This document shows positions 1-64,000 of a stretch of DNA of 64,000 bases, in pieces. How positions within the stretch are numbered: position 1 is the stretch's first letter; each line of letters begins with the position of its first letter. The notes below the pieces were generated by a model. That model was not told where the DNA came from. It ran no database searches and worked only from the letters and a program-made list of their open reading frames with translations. Both the position numbers and the translations under genes were made by a program. Source of the DNA: Crossaster papposus (lineage: Eukaryota; Echinodermata; Asteroidea; Velatida; Solasteridae); contig JBAIAA010001587.1 of assembly GCA_037893245.1 (NCBI GenBank), positions 1 through 64,000 on the forward strand. The letters run 5' to 3'.

Positions 1-2
1 AA

Positions 3-426
3 TGTGACCTGTTCCAACGAAACCCGGATAAAGTCGCACAATGTGTTTTGTCACAATGTACTCCTGAAGTCATTTCGGGATGGACTTTACTATTTTGAGG
101 TTTTAGGTTTTCCTAAGTCACTCACTATTAATCTACAATCTCCTCAAATTTGAACAAAATCCGTCTACCAGAAGTGTGTTTTGTTGTCAATTTTGTGAAA
201 CATTTGTGTATGGAAATAATACGCTTTTCTGAACTTCAAAGCTGTTTGTCTCATAATTAGGCTGTCAGTGTTTTATCACTAAATCCAGACCCCAGGGAAG
301 ATAGGGTGGGGGTACATATGTAAATGATACATCATTTTAAAGCTGGGAACCTAGAGAATTTGAAAAAAGCAAAATCTGAAAAACTAAAAAGTCGACTTTG
401 TCCGGGTTTCGTTGGAACAGGTCACA
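3..426. mobile_element. TIR element (MITE-like), 424 bp
   Basis: The two ends are near-perfect inverted repeats of about 35 bp beginning TGTGACCTGTTCCAACGAAA. There is no coding capacity. The element abuts the left end of the duplicated block and is absent at the equivalent position near 60037, so it is a later insertion or marks the duplication boundary. The superfamily is not recognisable from the termini. Confidence 0.85.
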
Positions 427-680
427 ATTATCAAAACATATGATAATATTCAAACATAAACATAGTCATAAACATAGACAAGCTAAAAGTATAAGAATTG
501 TATTGTATATAGCTATTTATCAAGCGGTGAATCCGGGCGTGTGTGACCGTAAACCAGCAAGAATAAAAACAGGTAAAAATATAATATGTAAATATATTTT
601 GGTTGTTGCAAGTCTGTTGCAAGTACATGTACATGTGTGGTTGGTTATCGTAGCTGAGATGAGATTGGTCAATACGTATA

Positions 681-853
681 GGCTGGGTTCGGGCGGTCTG
701 TTCTTGACTCGCGAAACTCGATTGTGCAAAACCCCGAATACTAGGTAGTCGCTGTGTGTGATCCTGTTCCGAGTACAAGGTTCTTGGGTCGCGTTTGAGC
801 GCGACAACCGAGTTTCGCGTGTAAAGTTGAACAGACCGTCCGACGAACCAGTC
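681..853. mobile_element. TIR element with GGCTGGGTTCGGGCGGTCTG ends
   Basis: The left end GGCTGGGTTCGGGCGGTCTG has a slightly diverged inverse at the right end. A cleaner 141-bp relative lies at 40903-41043. Copy 2 of the duplication keeps only the right part, so the element predates the duplication and was then partly deleted there. Confidence 0.7.
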
Positions 854-1539
854 AGAACGGTCACAGAGTCATTATTAGAGTGACCCGGATGTGCAGGGGC
901 CGCATGCGCAGAGTTCATCTAGTTCATGTTGTTTTGTCAGGTACGTGACTTCATTTCCGGTCTGTATTTTCTCCAAAGCTTTATCCAGGGGCCAATTTCA
1001 TTGAGCTGCTAAGCACAGCAAATTGGCTTAGCACAAAAATGCCTTGCTCAGTTAAAAAGGTTACTAGCATAGACTCCATGTTTTTTTTGATAAACCAGTT
1101 AAACATTTTACCTGAGGCTAAACCATTTATAATTGTATGCATGTCTTGTGCTAAATCAAGTAAGTGAAATAATAATTATGATAACTTTAGTGTTCAAGCG
1201 GCTTTGGCATTAAACCCCATAGGCCTAAATGCGTTACCATCATTAATTAATTTTAAATTTCAAAACATTCGCAGAATAGTATTGTTTAAACTTGATGTAG
1301 AGCGTAGAGATGTGGAACTCGACAGTTTGTTTTATAATGTTTTGGTATAATAGGTTCCCTTTAATAATATCGTGGCTAGTGTTTGTTTCATACAGGGGCT
1401 CTACATACAACACGAACTGAACACTGAACAAATCACGACCGGTGTACGTCATGTTTCTATCCACCAATCATAGTTAGTCACCCAACAAGTCAGTGGTTCG
1501 AGTGGTCTTTCATTGGGGAAGTCACAATAAAATATTGTT

Positions 1540-1705
1540 CAAGGCACTTATCTATAACCCGGTTTTTCCTTTAGCCTTGCTCTCTGTTTAAGATATTTCA
1601 CAAGAAAATTGGTAAACGTTAACAACAGCTGGATTCGAACCAGAGACCTTTCGATCCATAGCCCATCTCTCTACCAACTAGGCTATCAGCGAGTTAGTTA
1701 AGGAC
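1540..1705 (-). mobile_element. tRNA-derived SINE, family A
   Basis: Read on the minus strand it carries a box A-like TAGCCTAGTTGGTAGAGAG and a box B-like GGTTCGAATCC, the two internal RNA polymerase III promoter blocks of tRNA genes, followed by a conserved body ending near a run matching AAAAACCGG. Related copies lie at 23195-23365 (plus) and 61110-61285 (minus, the duplicated copy). The acceptor stem is not intact, so this is a SINE rather than a tRNA gene. Confidence 0.75.
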
Positions 1706-1779
1706 AGGGTTTCTTTAGAGTTTTTTTTAAATAATAGATGATCAGTTGCCATTGTTCTTTTCATGATTATACGTTTACG

Positions 1780-3120
1780 CACCCAGCTGCCGAAGAAAAA
1801 ATGCGAACCGCTACACGTTTACACGTGATCTAAGTTCAATTATTGCCTTTTCGCCATGCAAACCTTTGAATCTCAACTGTCTTCTTTTCATTGGTCAGTT
1901 GTGAGTGTCAATCACGAAGCACGCGTTTGAACGTGTCATCGACGTCTATAAAACGTCAACTAATAAGATGTGTTCATTTCACAGTGTCGGTGACTGAAAG
2001 TGACATAAACATAACTCCCGTCTCATGAATATTAAACGAGTCAGTGGTGCGTGATTGACAGCGCACAAGGGGCCACGCTTTTGAACGTGTCACCGACATC
2101 TATAATACGTGCACCAATAAGATGTGTTCATTTCCCAATGTCGGTGACTAAAAGTGGCATTTACATAACTCCCGTTCATCAAGCTGACTAACGAAGGAAA
2201 AAAATGCAAACCGCTACACGTACACGTGGTCTAAGTTGGAACCTCCATTGCCTTTTCGCCATGCAAACCATCGAATCTCATCTGTCTTCCTTTCATTGGT
2301 CAGTTGTGAGTGTCAATCACAAAGCACGCGTTTGAACGCGTCATCAACGTCTATAAAACGTCCACCAATAAGATGTGTTCATTTCACAGTGTCGGTGACT
2401 GAAAGTTTCATTTACATAACTCCCGTTCATAAATTGTAAACGAGTCAGTGGTGCGTGATTGACAGCGCACAAGGGGCCACGCTTTTGAACGTGTCATCGA
2501 CGTCTATAAAACGTCAACTAATAAGATGTGTTCATTTCACAGTGTCGGTGACTGAAAGTTTCATTTACATAACTCCCGTTCATAAATTGTAAACGAGTCA
2601 GTGGTGCGTGATTGACAGCGCACAAGGGGCCACGCTTTTGAACGTGTCATCGACGTCTATAAAACGTCAACTAATAAGATGTGTTCATTTCACAGTGTCG
2701 GTGACTGAAAGTTTCATTTACATAACTCCCGTTCAAGAATATTAAACGAGTCAGTTGTGCGAAATTGACAGCGCACAAGGGGCCACGCTTTTGAACGTGT
2801 CACCGACATCTATAATACGTGCACCAATAAGATGTGTTCATTTCACAATGTCGGTGACTAAAAGTTGCATTTACATAACTCCCGTTCATAAATTTTAAAC
2901 GAGTCAGTGGTGCGTGATTGACAGCGCACTAGGGGACACGCGTTTGAAAATGTCATCGACGTCTATAAAATGTCCACCAATAAGATGTGTTCATTTCACA
3001 GTGTCGGTGACTGCAACTACATTAACATAACTCCCGTTCATGAATATTAAACGAGTCAGTGGTGTGTTTTGACAGCGCACTAGGGGCCAATCAGAAACCG
3101 GGCAAAGTTCATCAGTCACT
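1780..3120 (+). promoter_or_regulatory. Array of seven ~153-bp TATA-containing modules upstream of the C1q-like gene
   Basis: Each module has a GACGTCTATAAAA-like core, or GACATCTATAATA, then CCAATAAGATGTGTTCATTT, a GTCGGTGACTGAAAGT block and a TGATTGACAGCGCAC block. TATA-like cores start at 1947, 2101, 2352, 2505, 2658, 2811 and 2964. Spacing is 153-154 bp except for one step of 251 bp, where about 98 bp of the leader (the AACCGCTACACG region) is repeated as well. The array ends just before a CCAAT box at 3087-3091 and the first 5' UTR exon. That it is a multiplied core promoter is inference; it could be a satellite that happens to contain TATA. Confidence 0.6.
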
Positions 3121-3249
3121 GCTTAGGAAATCACTGGCAAGTTGTTAAGGCAGGAGCGCGCGCTTCATTCCTCACAACGACCGCAACTCATCTTCGCCTT
3201 CGACAGAACAGCCAGAGAGAGACCTGAACGCAAGAACGAGATTTACAAG
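3120..3249 (+). other. 5' UTR exon 1 of the C1q-like gene
   Basis: The donor AAG|GTAAGG follows 3249. The exon and donor are conserved in the second copy, where the exon ends at 62100. The transcription start is not defined; it should lie between the CCAAT box at 3087 and about 3180. Confidence 0.6.
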
Positions 3250-3868
3250 GTAAGGTTCTATGACAGATGGAAACAGGCTTTTCAAGTCTTGAGGTGAAAT
3301 TAATGTTTGTATTCCTTCTTGATTAGTGGTTCTTACAAAAGTATGTTTTAAACAAAACTCGTGAATAGAGTAGGTTGTGTCAGATTATATTAAACTCTCT
3401 GCTCCGCCGTCCATGTAATGGTTGTAAAAGGCTGTTCACGTACTTAGGGTCCCCTATACATGTATACCCTTGGTACTGTGCTTGATGTTCAAGCTGTTCC
3501 ACCATTCTTCTGACATGCTTTAATGAGCACAAACAGCCTACCCCAGCATCCTACCAAGCATTCTGTTACTGTTAGCATCCTGTCAGAATCTGCCGCGTAT
3601 CCTATTCCAGAATCGCATACCTCAATTGTCCACTGAACTCAGCACCATCCACAACCCATACCGCAAACCTCCCATCCTATTGATTTTTCCACCATGCAAA
3701 CTCTTAAGTCTTATTTAAAACGGTAGGAGCAAAAGTCGAACGTACTATATTCCTTCTTTGCATCCACGGACTCGTCTTGTTTCCCCCCATTTTGTCACCA
3801 TCTTTGTTACAACAAATGACTTAAAGTGTTGTGATCAAAGATATTTGTTTTCTTTGTATTATTTTTAG

Positions 3869-3935
3869 GTGACATTAACTTCAGTCACTAAGATTTCTAC
3901 TTCGGCTGAGCTCTGACTAAGAACACTACTTCAAG
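3869..3935 (+). other. 5' UTR exon 2 of the C1q-like gene
   Basis: The exon is bounded by acceptor TTTTTAG before 3869 and donor CAAG|GTAGGC after 3935. It has no in-frame start that would extend the protein. The equivalent exon sits at about 62731-62797 in the second copy, with both splice sites kept. Confidence 0.6.
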
Positions 3936-3941
3936 GTAGGC

Positions 3942-4240
3942 CTAAAGCTAAGGTCACATTACCCAAAAGTAACCTGCTCGGCGGCCGAGCGGCGAGTTTT
4001 TAACAAATTCTGCCCGGCCACCGAGCGGCGGCCGCCCAGGCACCGCTCGTTTTTAGGGCATCGCTCGGTCGCCGCTGAAGTTTTAGCGCGGAGTTAAAAT
4101 TTGGGCGGCGCCTGCTCACTTTTCAATCGCCGCCCAAAATACACTCGGTGCCTGGGCGGTCGCTGCCCGGGCACCGACCTAATCGAGCGTTCGCCGCTGA
4201 GCGATTTAAGTCAAAAATCGAAGCCGCTAGGTCAGAGGCT
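3942..4240. mobile_element. GC-rich insertion present only in copy 1
   Basis: A strikingly GC-rich block rich in CGGCGGCCGAGCGGCG-type repeats lies in the second 5' UTR intron, between sequences that are otherwise collinear in the two gene copies. In copy 2 the same interval (about 62806-63072) holds unrelated AT-rich sequence. It is probably a small transposon or repeat, but I see no clear terminal repeats. Confidence 0.45.
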
Positions 4241-4880
4241 GCAATTTGTATACCGTTATGATTCCTCCTAAAATCGTAAAATTCGTTTCACGGGGCGTTC
4301 GAAATTGAATTTAAAAAAACCAAATTTGGGTGTTTTTTGTTGTTTGTTTTAACACTCTTGGTTATTTAAATAAAACAATTAACCATAATGTTTGATAGTA
4401 AACAGAATAAAATGCAATAACAACAGCGTATAAATCTATTAAAATTAAAAAAATTAAAAATACCCAAAACCACACATAAATTTATGACGAATCGCAATGC
4501 TCTAATTAAAATTATACTGCAACTTTAATAAAAATCCCTTTGTAATTTTATAAATTGAGAATCAAGAATTGAGCTCGACGATGTTTGCGGACGAAATTAA
4601 AGCGCAGTTACAATTAATTTCTGGAGAAAATAAGAGGTGGGGTTGGTCCTACTTTATAGCTTGATTCAAAACCTGTACAAAACTCTCCCTCAAAAAAGTT
4701 GTTTTGTCAAATGTTGTTTTGCCGCTTCAAAAAAAAAACGACCAAAACGAACATCTGAAGTTATTTTGTATGCGCTCTACCCGAGAACCTTTCAATTCTT
4801 TATTTATGTTTTTTGCTTCTTTTTTTCGTTTAATAAAATTAGTCCCTTTTGTGATTTATATTGTACTTTTGGTATTTAGA

Positions 4881-5717
4881 ATGAAGATCTTGGTGGCAAC
4901 CGTTCTTTCAATCGCCCTCTTTCTGGGTAACTCTGTCAAGCTCCGAGCTTCCGTCACTGGGCCGGTTGCCTCGGACGGTGATGTTCCAGCGTCTCGGGCG
5001 TGTCCGATGTGCTGCCAGGGACCTTCAGCCACAAATGGTATACCAGGTTTACCTGGTCAGGTCGGGCCCTACGGCCAGCCGGGGTCAAAGGGCGACGCAG
5101 GTCAGCCGGGTCAAAATGGCGATATCGGGCCGATCGGTCCAATGGGTGAGCGGGGAGCACTTGGGAACGCTGGGCCTAAAGGTGACGATGGGATAGGCCA
5201 GCCCGGCAAGATAGGTCCGAAAGGTCTGCAGGGTGTAGTCGGAAGTCCTGGTCAGACTGGTGTCAAAGGTCAGAAGGGTGAGCCAGGGGAGACACCAGAC
5301 GACTCCAACCAGCGGGTAGCATTCACCGCGGTGAGGACGAGCGCCTCTGATACCTCTACGAGTAGCGACACCCGTTTGCCCTTCCAGCAGACCGAGACGC
5401 TTCTGCCGGGTACCAGCTTTGATCTCGGGACCGGCACGTTCACGTGTACTGTGCCGGGCACCTACGTGTTTACGTTTTCTGTGAACAAATATCCTTCCAG
5501 CAGCAGCGGCCTGAACGTTAATCTCCGGAAGAACGACGACTATGTTGTCTCTGGCCATAGTAGCACTGATGCAAGTCACCATGAGCAGGTGTCTGGGAGC
5601 GCGGTGCTGGTTCTGCAGCGAGGAGACACGGTGGGGCTTACCATGGCCGGTAGGGTGTATAGTGAATCCACCCAGCACCGCACCTCATTCAGTGGCTTCC
5701 TCCTTTACCCCGAATAA
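4881..5717 (+). CDS. Secreted collagen-like C1q-domain protein
   Basis: The product is 278 aa. A hydrophobic N-terminal segment (about residues 4-17, rich in Val, Leu and Ala) looks like a signal peptide. A Cys-Pro-Met-Cys-Cys motif follows near residue 40, possibly for inter-chain disulfides. About 80 residues of Gly-X-Y collagen-like sequence (52-138) come next, with a break at GIG, then a C-terminal C1q/TNF-like domain (about 145-278) with the typical aromatic-rich beta strands and a final GFLLY. C1q-like proteins form trimers and act extracellularly as pattern-recognition or adhesion proteins; the ligand here is unknown. I chose the ATG at 4881 because the acceptor TATTTAG lies directly upstream at 4873-4879, so the longer open frame to 4704 is intronic. 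The coding part is a single exon. A second gene copy starts at 63688. AATAAA overlaps the stop codon. Confidence 0.9.
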   Translation: MKILVATVLSIALFLGNSVKLRASVTGPVASDGDVPASRACPMCCQGPSATNGIPGLPGQVGPYGQPGSKGDAGQPGQNGDIGPIGPMGERGALGNAGPKGDDGIGQPGKIGPKGLQGVVGSPGQTGVKGQKGEPGETPDDSNQRVAFTAVRTSASDTSTSSDTRLPFQQTETLLPGTSFDLGTGTFTCTVPGTYVFTFSVNKYPSSSSGLNVNLRKNDDYVVSGHSSTDASHHEQVSGSAVLVLQRGDTVGLTMAGRVYSESTQHRTSFSGFLLYPE

Positions 5718-5719
5718 AT

Positions 5720-6040
5720 AATAAATAATTGCTGAAACAGTAGTCGTATAAAAAGGGATAATATTCAATGTCGTCATAATAATTAATATTTGTTTAGCGT
5801 CTTACAATTGGGTTTCAAAACACATTACAAACAAACATAAAAACTACATGTACATGAAAAACAATTAATCAAAAGTAATATTTTTATAGAACTTAATTGT
5901 TTTAGGTTGCATGTGTTTTTTAATTTCACACTCGATATTTGTCACAATAGCTGAAATACATTTGGTGTTTAATTCTAGACTGTTTCAATACGATTTAATG
6001 CAGTTAATTAGTTGTACAATGTACTATCGATGTACTAATA
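5720..6040. other. AT-rich 3' flank of the C1q-like gene
   Basis: No coding or RNA gene is seen. It contains several AATAAA/AATAAT strings that could serve as poly(A) signals. Confidence 0.5.
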
Positions 6041-6372
6041 AATATCTTACTTATTTGAAAGAAAATAATGATTCTAGGCATCCAGCATATGTGGCAGATT
6101 ATGGTAGATATCGTGTAATTGTTCCAAAAAAAAAAGAGATTTGTACAAACATATTCACAATCGCCCGCTGGCGAATGCGAAAAAACCCAAGAACAACATA
6201 AGAATAACTGCCCGACGTCGGTTGAAAAAGAATGCAGTTTTTCTTGCTTTTCTCGGCATCCAATCCATGATTGTAAAACTTCCAACAGGTCAGTTAAACG
6301 ATATTTACTATAAAATACAACCCCTCCAAATTCACCCATTCATGATAATTTAAGCAATGTATCCTACCTTTA
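6040..6372. mobile_element. Degenerate TIR element, family with GGTAGGATACACCAT ends
   Basis: The body matches the elements at 8443-8831 and 14262-14611, including the AATAATGATTCTAGGCATCC and TTACTATAAAATACA segments. The right end ATCCTACCTTTAAA is preserved; the left end has decayed. Confidence 0.65.
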
Positions 6373-6711
6373 AATGTTCATACATGTCCGCTGTACTACT
6401 ACTGGCATTTAAACATATCGTTACTGAATAAACATATTTACCCATTTGATGTTGTTTCAAACGTATTTTATACTCTTTTCAATATTCATTTTTAATAAAA
6501 TGTTCATATACTTTAAAGCTCGGTGCAGCTTTACTCGAGGTCCAAGATTCAAACCCAGCTAGAGTCGATGAAAAAATAAAAATTAAATTTTGTGCTTTAA
6601 TTGCCAATTTTTAAGCATTTAATAGCATCTGTATGAATAACAAATTAAGGTAGAATATTAGCATTTGCTCCATTTGGTATGAATTAAAAGAAGTAAATGC
6701 TTCAGATTTGC

Positions 6712-7012
6712 AGTGCTTACTCAATTTTTGTTTAAGGTTGGGTCGGGGCTACCTTGAAAAAACCTAAGCTAATACTAGTATGCAAACTACAAGTTATACA
6801 AGTATAAAGCATTTGATACTTTGTCAGAATTCTAGGATTTCTAGGATTTTAAGTATGAGCATCATGACCTCTCATCAGTTTTCGGTTTCCACTTCACTCT
6901 AAACTTCTCTCTCGGCGTGTCGTAGTCCCATTCTCCCTTCAGTAACATGTTAGCTGCCATGTGGCCGATCTCATCCGAGGACTTGGCCCCGACCCCGTTA
7001 CCGCCATCGAGC
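6712..7012 (-). pseudogene. Duplicated 3' exon fragment of the FAD oxidase-like pseudogene
   Basis: On the minus strand, 6853-7012 encodes GGNGVGAKSSDEIGHMAANM and continues to a stop, close to the C-terminal exon at 7401-7645. The flank 6712-6850 is repeated at 7013-7150, so about 300 bp was duplicated in tandem. This copy lacks the 5' part of the exon. It also preserves the unoccupied TTAA site (6849-6852) of the element inserted in the neighbouring copy. Confidence 0.8.
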
Positions 7013-7153
7013 AGTGCTTACTTAAACAAAAATTAAGGTTGGGTCGGGGCTACCTTGAAAAAACCTAAGCAAATACTAGTATGCAAACTACAAGTTATAC
7101 AAGTATAAAGCATTTGATACTTTGTCAGAATTCAAGGATTCCTAGGATTTTAA

Positions 7154-7387
7154 CCAGTTCGCGCTGGGATTATTTTAACATCGCCGAGCCGAGGGGCGGG
7201 ATTATTTTTAACGAAACTCGATCCGAAGCGGGTTCAGGCTGATAGTGCCGGGAAGCACACCCACGCATTTCCGGCCTTGCGCGTTGCTGACATACATTTC
7301 TGAACTTGAACTTGGCGTGTTTATGCGTCAACCGTTTTGAATTTAGGGAAATGTTTGCGTGTATATACGTCGTCCAGCGCGAACTGG
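7154..7387. mobile_element. TTAA-targeting TIR element, 234 bp
   Basis: The termini are CCAGTTCGCGC and GCGCGAACTGG, flanked on both sides by TTAA (7150-7153 and 7388-7391). The duplicated empty site at 6849-6852 has a single TTAA, which confirms a 4-bp TTAA duplication. TTAA target sites are typical of piggyBac and Kolobok families; the choice between them is inference. Relatives lie at 36012-36245 (inverted) and 58706-58905 (truncated). Confidence 0.85.
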
Positions 7388-7400
7388 TTAAATATGAGCA

Positions 7401-7645
7401 TCATGACCTCTCAGTTTTCGGTTTCCACTTCACTCTAAACTTCTCTCTCGGCATGTCATAGTCCCACTCTCCCTTCAGTATCATGTTAGCTGCCATGTGG
7501 TCGATCTCATCTGAGGACTTGGCCGCGACCCCGTTACCGCCAACGAGCACGCCAAGCCCAGGGCCGACAATGTCGCAGTAGAGTAGCCGCGTAGGTGTGG
7601 TGGTAGTCACGCAAGTATCGGTGTGAATGAAAAGTGGCTTCAGAT
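7401..7645 (-). pseudogene. C-terminal exon of the oxidase-like pseudogene
   Basis: The acceptor TTGCAG lies just above 7645 and the TGA stop is at 7403-7401. The exon is open throughout and includes the conserved GGNG...AKSSDE segment near the FAD-binding C-terminus, so this exon itself is intact. Confidence 0.8.
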
Positions 7646-8049
7646 CTGCAACGGTAATAACAAGTGTTGCATCTTTTTCAATTTAATATTCAGAGGCAAT
7701 CACGGCAACTTGATGAAAGGGCGACAACAAAATAAGACGAACATTTTTGAATGGATGCTTCGTTCCATTTCAATAGTCTGCCACTTCACTGGATATACTT
7801 GTACTAATTTGTGATTGACTTTTGTTTTATCTCACCGTTTTGTAAAACCTGCCAATAGTGATTATTGACTAGTTTTGTGGTGACGGCGCTCAATATAACG
7901 GGGCGCTACAATTCCTCGCATTCCATACAAACAGTTTTATGCTATAAATTACACATACGACGCGTTAATGTGTTTTGTAGAATTACTCACAGGACGTGTC
8001 GCAGCTGTGACGCATCGTAGGAATAAGACGCCAATGCATCATAAAATTG

Positions 8050-8400
8050 AGTGCTGGTCACATCTAGATTTCCTAAATGGGGTGCTATGGCCTCGTGGTC
8101 TGAAGCATTGAATTTGTGGTCTGCGGGTAAATCTGCAGGTTGTGGGTTCGAGTCCAGCCTGGGGTTGTTGTCACTCATTGCCTCTCTCCACCCTGGAGTA
8201 AAATGGGTACCGGTGATGGCAGAGATGGTTTCTAGGATTGATTTATTGCTGCCTTGCGGTGAAATGGCTGCCTCGAGCTGTATACTTCCCAGGTAGCCAA
8301 GTTGGTATTTGGAATGTTTCGTGGGCCCAATGAGCAATAATATTGTTGCGACACAAGCGCCAGTATTGTTGGATATATGCGCTTTATAAATATTATTATT
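8050..8400 (+). mobile_element. tRNA-derived SINE, family B
   Basis: The tRNA-like head has a box A-like GGCCTCGTGGTCTGAAGC and a box B GGTTCGAGTCC. The body starts near CTGGGGTTGTTGTCACTCATT and the tail is TATTATTATTGTTAT. Related copies are at 10025-10290 (plus) and 13045-13260 (minus). The preceding 70 bp is shared with the 10025 copy because both belong to a tandem duplication. Confidence 0.75.
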
Positions 8401-8442
8401 GTTATCTATAGATTTTACACAGTAATAAGATCGATGGAGTTA

Positions 8443-8831
8443 TAAAGGTGGAATACACCATTTGCAGATATCGAACAAATTTACGACCGAATTATTAAGA
8501 AATATCTTACTTATCTGAAAGTAAATAATGATTCTAGGCATCCAGCAAAATTATTGCGCTAGATATCCTGTAATTATTCTGAAAAAAGAATTCTATAAAG
8601 AAAAATTCGCGATCGCCAGACGGCGATGGCGATAAAAACACAAATAACATAAGAATAACTGCCCGACGCCGGTTGAAAACAAACGCTGTTTTTTTTACTT
8701 TTCTTGGCAACCATGATTGTAAAACTTCGAACAGGTCAGTCAAACGATATTTACTATAAAATACACCCCCCCCCCCAAATCCACCCATTCATTATAATTC
8801 AAGCAATTACCAATGGTGTATCCTACCTTTA
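8443..8831. mobile_element. TIR element, GGTGGAATACACCATT ends
   Basis: The inverted termini read TAAAGGTGGAATACACCAT and ATGGTGTATCCTACCTTTA. The paralogous block at 10315-10330 lacks it, giving an empty site. Target duplication is ambiguous, possibly TTA/TAA. No coding potential. Confidence 0.8.
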
Positions 8832-9109
8832 AACGGATCACCTACCAGGAATTATGCCTTGTAGGCACTGCAGGAGTCTATCTGACGTTGGTTGATCACC
8901 ATGACTGAAGGACCAGGCCTTCATTTGCTCCTTAGTTGTCAAATCTTTCTCACCCACTTTATCGTGACCTATTTTCAGGTACCACTTACCTACGAAACAC
9001 ATGGGGAAAGAAACATTTAGCTACATGTATTCAATAGGAATAGTATGGTGTTTTCATTGGGACTAACAAATGTTCATCTGACTCCAAGCACAAGTTCTCC
9101 TCTCGCTCG

Positions 9110-9345
9110 GTTGCAGCAAGTGAGTTAGGGGAGACTTGGGTTCGAGTCACCAAACATTGAGTCAGAGTTATAGTCCAAGTCACCACTGTCGAGTCTTGAG
9201 TGCGAGTCCTGAATCAAACAGGTAGAGTCCGAGTCTGAGTCGTAAGTCAAATGGTCGAGTCTGAGCAATATTTATTGGTATTTGCCAGAGATTCAGTAAG
9301 AATTCAGTAAGAATTCAGAATCCAAATTCTGTAAGAATCGAAGCT
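9110..9345. repeat. Degenerate GAGTCC/GAGTCT repeat and AGAATTCAGTA repeat
   Basis: Imperfect hexamer-like copies of GAGTCY cover about 9115-9270, followed by three copies of an AGAATTCAGTA-type unit near 9290-9320. Confidence 0.5.
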
Positions 9346-10024
9346 CATTATTACTAAAATTGCACATTCATAGCTCCATGCCTATTCCCATTTTGCAATC
9401 TATAGGTTGGTTGCGCACAAACATTACGGTTGTGATTTTAAATTTACGAGGCGGGATTCAGACCTATACACGTCATGCATATCATTTGCATATCTCAGGA
9501 GGAATGTCTCCTGAGGTACGCAAGATTCGCTGCGTGTTACTGGACACCATTATGAAGTCTAGGAACCAGACTAGGCTAGACATGAAAGGAGTGCATGTGT
9601 TTACTCAAAGATGTGTCAAAATCCAGCTAGATTCTCTAATGGCCTGTTCTCTTAATGATTATATTCATTAGTCACATATAATGGCAATATTTACCGTTTG
9701 GGTACTGAATCTGTGGCAAAATGTAGCAGTCTTGTCCTAAGTCCGTTTCTCCCTCATAGACGTGTAAGGAAGGCATGCCACGGAGCCTGTCCCTGTCATC
9801 TTCTGTCAACAAAAAGCACCACGACTTGGGACTTCGCCGTTACATCAAGTTGCAACTCAGCAGGTAGTAGGTCTCTCACAGCAGTTGAGACCCCAGTGCA
9901 CAGCAATACTTTCTTAGCATTGATGAACCTGCTGGCTTTGGTAGCGAGTGTAAATACTCACAGGACGTGTCGCAGCTGCGACGCATCGTAGGAAAAGGAC
10001 GCGCAATGCATCAAAAAATCGATT

Positions 10025-10290
10025 GCCGGTCACGTCTAGATTTCCTAAATGGGGTGCTATGGCCTCGTGGTCTGGAGCATTGAATTTGTGGTCTGCGGGT
10101 AAATCTGCGGGTAAATCTGCGGGTAAATCTGCAGGTTGTGGGTTCGAGTCCAGCCTGGGGTTGTTGTCACTCATTGCTTCTCTCCATATGTATTTGGAAT
10201 GTTTCGTGGGCCCAATGAGCAGGGGTAATAATATTAATAGTGACACAAGCGGCAGTATTGTTGGATGCGTCCCTTTAAAAATATTATTAT
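10025..10290 (+). mobile_element. Family-B SINE with a triplicated 12-bp unit
   Basis: It has the same tRNA-like head as the 8050 copy, but the GCGGGTAAATCT unit just before box B occurs three times (about 10096-10131) instead of once. Part of the body is deleted. Confidence 0.75.
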
Positions 10291-10338
10291 TGTTATCTAT
10301 ACTGTAATAAGATCGATGGAGTCCAACGGATCACCTAC

Positions 10339-10482
10339 CAGGAATTATGCCTTGTAGGCACTGCAGGAGTCTATCTGACGTTGGTTGATCACCATGACCA
10401 AAGGACCAGGCCTTCATTTGCTCCTTAGTTGTCAAATCTTTCTCACCCACTTTATCGTGACCTAATTTCAGGTACCACTTAC
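10339..10482 (-). pseudogene. Second copy of oxidase exon (KWYLKIGHDK)
   Basis: 144 nt, the same length and boundaries as 8846-8989, with only a few substitutions. It lies upstream of the preceding exon of the gene (about 9958-9695), so it is out of collinear order and results from tandem duplication. Confidence 0.8.
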
Positions 10483-10608
10483 CTACAAAACATATGGGGA
10501 AAGAAAAAAAATTGAGCTACATGTATTCAATATGAATAGTATGGTGTTTTATTGGGACCAACAAATGTTCATATGACTCCATGGTTGATCACCATGGCCG
10601 AAGGACCT

Positions 10609-11922
10609 GGGGCCGTATTCACAAAACTCAAACTTAAAAGAATACTTAAGTCAGACATAAATCTAAGCACCCTGCTAACTTAAGTGGGGAGCTTACTTTG
10701 GTATTCACAAAAGAGCTAAGCCCCCCACTTATCTTAGTCCTCCACTTAACTTAAGTGTTTAAAGCAGTCACTGTTGCTCATGCGCAAAACATTTTCGTCA
10801 TAAACGTTCCTACGCAACGAATATTTAATCTACCTGCGCGGTTTATCAGGCGCGCGTGCACACGCACACAGCTAGCGACGCAGCTTTCAAGCCCAAGTTA
10901 TAGTGCACCAAAATAGTCTGCGTCACGCGCGCGTCAAACGAGTTCGTCATTCTCGCGGTCGGCATGACGTCACCGGCCCTGTTTCTTGTCTCTGATTGGT
11001 CAGTGGTGGCTGTTAGTTATCACCCCCTCTGGACTCAAAGGGGAATGAGTAGCAATAAATAGCGTTGTAGTCTATGAGAAAAAAATCTAAATAATTAATT
11101 ATTGTCTAATATCTATTAAACACTACACCGAAATATTTCCAAATTTCAATGTTTTATGAAGTAACAAAATCCCCCACGATACACCGGAAAAAAAAGTATG
11201 CATGTTTTTATTGCTGTAAAAAATATAGAAAACACGTAATTCCCTGTACAAATTGAATGGAGGGCTACCCCTTTGTCCGACGGCGTGTGCAATAGGTGGA
11301 ACAGCCTCCGACCGTGAGAATGCACGTTTTAGATGTTTTAACACAGAATAGTAGTGAAATGTTCATTTTATTTACTCTCGAGTGTGAAACAAATTGTGAT
11401 GGTGATTTATCCGCATTCTTTCAAACATGCTGGAAGGTAAGATAGTTCTTTTGCATTTTATAGTCGGCAGTCACGTGTATTGCATGTCATTGATTAACGT
11501 TAACGTAACATGTCACCAATCGCAATCATTCCGCCCGCCTAAAATTTAACAAATCGATCGAAAAAAATCGTTAGAATGTCAACGAACTACAATTCTAGAG
11601 CTGTCACACATTAACTTCAAATTGGCTTCCTTTTACAATAATTCGATACTGTCGAGATTTCCCATAGCCCCTAGAATATCAAATTTTGTGCCCAAAATGC
11701 ACAAACCGAAGGACAGAAAAAATCCGCCATGACACCTAAGCGCCCCGCTTAAACGAGTTAAGACTAGTCAGACCACACTTAGATTTAAGACTCAAAAATA
11801 AGTGGGGTACTTAGCAAAAATGTTTTGTGAATACCGCTAAGTCATTCAGATTTGTCTAAGTCGGGTAATTAAGTGGGGTGCTTATTTTTTTTGGACTTAA
11901 GTCGTTTTGTGAATACGGCCCC
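10609..11922. mobile_element. TIR element with GGGGCCGTATTCAC ends, 1,314 bp
   Basis: The ends are GGGGCCGTATTCACAAAACT and its inverse; internal copies of ACTTAAGT-type sequence lie near both ends. It interrupts a third copy of the KWYLKIGHDK exon: coding matches stop at 10607 and resume at 11924. Comparison with the two uninterrupted exon copies shows no clear target duplication. No transposase was seen, so it is non-autonomous. A second, 800-bp member lies at 38573-39372. Confidence 0.85.
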
Positions 11923-12307
11923 AGGCCTTCATTTGCTCCTTTGTTGTGAAATCTTTCTCACCCACTTTGATGGTCCTGTTGGCTTCGGTGGCGAGTGTAA
12001 ATACGCTGTTGGATGGATCGTGTGATAGATCGTCGCAACGTTGTCCAATATTCTGCATCCTTGGTGCTGAGCCAATGTCTGCTAGGCAAAAAGGAGCTTC
12101 CGCGGGCTCAGATGTCCTGTGTCAGTCGCTTAGAAGATGCCTGTGTCCGTTGCTTGGGTTATTTTTTCAACGGACAGAAAGTTAAACCATTCCAGCAGTT
12201 TCGTTTGATCGAGGACATCGACACTGATCCCTGTCTGGTTGGCACCATCGAGTAGCTTACGGCTGAGAGAACCATCGTGTGCAGTCAGCCACAACACCCC
12301 AACGTCA
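11923..12307 (-). pseudogene. Fused exon fragments of the oxidase-like pseudogene
   Basis: From the acceptor TTTTTACAG above 12307 the frame encodes VGVLWLTAHDGSL through LLEWFNFLSV. It then needs a frame change to TGHLSPRKLL, meets a TAG, and continues to FTLATEANRTIK. There it joins directly to VGEKDFTTKEQMKAW from a downstream exon, although intact copies have INAKKVLL at that point. This is a deletion junction fusing two exons. Confidence 0.75.
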
Positions 12308-12351
12308 CTGTAAAAATACCCATACAGAGAAAAATGACAGGTAACCAACTA

Positions 12352-12945
12352 TTTAAGAGTGGGTCCTTGTAAATATTTCATATAAGTGTCCTCGGCATTG
12401 GGAAAATGACAATTTTTGATGCACTACTGCCTTAAGAAGATACAATCCTCCAAACTTTTCTCACCAGATATGAAAAGACCAATGTTGGCTCTAATCAAAT
12501 CCAAAAGGAAAATATTCTGAGACCCCTGGCAAGTTGACCTTTTGAGGGACAAAAATAGGTTCAAAATTACAATTTTACAAGCTCTGAAAACATGCTTTAT
12601 TGCATGTTCTAAAAATAGCATAAGGGTGACATTTAAAACATTAATTTTTTGTCTCAAGTAAGGGCAAGGATCATACTTTGTAATGATATAGTTGATTTTG
12701 TGATAACAGTTTGTAATTTGGCTGGGTGATATTTTTTAAATAAGCAAAAAAAAAATGTTTTTGCGGCCCCAAAACTGGCCCAAAATGCCCAAAACACAAA
12801 ATGGCCTGTTACCGTGGCAACGGGCAAAAGAAAGAAAAAAAATGTCAATTTGTGTTACTTGCTTACCAAGTCCTTTCATATTAAAAAATAAAAAAAAAAT
12901 GCCGAGGACACTTATATGAAATATTTACGTGGACCCACTCTTAAA
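12352..12945. mobile_element. TIR element with TTAAGAGTGGGTCC ends, ~594 bp
   Basis: Inverted arms of about 47 bp include ATATTTCATATAAGTGTCCT and the inverse near 12900-12945. It sits in an intron of the oxidase pseudogene. No coding potential is seen. Confidence 0.85.
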
Positions 12946-13044
12946 GTGTCATGCAATGTCAATGGCTGTTAACTGGTTCCCAGCCATTTGTCACTCGATA
13001 ATAATACCGGGTACTTGTACAGTGAAACATTCTAAATATCATTT

Positions 13045-13260
13045 CAGCTCCCTGGGCAGTGTACAGCTCGATGCTGCCATTTCAGCGCAAAGCAGCTAAA
13101 TCAATCACAATGGCCATCTCTGCCCTCATAGGTACCCATTTACGCCTGGGTGGGGAGAAGCAATGAGGCACACGCACAACCCCAGATTGAACCCACAACC
13201 TGCAGAATTACCAGCAGACCACGAATTCAATGCTCCTGGCCACGAGGCCACTCCACAGCC
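13045..13260 (-). mobile_element. Family-B SINE, minus strand, diverged
   Basis: Read on minus it shows GGCCTCGTGGCC, a box B-like GGTTCAATCTGGGG and the conserved CCATTTTA-type body. It is more diverged than the copies at 8050 and 10025. Confidence 0.65.
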
Positions 13261-13720
13261 CTAAATAAGTAGTCTTCTACAATTGAAAACTCTGATATAA
13301 TTTTTCAGATGACAAACATTTTTGAGAAAAAGTGAAGACAAAAACAACACAGTCCTACCTATTCCTCCTCTGTATTTGTGTAGTTGAAAAAATGTCGACA
13401 TACTCACTTCTCTCACTTCCAAAAACTTGGTTTAAACTCAAATTTTCGATTCTGGGCTTCTCAAGAGTTCCTCTTCATTTAAAAAAAGATAATTTTAACT
13501 CCATTTTTCCTCTAACCCTAACTCCTTAGGGTGTGTGCAAAATCATATTGATTTTGGAGGATTTGGGAGGGTTAGGCAATGGCAAAACGGATTTTGGGCG
13601 TGCGCAAGTCTACAATCCATAACCTCTTCCCGCATCCTGTGGACGTCAATGGTTCACAGGTTCACAGTACGCTTGAAATATCCGCACATGCATTCACACG
13701 TGCGTGCATTTCTCTCTTAC

Positions 13721-13856
13721 CTGTCATTCGTTCGATATGACTGAACCTTTGAGCTGCTCGTCTGCCAAGTTCTCCCGATTCAAAACTTCTGCTGATTCCA
13801 CTAAATACTCGTCCCTCATCATAATGGGCACCGAATACAGACCGGCTTTCATAATT
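13721..13856 (-). pseudogene. Oxidase-like exon with GAHYDEGR motif
   Basis: The donor CAG|GTAAGAG is just below 13721 and the acceptor TTTAAAG just above 13856. The frame encodes SRSVFGAHYDEGRVF and on to RRAAQRFSHIER, a region conserved in this oxidase superfamily. Confidence 0.75.
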
Positions 13857-14261
13857 CTTTAAAAAAACAGAAAATATAATTGAAATTATTCTTCCAGTGT
13901 TCCAGTGTTGTAGTACTAGAACTCGCACCAAAATATGTAAACATAATAATGACCCTATAAACTCCCTGTGAAATTATTTCTCTGGCATGCTTTCATTTTA
14001 AAGAATTTGAAGTAGTCTAAAGATGTGTCCCAGAGATGCATTTGTTGAAATGTCCATTAAGCAGTTGCTTCAATATCGAAATCTAAGAATATTATTTTCT
14101 TGGAATATATAGCATCCACAGAACTAAACCTTCGTCAGGTTAGTTGTCAAGCACTTTTCTTTAGATTTTTGAGAACTTTTGCTGCTTTCAAACAATAAAA
14201 AACAGTAAAACATTTTTGATGTCTTGGATCTATTTGGACAATGTGCCCATTCAAACGATTT

Positions 14262-14611
14262 TAAAGGTAGGATACACCATCGGTAATTGCTGGAATTATC
14301 AAGAATGGGTAAATTTTGGAGGGTTGTATTTTATAGTAAACATTGTTTAACTGACTTGTCCGGAGTTTTACAATCATGGATGTTAAGAAAAGCAAGAAAA
14401 ACAATACTCGTTTTCAACCGGCGTTAGGCAGTAGTTCTAATATTGTTCCTGTGTTTTTTTAATATATATAATTCAATTTTTCAGAACAATTAAAGGATAT
14501 CTAGCACAATATATTTGCTGGATGCCTACAATCATTATTTCCCTACATATAAGTGGGATATAATTAGGTAGTAAAATGTTCCGATTTCGCAAATGGTGTA
14601 TCCTACCTTTA
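14262..14611. mobile_element. TIR element, GGTAGGATACACCAT family, 350 bp
   Basis: Both ends are well preserved (AAAGGTAGGATACACCAT and inverse). It is the best-kept of the three members in the window. Confidence 0.85.
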
Positions 14612-14639
14612 AATCCCGAGTGGGAAACAAAAATCATAC

Positions 14640-14771
14640 CTCTTCGTGACTGGTTCGCTGGGTCTGATAAGGCAAACCAAGATACCAGGCCACTCAGCAA
14701 TATTTGGCGGCTGCACTGCCCCACAAACCTGCCCCGACGACACAAACGTCAAATACCTCGGTTGCAGACAT
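14640..14771 (-). pseudogene. First coding exon of the oxidase-like pseudogene, frameshifted
   Basis: The ATG at 14771-14769 opens MSATEVFDVCVVGAGLWGSA, an FAD-binding GxGxxG Rossmann motif. Right after AAAKY the frame slips: the expected continuation IAEWPGILVCLIRPSEP lies in another frame, and the original frame hits TGA two codons later. The donor is GAG|GTATGA below 14640. The lesion (two bases missing or one gained) is genuine loss of function unless it is an assembly error. Confidence 0.8.
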
Positions 14772-14779
14772 GACTGACA

Positions 14780-15450
14780 AACGATGGGATTATCACGTAC
14801 AGCTAGTAGTATGACACTAAATTACATGAATAGAAAACACAAACAGAAAAGGTCAGGTAAATACAAAATGTAAACGGAAAAGTCGTAGGTCGTCCTGATA
14901 AGGAAAGTATTCAGTTGATACATACAGGGTGTTCTGTACATAGGGTAATTTTCGACAATTTTTCTTGTTCCTTTGACAATTTTTCTTGTTTCTGTGTACA
15001 ATTTATTATTTTAACCATCATATATTTTTTTGATTGCATAAAAATGCATGAGTATACCCAAAGACTCGGTGTCTTGAATGACCGAGAGCTAGTCACATGG
15101 TATTTTCTATTTTTACTATCTTTCTGTGCACGACCAAAAGTACTATATCCGTAGCAACCATGGTGCTATACCATTAGCAACCAAAGTAGTACCCATGGCG
15201 CTGTATTTGTGTGTAAATGTATGCTGATGTGCGCGTTGAGCGTAACGCATTGAGCGTAGCGCATTGATCGTAGCGCGTATTGTTCCAAAGAGCCAGCGCT
15301 AGAGAGCTGGATTGAAATAAAAGTTCATAATTTAACTGTATATGATTATAATTATAAACATTAAAACCAATCCAAATCTTTGGGTGAGACATGAAGGTAG
15401 GAAACCTCCATGGCATGGGTGAGGTGTTATAAACTTGTATATATATATAT
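14780..15450. other. No gene recognised
   Basis: AT-rich sequence with a short direct repeat of CAATTTTTCTTGTT near 14960-14995, a GCGTAGCGCATTGA repeat near 15235-15275 and a (TA)n run at about 15438-15452. Confidence 0.5.
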
Positions 15451-15452
15451 AT

Positions 15453-15840
15453 TGTAACGGGGCCTGAAAATACTGGTACGAGTACTAAATGACTAAAGAG
15501 ACTGGAGAGATCGTGCTGTGGCTTCAAAGAATAATAACAGTTTTATTATCTGTTCGATGCTTCCAATACTACAAGCACACACTATGCCTAATGCGCATAA
15601 ACCGAATGTCTATGTGTGTAACAATGAGACGGAGCGTCAATGTGAATTGCAATCGAACGTCGAGTAAGACGCGCTCTGTGTACTAGGTCTACCGGGCCAG
15701 AACCTGAACATCGATCTGAATCGAGCACTGATTTGGCTCGTCTTTTATAGCGGTTTGGGCGCGTACATAACGTGTGGAGATAGCGCCTCATAACAAAATG
15801 TCCTTTGTAATACCCTGATTGGTAATAAACCACTCCTCCA
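15453..15840 (-). mobile_element. Possible solo LTR (minus strand)
   Basis: On the minus strand the block has TATAAAAG near 15749-15742, an AATAAAAC poly(A)-like signal near 15550-15540, and ends in CCCCGTTACA, a terminus typical of Ty3/gypsy-type LTRs. The 5' boundary (near 15840) and target duplication are not clear, and no internal retrotransposon region lies beside it. Confidence 0.4.
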
Positions 15841-15861
15841 TGTATTATTCCAAATCACAAT

Positions 15862-16075
15862 AATAGTCCAAGGAAAATAAGTTTTGACCTCACACAAATT
15901 GCAATATAATATTTGTCACCACAGTGCACTTCTATAAGGTCCCTAGAATGACATACTAAAAATCTCAAAAAATCCAAGTGGTGGAAATTGGATAATTTGC
16001 ATAAATAATAATTATTATTTTTTTGAAAAGTTTATTTTGGTGATTCTACTTACATATTCTTACTTCAGTATCTAT
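15862..16075. mobile_element. Single arm of the fold-back family seen at 45511-46752
   Basis: It begins TAGTCCAAGGAAAATAAG and matches the left arm of the element inside the LINE (GTGCACTTCTATAAGGTCCC and the following segments). No inverted partner arm was found nearby. Confidence 0.7.
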
Positions 16076-17015
16076 AGTGGTACGGTCGGCATGCACTATT
16101 TTTCAAGAACAAAGTGTCTGTTGTAGCTTGCGGAATTAACCTTGAAATTTCACTTTTCATCCGAATCGTAAGTAAACCTTAGTACCACAATCTTATTTGT
16201 CGATGTGTACTTGCATCTCAGATGGCTAATCGAGTACTTTTGTGGCCGTTTTAAGGGGTGAAATCGGATGTTGCTTTGGGCAAACATTAGTCGGAGTAAC
16301 TTGGACCCTAAAATCACCTTTTTCAACATGTGGACATGTCGGGTGATATAGGGTCCAAGCAAGAGCCCTTTGGATCGCTGTACGAAATGTCTGCACATCG
16401 ATCCCACATGACCTTCCACACTTATCCCCAAAAATGTCACGGAAAACGGCCACTTACAAAAATGCTGCTTGTCCCCAGTAGGCACTAACAGTATCAGTGT
16501 ATTCTTACCTTTCAAAAAAGTGAGAAAATTAGGCCTCAAAATGTGGAGCAATGTTCGCCGATTCAAATGCACGTAGTCATTGTTGAGCAAAGTCAACAGC
16601 TGTTACCTGTTTCGTGCACTGTGCTGTAGTGGATTATACTCACAGACATATAAACACATAGACCGCCAGGTCCTATTCCAAACTACAGGGTGATTTCGTG
16701 ATTTCGCGGCGCCTGACTAAAATACCAACTATGGGCAAATTTAGCCCTCGGTACTATAGTATAGGGAATTTGTACACACCCGAACTGTTCCAGTCAAATA
16801 ATTATATGAAAGCATTTATCGATTTGAAAGAAAATGTCATAGGTTATACCATATAGATTAAGCATATCCAGTGCCAATCTGGCCTCAAATAAAGACTTTT
16901 AGGCCCATTTTGTGTTAAGCGCGTTGCCCGGTATGTGCACAGAACGTAAAAAGCGCGCGGTAGGTTGCCCATCGAACGAACTATGTCATGTCATGTGCAG
17001 ATGTGTTGTCTGTGG
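16076..17015. other. No gene recognised
   Basis: A 148-codon open frame on minus (16596-16150) has no recognisable domain or splice context. The rest is non-coding and forms the 5' flank of the integrase gene. Confidence 0.4.
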
Positions 17016-17120
17016 TTATGTTGAGCGCATTTTTTAGATTTGCGCATTTTTAAAATTTGCGTGCACAAATTTTAAAAAATGCGAGCGGGGATTTATTTTG
17101 TTCAAATTTGCGTGCACAAA
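17016..17120. promoter_or_regulatory. GCGC/AAATTTGCG-rich 5' flank, inversely related to 42460-42603
   Basis: It begins GTTGAGCGCATTTTTT and has repeated AAATTTGCGTGCACAAA-type strings. The reverse complement of 42603-42460 starts GTTGAGCGCATTTTT and has the same string types. This might be a pair of diverged terminal or subterminal repeats around the 17-42 kb region, or chance similarity of low-complexity DNA. Confidence 0.3.
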
Positions 17121-17273
17121 CTTAAATTGCGCGATGCGGTCAACAACCGGGGCAAATACTGACACGAACTACACGGTAGACACGAATTTTACATCGGCGT
17201 CAGCGCGCGCGAAATCGGCGAAATCCACGCGTCGCGTCAGCAGATGCGTGGCGGCAAATCTGGCGGCAACATC

Positions 17274-17528
17274 ATGGCAGTAGAACTACCTGTAAATGTT
17301 GACGATTTTGGAGAGTTTTGCAGAGGAAAATATCTCTCTGAGTTGACAACAAGCCTCACAATAGGAAGGGAAAGGGGCAAACATATTGTTGATTTTCTGA
17401 AGGGGAGGGGACTGCCTAGTACGACTACCGGTACATTCAAGAATTTTGTAAAGCGGAGGGGCTTCCAGGTTTTAAGTTTCCCTGCTCTCGATCTTCACGA
17501 TGTTCTTTGCACACCTGCAAATGCTAAG
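17274..17528 (+). CDS. Exon 1 of the integrase-protease gene
   Basis: 85 codons ending in phase 0 at AAG|GTAGGC. The sequence MAVELPVNVDDFGEFCRGKY matches no domain I recognise. An upstream in-frame ATG at 17244 would add ten residues; I prefer 17274 for its context. Confidence 0.65.
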
Positions 17529-20500
17529 GTAGGCCATGCATAATATTTGTTGAGTTTATTATTAATTATTATCGTGTGATGATGCATTAAGTTAATGTTA
17601 GCCCTAGGCCTAAAAGGTTTTTGATGGATTTTTCAGTTTTTTGTGAAGGCAAAAAGATTTTTCGGTTTTCATCACTCACGATGGAAACTATTCAGTCGTA
17701 CCCAAGCCAACTCGTACCCAAGTCAACTCGTACCCCAAATTTTACACTTAAGTCAACAGGTACCCTTCCTTCTTATTCCTCCATGAGGTACCCGACTAAA
17801 CTTAGTGCACCTGTTTTGTTTTGTCTGATTTTCATTACCGGTATATACCGGCCCTGATTAAGATTTTCCTTTTATACTGGCACGGGTACGAGTCGTCCCG
17901 GGTACTACGAGTCGTCCCGGGTACTACGAGTCGTCCCGGGTACTACGAGTCGTCCCGGGTACTACGAGTCGTCCCGGGTACTACGAGTCGTCCCGGGTAC
18001 TACGAGTCGTCCCGGGTACTACGAGTCGTCCCGGGTACTACGAGTCGTCCCGGGTACTACGAGTCGTCCCGGGTACTACGAGTCGTCCCGGGTACTACGA
18101 GTCGTCCCGGGTACTACGAGTCGTCCCGGGTACTACGAGTCGTCCCGGGTACTACGAGTCGTCCCGGGTACTACGAGTCGTCCCGGGTACTACGAGTCGT
18201 CCCGGGTACTACGAGTCGTCCCGGGTACTACGAGTCGTCCCGGGTACTACGAGTCGTCCCGGGTACTACGAGTCGTCCCGGGTACTACGAGTCGTCCCGG
18301 GTACTACGAGTCGTCCCGGGTACTACGAGTCGTCCCGGGTACTACGAGTCGTCCCGGGTACTACGAGTCGTCCCGGGTACTACGAGTCGTCCCGGGTACT
18401 ACGAGTCGTCCCGGGTACTACGAGTCGTCCCGGGTACTACGAGTCGTCCCGGGTACTACGAGTCGTCCCGGGTACTACGAGTCGTCCCGGGTACTACGAG
18501 TCGTCCCGGGTACTACGAGTCGTCCCGGGTACTACGAGTCGTCCCGGGTACTACGAGTCGTCCCGGGTACTACGAGTCGTCCCGGGTACTACGAGTCGTC
18601 CCGGGTACTACGAGTCGTCCCGGGTACTACGAGTCGTCCCGGGTACTACGAGTCGTCCCGGGTACTACGAGTCGTCCCGGGTACTACGAGTCGTCCCGGG
18701 TACTACGAGTCGTCCCGGGTACTACGAGTCGTCCCGGGTACTACGAGTCGTCCCGGGTACTACGAGTCGTCCCGGGTACTACGAGTCGTCCCGGGTACTA
18801 CGAGTCGTCCCGGGTACTACGAGTCGTCCCGGGTACTACGAGTCGTCCCGGGTAGTACGAGTCGTCCCGGGTAGTACGAGTCGTCCCGGGTAGTACGAGT
18901 CGTCCCGGGTAGTACGAGTCGTCCCGGGTAGTACGAGTCGTCCCGGGTAGTACGAGTCGTCCCGGGTAGTACGAGTCGTCCCGGGTACTACGAGTCGTCC
19001 CGGGTACTACGAGTCGTCCCGGGTACTACGAGTCGTCCCGGGTACTACGAGTCGTCCCGGGTACTACGAGTCGTCCCGGGTACTACGAGTCGTCCCGGGT
19101 ACTACGAGTCGTCCCGGGTACTACGAGTCGTCCCGGGTACTACGAGTCGTCCCGGGTACTACGAGTCGTCCCGGGTACTACGAGTCGTCCCGGGTACTAC
19201 GAGTCGTCCCGGGTACTACGAGTCGTCCCGGGTACTACGAGTCGTCCCGGGTACTACGAGTCGTCCCGGGTACTACGAGTCGTCCCGGGTACTACGAGTC
19301 GTCCCGGGTACTACGAGTCGTCCCGGGTACTACGAGTCGTCCCGGGTACTACGAGTCGTCCCGGGTACTACGAGTCGTCCCGGGTACTACGAGTCGTCCC
19401 GGGTACTACGAGTCGTCCCGGGTACTACGAGTCGTCCCGGGTACTACGAGTCGTCCCGGGTACTACGAGTCGTCCCGGGTACTACGAGTCGTCCCGGGTA
19501 CTACGAGTCGTCCCGGGTACTACGAGTCGTCCCGGGTACTACGAGTCGTCCCGGGTACTACGAGTCGTCCCGGGTACTACGAGTCGTCCCGGGTACTACG
19601 AGTCGTCCCGGGTACTACGAGTCGTCCCGGGTACTACGAGTCGTCCCGGGTACTACGAGTCGTCCCGGGTACTACGAGTCGTCCCGGGTACTACGAGTCG
19701 TCCCGGGTACTACGAGTCGTCCCGGGTACTACGAGTCGTCCCGGGTACTACGAGTCGTCCCGGGTACTACGAGTCGTCCCGGGTACTACGAGTCGTCCCG
19801 GGTACTACGAGTCGTCCCGGGTACTACGAGTCGTCCCGGGTACTACGAGTCGTCCCGGGTACTACGAGTCGTCCCGGGTACTACGAGTCGTCCCGGGTAC
19901 TACGAGTCGTCCCGGGTACTACGAGTCGTCCCGGGTACTACGAGTCGTCCCGGGTACTACGAGTCGTCCCGGGTACTACGAGTCGTCCCGGGTACTACGA
20001 GTCGTCCCGGGTACTACGAGTCGTCCCGGGTACTACGAGTCGTCCCGGGTACTACGAGTCGTCCCGGGTACTACGAGTCGTCCCGGGTACTACGAGTCGT
20101 CCCGGGTACTACGAGTCGTCCCGGGTACTACGAGTCCGATTAAATGGGCCTTGTCACAGAGCACTGGTGTTATTATTTATACTATTTAACTTTTATTTGT
20201 TTTCAGGATGCACGTTCAAGTAACTGTGAAGGTTTCTTTGGAAAATGGAGGCGTGTGGCATACGTTGAAGATTTTCACAGCATTTTGCTGAAGGAGCACA
20301 CCGTGAAACATGGAGGATATAAAAATCTGCTGAATAAGGTATATTCATTTTTTCTATAATTATTCCTTGATCTATTGCATTGCATGTAACAACTGATGTC
20401 CTGTCATTTGGTAACTTGCGTATATGTATAACTGTTCAGGATAGTCACTTAGTTATTAGTTAACTTTACAATTATTTTAAAATAATTGATCCATACTTCA

Positions 20501-23500
20501 TAAATATCATACTGAAGTCTCACTTATGAATTGTGTCTGCTGAGTTTCACTAATGCCGGCATGTACATAGTGTTTCTGGATAAGAGTCGTCTTATTGTGA
20601 CCAGCATCCGTGCACTCATTATGACCTGTAATATTGTTAGTGTTATGTGCTAATTTGCTAATGTGCTTATTTGCTAATTTTGTTCACAAGTACATATAAC
20701 ACGATTATGTACTAATAGACCAGAGACATAATGACGTCATGTTTTGTGTATAAATGTAAAAAAAACATGACGTCATTATGTCTCTGGTCTATTAGTACAT
20801 AATCGTGTTATATGTACTTGTGAACAAAATTAGCAAATAAGCACATTAGCAAATTAGCACATTACACTTTCCTATCAATGCAAAGTCGGGACACCAGATG
20901 ACGTAGGGACAGACTCGCTTATAGGAAAGCGCACTTGTAAACAAAGCGTGATGTCAAAAATTCTTGGGCTTATTTGATCTTGAAACAGTGGGGATCCGAA
21001 AAGTACTCTTGTTCTAAAGCTTAGATGGCTAGAAAATGATTTACATGCTTGATGAGTTGCTTAAAATTACATGCATTTTCTCTTTCAGGTTACAAAAGAC
21101 TACTCTTGTCTTCCACGAAGTGCTGTTCAAAAGTTTGTGAACCTGTGCACTACCTGCAGGCTTCAGGCAAGACAGAAGACACAAGCCCCACTGAAACCAA
21201 TTATAGCTAAAGGATTTAATGGGAGATGCCAGGTACATTATATAGAACATTTTAAATTGAGCCATTGTACTCCAAATAACCAATTTAGTTTAAAAAACAT
21301 TTTTCGAGATGCACTTGGATAACATATAACGGAATGCACGATGGATTTTAAAAACCAGTGTTATGTTGCTGTGCGTACTTAGTGATTTACATATGTATGA
21401 TCATGGAGAGGGTTTTTGTAATAATGGTGAAACATTCAATAGAAAACTTCTGTCACTAGTCCAGGTAGCACATCATACTGCCACACTGGTGTACGTGGGT
21501 GCTAATGCTTTATTTTGAATTATATGCTGCCTTTTCCATGTTTTTAGCTAGGAGCCATAAAATGCACAGCCAATGGCTAGAAAATATTTGTTTAAAGAAG
21601 AGATAATTTCTTTTTGTAAACTCTTGACATACTATGACTACTAGTTGCGTATATTTGGGTTTTTTTCACAAAATTGTCGTTGAATCGCCTCCGCCCGTCA
21701 TTTTGAAAATAGTTTGGTCAGACTTTCCCGGGAATCGTGCGGCAACGTTACAAATTATGTCACGGGTAAAATAGCAACTCCTTTACTTTAATCATAAAGC
21801 TGTGAGTGTTTTTTATCAAGCTTAATTCGTTGAGCAATGATGGTGTCCACCTCAACTACGATTTACTGGTAAAAAAAATCTTTTTCAATCGCTACACCAC
21901 GTCTTACGTCACCTAGTGCGCAAGCCACGCCATATTTTGTTGCGTAAGCCTCGGACTTGCGCACTGTCAAACTTTTGTGAAACTGTCATAAACGAAATAT
22001 TGGGAAGCCAAAAGTGCCCCAGCTTACGCAATAAATTCTGGCGCTTTAGGTAAGGTTTTGTAAAATCGGCTGCTCACATTGGAATAAATAAAATTACGAC
22101 GATAAATTTGCATCCCTAAATGTTTTTCGTTTTAACTCTTCCAGGTTGACCTGATTGATATGCAGTCATCAGCTGATGGTAATTACCACTGGATTGGACA
22201 CTACGTGGACCATTGGTCCAAATTTCACATCATCTTCCCATTGGCAAGAAAATGTGCTGCAGATGTTGCATATGCCCTTGAGACATTCGTCTTCCCTTAT
22301 GTTGGACCACCAAGAATACTCCAATCAGACAATGGGAGAGAGTTTGTCAACGAAATTGTCCGCAGTTGTCTACAGAGTTGGAACGGTAATTTATTTTCAA
22401 AGTAATGTCAGTGAACCAAATAAAGTAATTTTCCTAATTCTCTTTGTCCCTTTTGTTAGTTACATGTTGTGATTGATCTATGTGCTGTCTTTTAGTGGAA
22501 CATGCAATTGCCAAGTTTTGGTTAAAGCCGTTTTCTAAATTCTAATGATTGAGCAGCAAAACTAAATTTGGGTCATAGTTTTTTTCTGAAGCAGAGCAAT
22601 GTGCAAGGATTGTTCACAACCTCACAGTTGAAGCTCAACGGATAGTAGTGCAAGGTGTTTGTATAGTGTGCTATTTTTTATGCAAAGTTAACATTAATTC
22701 CACAGGAGATCCAACTAGCAATATCATTAATGGAAGGCCCCGTCACCCACAGTCTCAAGGGTGTGTAGAGAGGGGGAACAGCACCATCAAGCGCATGATA
22801 AGGGCGCGTGCCAGAGAAGAGAACTGCGAAGGAACTGACATACCATGGAGTACTTGGCTTGGTAGAATCATGTGTGAGTTTTATTTGTGTATTAAAACAG
22901 GACATTCGAAAATACCTGTGATTAGTCATAAAAATAAAGAGTGTTCTTGAAGACATTTACATCAGCTGGGTTCTCATTTGCTTAAAAAAAAAAGAGCTGT
23001 TATGAAAGATTGACTTAAGACGGTTGTGATTGCTGTATGAGAAGTATCATAATTTTAGTAGTCTAAATGATGGTACTAAAGATGGCATAACTATTTCATG
23101 TGGAAGACACTTAATACTAGCCTGTGTAGCTAGGTTGTGCGTGAATGTTTATTCATGAGAACTCGGCTACATTAAAGAACAGCTCTCCTCAACTAACTCG
23201 CCAATAGCCTAGTTGGTAGAGAGGTAAGCTATAGATCGATAGGTCTGTGGTTACAATCCGGCTATCGTTAACGTTCATCTTTTACTTTACCAAATTTTCT
23301 TGTGGGTTATTTTAACAAGGCTGAGGAAAAACCGATTTAGGTTACCTTGTTACCAAAGTGCCTTGAAAAAGAACCGCAGCACGAGGTAGTTGATATGTTG
23401 TCAATCCTTACCTCATTGTATATTTTTTATTTTGTTTTCTGCAGTTGATATGAATTGCCAGGTGAGCACTGCCACAACTAGAGCCCCATATGAACTCGTG

Positions 23501-26500
23501 TTCGGACAAAACCCAGTGGGTTCTAATGTTCCAGGGCACAGTAGTGACCAAATGCTGTTTGAAGAAGATCTGGATGAAATGATTGATACTCAATCGCCAT
23601 CTGAAGCCATACCATCGACTTCTTCAAACCTGTCACGTGAAGCATGCGAGTCACCAGCGGCCAGTCCAAGCCACACGCCAGCGGCCAGTCCAAGCCACAC
23701 GCCAGCGGCCAGTCCAAGCCACACGCCAGCGGCCAGTGCAAGCCACACGCCAGCGGCCAGTGCAAGCCACACGCCAGCGGCCAGTCCAAGCCACACGCCA
23801 GCGGCCAGTCCAAGCCACACGCCAGCGGCCAGTCCAAGCCACACGCCAGCGTCCAGTCCAAGCCACACGCCAGCGTCCAGTCCAAGCCACACGCCAGCGT
23901 CCAGTCCAAGCCACACGCCAGCGGCCAGTCCAAGCCACACGCCAGCGGCCAGTCCAAGCCACACGCCAGCGGCCAGTCCAAGCCACACGCCAGCGGCCAG
24001 TCCAAGCCACACGCCAGCGGCCAGTCCAAGCCACACGCCAGCGGCCAGTCCAAGCCACACGCCAGCGTCCAGTCCAAGCCACACGCCAGCGGCCAGGGCA
24101 AGCCACACGCCAGCGGCCAGTGCAAGCCACACGCCAGCGGCCAGTGCAAGCCACACGCCAGCGGCCAGTGCAAGCCACACGCCAGCGGCCAGTGCAAGCC
24201 ACACGCCAGCGGCCAGTCCAAGCCACACGCCAGCGGCCAGTGCAAGCCACACGCCAGCGGCCAGTGCAAGCCACACGCCAGCGGCCAGTGCAAGCCACAC
24301 GCCAGCGGCCAGTGCAAGCCACACGCCAGCGGCCAGTGCAAGCCACACGCCAGCGGCCAGTGCAAGCCACACGCCAGAGGCCAGTGCAAGCCACACGCCA
24401 GAGGCCAGTGCAAGCCACACAAAATCATACCTGGGAACACAGGAAAAACACTTGAGTCAGAAAGGTTGCTGATGTAATGTACCAGAAAAATGTTAAGCGT
24501 ATGAAGGAACGGTTTGACAGAAAAGTTTGTACAACATCCTTCAGTGTTGGATATAATGTATCTCTTCGAATCCCTCATCCTGATAGAGTTGCGTTGGACA
24601 TGTCTCGGCTGCCTTGCCTAATTGTGGACGTGACCAAAGGCACATCAGATCGGCCACAGTATACTTTACGGTACGTAGCCTTTTGCAAGTATGTCATTGA
24701 CATTGACAGCATTTTTCTCTTGTGCAGATATGAATTTTACAGTATTTTATGTGGTAAATGTACATTAATATGTCATATAATATATTAGGTGTCACCATGG
24801 TGTGTTGAGATGCAAATATTCAGCTGGGGAGTTGGAAATCTACAGAGGTGGTGTAGAAGTTGGCGCAACTGATTGGAAGGCGGAACCCACATTACCCTTG
24901 CGAACAGCTGTTAGGTTGGAGAATGGAAGAATAAAAGGTGAATTGTAAATACCAAGAGCTTGTTTATAAAAGTGAAAGCATTGTAAAAATTAACATAAAT
25001 TGTATGTAGGCCTGAATTGTGTATTTGCTCAAGGCATTGTTCATTGAATAAAACATTGTTTTTAAAGTGTTTCTTTTTTTGCATTTTTCATCACATATTT
25101 TAGTCACGAAAGAGAAATGTACAGCGTCAAAGTCCACTGACTCTGAAGAAGGGCAAAAACGGAAGAAAGAACAAGGCGACAAGGGGAAAAAGAAGGCAAA
25201 GTTCAATAGTGAAAAAGGTAAGCTCTTTTTGCGTAAAAGCAGCATTACATTTGTCTGTGCATCGTTAATGGCCTTATAACTGTCGACTTGTACAACACAC
25301 TACTTCGCTATATAATAATACAGATGTATATACTTGCTTTGTACATGAAGGTGGGAAAAAACAGGAGAATAAACCGGACAGAGGCCCTAAAACTAACATG
25401 GAAAATCCACACCCAGTGCGTGGTAAGTGTCCCCTTCTATATGTTGTTGATGCAATCCTATTGGGTGTACCTACATGCACTTTGATTATTGGCAAAGGGA
25501 TTTGTTTGCAGTTGGTCTAGAATTAAAATTAATCTATTCAATATTACCTTGACAGACCGATTAGTATAAAATGATATGAAAAACTAAATTTTATCAGGTA
25601 CTGAACAAGTTTTCATGCAGTATTCGATCAAATGTCTTAACTATGACATTATTTGCTTCAGCATTACACCGATGTGTGCATATATTTATATGCAAACAAA
25701 GATACAAACACAACAACACTGCTGGGTATAGTTGGTGGAATTTGTGTAACCAGTTATACAGTAATTATGGTTGAAATTGGAGTATTTCGAAAAAGTTCTT
25801 AACCCTCTGATCATTTTGTACACAAAAACAATGCCATATAGATGTCTTCACAGGGAATGGATACAAATTCGGGATTGTGTGAGGTATTTAGTGTGATTAA
25901 AAACAGTATCAAACCTACTAGTGTAAAACTGCCCAATCGCATTGTTCCTTTATTTATCCGAGTTGGTTTTGAAGTGATTGTGACAAATGCGGAAACATGT
26001 TCTCATTATTGTACAACTTTTTCTTTGACATACAGAAACACTTAATAGGACGCAAATCCAACCACTGCTGCAGGCCATCCGTGAAATGGATGTTCCTCGT
26101 CTAGACTCGGCATTAATTCCAGAGGCTGTGCGATCGGACCCAGCACAGTCATTTATCTTTGAGATGAGTGAAACTTACGATGACGAGATTGAAGACATTG
26201 CCAATGAAATTGTCTCGTGGGAGGAAATGAGCGTAGGGCAACTTATTTTGGTAAGTGTGGTCATCGCATGCTCTGTACACATGAAAATTGCCCCACTTGT
26301 ATTGCTACAGACTGCCGTAGAGACACCTGCTCATCTGACTACAGTGCAAGCCGTACCAAAGCAGCATTTCACAAAAGTTACCATTGTTAATGTGGAAATC
26401 ACCAAACGAAATCTGGCGACCTTGGATGGTTTCTTGGATGACAAGGTAAGTAAAATGTACCTGGGAAAAATAATAGTACCTATACAAATTGTGCAATTTC

Positions 26501-29500
26501 AAAATGGTGATATCAGCATTAGTTTGTCCATTTATGTTTGTGTATTTCTTAAACACAAGATTTTTATTAAAAACTTGTTGATTATTTTCCTCTTTCTCAA
26601 GAACCAATTCCACTTCAGTTGTAAGTATAAAAAGAAACTGCCTAATTTTCATTTTTTGTTTGTAGGTGTGCTGTTGCTTCATCTCTAGCTGTCGTTTAAA
26701 CATCTTCCTCTTTATCTTTCTTTCTAAGTATGATTATATAAAAAGTAAACAATTCAATTCGAAAATTAATTGTTCAGGGTGCCACACCAAAAAATCACGG
26801 ACACACCAACTTTCTTTTTTCCTTTTTTAAAACTCTTCATGTGCATGCATATACATATAGCTTTGCAATACCTCATATGCTTGTACCCGAATTATTAGAA
26901 TCTGCTTAGTTAGTACACTAATATCGTTCTTCTTTGAGTAGTTTCAGTTGCTGCTTTAGTTTGTGTCAATGTCTTGGCCTTATGAAAATTAGTGGCACAA
27001 TATTATTTTTTATGATTTGCAGAACACCGAAAGCCAATAAACACGTCATGGGAGATATTACAGTTTTATACACCCACCTTTCATTATTAACACCCACTTT
27101 GATCATTCCAGTAAATCCCCAACACTTGTTTCATTTTGTAGAAAATATGGCACTAACAATTCTAAATTCTACAAATCTAACTGGGATTTTGTTGCAGACC
27201 ATAAGCTTCTTGTTCCAAGATGTCTGAATGTCTTGATCGTGCTCTATCATGTATTGTGTTGTTGTGTCATATTCTGATGTGTTTTTTGTTTTTTTGTTGG
27301 GGTGTTTGTTTATTTGTTTGTCTGTTGGGATGGTTTTTATTTATTTTTTATTTAACAGGCATTGCCTAATGGCTGGTTTAGGATTATGTGTGCTATAATA
27401 CTAATGTGGAACTTTTTATTACTCAACCAAAATAAATAACTAACTAATTAAATATTCATAAGTTTGTGCAAAAAGACTGGTAAATTCAAACACCACATAT
27501 GATTATATTTATAAGATTCCGGAAAGTAAATAAACATTTATTTTAAAGTCGTTACTTGTTTAATTTATTACAAAATTGTGACAAACCAAATTCCGTTTCA
27601 TTGTTTGCAGGTTATTCATGCCTTCTTAAACATATGTGTACAGAGACATCCCCGAGCACTTGTACTGCAGTGCTTCAATGCTACTAAGTGGGCAAGTGGG
27701 CAGTTTGATTGGCTGTTTCTTCAGGTACAAAAACATAAATGAACTGTATATTTTCTATCCTTTTTCAAAAAATAATACATGTACGTGTATATCTTATTAA
27801 TTCTTGTGTCTATTAAATTATACTTGATGACCATGTCATAGAACAATACTGATTTAGAACCTGTACAAATCACATAAACAAAGGGTTTTACTAAGGATCT
27901 GGGTTAGAGGATTAGCATTCTATATGGAAGATAAGAAAAGATGATAAAAAGGTTCCTTAACAATAACTGTACATGTCAATACCGCAAATGGAGGGCTTTA
28001 ATGTAAGTACACACTCACATACTGAGGACACCTTGCAAACCGAGCGCGTCCTCGGTATGAAATATTGTGAAAAATGGCACTTTCGTGGCCGTTTTTGACT
28101 GTTGGTTAAATATCAAAGCGTTTGGGAGGAGTCCTCGGTTGACGCATAAGACCTGACGTGAGGCAGTATGCACATTTTTTTCCCCGTCAAAAAAAACGCA
28201 AACGGGATTACTCTGAATGGCATAGCGCCCTCCGTTGGTTGCGCGTGTGAAAATGACGTAAATGTAAACATGTATGTACAATTACATGTGTACATACATG
28301 ACAACATACTCGTTTAGACATGTCTTAACTATTATAACGTTGTTTTGGCCTAAGTGCATATTGTAGTTTATGCGAAGACGTGGTCATTTGCAGCTAGCTA
28401 GGTGTACCATGGAGCTGGAATAAATGGTAAGTAGAGATATTGTATTTGGAAGCTTGCATGTTACTCGCTATGTATGACTATGAGTATGACTGAGTATGAA
28501 TGTAGCAGAGTATGACATACCCGTCATCTGGGGTGACTTTGATAGTTTTTGGCACTTCTGATATCTTTTGAGTAGGATAAATGGGGTTTTCACCCTTGAT
28601 TCTTTCAACTAATAACAATGTGCCTCTTGGCTATCAATAGACCAAATCATTTCTTCATCAGATTGTGTTTTCATATTTTTTTTTAAACCACAACAAAATA
28701 TCAAAGTCACCCCGTTGTCGGGGTGACATTGATAACCAATGAATAAAGCCTATGTTATCAAATTAACCCTCTTATTGGGGTGACTTTGATAATTTTAATT
28801 CGTTTTAAAAAAACACAAGCTACAAAACTATTCAAACAATACAAATATTTGGGTTTTCTGATAACTTTAATGGTTTGATAGCCCCTCGACCCAGCCTTCC
28901 GTTTATAGACCCGTGGCATGATTGTTACGGTACATCAGAGCTCAATCAGTATCTGCGAAGACAGAAAAGACAAATACTATCATAAAAACACAACTACACA
29001 GAGTTTTGGACACTTTGTTGTTCAATTTTGACATTCGGGGTGATTTATCAAAGTCACACTGAGTATCAAAGTCACCCCAGATGACGGTATATGACGTGCT
29101 CATTTACGTTGTAATGTAATTTTTAGTTAAATGGCCTCGATCTCTTACTCTAGTCTATAGGATGATATGGGAAGTGAATATGCCTAATTTCAGAATAATA
29201 TAGAAGTTATAACCAAATTTAACTGCTTTATTTTGCCAACGCAAGCATGAGTTGTTGAGCACCGTGCGAACAAGAAATAGTTAATTGTAGTTATTGTATA
29301 AATAATAAAACAAATAAGTAGCCACAATTATTAATATTTAATTGTATAAGCCAATTTGGTATTCCAACTGCACATGCGCACATTTTTCCTTGACGATTTT
29401 TCTTTCGATATAAACATTTCATCGATTGCGTGCAAAAGCATAGCGGGGTACCAGCAAATTTCAAGAGATCGTCGTGTTTTAAAGTTACTAAGTAACATAT

Positions 29501-32500
29501 TTTTGTTTACGTTTTGGTGTTTTCAGCCGCTTTGTGTGGCCAAACTTTTGTTCGAACAAATATTATTTATTTTTTTCGATTTCACAAGAAAATGTAAAAA
29601 ATGCGGATTTGGTTACCGCGTCCCCCATAGCCTTGTGTGCATTTGTCTGCCGTGTTTGTATCACTTGACCTCCTTGAGAAAAATTGTTGAATCTTGTTGT
29701 GCACATGCGCAGTCGGAACTCCAAAGTGGCTTATTATCAGTTTAATGGTATATTGTTGTTGTATTGTTGTGTAGTCTAGGTGTGGCTGACAGAACTACCA
29801 TAACAAACATGAAACGAAGTAGTCGTCTTGATGGAACCTTGACAAATCACCAGCATCATGAAGGGGAGAACGTAATCGCACTGTGGCCTCCAGATTCATC
29901 ATGGTATCCTGCCGTAATAATCTCCTTCACCAAAGGTAAGTGCGGAGCCTCTAAAAGGACATATGACGAAAACAAATGGAATGCCCTCGTAATTTGTGGG
30001 TTCACGTTAACGTGAACCCACATTAGGGTTGTGGGTTCCGTAGGTAAGAAATGTAATCCATAATGTAGAATCCCATTTGTTACACATAAATTAAGACAGC
30101 TGTATACCCTCTTACATCCCCCATGACATGTACCACATGTAAATAAACAATGCCATTTTTCCTAAACTTGATTCCTCCCCCCCCCCCCCTTTCAGAACCA
30201 AAAATATATATGATCTGTAAACAACAAATACTTTTCAACATTCCACTCCCAATTGCATGTAATCTCTTTAAAGTTTAATTAGTTGAATTTGTGGCTTTCT
30301 TATCAGGAAAGTACTGCGTCCGATACACTGATGGTGTGACACGCTGCCTATTTGAGCACCAGGTGAGAAAATTACCATAGAATGCATTAATTAAAAACAG
30401 ACAGGTTAGGAAGAATACCAATGAAATGCGTAATTCTTCCAAATAGGCACTTGGGGAGACAAACTAGCGTAATTTTTTAGGTAATAAGGAGACAGTGGCA
30501 CTTAGGGAGACATTTTAGTGTCTCCCTAAGTGCCTTAGAAGTCTTAGAAGTCATATAATGAATGCACATGACACAAATTCTCATTTGAATTACATATCTT
30601 TTTATGAAGAGGATAAATACCGGTATGTCGTCAGTTAAGTTGCACATCAAGGGCGAATGTTGTTGCTTGTGATGGTGTTAAAATAGATAGTATATTTTAT
30701 AGATAACACAAAGAAATTGTTATTTGTTTAAAATTAAATGTGATTTTGATTTGATTTCTATGCCAGGTGGCCCATCCGAGTTTCTTGAATCCGCACTTAA
30801 ATGGTTCAGACAGTCTACAAAGCAGTTCCATTTGGGATGATGGCCCACAGGCTGATTCTGGTACAGAACCTGCCGTTTGTACTGCTCCATATGAGGTAAT
30901 TCACACACACTCAACTTGTTTTCAGAACCCAAATATTCACTCTGGGTGCCCAGAAGCCAGAAACAAATTTATAAATCAAGTGGTTTTTTTGCAAGCACCC
31001 CCCCCCCCCCTTTCACCCCCCCCCCCCCACCCCACACCCCACCCCTCCCACCCCTACTCCCAACTCCCTCTCCTTCAGAGGGGCAACTAGTCCGAGGCAA
31101 TTAGGCATATGCGTCTACCCCGAAAGAAAATAACAGTGGTGTTTTGGGTTTTTTCCACTCGTTCTAAATCATAAACGTTTTCTGCATCCGGCAACATAGA
31201 AAGTAGTAAGATTTTGATTCATTAGTGAACTTGTTTTCTGAACCCTATCAAATATTCACTGTGGGTGCCCAGAAGCCAGAAACAAATTTGTAAATAAAGT
31301 GTTTTTGGCAAGCACCATCCCCCCCCTTCCCCCCCCCCCCCCCCCCCCCACACACCCACCCCTCCCCCACACACCCACCCCTCCCCTCGCCCTCCCACCC
31401 CTCCCCAAAGAAATTGTTATTTGTTTAAAATTAAATGTGATTTTGATTTGATTTCTATGCCAGGTGGCCCATCCGAGTTTCTTGAATCCGCACTTAAATG
31501 GTTCAGACAGTCTACAAAGCAGTTCCATTTGGGATGATGGCCCACAGGCTGATTCTGGTACAGAACCTGCCGTTTGTACTGCTCCATATGAGGTAATTCA
31601 CACACACTCAACTTGTTTTCAGAACCCAAATATTCACTCTGGGTGCCCAGAAGCCAGAAACAAATTTATAAATCAAGTGTTTTTTTTGCAAGCACCCCCC
31701 CCCCCCTTTCACCCCCCCCCCCCCCCACACCCCACCCCTCCCACCCCTCCCACCCCTACTCCCAACTCCCTCTCCTTCAGAGGGGCAACTAGTCCGAGGC
31801 AATTAGGCATATGCGTCTACCCCGAAAGAAAATAACAGTGGTGTTTTGCGTTTTTTCCACTCGTTCTAAATCATAAACGTTTTCTGCATCCGGCAACATA
31901 GAAAGTAGTAAGATTTTGATTCATTAGTGAACTTGTTTTCTGAACCCTATCAAATATTCACTGTGGGTGCCCAGAAGCCAGAAACAAATTTGTAAATAAA
32001 GTGTTTTTGGCAAGCACCATCCCCCCCCTTCCCCCCCCCCCCCCCCCCCCCCCACACACCCACCCCTCCCCCACACACCCACCCCTCCCCCACACACCCA
32101 CCCCTCCCCTCGCCCTCCCACCCCTCCCCAAAGAAATTGTTATTTGTTTAAAATTAAATGTGATTTTGATTTGATTTCTATGCCAGGTGGCCCATCCGAG
32201 TTTCTTGAATCCGCACTTAAATGGTTCAGACAGTCTACAAAGCAGTTCCATTTGGGATGATGGCCCACAGGCTGATTCTGGTACAGAACCTGCCGTTTGT
32301 ACTGCTCCATATGAGGTAATTCACACACACTCAACTTGTTTTCAGAACCCAAATATTCACTCTGGGTGCCCAGAAGCCAGAAACAAATTTATAAATCAAG
32401 TGTTTTTTTTGCAAGCACCCCCCCCCCTTTCACCCCCCCCCCCCCCCCCCCACCCCACACCCCACCCCTCCCACCCCTACTCCCAACTCCCTCTCCTTCA

Positions 32501-35500
32501 GAGGGGCAACTAGTCCGAGGCAATTAGGCATATGCGTCTACCCCGAAAGAAAATAACAGTGGTGTTTTGGGTTTTTTCCACTCGTTCTAAATCATAAACG
32601 TTTTCTGCATCCGGCAACATAGAAAGTAGTAAGATTTTGATTCATTAGTGAACTTGTTTTCTGAACCCTATCAAATATTCACTGTGGGTGCCCAGAAGCC
32701 AGAAACAAATTTGTAAATAAAGTGTTTTTGGCAAGCACCATCCCCCCCCTTCCCCCCCCCCCCCCCCCACACACCCACCCCTCCCCCACACACCCACCCC
32801 TCCCCTCGCCCTCCCACCCCTCCCCAAAGAAATTGTTATTTGTTTAAAATTAAATGTGATTTTGATTTGATTTCTATGCCAGGTGGCCCATCCGAGTTTC
32901 TTGAATCCGCACTTGAATGGTTCAGACAGTCTACAAAGCAGTTCCATTTGGGATGATGGCCCACAGGCTGATTCTGGTAGAGGACCTGCCGTTTGTACTG
33001 CTCCATATGAGGTAATTCACACACACTCAACTTGTTTTCAGAACCCAAATATTCACTCTGGGTGCCCAGAAGCCAGAAACAAATTTATAAATCAAGTGTT
33101 TTTTTTGCAAGCACCCCCCCCCCCTTTCACCCCCCCCCCCCCCCACCCCACCCCACACCCCACCCCTCCCACCCCTACTCCCAACTCCCTCTCCTTTAGA
33201 GGGTCAACTAGTCCGAGGCAATTAGGCATATGCGTCTACCCCGAAAGAAAATAACAGTGGTGTTTTGGGTTTTTTCCACTCGTTCTAAATCATAAACGTT
33301 TTCTGCATCCGGCAACATAGAAAGTAGTAAGATTTTGATTCATTAGTGAACTTGTTTTCTGAACCCTATCAAATATTCACTGTGGGTGCCCAGAAGCCAG
33401 AAACAAATTTGTAAATAAAGTGTTTTTGGCAAGCACCATCCCCCCCCCCCCCCCCTTCACCCCCCACCCCCCCCCCCCCCCCCCCCACACACACACCCAC
33501 CCCTCCCCCACACACCCACCCCTCCCCCACACACCCACCCCTCCCCTCGCCCTCCCACCCCTCCCCAAAGAAATTGTTATTTGTTTAAAATTAAATGTGA
33601 TTTTGATTTGATTTCTATGCCAGGTGGCCCATCCGAGTTTCTTGAATCCGCACTTAAATGGTTCAGACAGTCTACAAAGCAGTTCCATTTGGGATGATGG
33701 CCCACAGGCTGATTCTGGTAGAGGACCTGCCGTTTGTACTGCTCCATATGAAGCCTCAAGTGCCGAGTCACAGAGATCATCAACCGAGGCTACTGAGACC
33801 GGTCACATAACGGTCATGGAGACCAGCAATGAAAGTGGGCACAGGAAATGGGACAAGAAACACTTTTGCTTTTTCTGTGAAGTACCTCAATCTAAGTTGC
33901 CCCGTCATCTCCAGTCATGTCACAAAGAAGAGAGCGAAGTTGTAGAGATTGCGTCTGAGACCAACCCAAGTGCCCGTAAGATACTTCTGTGGAAAATCCG
34001 CAATGTTGGTAATCATAGGCACAATTGCCAAGTCCTTCGGAAAGGCCGGGGTGCACTTATTGTAGGATATAGGCCTAATCATAAGGTATCTCCACATGCA
34101 TACGGACCGTGCATATATTGTTATGGCTATTATGTGCGAAGTGATCTCTGGCGTCACCAGTGCCCACTGAAACCTGCACTCCCTGCACACTCGCATGGTA
34201 GCACTACCACAACTCCTCTGCGTAGATGTGTTGCTCACAAGAGTGATTTGTTAAAGCCTCCACCTGTCGGTGTGTCTTTCCAGTTGAACCAGGTTCTTAT
34301 TCCGATGAAGAGAGATGAGGTGACTCTGCTGGCCAAGAATGACACTTTGATTGTGGAAGTAGCCAAGCGGGAATACGCGAAACTCGGGCACGATGTAGAT
34401 CAACATGGCTACATCCGAAACAAGATACGGGAATTGGGTCGTCTTGTCATACAACTCCGCAAGAATACACACCAACCAAATGCATCACTTGAATTATTTG
34501 TCCACCCCCACTACCTGAATGATATCATCAAGGCTATTCACGGTATTGCTGGCTTTAATGAAGACAAGCAGTTGTATGATGTTCCGTCTCTAGCTTTAAA
34601 GATTGGACATTCCATCAAGAAGTGTGCACTCATACTTAAAGGAAATGCTCTAGAGTCTGGCCAAAAGCAAAAAGCCCAACACGCTGAAGAATTTCTGCAG
34701 TTGTGCGAACTGACCTGGCGAGACCGTGTATCCACCCATGCACACAGAACACTGTACCAAGGAAAGCGCAACCAACCTCAAATTCTGCCGACAAATGCTG
34801 ATGTTGTGAAAATGTCGGCGTTCCTCCATGAAGCTGGCAACAGAGAAGTGGAACTTGTCCAGGATGCTCGGGGCGAACAAATTGGACCAGCTTGGAAGAG
34901 ATTGAATGAAGTCGCACTGTGCCACCTTATTATGTTCAACCGCAGAAGGCAAGGGGAGGTATCAAAAATGAAACTAGAAGACTTTCAGAAGCACACAACA
35001 GCTAGTGTGAACGGGGAATGCCTGCTGACTGATCTTGAACGGCATCTGTGCAAGATGTTCAGAGTTGTCGAAATAGTTGGCAAGAGGGGTCGAACTGTTC
35101 CTGTGCTTCTCAGCAATGAGGTGGTGGCGTGGTTGAGTGCTCTGATTGCAAAGAGAAATGAAGCTGGAGTCGCCCACGACAACACCTACTTGTTTGCACG
35201 ATGTTCTTATGGAGGTACAGGTCATATAAGAGGATGTGACTGTATAAGATTGTACGCAGACATGGCGGGCCTTGACAATGCTGCCAGCATCCGGTCTACA
35301 AAACTTCGTAAGCACGTGGCAACCGCATCGCAAATTCTTGCCTTGAAGGAACATCAACTTGAAACACTTGCAAACTTCATGGGTCATGATTTGCGTGTCC
35401 ATCGTGAATACTACCAGTTGCCAGATACTGTGCAGAGGGTCACCAAACTTTCTAGACTTTTTCTCAGCTTGGAGAGGGGAAACTTGCCTTCCCAGCAGGG

Positions 35501-38500
35501 CAAATCCCTGGATGAACTGCATGTCACTGGTGGTAAGGACACAGTTGTTTTAAATTATTTACTCAACAGCAAAAGAAAGACATTAATTATTGCTTTTGTT
35601 GAAAAATATTTGATCAGTAATTACTATTCACTAATACATCTTCAACAGCGAAAGAAATGCAAGAAATAACATTTTGTTATCAGTTCACAATATATGATAA
35701 CAAATGGTATACGTGTTTGTGTGCATTTCTTTTGCTATTGCTCCTGCATTACAGAACAAGAAAGAGAAATAGAGAAAAATTAGAAAGAAACAGACCACAG
35801 AAATTTGACAAGAGTTGAGTCCACTTTTCTGAATTTACATGCAGGACAACAACCAACTGTCGGGTATGTGTGCATTAATCTAACAAAAACTGCTCTTTGT
35901 GACTTGCAGAAGGCTTCACTAGTGACGAGTACAGCGATAACAGCAGTGACAATTCCTGTGATGTGCCCAGTGAAAACAGTAAGTTTAGGCTTTTATGTGT
36001 CTGTATTTTAACCAGTTCGCGCCGGATGACGTATATAAACGCAAAAATTTTCCAAAATTCAAAACGAATGACGCATAAACCTGCCAAGTTCAAGTTCGGA
36101 AATGTATGTCAGCAGCGCGCAAGGCCGGAAATGCGTGGGTGTGCTTCCCGGCACTATCAGCCTGAACCCGCTTCAGATCGAGTTTCGTAAAAAATAATCC
36201 CGCCCGTGGGCTTGGCGATGTTAAAATAATCCCGGCGCAAACTGGTTAAGTCGGGCTGTCTTTAAAAAAACAATTGTCTGTCTGTCCATTTGTTTGTTCA
36301 TCTGGCTATCGGGCTGTCTGAATTAAAAGTGCCTAAATATCTGTGTTTGATATCGACTTGTTTCCTATTTGACATTAGGTACTCGACAGGCTCCTATCAG
36401 TGTTCCATCTGGAAGTCTGGCATCTCTGAACAACTCGAGACGAGTGAAACGTCGTCCCTGGACTGCCGAGGAGAAGGGAGACGTTACGAAGGGTTTGCAG
36501 AAATTCTTTCTGCTGAAGAAGCTTCCTGGCAAACGAGACATCGAAACATCCTGTCTTGTGGCACTGCAGACACGAAGCTGGAGGAACATCAAAGACTTTT
36601 GTCGGAACAAAATGAAGCTTCATCAAAGCTAAGCAGGGTGTTTCGTCAGTTCACATACATGTACGGATGCGTCAGAGTACTTGACTATTTAGAATTTGCA
36701 ATCGCAATGATGACTTTAGAATGCACATCAATATGAAACCAATGGACAACCAGCAATTTAGTGTAGTGTCCTCACTTTGATAGGTGTAATTCACACACAC
36801 TCAAGTGTCCTCCATTGGATAGAATGACAAGTATGCCCTCAGTGTGGTAGTGTCTACATGTATGCGTGTGTGTGTGTGTGTGGTTGCAGACATTTGCAAG
36901 TTCGGTCCACTTGACTGGGACACTATAAATAAATTGTTTTAATGCTGCTTGTTTAAAGACATGATTGGTACTCTCCCTTCAACATTGCATACATATTTTG
37001 CTAATTTTGCTGTAACAATTCTGAATGATCATTACCAATGACAATTTCTCGTAACTTCTAATATCCTTACAAATTATTCACTGTGTGCAGAAGAAATTCA
37101 CATGTGTTGACTGGGTCTTCCTACCAATCAACGTCAGTGACAGCCATTGGATGCTGCTTGTAGCAAATCCAAGGGAGCAGACTGTCGCAGTCCTAAATTC
37201 AACAGGAGAGACCCCCCACATCACGGCCTATGTCAACCACTGGAGGTCAATAATTTTAAGTTGTTTTTATTTTAATCTAGCTTATGATTGGTTGAGACTC
37301 GATCATGTGGGGGTGTATTAAGTTATAGAAAAGGTACGCGCCATTTGTGGGTAATAATTATTTGACTTAAACTCCACCCACTACTCTATTGTCACTACTG
37401 TTCCATTATTTAGCACAAACTGAGCGTACATGGATTTGTTCTTTATAGAAGTATGGGTTATACTAGCAACACACATTAACGAGACAGGATACCATGTAAG
37501 CTAAAATATGGCCCCTGTACATTTACACAAAAGTCTTAAAATATTGCCAAAAGAAAAGTCATAAAGTTGGCAGCTTTTGACTGTACATTTTATTAAAAAG
37601 GTATTTATTAATGGGAGTGTGCGACCCCTGTATTCACTGCGTGATAATGACCGGTTTGGGAATGGCTGCTGTTAAGAGTGGTCATCCCCCACCATGGGTC
37701 TCGCACTGTTATTCCCGAGTTAATTCACAATGGGACTTAAAAGTCATTTGTGCAGGACAAGTGATCTGATGATTTTGACCTGGATTCAGTAGCAGATGGA
37801 CAGGACAGTCTGCTCCAAAATGCACTGCAGAAACATCTCCAATGAATAAAAATGTTTTTCTTTCTGCACAGAAAGTTTATGCAGGTCAGGTCAAGCAAGT
37901 GTGCTGAGAAACTGCTGAATTGGAGGCAAGTAAGCTATCCAGCTAGCCGTCAGCATGATGGGAAAAGTTGTGGAGTATTCATTCTCATGGTAAATAAATG
38001 ATTTATGTCTTCAATTTAACAGCATGAGATTGATTCTAGTTCTTAGAAATGCAGTACATTTACTTGTATTTTGTAAATTGATAAACCAGATTTTGTCTTT
38101 GCCAAAAACAATGATGAAAATCCAAATCATCTGCAACACAAACACACCGCCCTGACCCACACCTAAGTTGAGTCCTACACTCCATCGCTGCATTTTTCCC
38201 ATAAAAAAATCACCAAGTACATGTTTTCTTTATATGCAAGTAAGAACATCATAAGGGTGTGTGGTTGATTTTTTTCTTCAGTATGCAGAAGCTATTCTTG
38301 CAGGAGTGCCACCTCTTATAATGCGGCAACAACATACTCAAATGTACATCAGATACATCAGGAGCAGCATTATGCAGGAGAACAAAAAACGGAATGGCAA
38401 CTGTTCAGCGGTCAAGTGCTGCTCGCCAAAATCAAAGAAAGTGGATTGGATCCAATGTGATCATTGTGACAAGTGGTACCACTTTCTATGCGTTCTCATT

Positions 38501-38560
38501 GATTCCAACATTGAGACAATGGCATACTACTGTGATGACTGCCGGTCTAATGGATGCTAA
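17274..38560 (+). CDS. DDE integrase - Ulp1-like protease - PHD finger protein (15 exons)
   Basis: Exons: 17274-17528, 20207-20338, 21089-21232, 22145-22385, 22706-22873, 23445-24670, 24789-24937, 25104-25217, 25324-25422, 26036-26250, 26311-26445, 27611-27724, 37091-37245, 37872-37989, 38282-38560. All are GT-AG and phase-consistent, giving about 1,180 aa if one extra base near 24464 is discounted. Domains in order: HHCC zinc motif (HTVKHGG...CTTC, exons 2-3); rve-type integrase core with VDLIDM, QSDNGREF and GCVERGN supplying D179, D239 and E279; a Ser/Pro/His/Thr repeat tract; a conserved MYQKNVKRMKERF segment; a Lys-rich stretch; a Ulp1/C48 protease with DSHWML and QHDGKSCGVF; a PHD finger. 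The integrase resembles the KRBA2/Ginger-type group (family memory, not searched). It is a transposase or a gene derived from one. The start ATG has a good context (ATCATGG). Confidence 0.8.
17886..20136. repeat. 19-bp satellite array, ~118 copies, in intron 1
   Basis: The unit ACTACGAGTCGTCCCGGGT repeats almost without variation for 2,251 bp. A block of about seven consecutive units at 18852-18980 reads GTAGTACG in place of GTACTACG. The resulting open frames are an artefact of the repeat: 19 is not a multiple of 3, so all three phases are read through every 57 bp. Degenerate precursor-like strings (AACTCGTACCC) lie just upstream at 17698-17740. Confidence 0.95.
20645..20862. repeat. Perfect or near-perfect 101-bp hairpin in intron 2
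   Basis: Arms 20645-20745 and 20762-20862 are reverse complements separated by a 16-bp loop. The arms include CATAATGACGTCATG next to the loop and AATTTGCTAATGTGC at the outer end. A transcript would fold into a long double-stranded hairpin. It may be a fold-back MITE. Confidence 0.95.
22145..22873 (+). CDS. Exons 4-5: catalytic core of the integrase
   Basis: Exon 4 (22145-22385) holds the first two acidic residues (VDLIDM and SDNGREF) and exon 5 (22706-22873) the Glu of GCVERGNSTIKR. The second Asp and the Glu are separated by 39 residues. The intron between them splits a Gly codon (phase 1). All three catalytic residues are intact, so the fold could be active. Confidence 0.85.
23195..23365 (+). 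mobile_element. tRNA-derived SINE, family A, in intron 5
   Basis: Plus-strand copy with TAGCCTAGTTGGTAGAGAGG and a diverged box B (GGTTACAATCC), then the shared CAAATTTTCTTGTGGG body. Confidence 0.75.
23654..24421 (+). repeat. Coding minisatellite, 24 bp x 32, in exon 6
   Basis: The unit encodes PAASPSHT with variants PAASASHT, PASSPSHT, PEASASHT and one PAARASHT, in frame with the integrase. Because the unit is a multiple of three with no stop in any frame, long open frames appear on both strands, but only the frame continuous with the integrase C-terminus is supported. The encoded tract would be a disordered linker. Confidence 0.9.
26311..27724 (+). CDS. Exons 11-12: N-terminal half of the Ulp1-like protease domain
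   Basis: Exon 11 (26311-26445) ends in ITKRNLATLDGFLDDK and exon 12 (27611-27724) continues VIHAFLNICVQRHPR. Together they match the usual opening of C48 proteases (a leucine-rich strand, then 'L-D-D-x-V-I'). The active-site half lies 9.4 kb downstream in exons 13-15, after the intron holding the tyrosine-recombinase gene. Confidence 0.7.
27725..28520. other. Intron 12, left part: no gene recognised
   Basis: A possible 5' UTR exon of the nested gene ends near 28426 with donor ATG|GTAAGT; support is weak. A near-palindrome built on ACATGTACATACATG lies around 28270-28300. Confidence 0.35.
28521..29087. mobile_element. TIR element with CCGTCATCTGGGGTGACTTT ends, 567 bp
   Basis: Inverted ends of 24 bp. 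The GGGGTGACTTTGATA motif recurs internally in both orientations (about 28700-28735 and 28775-28795). Such repeated subterminal motifs are typical transposase-binding sites; that role is inference. Confidence 0.85.
29809..36632 (+). CDS. Tyrosine-recombinase-like protein with Tudor-like, zinc-finger and SANT-like domains (nested gene)
   Basis: Exons: 29809-29935, 30307-30362, 30767-30895, 31464-31592, 32187-32315, 32883-33011, 33624-35532, 35910-35978, 36379-36632. All phases match, giving 976 aa if every exon is used. Domains: a Tudor-like segment (ENVIALWPPDSSWYPAVI...YCVRYTDGV, about 21-58); five copies of a 43-residue module (62-276); two Cys/His fingers (CFFC...HLQSCH and CIYC...HQC); a tyrosine-recombinase core with NRRRQGEV (about 672), GKRGR hairpin Lys, LRKHVAT (about 794), MGHD (about 818) and the nucleophile in REYYQ (about 828); a C-terminal SANT/Myb-like region starting RRPWTAEEKGDV. 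The His of the usual HxxR box is replaced (TKLR). The family resembles Crypton-type recombinases and related uncharacterised animal proteins. The whole gene lies in intron 12 of the integrase gene. Confidence 0.8.
29996..30021. repeat. 26-bp perfect palindrome
   Basis: GTGGGTTCACGTT followed by its exact reverse complement, in the first coding intron of the nested gene, just downstream of the first coding exon. Confidence 0.8.
30711..33760 (+). repeat. Five tandem copies of a ~700-bp exon+intron unit
   Basis: Copies of the 129-nt exon start at 30767, 31464, 32187, 32883 and 33624 (spacing 697, 723, 696, 741). Each unit carries the acceptor TTTCTATGCCAG, the exon, the donor GAG|GTAATTC (copies 1-4), and an intron with two related halves, each ending in a long poly-C/CCCACCC tract. 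Copy 5 has GAAGCC in place of the donor and runs into the long recombinase exon. Copies 1-3 read GTEPA where 4-5 read GRGPA. Length differences are mostly in the C tracts. Confidence 0.95.
33624..35532 (+). CDS. Main exon of the tyrosine-recombinase-like gene
   Basis: 1,909 nt, open throughout, carrying the fifth repeat module, both zinc fingers and the entire recombinase core. The exon ends in phase 1 at GGTG|GTAAGG. Reading through the donor would add about 45 codons before a stop at 35669; the spliced form is preferred because the next exon matches in phase. Confidence 0.85.
36012..36245. mobile_element. TTAA-targeting TIR element, inverted copy
   Basis: It has the same family and length (234 bp) as 7154-7387, flanked by TTAA at 36008-36011 and 36246-36249. 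It lies in the last intron of the recombinase gene, so it inserted after that gene did. Confidence 0.85.
36379..36632 (+). CDS. Last exon of the recombinase gene: SANT/Myb-like tail
   Basis: The acceptor GACATTAG precedes 36379 and phase 1 fits the preceding exon. RRPWTAEEKGDVTKGLQKFF and RSWRNIKDFCRNKMK look like a Trp-rich three-helix SANT/Myb-type DNA-binding fold. AATAAA lies about 290 bp after the stop, and a (TG)n run at about 36866-36882. Confidence 0.75.
37091..37989 (+). CDS. Exons 13-14: active-site half of the Ulp1-like protease
   Basis: Exon 13 (37091-37245) has SDSHWMLLV with the catalytic His and, 17 residues later, VLNSTGE where Ulp1 proteases have Asp. Exon 14 (37872-37989) supplies the oxyanion Gln (SRQHD) and Cys (KSCGVFI). 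The Asp-to-Asn change keeps a hydrogen-bonding side chain. Reading through the exon-13 donor gives stops. Confidence 0.8.
38282..38560 (+). CDS. Exon 15: end of the protease domain and PHD finger
   Basis: After YAEAILAGVPPLIMRQQ comes a Cys-rich segment: CSAVKCCSPKSK, WIQCDHCDKWYHFLC and YYCDDC, the C4HC3 pattern of a PHD finger. PHD fingers commonly bind histone H3 tails, which could direct integration to chromatin (inference). The stop is at 38558-38560. Confidence 0.85.
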   Translation, partial: YAEAILAGVPPLIMRQQHTQMYIRYIRSSIMQENKKRNGNCSAVKCCSPKSKKVDWIQCDHCDKWYHFLCVLIDSNIETMAYYCDDCRSNGC

Positions 38561-38572
38561 GTTTCTCATTTA

Positions 38573-39372
38573 GGGGCCGTACTCTCAAATTGACTTATAT
38601 GTAAGTACACCAAAAATAAGCACCCCACATGCAACCTTGACGACTCTTAAACAGTATTCAAACATCTTCACTAAGCACCCTTCTTTTTTTCGCGACTTAA
38701 AATCTATGTGTGGTCGGACCTGTCTTAAGTAAAGTTAAGGGGGGCACTTAGGTGTCATGGCGTGTTTTTTTTTTACCTTGGTTTGTAAGTTTGGGGCACA
38801 AAATTGGATTTTCTAATGAATATTTTTTATCAATTGGTAAATGTTAGGCGGGCGGCATGATTGCGATTTATGTTACGTTAATCAATATCATGCACTATAC
38901 AGTGACGGCCGACTATACAATTCGAAATAACTGTCTTACCTACCGGGAGGTATGAGAGAGTACGGATAAATCACCATCACAATTTGTTTCACACTCGGTA
39001 GATAATAAAATTTTCCTATTTCCTAACTAAAACGTGCATGACAAACTTGTTTGATGCGCGTGTGACGCAGACATTTTCTGTGCACTAACTTGGGCTTGAA
39101 AACCACGTCGCTGTGTGTGCACGCGCATGATAAATAGTGCTGATAGATTGAACTGCCGTTGCGTAGGAACGTTTATGACGGAAATGTTTTACGCATAAGC
39201 AACAGTGATTGCTTTAAACATTTAAGTTAAGTTGAGCGCTAAGATAAATGATGTGCTTGGATCTTTTGTGAATACTAAATTAAGTGCGCCACTTAACTTA
39301 AGTTAGCAGGGTGCTTAGAGTTAAGTCTGACTTAAGTATTCTATTAAGTTTGAGTTTTGTGAATACGGCCCC
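38573..39372. mobile_element. TIR element with GGGGCCGTA...TACGGCCCC ends, 800 bp
   Basis: It starts 12 bp after the stop codon of the integrase-protease gene, so it lies in its 3' UTR. It is flanked by TA on both sides. It is related to the 1,314-bp element at 10609-11922, sharing ends and the subterminal ACTTAAGT-rich region. Confidence 0.85.
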
Positions 39373-39374
39373 TA

Positions 39375-39700
39375 AGCCCCATAATTAAGTATTGTTTATG
39401 TCCCCGAGAAAAACAAGTTTCTCTTTATCTTATAAACCCAAGTACATACAGTAAATCGTGGTGTTGTGTTGAGTTTAGGGGTGTGCATTTAGGCATAATT
39501 ATGGAGCTGGGTACTCGATTACAACAAAACGTAGGTACCTGTTAAGGAAACCCTACACCAAAATGTATATCTCAGAAGATCTTTTTCAGCTTGTTCATAA
39601 CAATCTACACTATGATACTGCCACTTCAGTGATCTGCATGTAATTACAGCAAGATGGAAGTGTTTACAGTGAGCATTTATACTCCAAGGAGTAAACTACT
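39375..39700. other. No gene recognised
   Basis: AT-rich non-coding sequence between the 800-bp element and the 60-bp tandem repeat. Confidence 0.4.
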
Positions 39701-40020
39701 GGTAGTGTGGAGTTATTGTTTAGTATAAGAAGCAAGTTCTTGCCATCATCAATAACTTATGGTAGTGTGAAGTGATTGTTTAATATAAAAAAACTAGTTC
39801 TTGCCATCATCAATAACTTCTAGTAGTGTGGAGTGATTGTTTAATATAAAAAACTAGTTCTTGCCATCATCAATAACTTCTAGTAGTGTGGGGTGATTGT
39901 TTATTATAAAAAACTAGTTTTTGCCATCATCAATAACTTCTAGTAGTGTGGAGTGATTGTTTATTATAAAAATCTAGTTCTTGCCATCATCAATAACTTC
40001 TGGTAGTGTGGAGTTATTTT
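39701..40020. repeat. 60-61-bp tandem repeat, about five copies
   Basis: The unit contains TAGTGTGGAGTGATTGTTTA and TTCTTGCCATCATCAATAAC, starting at 39701, 39761, 39822, 39882, 39942 and (partial) 40002. Confidence 0.9.
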
Positions 40021-40149
40021 TTAGTATATTTTTAGTAAAAAAAGGAATTTTAGTATGTACATGTTCAAACGGAAGTGTCTTATTTCTATTTTTTTTAATA
40101 TAAGAGTTTGCTTGTCCATCTGTTTGGGCTTACAAACATAAATACTGTT

Positions 40150-40276
40150 AAGGCCGGTTCATACTTCATGCGAAAGTCACTGCGAAGCGAATTTGTTAAG
40201 GTAACTGAGAACGTCACAATGAAACTTAAATTGTTGAGGCATGGAATTTGCTTCGCGAGAAGTATGAACCGGCCTT
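40150..40276. mobile_element. 127-bp TIR element (MITE)
   Basis: The ends are AAGGCCGGTTCATACTTC and GAAGTATGAACCGGCCTT; the interior also pairs partly (GCGAAGCGAATTTG with AATTTGCTTCGCG). Confidence 0.85.
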
Positions 40277-40902
40277 TAGACCACTTTTAAAAACAAAGTC
40301 CAGAAACAGCCTATGCAATTACAGTGTACTTTTTTGGTACGTATGCTACTCGATATATTAATACGTGTGTATGCGTTTGTTTATGGTGTAAATGGAGGAT
40401 ACATGCCTGGCAACACGAAGGTAAATTGGAGTTAGGACTTCCTCGATCAAAGTTAGAGTACAAACAAAGGAAATTATCAGAGGAACAAAATAAACTCCTC
40501 GATTTACACCATAAACTAACGTGTATGTTATTGTTAGTGTTAATGTATGTGTTACATGTATGTCATTTTGGTAACATTTTTGGAAATTGTTTTATTATGC
40601 AAAGTTAAAGTCCAATTCCAATCAAACTTAGGTCATGGATGCAGTGTTGACCTTCATATCATGGTTTTGCTGAAGGTCAAGTACCGAGGTCCAAAATATG
40701 CTTGAATTTTTAAACTAGTCTTATTTGAAAACTTGAGGTCCAACTGAATTATACTTTTTGTTAGGTTATGTCAAAGGTCAAGTACATGTACATGTACAGA
40801 GGTCAAATGTCATTTGTGTTCAAGTCGTAAATAAGTTTAAGAACCATCATTGTTCAACTTTGTGGGGTTAACCCCGATGCAAATATCTGCGCATTAATCA
40901 TA

Positions 40903-41043
40903 GGCTGGGTTCGGGCGGTCTGCTCTTGACATGTATGCAAAACTAGTTCTTGCAAAACCCCCGATGGGTAGGTGGAGTGTGTTCCTGTTCCGAGCGCGAA
41001 AACCTGGTTAGGCTTGTAAAAAACAGACCGCCCGAACCCAGCC
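40903..41043. mobile_element. 141-bp TIR element (relative of 681-853)
   Basis: Perfect terminal inverted repeats GGCTGGGTTCGGGCGGTCTG. No coding capacity. Confidence 0.85.
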
Positions 41044-41044
41044 A

Positions 41045-42455
41045 TGATGTTGTATATAGTTCGCGCACATTATTTGTAGTGCATTTTTTCCTTCTCGCAA
41101 ATGACATTGTTTTTAAGCAGTACAAAGTTACGATGCAGTCATTTTATTGCGTACACGTACTTTGTCGCATATCTTAGTGTGGTAATTTCATTGTCATGTC
41201 GTTTGGATTGACCTTCAAATATATTCTGTGGTCATACATATTACCTGAGATTCTGTGCTTTTACTTTAATTAGTTTTGGCTTCGTGTGACATTAAGTATC
41301 ATAAGTTTCGGCTGTCTCGGAAATTGGCAAACTTCCAAAGAAAAAAAGCCGCTTGAGAAGCAATCTTAATTTGCATTTTTCACGGAGCACCACCACCAAC
41401 CACCCCCCCCCCCCCCCCCCCCCCCCAGAAAATAAGAATACGCCCATAGGTAGGCTTCCATTTTTTAAATTTATTTTCTTTACACTTTTTCACTGGCAGA
41501 AAAATATTAAGAATATTAAATATTAAGACCCCTGCAAAATTTATCTATTCAATTTTACTATAGGGTTGACCATGTTGACCGATTTTGTTTTTTATATCAC
41601 CCCTAAAATGATCATCAATCCCTTGGTCGCGCCCAAGCCTGAAATATATCCCTGCCTCTATGTAGAATAGACCCACACGTTAGTATTTTTTTAGAACCAA
41701 ATCCTGGAGTTCGAAGACACGAGTCACAAATGCTCGATCTCCACGAATTATTTAATTTGTAGGCCACATTGACCTCTCATTCAAAATTATCTGAGGAATC
41801 GCAAAATAATGAGCTCGCGCATAGTAATTCACAGTGAATGGGAGGTGTGCACCCGGTACCCGTACTCTTTATATACTGGACATTGCCATCTTAAGTACAT
41901 GTAGTAGATTATAGCGCCCCACACGTTCAGCGGGCTATTAAATAGCCTTTTCATTTTGGATTTTTAACAAACCGCACCGGCCCGGGTATGGGTGGCCAAA
42001 AGTTACAAACAAATTGTGATGCAAAGCAAAATGTTTGACAACATTTTCAAAAGGCAAATGCATTCTATTGTTTATTTAATTGCTCCTATTCCTAATAATA
42101 GATTGAACACTGCATTAAAAAAAATCGAGCATTTTTACAAAGTTTTGATAATCTATTCTTGTTTTCACTACTATCAGTACATGTACTACTGTACTGGCTT
42201 TCCATACTTTTGCCAAATCTTTATTGTATCCCAGATATCCCAGCATCCCTTGAGCGCGCGCTTTGTCACAAAGAATTTCGAACTTACAGTTCGTGTGCAA
42301 CGCTGGTTTACTCAAGTTTTGAACAAAAATATCACTTTAGACAGAAATTTAAAAACAGCAGAACGCTACTTTGGCCTTACCCTTTTTACCTTCGGAGATA
42401 AAATATAATTCTACGGCAAGTAATTCATGGTGGTGGTCAGAAATCTGTTTGAATA
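41045..42455. other. No gene recognised; poly-C run near 41401-41426
   Basis: An open frame at 41992-42408 (138 codons) has no recognisable domain and ordinary AT-rich composition; I do not call it a gene. The C tract is about 26 nt. Confidence 0.4.
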
Positions 42456-42904
42456 ATAAAGATCGCGCGATTTTCAAAAAATGCGCGTCAACTCTTATGC
42501 GCAAATTTAAAATTTGTGCGCTCAAACTAAATTTGCGTGTTTAAAAATTGCGCAACGCGCATTTTTTAAAAAGTGCGCGCCGTCGAAAAATGCGCTCAAC
42601 AGTTATACTACTACTGTACACACCGTCCAAAACATGTTTCTTTGACCTATACTAGCCTACATACATCAAAGATACGCGTCTTTTATAAAACAAACTTTCT
42701 CTATACTGAACAGGCACATTTTTACCTTTGACGTTGCCTTTTCAACTCCAAATAAAACAGCGAAAAAAAGTTCCTTAGCTCACCGCTGTTTCATAATCAA
42801 ACAGGCCAAGGGCGCCGCCATTGCTAAAACTATTCGCGCCTCGACTTTTGAGGGCGCTACACATTATTCTTTTCAAAACTGTCGCTTCAGCTAGAGCTAT
42901 ACTA

Positions 42905-43561
42905 GGGACTTTTTGATTTGCACGTTTACTAGTAGACTGGGACGTATGCGGTCACAAGTAGACTGCGACGTATGCGGCACGCTAAATGTTGTACCTTACC
43001 TTTTCGATTTCTACGACTACGACTACGCTCACTCAGTGACGTCATGCCTTATGTTTGGCCATTTTTATGCCAGTATAAAATTGATACGCCTGCAACTTTA
43101 CTTGCATGGCTAAAGCATGGCTAAAGCATGGCTAAAGATCCAACACCAATTTCGGTGCATAGGAGGACTGTACTCGATAATTGTGCTGCAACAAATTGGC
43201 GATGCATAAATAGAATGTGTTCATTTTATGGATTATTCTACAAGAATTTTGATTTAAGGGAAATTACAGACTAATTTAAAAAAAAACTTACGCTTCCACC
43301 ACTCTCTGCTTGAAGAATCAAGTCAATCTGGTCCATTTTGTAACTTCAAATGTGGTGTTTCTTTCCTGATGTGGTGTTTCGTTTCTACAAAATAGTGATA
43401 TGCACACTATGTCGTCACAGTTTTCCAACGACGGCAAAACAAGGTTGAACGCGTTCGAGAATTCTGCTACGAACGACGAGTTCGTCGATGCGCATGCGCA
43501 CTGCTTCACAAATGACCGCATACGTCGCAGTCTACTAGTAAACGTGCAAATCGAAAAGTCC
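42905..43561. mobile_element. 657-bp TIR element with ~48-bp ends
   Basis: The left end GGACTTTTTGATTTGCACGT is matched by an inverse at 43514-43561 through the CTAGTAGACTG and GACGTATGCGGTCA segments. A small GCATGGCTAAA triplication lies inside at about 43105-43135. Confidence 0.85.
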
Positions 43562-44238
43562 TTATTAAATTACTTTAATATAGCTCTATGCTTCAGACGC
43601 ATCGCGTCCAAAACGGCAGAAGCGATTACGATATTTTTTTTTAAGACCCATTTTTGTTTGTTTTTGTACCAACTTGTATCTCACCGAAATTTCGCGACGA
43701 TTTTCTCTCCACTGATGTTCACTCGGACCGGGAACCGTCGAGGGTGGCTGGCCCTGATGCACTGGATAGCCCGGCTAGATAGCCCTTTCGCTGGACTCTG
43801 TTGTTCTCTAACACAATGACTGCTAGATGGACCTTGCAGTAGGCCCAATCGGATTCGCAGTTTGCTTCCTATTCAAGTTTCAAGTTTATTCACACAAGTA
43901 TTTCAATGTTGGCAACAACAAAACAATCATTACAAGTAAGCACAATATAAATACAAACAGTTAAAATGATAATGTGAAAATTAAACTAAGTGTAGAAAAA
44001 AGAACATGTCAACATTGAGGAAAAAGAAAAAGCCGAAGCTTTTATTCCTTTCCCTATCCCCCACCCTTACCCCAACACAGACACATTAACTACGGACAAC
44101 ATACAAGGACTACAATAAACAATTACACTTACAGGAGATGAGGCCAAATAATAAATAAATTAATTACCATCATTGAGCAAGTTATAAGTTAGATTTTTTT
44201 TCTAAAAATATGAAGAGAACAAAACTGCTTGACATCCG

Positions 44239-45495
44239 TCAGACTATTTCAAAATTTGATTCCACGTTGTTGGGGACTATTTTTTTAAATAAAGATGTAC
44301 GGTTAAAATGTTGATACAAAAGTTTTCGAGATGTACTTCTGGTTACATAACAATGAACATCTGAGGTTAAAATGAAAAGATGATTAAAGCAATGGGGTAA
44401 TAAATTATTCATTAGTTTAAACATAAATATGCCAAGATTAAAATAATAAATATTAGTCAACTTAAGCAGGTTCAAATGGGCAAATAGAGGAGTTGTGTGA
44501 TCCAAATAACCTGCTTTAGAAATAATACGTACAGCTCTTTTTTGTAAAAGAAATAATTTATTATGTTGAGAAATTGAGCCACCCCAGATAATAACTGAAT
44601 AATTTAAATAAGGAAGTATGAACGAATTATACAATGTTAATAAAACATTACTGGGAAGAATTGGCTTCAATCGATTCATAACACCAATCTTTTTAGAGAC
44701 CTTAGTACTAGTAGCCAAAGTATTGATATGATTAGACCAACTTAAATGACTATCAATGTTAATACCTAAAAGGTTGGTATTGGAAACTTGTTGAAGAATG
44801 ATACCATTTAATACCAAAGGAACAGTTTGAGAATATTTACAATTACCAGAACTGAAAATAATATAATTTGTTTTGAAGAGATTGACAGATAATTTATTAG
44901 ATAACAACCAAGAGGAAATCTTAACAAGTTCAACATTTAAGTTTTGAATACCAGTATTAATATCATTATAGTCATACAATAAACTTGTATCGTCTGCAAA
45001 TAAACAAAATGAAATAATTTTCGAAGAATTACAAATATCGTTTATGTAAATAAGAAATAATAATGGGCCCAACACAGAACCTTGAGGTACCCCACATGAA
45101 ATATATTGATACATGGAGATGGCAGAATTGTAACACACAAATTGCTTTCTATTACAAAGATAACTTTTAAACCATTCCAAAGCAATACCACGTATACCAT
45201 ACTGGTCTAATTTCCGAATGAGGATGTCATGATTAACCGTGTCAAAGGCCTTTGACAGGTCCAAAACAATTCCAATAGATAGTTTCTTATTATCAATGGC
45301 ACCAAGTATTTTATTAACAACCTGAACTATAGTCATCTCGGTGGACCTATTTTTCCTAAAACCAAATTGAAAATCAGACAATATACCATTTTGTCCACAA
45401 ATGATATCAGACGATTAAAAATCAACTAATCAAACACTTTACTGAAAATTGACAAGATTGATATGGGTCTGTAATTTCCAATTTCATTCTTATTT
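44239..45495 (-). pseudogene. Reverse transcriptase region of the LINE
   Basis: The long open part 45381-44239 carries FQFGFRKNRSTE, LDLSKAFDTVNHDIL, GVPQGSVLGPLLFLIYINDI and the catalytic CLFADDTSLL. The upstream part (about 45495-45390) encodes NEIGNYRPISILSIFSKVFD, then an in-frame TAG and a frameshift before the open part. Confidence 0.9.
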
Positions 45496-45510
45496 CATTT
45501 TTGTGTATAT

Positions 45511-46752
45511 AGTCCAGGAAAAATATGTTTTGACCTCAAACAAACTGCAACAAATTGTTTTTCACCACAGTGCACTTCTATAAGGTCCCTAGAATGACAT
45601 ACTAAAAATCGACAAAAATCCAAGTGGTGGAAATATGTCTAATTTGCATAAATCGTTAATCCCTGCCATGTAATATTTTTTATTCCCATATTTGGGTATA
45701 TATTTTATTTTTATTTTTTGAAAAGTTTATTTTGGTGATTCTACTTACATATCCTTACTTGAATAACATTTGCTAAAGCATATAAGTGACTGAATAATTA
45801 TGAAAACATAGTAATTATCCAAAATGACAACTTTGTGACCCTATAAATGTGCGCACATTATACTGTCTCCAGATATCATCATGTAGTCAGTATTGGTGAG
45901 CTTCAAATTAACCAAGTTGCTTACTGGCACAGTTATCATATTAAAACCTTATGAAAAATCATATGAACAATAATAACATTGTGATATTTAGCCCAGAAAA
46001 CAAAAAATGGGGGAAAATGGTGTGTCTATAAATTGGGCTAAAAAGTAGTTAAAGGGTTGCCTAACATGGAAGACTTGAACAAGTTCAAGGAAATCACCAA
46101 AATACATTTTAACGTAGATATGATTATTGTAAGCAACAAAAATCTTAAATTTGGGGGGTTCCCTTGAACTTGTTCAAGTCTCTCACCTTTGTCAACCCTT
46201 CACCTACTTGTTAGCCCAATTTAGGGACACATCATTTTTTCCAAGTTTTTGTTTGCTGGGCTAAATATCACAATGTTATCATTGTTCATATGATTTTCTA
46301 TAAGGTTTTAATATGATAACTGTGCCAGTAAGCAACTTGGTGAATTTGAAGCTCACCAATACTGACTACATGATGATATCTGGAGACAGTGTAATGTGCG
46401 CACATTTATAGGGTCACGAAGTTGTCATTTTGGATAATTACTATGTTCTCATAATTATTCAGTCACTTACATGCTTTAGCAAATGTTATTCAAGTAAGGA
46501 TATGTAAGTAGAATCACCAAAATAAACTTTTCAAAAAATAAAAATAAAATATATACCCAAATATGGGAATAAAAAATATTACATGGCAGGGATTAACGAT
46601 TTATGCAAATTAGACATATTTCCACCACTTGGATTTTTGTCGATTTTTAGTATGTCATTCTAGGGACCTTATAGAAGTGCACTGTGGTGAAAAACAATTT
46701 GTTGCAATTTGTTTGAGGTCAACAAAACAAAATTATGTATTTTGCCTGGACT
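45511..46752. mobile_element. Fold-back element, 1,242 bp, ~590-bp arms
   Basis: Starts AGTCCAGG and ends CCTGGACT. The arms run about 45511-46100 and 46160-46752 with only scattered mismatches; the centre is about 60 bp. No coding capacity. It is inserted in the LINE RT, so it is younger. A single related arm is at 15862-16075. Confidence 0.9.
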
Positions 46753-46758
46753 AATATA

Positions 46759-48357
46759 GCCGGGAACGACTTTGCCAATCTTTAATCCATCAGACTTGTT
46801 AACACTAAGGACAAGTGGCTTGGCAAAGGAATATTTAGCTTTTTGTTTAGTACAATAGAACTAATACAGTCCCATCCTGGACATTTTACTAATAAAATCT
46901 ACTTTTTCTTCTTGTAAAACTGGAATAAAGTTAAAAGAATTCGAACATCTATCATTAAGGTAGAACTCGAAAGTTGTATCAGGAGTCGGAAGCTGACTAG
47001 CAATATTATTACCAATATTAACAAAGTAATTATTAAATGTATCAGCTATATTTCTATCACCGTGGACTTCATTATTATCACAGACAAAACAAGATGGATT
47101 ATGCTTAGATTGAGATTTGTTTAGCAAGAAATTAATAAGTTTCCAGTACCTTTGATGTTCGATTTTTCGTGGTTAAATCTATAACTAAAATAGTTTTTCT
47201 TAGCAAGTTTAATCAAGCTATTGAGTTTATTTCTAAATTTCGTATAACAGGTTTTATTTTGTATAGAATGAGTTTTCAAATACTGTTTGTATAAATAATT
47301 ATGTTTTCTTATAGAGTTATAAATACCATTTGTTAACCAAGAAGATTTATGTTTGTTAAAATTAATATTGATTTCTACTTGGGGAAAATGATGATTATAC
47401 AGTTTCGTAACATGATCAATAAATACATCGTACATTACGTTAACATCATAAGTTATTATGGGACTCCAGTCTGTCTCATTAAGATCAGCAATAAACTGTT
47501 CAATGTTATCGTCAGAAAAGTCACGTTTAAAATTGGGGACGGTATTAAACTGTTGTTTAATACTAGCTACCACCAAAAACACAGGCAAGTGATCACTTAA
47601 GTGGTTAGAGAAATCATTGGTAAAAATAGTATCAATTAAAGTGGAACTATGATCTGTTATTCTTGTAGATTTACTAATAGTTGGGAAAAAAGAATAAGAG
47701 CTAAGTATATTCAGAAAATTAGTCACACTGCAATCAGAATTATAATTGAATAAATTAATAATAAAATCACCCATAATATAACACTTTTTGTTGTTATTTA
47801 CTTGAGCTAGTATTTGTGTAAAATAGGTTATACAATTATCGTGAATAGCATTAGGGGTTTATAGATGATTCCAATAATAACATTAGTTGTATGGATATTA
47901 TCCAGCTCAATAAAACAAGCTTCAATATCAAAATTAAATACACAAATTTCATTCCACCGCCTCTTTTATCAGATCTACAAAAACCTTGGATGTTATATTG
48001 AGGAAGCTGGATAAGGGGGTCATTGAGATCCTTAAGCCATGTCTCCGAAATACCAATGACTGAAAACTCCAAGGTTAACAGATTAATATCATAAGAAATA
48101 TTATTAAAATTTGTAATAAGACTACGAGCATTAATATGAAGTAATTTAACATTAGTATTATTAGCAGTAAATGTATTCAGGAAAGTATCCTGGTCATAAT
48201 AATCACAGCTAATATCTGGTAAATTATAGTTTAGGTCGAAATCAATATTATTGTCTACAAAAGATGTGAAATTAAGGTAAAAACAGATATACCTTAAGTA
48301 GTCGATCTCCTGAACAGGTAACAAACTGACAAGAACAAAGACAAAAATAATACACAT
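46759..48357 (-). pseudogene. Endonuclease and linker region of the LINE
   Basis: Pieces in different frames: 48357-47940 with LLHINARSLITNF, VIGISETWL and RSDKRGGG; about 47880-47121 with YKPPNA, MGDFIINLFNY, TRITDHSSTLIDTIF and SDHLPVFLV; and 47127-46861 with ADTFNNYFVNIGNN. These are endonuclease/exonuclease/phosphatase motifs (GD-N, SDH) followed by the usual linker to RT. Confidence 0.85.
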
Positions 48358-48360
48358 AAC

Positions 48361-49390
48361 GGTAATTATACATAATAAATGAAATAAAACTCAAAAATAT
48401 AATATAAGGCGTGGTGTCAGATCATATTACTCCCCCGATTCAAAAATAAAATAGTGCAGTGCATTTGAAAATCTATCATTGACCACCACCGGAAAGCTAT
48501 AGGAAATTTAACAGCCAAAAAAGCAGACCCTTGCTGTGGCCAACCATGGAGTAATATACTAGTTTATTGCTCCATGGGCCAACTAGGTGCAGACTCGACT
48601 ATCCTCCAGCCAAACCCGACTACTGTAGGCGTCCACAGAGTATAGCTACAAATTCACAAAAGACGCTGATTTAACACAGGCCATGGAATGTTAAAAATTT
48701 AAATCACAATAAACACAATAACCATTCTTTGATCACAATAATGGTTAAGCGCGTAAGCTGAGGAATGTTTGAGTTTAAATCACAATAGATACAATGACCA
48801 TTCTTAAAAAATTGAAAATGGCGTCCCCAGCAAAGAATTGTGATTTTGTGTTTACCCACGAAATGGTAAACGCAGTAAATCACGAAACAAATGTATATAT
48901 TGGCACACAATATTGTACATATACCCACAACAAATGCTAAATACATGTGCACAAATATTCGTAAATACCATAATTAAATGAATACTTATCAACAAAACTT
49001 AGCTTAGAACACTAAGATGTGGTTGATTAGTCCAAATAAAAAAATAAAAAGTTGAGCGTCACCGCCCGCTTCCTTTTTGGGGGCCGCCTACTTTTTTTTT
49101 TTTTCTTTTTTTTTGTGGAAAAAAATGATAAATTGGACCATTTTGGTAAAAAATAATAATTTTCTAATAGGAATGCTAGGGTGTGACGTGTAGTCGTGTA
49201 CTGTGCATACATGATCGACCCACGTGAATTTTGATTTTTAATCATGGGTGAACCATGTTTTAATTATAAATTGGAAGATAGGTCACTAAATGTGTCATTT
49301 TGAAAAAAAGAAGAAAAAAAAAAAAGAAAAAAAAAGGGGCCTCCTCCTTCCTTAAAAAAAAAGGCATGACGCCAAACATTTTTTGTTTTG
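48361..49390. other. No gene recognised
   Basis: AT-rich; about 70 bp near 48700 (AAATCACAATAAACACAATA) is repeated near 48778. Long A- and T-tracts lie at 49089-49115 and 49305-49365. Confidence 0.4.
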
Positions 49391-49396
49391 GCCTTA

Positions 49397-50138
49397 TCAA
49401 CGGAATTTGGGTGCTTCATCTCCCGGGCGAAACGACTTGAATGGTCCGCTATGGTGCTTGTAGGCGATCGAGGCAGGGGTGGTCCACGGGATATAGGCGA
49501 AGCTTACTCGCTCGTCGCGTCTAATGCCTAGAAGATGTTTTTCTCGTAGTTGTTTACGGTTATTTCTGATATAGCTCGTCACATCATCAGAAATAAATAT
49601 GTTTGATTCCTTGAATGGGTGATTCTTAAGAGATCTTGAAGCTTGCTTCAGAATGAACTGCCTATCACCTGACTGTAATAACTTGCAATGGATGGGACGG
49701 GGCCGAGGGTTGCCACTGCCGGGGGTGTTGGCTGCTTGCCGACCAGGAGTGCGGTGAGCCCGCTCTATCTCGATTTCGTCTCCGCCTTCAAGCTTCATGT
49801 GATCTACGAAGAAGCTAAAAAGAAATTCCTCGCAGGTTTTAGTTCCTTCGGAACCCTCTGGAATTCCATGTATATTAACGTTTAACAACTTGGTTTTAAA
49901 GTTTGCCGATGAGATTAAAATTCGAGGCTGCTTGGTTGTTGATCTGGAGAGTCAATGAACTCACTCGCTCATCCCTCATATTTAGGCTGGTCTTGAGATC
50001 CTGGATATCATGGCCATGATTTGAGACGGTACTACTCACTGTGCTGAGTTTAGTCTCCAGGCCAGACAATCTTGATTCCAAGGTAGCGAGGGTCTGTGTA
50101 CCTCGCTGATAGAATCGCGACAGGAACACGCACGGCAA
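49397..50138 (-). pseudogene. LINE ORF1-like fragment (coiled coil + RRM-like)
   Basis: 50138-49896 encodes heptad-rich sequence (TLATLESRLSGLETKLSTVS), and after a frameshift 49888-49397 encodes NVNIHGIPEGSEGTKTCEEF, EIEIERAHRTPGR, PRPIHCKLL and on to SFRPGDEAPKFR. This is the arrangement of L1-type ORF1 RNA-binding proteins. It is 1 kb from the endonuclease region and may belong to a different element. Confidence 0.7.
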
Positions 50139-50464
50139 CCATCTTGGTTTGAATCACTCAAGTTCGTCTGGTTTGTCGAGTCCTTAATTCTCCGGCCGCT
50201 CTTGTCTTGTTGGGCTCTGTAGGTTCTGCCATTCTATCGATGAAGTAAATGATCTTAATTATCGCAGACAAAAATAAACGAGTACAGTCGAGCACTGACA
50301 GAATAAATGTAAAACAAAAATTGGGGGAGCGATCTGAAAGACACGTCTGACAGCTACGACCTCATTGTGTACTACAAAAAAAATGACGAATATTGACGAA
50401 TATTACGACGATGTTTCAATCAGCAGGTAGACCCAGCCTTGTATTTTACACGCCAAGCGACGAG

Positions 50465-51025
50465 ATAAATGGTGGTCGACTTCAGATTACTCGTTAGTCT
50501 ACGGGACCCTTCCACACGAATTGAAAGGGCCCGGTGATGCAGGTACACCCCCCCCCCTGTTACACCTTACTGGGGCAGTAGAGGGAGCTTAACCACTCAC
50601 TGGTGCTAGGAATAACACTCCCCCACCCAAGAACTCTAAATCCTCCGGACTTATAAGCTAGAAGAGTTAAGTACTCAAATGGTGTTTAAAGCACACAGGA
50701 ACATTTACATTCATTTTAAAAATAACCTAGCGAATGATTAGGCCAGATAAAAAAACAAAACTAGTTTCTAGTCCAGATGATTTTTGGTTTATAGGGCCGT
50801 GTCATTATGATAATAATTAGACTCCACTAACTCTACAAAAGAAGAAGAATTAGGATTGGTAGAAAAGTGCCGATGTGAATATGACTCAGATTTTATTTAT
50901 TTTAAAACTTTTGTTGGAGCAAAAAATGTATCCACACGAGGATGAGAAACGATATATTCATGATTTGGCCTTATAAAAAGCTTGCATGGATTAAAAATCT
51001 GGTTTGTCGTCTAGAAGAAAAAAGA
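50465..51025. other. No gene; left member of a ~200-bp direct repeat
   Basis: 50860-51040 (including GATGAGAAACGATATATTCA and CTTATAAAAAGCTT) recurs at 54950-55165 in direct orientation, about 4.1 kb away. Both copies are followed by fold-back sequence. Confidence 0.6.
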
Positions 51026-51470
51026 AAAACCAATGTAGGTAATTGTCAACGATCATTCAAATGACTGATCGTTGAAAATTACCTACATTGTTGTTTTTTA
51101 GGAGCCAAAGATTGCAAACTGGACGTCTTGGTTGCAAGACGTCCAAATCGCTGTATGCAGTGCCCGTAGGCCACTGGCGTCCTTTAAAGTCTAACGTGGC
51201 CACGCCATGACCTTCAAATAGAACGTCTTGGCTAACTAACATAATCGCTCGAAAAATTCGCATGCGCGTGTGACGTTGCGTGTACAATCGCGTGACTTAA
51301 CATGGTCAAGTTTCTGTTACGTCACATAATTATGCACGCAACGTCACACGCGCATGCAAATGAAACACAATTATGCTTTTAGAATTTTTCGAGCGATTGT
51401 TGGTTAGCCAAGACGTCCTATTTGAAGGTCAGCCTACGATACCGCGATTAGACGTCTTGCAACTAAGACT
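51026..51470. mobile_element. Palindrome and fold-back element
   Basis: A 60-bp palindrome built on CAATGTAGGTAATTGTCAAC is centred near 51060. It is followed by inverted arms at about 51204-51275 and 51330-51430 sharing GTCTTGGCTAACTAACATAA and GCATGCGCGTGTGACGTTGC. The arm recurs in diverged form at 55636-55735. An internal pair GGACGTCTTG/CAAGACGTCC lies at 51122-51151. Confidence 0.75.
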
Positions 51471-51479
51471 ACAAACTGA

Positions 51480-52960
51480 TGTGCAATTTTCTCAATTTTC
51501 TTTTTTTCTTAAATGTATTTGTATTGTATACCTTTATATAACATTGTACTATGGATAAGCATTCAACCATTGAGCTGATTTTCAATTTATTTGGCTTCGA
51601 TTGTAAATTAGTGTATACCCAAGAAATTTAGACAATTAAAGAACTTTTCATGAAACTGAATTATTGTGTGTATCTTTTTATTATTAAGTGTGATTGAGGT
51701 CTGCAGTTAAAACTCCGTTTTTACGAACCTAATACTACTGGTTGGCACAAGGCCGGTATATTGGAAATAGAGCTAACATTGTAAGGGTTTAGTGTTGCAT
51801 TTTTGTTTTTAATTGGCTAACATTTGACTTTTTGCAAAATATTTAAACTGTAAGAGGGCTAGCCTTGCATTTTGATTAAAATGTAATCAAATTGTCATAC
51901 AATGATAGTCAATGTTTCTCCATTCCTTTTAGAACTTTACGACGACTAACAGTGTTAATAATAATACCTCTAGATATAGGCGCCACTCCAATTTGACATC
52001 TTTGCTTTCTCCAGAAACAGATCTGCACTCATTAAGCCGCATTCCACTAATTAATATATATATATATATTTTTCCTTTAAACAATTTGTAAGGACACTAA
52101 CCAGTTTTAAATCCTATATTCGTATTCTGTATATCCGTATCTATGTTTATATACTTTATTCACTTTAATAGAATCTAGAAAACAATAACCCTAGAATTGA
52201 AAGACACAATCCATCAGACTGCTGAAGCTAGATGTTAATTAATAGTCAACAGAAGATATTGATCATACATGGACACGTATATGTTAAAGCTTTAAATTTA
52301 ATTTTTGAGAACACATTTAACTTGTACATAATCATTCATCAGAGTACTACGATCCAAGTCGCAGAAAAGTAATAGATAGTCGTTATTTAGGACACACAAC
52401 AAATAACTCATTACTAATTACTTCTGTATACTTTATTGTTTATCATCAGTTATCCTAAATAGTATATTAATACCACCCATTTTTTATTTTAAAGTTTTAC
52501 ACTGTTATAGTGACCTTTGTCATTTTTATTAAATATAAAAGATACCGGTACATGTACATAATAAATGTCTTTAATAAATTATTTCTAAAAAATTCCCCTA
52601 ACCGAAATGTCCTGTTCTCTTTATTTTTCCTTTCAAAAATTATCCCCTTTAACCAGAAGATTTGTCTACCAAGATGGTTCATCTACCTTATAATCCCCTC
52701 TAACAAATATTCCCCTAACCAAAATGATTTTGTCATGCTACTTCGCTGCGCTCATACGCATGAAAAACAGTTTATTACTAATGGATGAAACTTACAGAAT
52801 GAAAGAAAATTAAACACTATTTTTTTGAATCTCAGATGTTTTATTGAAAAAAAGCGTGGGAAAAGGGGCCGTCACATTGCGGCTACAATGAACATTGACA
52901 AAGAACAGGTCTGAAAGAAATGCTTTACCTCGAAAAAGACTACGGTCAGCAGGAAGTAAT
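51480..52960. other. No gene recognised
   Basis: AT-rich DNA with a (TA)n run near 52054-52070. No open frame with a recognisable domain. Confidence 0.45.
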
Positions 52961-52962
52961 CG

Positions 52963-53425
52963 CTAAACAGCATCATTTTGTGAAATCCTTGCCCTCTTCC
53001 TAGACTCGAAATCCTTCAGTGCTGCTTCCTCAGCTGCTTGGACTCTTTTCCTTTGGTCTGCCGATAGGTCGTCAGGACCGTCCTTTTCCATGTGCTGGAC
53101 GGTACCCCAGCCGGCTTTGCTGTTGTCTGTGATGCGGAGTTTTTGTTTTCTGTCTTTTATTGAGTTTTATTGCCTCGATGGCTGTGTCCGTGTTCCCTGT
53201 CTGAAACATAGAAACTTTGATTTTGCCTAAATATATTTCAAGTTGGCCACAAAATTAATACTGTGCCGAGTTTCCTAGTCTGTTTAAATCTTTGGCCGCA
53301 AGCTTGTTTTTGATCTCTTTTAGGGTTTACTCGACCGATTTTTGATTAGAACTGTTGTTAAACTTATTGTCGACATATTCTTTAAACTTGTCGAATAGTG
53401 CATCTGTGTTAATAAGCCATTTGCG
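52963..53425 (-). pseudogene. Two-exon remnant of an unidentified gene
   Basis: On minus, about 53425-53285 encodes INTDALFDKFKEYVDNKFNN, then an in-frame TAA, then TLKEIKNKLAAKDLN. After an intron with acceptor ATGTTTCAG, 53200-52963 encodes TGNTDTAIEAIKLNK and, after a probable frameshift, NSKAGWGTVQHMEKDGPDD to a TAG stop. The tail resembles C-termini of uncharacterised invertebrate proteins, but I cannot name the family. The fold-back element 53411-54136 truncates it. Confidence 0.5.
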
Positions 53426-54136
53426 CGTGACCCCGAGTTAAATTTGAATAACATCTGGTACACTGACTTGCTCACACAGCTTGGCACAGTTTAACTTTAA
53501 ATTCTCCAGACCAAAGACGCTGTTGCCATATCACGTGATTCGGGGCAAGCCTTACCACTGACCTCTACACCTGGACGGACCATTGTCCATATTCTGCTGT
53601 GCTAACGCTTGAAGTCGGCGCGAACTGGAAGTGCAACATGGCGGACCCAAGACGTCACTTCTGTGAGCCAATGAAATGTCTAGGTGTAGTGGTCAGTGGA
53701 TTTACTCTATACATTTTGTATTTATAAACATTACGTCATACGTATCGTACCCACTGAACTCTACACCTTGGCATTTGATCGGCTCACAGAGTGACGTCGT
53801 GGGTCCGCCATGTTGGGTCGCGCCGACTTCAATAATTCGAAACAATGAATGATCTGTCCAGGTGTAGAGGTCAGTGAGCCTTACGCGTCATACGCTAGCA
53901 ACCCCCAGCTCTGGAATGGTCTGGTGTCTTTTTGCCATTCTCACCCATTGTAAACAATGTATTGGTGCTGAGCGTCTCTTACGTAACTATGCAAAAGCTT
54001 GCCCCGAATCACGTGATATAGCAACAGTGTCTTTGGTCTGGAGAATTTAAAGTTAAACTGTGCCAAGCTGTGTGAACAAGTCAGTGTACCAGATATTATT
54101 TAAATTTAACTCGGGGTCACGCGCAAATGGCTTATT
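53411..54136. mobile_element. Compound fold-back element with inner TIR elements
   Basis: The outer arms 53411-53550 and 53997-54136 are 140-bp inverted repeats. Between them lie two copies of a small element with CCACTGACCTCTACACC ends (about 53555-53700 and 53748-53876), in opposite orientation to each other and each containing ATGGCGGACCCA or its inverse. So the structure is a palindrome inside a palindrome. Confidence 0.8.
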
Positions 54137-54430
54137 GAAGTAGAATGGTCTCCGTGAGCCATTGCATTAATCGTTGTGGCACTCGGCCCAAAGTGTGAGA
54201 CCTGAACTGTCGTTTGTAGCCCGTAATGTATATACATGTATAGTGAAACGCATTAGTGAATTCATTGAACAGGTAATCGGGCGAGTGGGAACACATAAGA
54301 TCACCTGAGGAAAGACACGCCCGAGTACAATTATAACGACACAAAAGAGATTGTCTGTGATCTGATCATCCAACTGAAACAAACTACATTTTGTGTTCGT
54401 TCCCTGTCAATCCCGTCTTATTCCAATGTA

Positions 54431-54610
54431 CTGACTCGCGTCAAAAACATCGAGCAACGCATGCAGGGCATCCTGAAGAACAAGAACAAGACGCGAGGGC
54501 TGCCTCTATCCATCGAGGGCCACGACCATTACCTGCTACAAGAAGCTACCTCAGAAGCCAACCAAGCACAGATGTACTTTGGTTGGGCTGTGTTTATAGG
54601 AGGAAACTAA
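54431..54610 (+). pseudogene. ATR: ATR-like C-terminal (FATC) exon
   Basis: 60 codons ending in TAA encode NIEQRMQGILKNKNKTRGLP, LSIEGHDHYLLQEATSEANQ and AQMYFGWAVFIGGN. This is the FATC domain of PI3K-like kinases, closest in my recognition to ATR (the LPLSIEGH-HYL-QEAT-QMY-GW pattern). FATC is the short C-terminal segment needed for kinase activity in the DNA-damage checkpoint kinase. No acceptor is evident immediately upstream and no other kinase exon appears in the window, so it is probably an orphan duplicated exon; it could also be the real last exon behind a long intron. The frame itself is intact. Confidence 0.65.
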
Positions 54611-54949
54611 TTGTAGATCACATCTAAGTTACATGGCTACGCTATTTACAAATCACTATAGATGGGTGTTACACTGTCTTCAGAAACCCGTCAGTCTTCT
54701 ATTGTATGCCATGTTACTCAATTCATATATCGGTGACTTTATAGCCAGGGAGTGCACAGTTGTAGATTGCAACGCGATGGAGATTTAAAAAGCAAAATTG
54801 GGACACTGATGGAAGCCAAATTGGGACCGTGAAAATGGGTTAATCAAAACAGGAAAACATTTCTGGTTACGTGGCCACCCTAAAACTCTCTCCCCCATCC
54901 CTCCTCAACCCTCCGCCCCTCCCCTAATCCCACCCCTCCGAATTGGTAG

Positions 54950-55165
54950 GATTAGTAGAAAAGTGCCGATGTAAAGATTTTTGACAATTTTTATTTGTTT
55001 AAAAACCTTTGTTGCAGCAAATAATTGATCCACATGAGGATGAGAAACGATATATTCTTTATTTGACCTTATAAAAAGCTTACATGGATTAAAGATTGTA
55101 CCGGTTCCCCCTTGTTTATTTCATCTGGCTTGTCGTCTAGAAGAAAAAAAAGTAAAATCAATGTA
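54950..55165. repeat. Right member of the ~200-bp direct repeat
   Basis: Matches 50860-51040 with small indels; see that entry. Confidence 0.7.
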
Positions 55166-55418
55166 CAAATAAACCACAAGAGAAACTGACTATGTAAATA
55201 TGCATATTAAAAAAATATGCAAATTCCGTTTCCCTTATGGTTTAGTTGTGTATTATTAGATAAAAAGTCGTATCCTCAATGAGTGATCCCCACAATGTCA
55301 CTTCCAAGGTTGTATCGTAAAATTAGGTGTGATGCCTGGCTACACGGCATTCTGGTATTTATGACTTCTGACTAATGCCCTCGAACAAAGATATCAATTT
55401 GGGAAACCACCGGTATAG

Positions 55419-55493
55419 GGCAAGATAGCTCCGCAGTTGGTAGAGCGCCGCACCAGAATTCTGGAGGTCGCAGGTTCGAGTCCTGCCTTTTCC
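55419..55493 (+). tRNA. tRNA-like sequence (degenerate tRNA or SINE head)
   Basis: 75 nt with a D arm GCTC...GAGC, box A-like TAGCTCCGCAGTTGGTAGAGC and a T arm GCAGGTTCGAGTCCTGC. The acceptor stem has mismatches and the anticodon stem is weak, with no clear U33, so the isotype cannot be assigned. No typical poly-T terminator follows directly. It is more likely a pseudogene or SINE-related than functional. Confidence 0.5.
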
Positions 55494-55499
55494 AATTTC

Positions 55500-58400
55500 T
55501 TTGTTTACTTTCAATTTTATTTAAATTGACCAAAAATGTACTTTTTTAAGAAAAAGGGGTTATAGCCTTTGCATTTTTATAAAAATATTGGCCAAAATTA
55601 ACAATATGGAACATTTTTTAATTTTAAGGGGTTAGCCATGACCTTCGAATAGGTCGTCTTGGCTAACTCGCATAATCGCATGCAATTCGACACAATTCTG
55701 TTTAGAATTTTCCGAGAGATCATTAGGCCGATGTGAGTAAGCGTGGTCATAGAGCGCGTGGTCTACGGTGTACATCAGAGGGCGCCCGCATTGGCGGCCT
55801 ACGCGCGCTGCATACAGCGCCGTTTTCTCAGTTGCGTAAGGAATTAATCAATATGCAAACATGTCATAATCTCCAGAACCGGAGGGGCTATGGAGCTCTA
55901 TTATATATAATTGAAAGCTGTGGGCTTTGCAGCCATGTATATAACTATTTTTTGCGACATAATATTCATTTTTATAAAAATTGACAACATTTTGACTTTT
56001 TGAATTTTTTTTTAAATTAGAAAAAAATGTTTTATTTATTTTACCAAAATGGTCATAAATTACAAATGAAACAATTGACTGCATGTGATATCTGAAATCA
56101 ATGAGAAATTTATTATTATCAGAAAAACACAAGATGAAACCAAATAAGGTTATTTTCCCCCAGAGTTTATACCTAAAACGTCCCTGTCACAACCGGATGA
56201 AAATATTGATTAAATTTAAAGCGATCCCCATTTGCAAACCCTAAACCACTCGCATAGGACAATAAGAGAAGCTCTCAAAAATCTTGTATATTTACAAAAT
56301 CATTTACATCAATTTATTTACAATGATCACAAGTCGTTACAAAACTGAAACTAACTCCTGGTTATTAACCTTATTAGCCTTAAATCTATATATGTATACC
56401 GCTCTAGATAGAGATATGTTTGTTTATATGTAAACCAAATATATAATTACTCTGACTAATAAATAACAATAACAAAACACAAAGGAAGAACAATAGCCAA
56501 AACTAAACGTGGCTAACTATACACAACTATATTCCGGAATATATTTAAATTACTGTGGGCCCACCGCGGTTTGTCGGACGAATGTCCTGCGCCTACTTGG
56601 CTCTCGTGATCTCTGTTCTCGACGGCTATCGCCATTGGTGACTGGTGATGGACGGTCACGCTCTGCTTGCTTCAATGCAACGGCGGTCAATCAATGCCCA
56701 CACCCTCTTGCACCGTGTTGGCTCCTGGCACCTGACACCCGGCTCACGGACCTGTGTTTTCTCGTCTGTTCCGGTGTCACTGTTTTGGACTGTATCCAAG
56801 CAAATGTGCCGTCTACCAGATAATTATTAACAAAATACAAAATAATCCCCAGCACAAACTCTTCTCCGATTCCTATGAACACTATGCTACTGAAGGAGTA
56901 CATTCTCATTGAACTTCATATTTCTTGAAAGACAAAACCATGAAACTTCACTTCTTATATTACAACGACGACTCATTATCATAAACAATTCATCTACTTA
57001 TCCGCAATCAAATTTAGCGAATAATAAGTAATAACCAGGCTATACCTCAATTAAATCCAGGTAATTAATGAAAATTCACCATAAACTTTAATTCATCAAA
57101 ACATTGGCATATCACACAAATGACCATACTTACAGTCAGATAGGGTCATGTTAGCCTGGATCCCAATGTCTCACGACCATTGCTGGTCTCAAAACTTAGC
57201 TTTACGCAGCTCCAAAATGTCGTGTCGCTCGCGATTAACAATCTCTGGTTTTTTCTAATTTCGCGGGGATCTATATCTTTTCATCGCCTGCCTACGGCAC
57301 AATTTATTCAGCAAACTAGGATCAGTAAATAACACAATACAAGACGAGAGTTTCCACAGCTTATTCAAATTTTGTGTCGAACAAGCATAAAAGGACAAAC
57401 TTTGTACAACGGGGGAAATATATAAAACAGAAAGAAAAACAAAGAGTGTATCTGGAAGAAACTAAATCGGGCATTATCCTTGACAGTCTCATTTTTTTCT
57501 AAAATTAAGTAATTTGAAAGGTTAAACAAAAAATTGCTGGTAAAAATTGCATTTTAGAGCAATGTTCACATGTGGCGTCAGTGATGACTGCAAAAGTAAT
57601 TTGAATTGTTTCCTAAGATGTACAAATAAAGTCTAGCCTGAAGTCTTGTGTCGAGACAACAGTGGGTAATACCGACTGCACTCTCCTGACACAGACTACT
57701 TCAGATTGAACATCTGCAAAAAAAGATTTTACACAATTTATTATTCACCTTTTTGTAAATTTGAATGCTTCAGATTTAACCGATGCCTCTTCTTCTTTCG
57801 TATGGTGAGCAGCTAAACGTGTTACTGCATACATCGGCTGTTACCACAAAAAAACGCTCCTTCAATTTGTTTTGTTACCCAGTTTCCCATTATTCTTCAA
57901 AAGCAATAAAAACATATCAACATGATTGTTCACAATGATACAATAAAAAACAATTAATGAAATTGTTAGTCAAATTGCATGTTAATAAAAGGTACTTAAT
58001 ACTGTGACAAATCTACTGATAGATAGATGCGAGGGTGCATATCGATAGTCATGATGTTATGATCAATCATGACAACATCATGGTAACCAATTCCCTGCAG
58101 AAGTATCTACCCCACCCTCACCCCCAGTCCATAGCAGCTGGGATGCCATTATACCACACATTTGTCATGGGCTCATTAGTGATGGGTTCTGGCAAAATAA
58201 GACGGAACTGGGCAGAGGTTGAAATGAGAATTGTTGGGTATCAGAAAAGAGAATAAAATCCTCCTTACAATACTGTCTGTTGTGCTTCAATCGGACATTC
58301 CGTGAACAAGTTATGAATGTTTAAAGTTCACATTTATCAATATGTCGCAAAAGTAAAATGTTGAGAAAAAGGACTTTGAAATTTTGAGTTTTGAACATGA

Positions 58401-58700
58401 TATGAAAAATTGTCAATTGTTTTCCCCTGTAAAAACACTTTCATTCGACTATTTCCATAATATTTCTTAATCAAATGTAGTTATTAGGCATAGCAAAGAT
58501 TACAAATATCAATAAATCTGAAAAAAAAAATCACCCATTATCTAATATTTTGCAGTTGTCTCCACTATGCCCTGTGCCCAGTTCCGCTTCGCACCTTAAA
58601 GCACATTGAGTTGCAAGTTTGGTTGTTTTTGTTTTCCCGTAGAGGCAACACAAAAACACCTCCAAACCACAAATTAATAAAAGAAAAAGTTTCCAACGAC
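55500..58700. other. Unassigned region
   Basis: Contains the diverged fold-back arm at 55636-55735 and otherwise no recognisable gene. A locally GC-richer stretch at 56560-56820 has short open frames on both strands without domains. An open frame at 58035-58256 is unassigned. Confidence 0.4.
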
Positions 58701-58705
58701 TTAAC

Positions 58706-58905
58706 CAGTTCGCGCCGGGATTATTGTAACATTCACCGAGCCGAGGCGCGGGGTTATTTTTTAATAACGAAACTCGACCCGACGCAGGTTCAGGCCGAAT
58801 GTATCGGGAAGCACACCCATGACATTTCCGCCCTTGCTCGCTGCTGACAGACATTTCTGGCCTAGCTCGTGGCGTGTTTATGCGTCATCCGTTTTTAATC
58901 TCGGA
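58706..58905. mobile_element. Truncated TTAA-targeting TIR element
   Basis: Left end TTAA-CCAGTTCGCGCCGGG and about 200 bp of body match 7154-7387; the right end with the second TTAA is missing. Confidence 0.8.
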
Positions 58906-58909
58906 AGAA

Positions 58910-60035
58910 AAAAAGTTTATAATTGTTGTTAACAAAAACAAATAAAAATCCCAAACTACGATTGTTGTAATCAACTTCCTGGACATAAAACTCTCAAAAA
59001 TTTGCCCTATTAAGATCGCCAAGGTGCTGAACAAGATTGGGGAAAGATAAATTATCTTTGGCACTGATATAAAAGACAATTATTATCTCATCGGAAGTGT
59101 GAGATCGTTATTGGAAATGGTGCTTGTCTTATGCAAATCAGGGATTAGTGTGCAGTGGTCCACGAAGGGTGCTGAGGAATGTCCTTTAAGGTGCATGTTT
59201 TAAGGTGTGCTAGTCATTCGCGGTCACCACGCTGCACAGTTCACTTATTTTTGTTTGTTTTTCGGAATGGGTTTTTATATAAACATTCATCGTTCATTGT
59301 ATCCCATTTAATGTTTTTTGTGTAAATATATTGAAATACTAAGCATTGGAAGTACTTAGTTTGGATCATTTATTATTTGATCTTGGAGCTTGTTCGCTTT
59401 TTCAAGCGCTCGATCGCCTTCGGGAGTCAGACAGGAATGTTCAGAGCATCTTTTTCCTGAACCCAAATCAATCCCAGGTTTTGATCTCTGTTTTTCGCCT
59501 GTCTTAAGGTCGGTAAATGCTTTCATACCTGGTTGTTTCGTTTTCAAATTCCAAGGCGATTAAAATTAATCATTGACAATAATTAAATATTGATCAATCC
59601 CAAATTGTTCCAATCGTGCAAAATGTTCATGAATTTATTCAGGGATAGCAGCAAACGCTGTAAAAGGTAAAGATATTTGTCGGGATGATTGCCAATACCG
59701 CATCGGTTAATGATTTGAAGTGTTCATCGTAAAGACGGTCAATAGGGCATACCATGTTTATGTTAAATGTCTTGGTTTAGGAGTTAAAGAAGGAATTCTC
59801 CAGTTCTTTTTACAGTTTATTTATATTTTCACAGTGATAGAGAAAAAATGCTAACTAAACATTTTAAGATTGTAGTACCGGTATCTTAATATGATGGTTT
59901 GTGGTGAATACGCTTCCAATCAAATCGGAAGTAAAAGTTTAAATACTGAAGTATACATCACCAAGATATGCAGATTGTAATGTACAATATGCATAAGAAA
60001 TTATTAAAGTTTGTAAGGCGAATTGAATTGAATCA
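58910..60035. other. No gene recognised
   Basis: AT-rich flank of the second duplicated block. A 63-codon open frame on minus (59547-59356) has no recognisable domain. Confidence 0.45.
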
Positions 60036-61109
60036 AATATCAAAACATATGATAATATTCAAACATAAACATAGTCATAAACATAGACAAGCTAAAAGTA
60101 TAAGAATTGTATTGTATATAGCTATTTTTCAAGCGGTGAATCCGGGCGTGTGTGACCGTAAACTAGCAAGAATAAAAACAGGTAAAAATGTAATAATGTA
60201 AACATATTTTGGTTGTTGCAAGTCTGTTGCAAGTACATGTACATGTGTGGTTGGTTATCGTAGCTGAGATGAGATTGGTCAATACGTATATTTTATAATA
60301 TTATAGGTGGTGTGTTCTTGGGTCGCGTTTGAGCTCGACAACCGCCGAGTTTCGCGACGAACCAGTTAGAGTCAATATTGGAGTGACCTGGGTGTGCAGG
60401 GGCCGCATGCGCAGAGTTCATCAAGTTCATGTTATTTTGTCTGGTACGTGACTTCATTTCCGGTCTGTATTTCCTCCAAAGCTCTAGGGGCCAGTTTCAT
60501 TGAGCTGCTAAGCACAACTTTGGCTTTGCACAAAAATGCCTTGCTCGGTTAAAAAGGTTACCAGTTTAGAGGCCCGTGGTTTTTTTCTGGGCGCCTCCCA
60601 AACAGTTAAACATTATACCTGAGGCTAAACCATTTATAATTGTATGCATCTCTTGTGCTAAATTAGGTAAGTAACATAATAATAATAATGAAGCCCCCCC
60701 CCCCCCTTAAAAACAAAACGAAAACAAACAAACAAACAGAACCGCAGTGAACTACAAATCAGTAGAAACACATTATGATAACTTTAGTGGTCAAGCGGTT
60801 TTGACATTAAACCCCATAAATGCGTTACCATCAACATTAAATTTAACAACATTTCAAAACATTCGCAAAATAGTATTTTTAAAACTTAATGTAGAGCGTA
60901 GAGATCATGGAACTCGACAATTTGTTTTCTTAATCTTTTGGTATAATAGGTTCCCTTTAATAATATCGTGGCTAGTGTTTGTTTCATAAAGGGGCTCTAC
61001 ATACAACACAAACTGAACATGTTTCTATCCTCCAATCATAGTTAGTCACTCAACAAATCAGTGGTTCGAGTGGTCTTTCATTGGGGAAGTAACAATAAAA
61101 TATTTGTCA

Positions 61110-61285
61110 ATGCACTTATCTATCTAACCCGGTTTTTCCTTTAGCCTTGCTCTCTGGTTAAGATATTCCACAAGAAAATTGGCGAAGAAAACGATAAACG
61201 TTAACAATAGTCGGACTCGAACCACAAACCTTTCGATCCATAGCTCAACTCTCGACCAAATAGGCTATTGGCGAGTTAGTTAAGG
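61110..61285 (-). mobile_element. tRNA-derived SINE, family A (duplicated copy)
   Basis: Same SINE as 1540-1705, carried by the segmental duplication; box B on minus reads GGTTCGAGTCC. Confidence 0.75.
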
Positions 61286-61329
61286 ACAGGGGTTATTTTT
61301 ATTTTTTTTAAATAATAGATTAGTTGCCA

Positions 61330-61925
61330 TTGTTGTTTACGCATAGCTGACTGCCGAAGGAAAAAAAGCAAACCGCTACACGTACACGTGGTCTAAGTAT
61401 TGCCTTTTCGCGATGCAAACCATCGAATCTCATCTGTCTTCCTTTCATTGGTCAGTTGTGAGTGTCAATCACAAAGCACGCGTTTGAACGCGTCATCAAC
61501 GTCTATAAAACGTCCACCAATAAGATATGTTCATTTCACAGTGTCAGTGACTGAAATTTTCATTTACATAACTCCCGTTCATGAATATTAAACGAGTCAG
61601 TGGTGCGTGATTGACAGCGCACAAGGGGCCACGCTTTTGAACGTGTCACCGACATCTATAATGCGTGCACGTACCAATAAGATGTGTTCATTTCCCAATG
61701 TCGGTGACTAAAAGTTTCATTTACATAACTCCCGTTCATAAATTTTAAACGAGTCAGTGGTGCGTGATTGACAGCGCACTAGGGGACACGCGTTTGAACA
61801 TGTCATCGACGTCTATAAAATGTCCACCAATAAGATGTGTTCATTTCACAGTGTCGATGACTGCAACTACTTTAACATAACTCCCGTTCATGAATATTAA
61901 ACGAGTCAGTGGTGTGTAATTGACA
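61330..61925 (+). promoter_or_regulatory. Three-module TATA array upstream of the second C1q-like gene
   Basis: TATA-like cores start at 61504, 61657 and 61814. Modules are the same as at 1780-3120, but four fewer. A GGGCCAATCA box follows near 61935. Confidence 0.6.
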
Positions 61926-61959
61926 GCGCACTAGGGGCCAATCACAAACCGGGCAACGT

Positions 61960-62100
61960 TCCTCAGTCACTGCTTAGGAAATCACTGGCAAGTTTTTAAG
62001 GCAAGAGCGCGCGATTCATTCCTCACAACGACCGCAACTCATCTTCGCTTTCGACAGGACAGCCAGAGAGAGACCTGAACGCAAGAACGAGATTTACAAG
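61960..62100 (+). other. 5' UTR exon 1 of the second C1q-like gene
   Basis: Ends at donor AAG|GTAAGG, as in copy 1. The second UTR exon is at about 62731-62797 with acceptor TTTTTAG and donor CAAG|GTAGGC. Confidence 0.6.
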
Positions 62101-63687
62101 GTAAGGTTCTATGACAGATGGAAACAGGCTTTTCAAGTCTTGAGGTGAAATTAATGTTTGTATTCCTTCTTGATTAGTGGTTCTTACAAAAGTATGTTTT
62201 AAACAAAACTCGTGAATAGAGTAGGTTGTGTCAGATCATATTAAACTCTCTGCTCCGCCGTCCATGTAATGGTTGTAAAAGGCTGTTCACGTACCTGTTA
62301 GGGTCCCATATACATGTATACCCTTGGTACTGTGCTTGATGTTCAAGCTGTTCCACCATTCTTCTGACATGCTTTAATGAGCACAAACAGCCTACCCCAG
62401 CATCCTACCAAGCATCTGTTACTGTTAGCATCCTGTCAAAATCTGCCGCGTATCCTATTCCAGAATCGCCTACCTCAATGGTCCACTGAACTCAGCACCA
62501 TCCACAACCCATATGGTGTTACCGCAAACCTCCCATCCTATTGATTTTTCCACCCTGCAAACTCTTAAGTCTTATTTAAAACGGTAGGGGCAAAAGTCGA
62601 ACGTACTGTATTCCTTCTTTGCATCCACGGACTCGTCTTGTTTCCCTCCATTTTGTCACCATCTTTGTTACAACAAATGACTTAAAGTGTTGTGATCAAA
62701 GATATTTGTTTTCTTTATATTATTTTTAGGTGACATTCAACTTCAGTCACTAAAATTTCTACTTCGGCTGAGCTCTGACTAGGAACACTACTTCAAGGTA
62801 GGCCTTACTGTATTAAAAACAAAAAACAAATACATGTAACGTTATATTTTTGAACATCGCCACAAAACCATTGACGTTAAGCTATAGCTGAACAATCAGG
62901 GAGACAAAATTCTGAAATATTACCGTATTTACATAGTTTTTCATTCAGGATATTTTAACACTTGCCTTACACATTCTTATAACGACACTTTACTTTTGGT
63001 CCCCGAACATCGCCTAACTCATTTCTCAATTAAAAAAAATAGTTAGCAATGAATTATATTCGAGATCAAGTATTATTGCAATTTGTATACCGTTATGATT
63101 CCTCCTAAAATCGTAAAATTCGTTTCACGGGGCGTTCAAAATTGAATTAAAAAACCCCAAAATTTGGGTGTTTGTTTTAACACTCTTGGTTATTTAAATA
63201 AAACAATTAACCATAACGTTTGATAGTAAACATAATAAAATGTAATAACAACAGCGTATATATCTATTAAAATTTAAAAAATTAAAAATACCCAAAACCA
63301 CACATTAATTTATGACGAATCGCAATGCTCTAATTAAAATTATACTGCAATTTTAATAAAAATCCCTTTGTAATTTTTGAAATTGAGAATCAAGAATTGA
63401 GCTCGACGATGTTTGAGGACGAAATTAAAGCGCAGTTACAATTAATTTCTGGAGAAAATAAGAGGTGGGGTTGGTCCTACTTTATAGCTTGATTCAAAAG
63501 AGTTGTTCTGTCAAATTTTGTTTTGCCGCTTCAACAAACAAAAACGACCAAAACGAACATCTGAAGTTATTTTGTAGGCGCTCTACCCGAGAACCTTTCA
63601 ATTAATTATTTATGTTTTTTGCTTCTTTTTTCGTTTAATAAAATTAGTCCCTTTTGTGATTTATATTGTCTACTTCTGGTATTTAGG

Positions 63688-64000
63688 ATGAAGATCTTGG
63701 TGGCAACCGTTCTTTCAATCGCCCTCCTTCTGGGTAACTCTGTCAAGCTCCGAGCTTCCGTCACTGGGCCGGTTGCCTCGGACGGTGATGTTCCAGCGTC
63801 TCGGGCGTGTCCGATGTGCTGCCATGGACCTTCTGCCACAAATGGTATACCAGGTTTACCTGGTCAGGTCGGACCCTACGGCCAGCCGGGGTCAAAGGGC
63901 GACGCAGGTCAGCCGGGTCAAAATGGCGATATCGGGCCGATCGGTCCAATGGGTGAGCGGGGAGCACTTGGGAACGCTGGGCCTAAAGGTGACGATGGGA
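63688..64000 (+). CDS. Second C1q-like gene, 5' part only
   Basis: The ATG at 63688 follows acceptor TATTTAG directly. 104 codons are visible: the signal peptide, the Cys-Pro-Met-Cys-Cys motif (followed by His-Gly where copy 1 has Gln-Gly) and the first half of the collagen-like region. No break is seen. The C1q domain lies beyond the window, so the gene cannot be called intact. It is a close paralogue of 4881-5717. Confidence 0.85.
   Translation, partial: MKILVATVLSIALLLGNSVKLRASVTGPVASDGDVPASRACPMCCHGPSATNGIPGLPGQVGPYGQPGSKGDAGQPGQNGDIGPIGPMGERGALGNAGPKGDDG

What the first reader, a model, noticed from the sequence alone, without database searches (positions are those of the whole stretch)
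17274..38560. A complete tyrosine-recombinase gene nested in an intron of a DDE integrase-protease gene
The integrase gene can be followed through 15 phase-compatible exons. Its protease domain is split by a 9.4-kb intron (27725-37090) that holds a second, 9-exon, phase-compatible gene on the same strand encoding a tyrosine-recombinase core. Two unrelated DNA-breaking chemistries (DDE and Tyr) thus share one locus. The recombinase gene may be an element that inserted into the other element or gene, or the pair may move or be expressed together, for instance by alternative splicing between exon 12 and the nested exons (exon 12 ends and several nested exons begin in phase 0).
Basis: partly seen in the sequence, partly recalled or inferred. 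Interest (0 to 1): 0.87.

Follow-up and report, generated by a model that had tools for sequence, protein, structure and literature searches.

The report
One jumping gene inside another
In an animal genome, a large transposon that moves with one kind of DNA-cutting enzyme has been hit by a second, unrelated and very recently multiplied transposon that carries a tyrosine recombinase, and its many nearly identical copies show where this second element begins and ends and suggest how it moves.

Summary
The nested genes are real. The outer 15-exon integrase-Ulp1-PHD gene lies in a Ginger-like DNA transposon, 17019-42601 (TGTTG...CAACA inverted ends, 4-bp duplication GTTA/GTTA). The 9-exon gene (Tudor, zinc finger, tyrosine recombinase, Myb-like) belongs to a separate 8,899-bp element, 27970-36868, inserted in intron 12. 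The two other long outer copies found in the same genome lack it, and one shows the empty site; these two share flanks and count as one lineage. So this is an insertion, not a conserved pair.

The recombinase element is the real find. Its exact 30-base left end occurs 337 times, and 69 of 69 scored recombinase ORFs (1,683 first-look candidates) are open and at least 99% identical. In 18 copies with both junctions read, fixed half-sites (TACATGT / ACATGTA) adjoin 6-bp spacers, with TGCGTG at one end or both in 18 of 18. Four head-to-tail junctions join the ends as ACATGTA-TGCGTG-TACATGT. This fits circle-mediated tyrosine recombination with 6-bp coupling sequences; circles were not observed. 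The Crypton paper I read in passages found no terminal repeats in animal Cryptons and proposed a circle only by analogy. Elsewhere the element forms arrays with a Rep-like segment.

The parts
17019..42601 (+). Ginger-like DNA transposon, 25,583 bp including the insert
   Evidence: Inverted ends plus TSD; both ends repeated elsewhere in the genome
17015..17018 (.). Left copy of the 4-bp target duplication GTTA
42602..42605 (.). Right copy of the 4-bp target duplication GTTA
17019..17132 (+). Left terminal inverted repeat, begins TGTTGAGCGCA
   Evidence: Gapped alignment to the right end; 40 scored genome matches all start at its first base
42499..42601 (-). Right terminal inverted repeat, ends TGCGCTCAACA
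   Evidence: 40 full-length genome matches
17274..38560 (+). Outer transposase gene, 15 exons: 17274-17528, 20207-20338, 21089-21232, 22145-22385, 22706-22873, 23445-23636, 24466-24670 (start uncertain), 24789-24937, 25104-25217, 26036-26250, 26311-26445, 27611-27724, 37091-37245, 37872-37989, 38282-38560
20207..22873 (+). Exons 2-5: integrase zinc finger and DDE core
   Evidence: Pfam rve 2.9e-8, H2C2 3.7e-4, rve_3 0.005; homologues
27611..37989 (+). Exons 12-14: Ulp1-type (C48) protease part, split by the 9.4-kb intron 12
   Evidence: Peptidase_C48 6.1e-8
38282..38560 (+). Exon 15 with PHD finger and stop
   Evidence: PHD 1.7e-6
27725..37090 (+). Intron 12 (9,366 bp here; 475 bp in copy C, 678 bp in copy B)
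27970..36868 (+). Tyrosine-recombinase element, 8,899 bp
   Evidence: Empty site in copy C; same ends in other copies
27964..27969 (.). Left 6-bp spacer TAACTG, present in the empty site, hence target-derived
27970..27976 (+). Left half-site TACATGT
   Evidence: 18 of 18 copies with both junctions read
36856..36862 (+). Right half-site ACATGTA
   Evidence: 18 of 18 copies with both junctions read
36863..36868 (+). Right 6-bp spacer TGCGTG, the element's own
   Evidence: 16 of 18 right ends
29809..36632 (+). Recombinase gene, 9 exons: 29809-29935, 30307-30362, 30767-30895, 31464-31592, 32187-32315, 32883-33011, 33624-35532, 35910-35978, 36379-36632
29809..30362 (+). Nested exons 1-2: Tudor-like domain
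   Evidence: Tudor_3 9.2e-7, above its cut-off
30709..33751 (+). Tandem ~700-bp repeats, each with a 129-bp exon or, in the last, the start of the long exon
   Evidence: element length varies in steps of about 700 bp between copies
33624..35532 (+). Nested exon 7: last repeat unit, zinc-finger-like stretch and tyrosine-recombinase core (R442, K487, R562, H588, Y597 of its 636-aa product)
36379..36632 (+). Nested exon 9: Myb-like stretch and stop TAA
   Evidence: No Pfam hit; similar C-terminal stretch in P0008 and P0006 (read by eye)

Best explanation
A tyrosine-recombinase DNA transposon (27970-36868) inserted into intron 12 of the transposase gene of an older Ginger-like DDE transposon (17019-42601). 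Shown by comparison: the two elements have separate ends, separate copies and different ages; the outer element exists without the insert; the recombinase element has hundreds of left ends and fixed ends. Inferred: it moves as a double-stranded circle. Its two ends join as ACATGTA-TGCGTG-TACATGT, the recombinase exchanges strands across the 6-bp spacer with a target in alternating TG/CA-rich DNA, and the mismatched spacer resolves so that one end keeps the element's TGCGTG and the other the target's 6 bp. The outer gene may still splice over the insert, because the insert ends 222 bp short of exon 13 and the exon 12 and 13 splice sites are intact; this was not tested.
For: Copy C of the outer element runs from window base 27970 straight to 36863; copy B also lacks the insert. 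The 19 other recombinase copies whose right end was reached stop aligning to the window within 36863-36882. Exact left end 337 times, reversed control 0. 69 of 69 scored recombinase ORFs open, at least 99% identical. TGCGTG at one end or both in 18 of 18 copies, right 16, left 5, both 3. Joined-end core at 4 places, reversed control 0, one read in full (L077). Age: recombinase exon differs by a mean of 0.03% among 20 best-match copies, outer copies have Ks about 0.02. Recombinase fold and conserved catalytic positions.
Confidence: 0.85

Rival explanations
1. The pair is one composite system: a DDE transposon that carries a tyrosine recombinase as a working part, moved together by the outer inverted ends (as in the fungal MarCry-1_FO).
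For: Both genes lie on one strand inside the outer inverted ends, so a move of this copy would carry both. A DDE plus recombinase composite is known in a fungus (PMC3212892, passages).
Against: The two other long outer copies lack the recombinase; the other 17 copies with both junctions read have other flanks; the two differ in age.
Confidence: 0.04
2. The recombinase gene reached the intron, and most of its copies arose, by segmental or array duplication rather than by recombinase-driven movement.
For: Head-to-tail clusters, a 12.6-kb array unit, and four copies in the same target repeat (L063, L064, L065, L067).
Against: 15 different target contexts with the same end bases and an empty site at the window insertion; the spacer rule in 18 of 18.
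Confidence: 0.08
3. The outer gene is a domesticated host gene and not part of a transposon.
For: 14 introns is more than the 0-4 reported for Ginger1 elements (PMC2836005, passages). Ka/Ks of 0.32-0.36 between copies fits constraint.
Against: Inverted ends with a TSD: 0 of 300 shuffles gave a TG...CA pair with a 4-bp TSD, 7 of 300 gave one without the TG...CA condition. Both ends repeated in the genome (40 scored of 117 and of 110 first-look candidates). 4-bp TSDs at the four independent sites where both ends were read.
Confidence: 0.05

Closest known systems
Ginger1 DNA transposons (Bao et al. 2010, PMC2836005, passages read; Ginger1-9_HM carries Ulp1 and PHD)
   Same: Integrase zinc finger, DDE core, Ulp1 and PHD; TGTNR ends; terminal inverted repeats; 4-bp TSD; GT-AG introns
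   Different: TSDs here GTTA, TCTC, TGAT, CCCA instead of CCGG or CCGT; 25.6 kb instead of 2.6-7 kb; 14 introns instead of 0-4; no perfect YPYY or GPY/F test done
Crypton transposons of animals, CryptonA and CryptonI (Kojima and Jurka 2011, PMC3212892, passages read)
   Same: A DNA transposon whose own enzyme is a tyrosine recombinase, in animals; a Crypton recombinase in an intron (ATF7IP) is on record
   Different: Here a Tudor start, repeat exons and a Myb-like end, 9 exons, no DUF3504 hit, and defined ends with half-sites and 6-bp spacers; that paper found no C-terminal domain and no terminal repeats in animal Cryptons
MarCry-1_FO (PMC3212892, passages read)
   Same: DDE and tyrosine-recombinase genes within one pair of inverted ends
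   Different: There several copies carry both; here the other two long copies carry only the DDE gene
Tn916/Tn1549-type transposons of bacteria (mechanism recalled; Tn1549 integrase structures appear)
   Same: 6-bp non-identical spacers beside the ends, joined-end core, relaxed target choice
   Different: Bacterial, conjugative; no sequence kinship tested beyond fold
Imagin, a Ginger1-derived gene in an intron of MMUT (PMC12863088, passages read)
   Same: A transposon-derived recombination gene nested in an intron
   Different: There the Ginger1 gene is the guest, domesticated and conserved; here the Ginger-like gene is the host and the guest is recent

Membership tests
Ginger1 | Integrase with zinc finger and DDE core | tested here: met
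   rve 2.9e-8; H2C2 3.7e-4, below its own cut-off
Ginger1 | C-terminal Ulp1 or OTU protease | tested here: met
   Peptidase_C48 6.1e-8
Ginger1 | TIRs of about 40-270 bp starting TGTNR, 4-bp TSD | tested here: met
   About 110 bp gapped TIR, TGTTG, 4-bp TSD at four independent sites
Ginger1 | TSD sequence CCGG or CCGT/ACGG | tested here: not met
   GTTA, TCTC, TGAT, CCCA
Ginger1 | YPYY and GPY/F motifs | not tested
   No motif alignment to published Ginger1 was made
Ginger2 | 4-bp TSD at RTATAY targets | tested here: not met
   None of the four independent sites read fits RTATAY
Crypton (animal) | DNA transposon encoding its own tyrosine recombinase | tested here: met
   Element ends and gene, fold
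Crypton (animal) | YR related to DUF3504, as CryptonA is | tested here: not met
   At E up to 1 only PF00589 hit the window ORF; that Pfam holds a DUF3504 model is recalled
Crypton (animal) | No C-terminal domain and no terminal repeats | tested here: not met
   Myb-like end; 7-bp half-sites in inverse orientation at the two ends
Tn916-type coupling-sequence transposition (works like) | 6-bp spacers, one from the donor and one from the target | tested here: met
   18 of 18 copies have TGCGTG at one end or both; target origin of the other shown at one site only; model recalled
Tn916-type coupling-sequence transposition (works like) | Circular intermediate | not testable with these tools
   Only genomic joined-end junctions seen, 4 places
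Starship (captain recombinase) | DUF3435 recombinase domain (criterion recalled) | tested here: not met
   No such hit at E up to 1
DIRS/Ngaro | Reverse transcriptase beside the recombinase (criterion recalled) | tested here: not met
   Apart from the recombinase exon, no open frame of 160 aa or more within 27970-36868, on either strand, except frames overlapping that exon; no RT scan of the short frames was made

The most novel reading that the evidence does not exclude
The recombinase element is half of a two-part mobile replicon. In 12.6-kb arrays it alternates with a segment of about 5.2 kb that encodes an HUH-type Rep-like frame and an SF3-like helicase frame, and both boundaries in the array unit examined carry the att-like core (TGCGTG|TACATGT). 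Circles of this composite could be amplified by rolling-circle replication and then integrated by the recombinase, which would explain hundreds of nearly identical copies and head-to-tail arrays in an animal genome.
Probability: 0.12. Interest if true: 0.85.

Novelty: new variant of a known kind. Interest (0 to 1): 0.62.

Why it matters
A transposon inside a transposon is ordinary. The guest is not. In the Crypton paper that I read in passages (PMC3212892), Crypton boundaries are called difficult to characterise, no terminal repeats were found in animal Cryptons, and movement through a circle is proposed by analogy. The listings of my eight paper searches showed no title or abstract start on this recombinase family or on an empty site for an animal recombinase transposon; listings were capped and the library lacks most subscription papers. 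Here one genome gives ends, an empty site, joined-end junctions and donor/target spacers, so the mechanism can be tested with a 20-bp site and one recombinase.

Tried and rejected
(1) The inverted repeats 10609-11922 and 38573-39372 first looked like the ends of one 28.7-kb element. Rejected: each is a copy of one short TIR element with its own GGGGCCGTA...TACGGCCCC ends.

(2) A composite co-moving pair: rejected on the copies seen.

(3) A profile search of the recombinase alignment against PDB sequences found at E up to 1 only a serine-rich chain and zinc fingers, six in all; the fold was recognised only by structure comparison.

(4) Viral-contig scan with the recombinase alignment: 54 pattern matches, none a relative.

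(5) Rfam on part of the Rep-like array segment (L082): no match.

(6) Strict target-arm specificity: not claimed, because a register slide by 6 gives nearly the same count.

(7) 206 bp in copy B at the same (GT)n: only short simple-repeat matches to the insert; unexplained.

(8) Number of outer integrase copies in the genome: asked, never answered. A count of the recombinase element's right ends did not complete either.

(9) A first divergence figure for the recombinase exon was wrong because loci on the minus strand were not turned; redone.

(10) Limits. Protein searches scored 7999, 7124 and 702 candidates, and one search listed 120 of its 234 hits; no listed hit bears both the integrase and the recombinase Pfam label, but most recombinase relatives bear no label at all, so absence of a fusion protein is weak evidence. 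The 20 recombinase copies whose right flanks were fetched were picked from the best 69 scored of 1683 first-look candidates, so their divergence is biased low. Of these 20, L042 (cut by a contig end), L049 and L051 (no left end in the list) were left out of the junction table; the window copy was added, giving 18. In one search, 50 of the 69 scored ORFs were paired by hand-entered places. In the wider shuffle control (40 shuffles, 1-17273 against 38561-64000) the real window had 7 inverted pairs with a 4-bp TSD, of which only the 17019/42601 pair was TG...CA; 2 of 40 shuffles had such a pair without TG...CA, none with.

Full report
WHAT IS THERE. The organism was not identified. The closest named relatives of the recombinase protein by identity are from the starfish Acanthaster planci (75-77%), so an echinoderm is likely but not shown.

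OUTER GENE. The 15-exon model is sound: 13 of 14 introns are GT-AG and in phase; only the exon 6/7 junction, across a 24-bp minisatellite, is unresolved. The protein reads integrase zinc finger, DDE core, Ulp1-type protease, PHD. P0154, an 837-aa protein from a 7.9-kb contig, has the same order in one protein (rve, H2C2, C48 at E 0.006 and below cut-off, PHD), which supports exons 1-15 as one gene; a full-length alignment did not line up the protease parts well. In two other copies in the genome the same exons recur in order, with exons 12 and 13 only 475 bp (copy C) and 678 bp (copy B) apart. Ka/Ks against the window is 0.32 (B, 24 changes) and 0.36 (C, 23 changes). Both copies lack 6 bp of exon 1; copy B also lacks 1 bp in exon 6 and has one in-frame stop; in copy C the alignment of exon 15 breaks off early.

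OUTER ELEMENT. A scan for inverted ends with a target duplication gave one TG...CA hit: TGTTGAGCGCA at 17019 and its inverse ending at 42601, flanked by GTTA. In 300 dinucleotide shuffles no TG...CA pair with a 4-bp duplication appeared; 7 of 300 had one without the TG...CA condition. The genome confirmed it: the left 255 bp match at 40 scored places (117 first-look candidates), 40 of 40 from the first base; the right 272 bp match in full at 40 places (110 candidates; 22 further weak rows are the end's own palindrome). TSDs are 4 bp at the window site (GTTA), at the site shared by copies B and C (TCTC), at L006 (TGAT) and at L008 (CCCA), that is at each of the four independent sites where both ends were in hand. 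Paired ends imply many short copies of about 1.4 to 4 kb and three long ones (window 25.6, B 31.8, C 22.8 kb). This matches published Ginger1 in termini, TSD length and domains, but not in TSD sequence, size or intron number (PMC2836005, passages). I therefore call it Ginger-like.

THE INSERT. Copies B and C align to the window in collinear pieces of about 94-99% identity along the outer element, and both skip the recombinase gene. Copy C runs from window base 27970 to 36863 with a 3-base overlap in its own coordinates; its site reads CAATAACTGTGTGTG.... Copy B has an unrelated 206 bp there. B and C share flanks, so they count as one lineage.

COPIES AND AGE. The first look found 1,683 candidates for the recombinase exon; 69 were scored, 69 open and at least 99% identical. 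The exact 30-base left end occurs 337 times, reversed control 0. Among 20 best-match copies the exon differs by a mean of 0.03%, and the last 1,432 bp of the element by a mean of 0.15% in 20 copies. Fifty of the 69 ORFs were paired with a left end; 49 imply a length of 6.5 to 10.2 kb, mostly in steps of about 700 bp, so the number of repeat exons seems to vary; one implies 15.1 kb.

ENDS AND MECHANISM. In 18 copies with both junctions read (the window and 17 others), the left end is TACATGTCAATACC and the right end GTCTACATGTA plus 6 bp. TGCGTG stands at the right in 16, at the left in 5, at both in 3, and at one end at least in 18; in the window, where the empty site is known, the other spacer (TAACTG) is the target's. 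The joined ends, ACATGTA-TGCGTG-TACATGT, are a 7-bp inverted repeat around 6 bp. They occur as head-to-tail junctions at four places, reversed control 0, one read in full (L077). This is the layout expected of a tyrosine-recombinase core site (two inverted repeats around 6-8 bp; PMC3212892 passage), though that passage gives 11-13 bp arms and here 7 are perfect. The circle and the strand exchange are inferred. Targets lie in alternating TG/CA-rich DNA; specificity beyond that is not proven.

ARRAYS. At C146, C355, C130 and C337 the right end is followed by one and the same foreign sequence. At C146 this is a segment of about 5.2 kb with two open frames, one weakly like REP_ORF2-G2P (E 0.009) and one like parvovirus NS1 (E 0.004), both below the curated cut-offs; it also contains stretches 80-90% like the element's own ~700-bp repeats, and the next recombinase element follows at GGGTGCGTG|TACATGTC. 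Whether this is a repeat that was hit and then amplified, or a partner, is open.

VERDICT. Nested insertion: shown by comparison. Co-moving system: not supported. Circle-mediated transposition: inferred, well supported, untested. Expression and chimeric splicing: untested.

Noticed in passing
10609-11922 and 38573-39372: Two inverted copies of a short TIR element (GGGGCCGTA...TACGGCCCC); the second lies 12 bp after the outer gene's stop codon.
   Followed up: partly
L078-L083 (C146, C355, C130, C337): Arrays with a 12.6-kb period in which the recombinase element alternates with a ~5.2-kb segment carrying Rep-like and SF3-like frames.
   Followed up: partly
4665-5714 and 63565-64000: A collagen-C1q gene and the start of a second copy; direct repeats 425-5193 and 60034-64000 show a duplication about 59 kb apart on either side of the locus.
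   Followed up: no
2325-3089 and 61477-61937: Satellite-like tandem arrays of a 153-157-bp unit.
   Followed up: no
17887-20136 and 23654-24420: 19-bp minisatellite (118 copies) in intron 1 and 24-bp minisatellite (32 copies) between exons 6 and 7 of the outer gene; both aligned in copies B and C too.
   Followed up: partly
44242-45414, minus strand: Reverse-transcriptase ORF of a LINE-like element (RVT_1 1.2e-27).
   Followed up: no
45530-46722: Long inverted repeat, 574-nt arms, 95% complementary, 45 nt apart.
   Followed up: no
copy B, C31 near 152305-152510: An unrelated 206-bp stretch at the same (GT)n where the recombinase element entered the window copy.
   Followed up: partly
window 30709-33751 and the loci: The number of ~700-bp repeat units, each with a 43-aa in-frame exon, seems to vary between copies of the recombinase element, so the protein's repeat number may vary.
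   Followed up: partly
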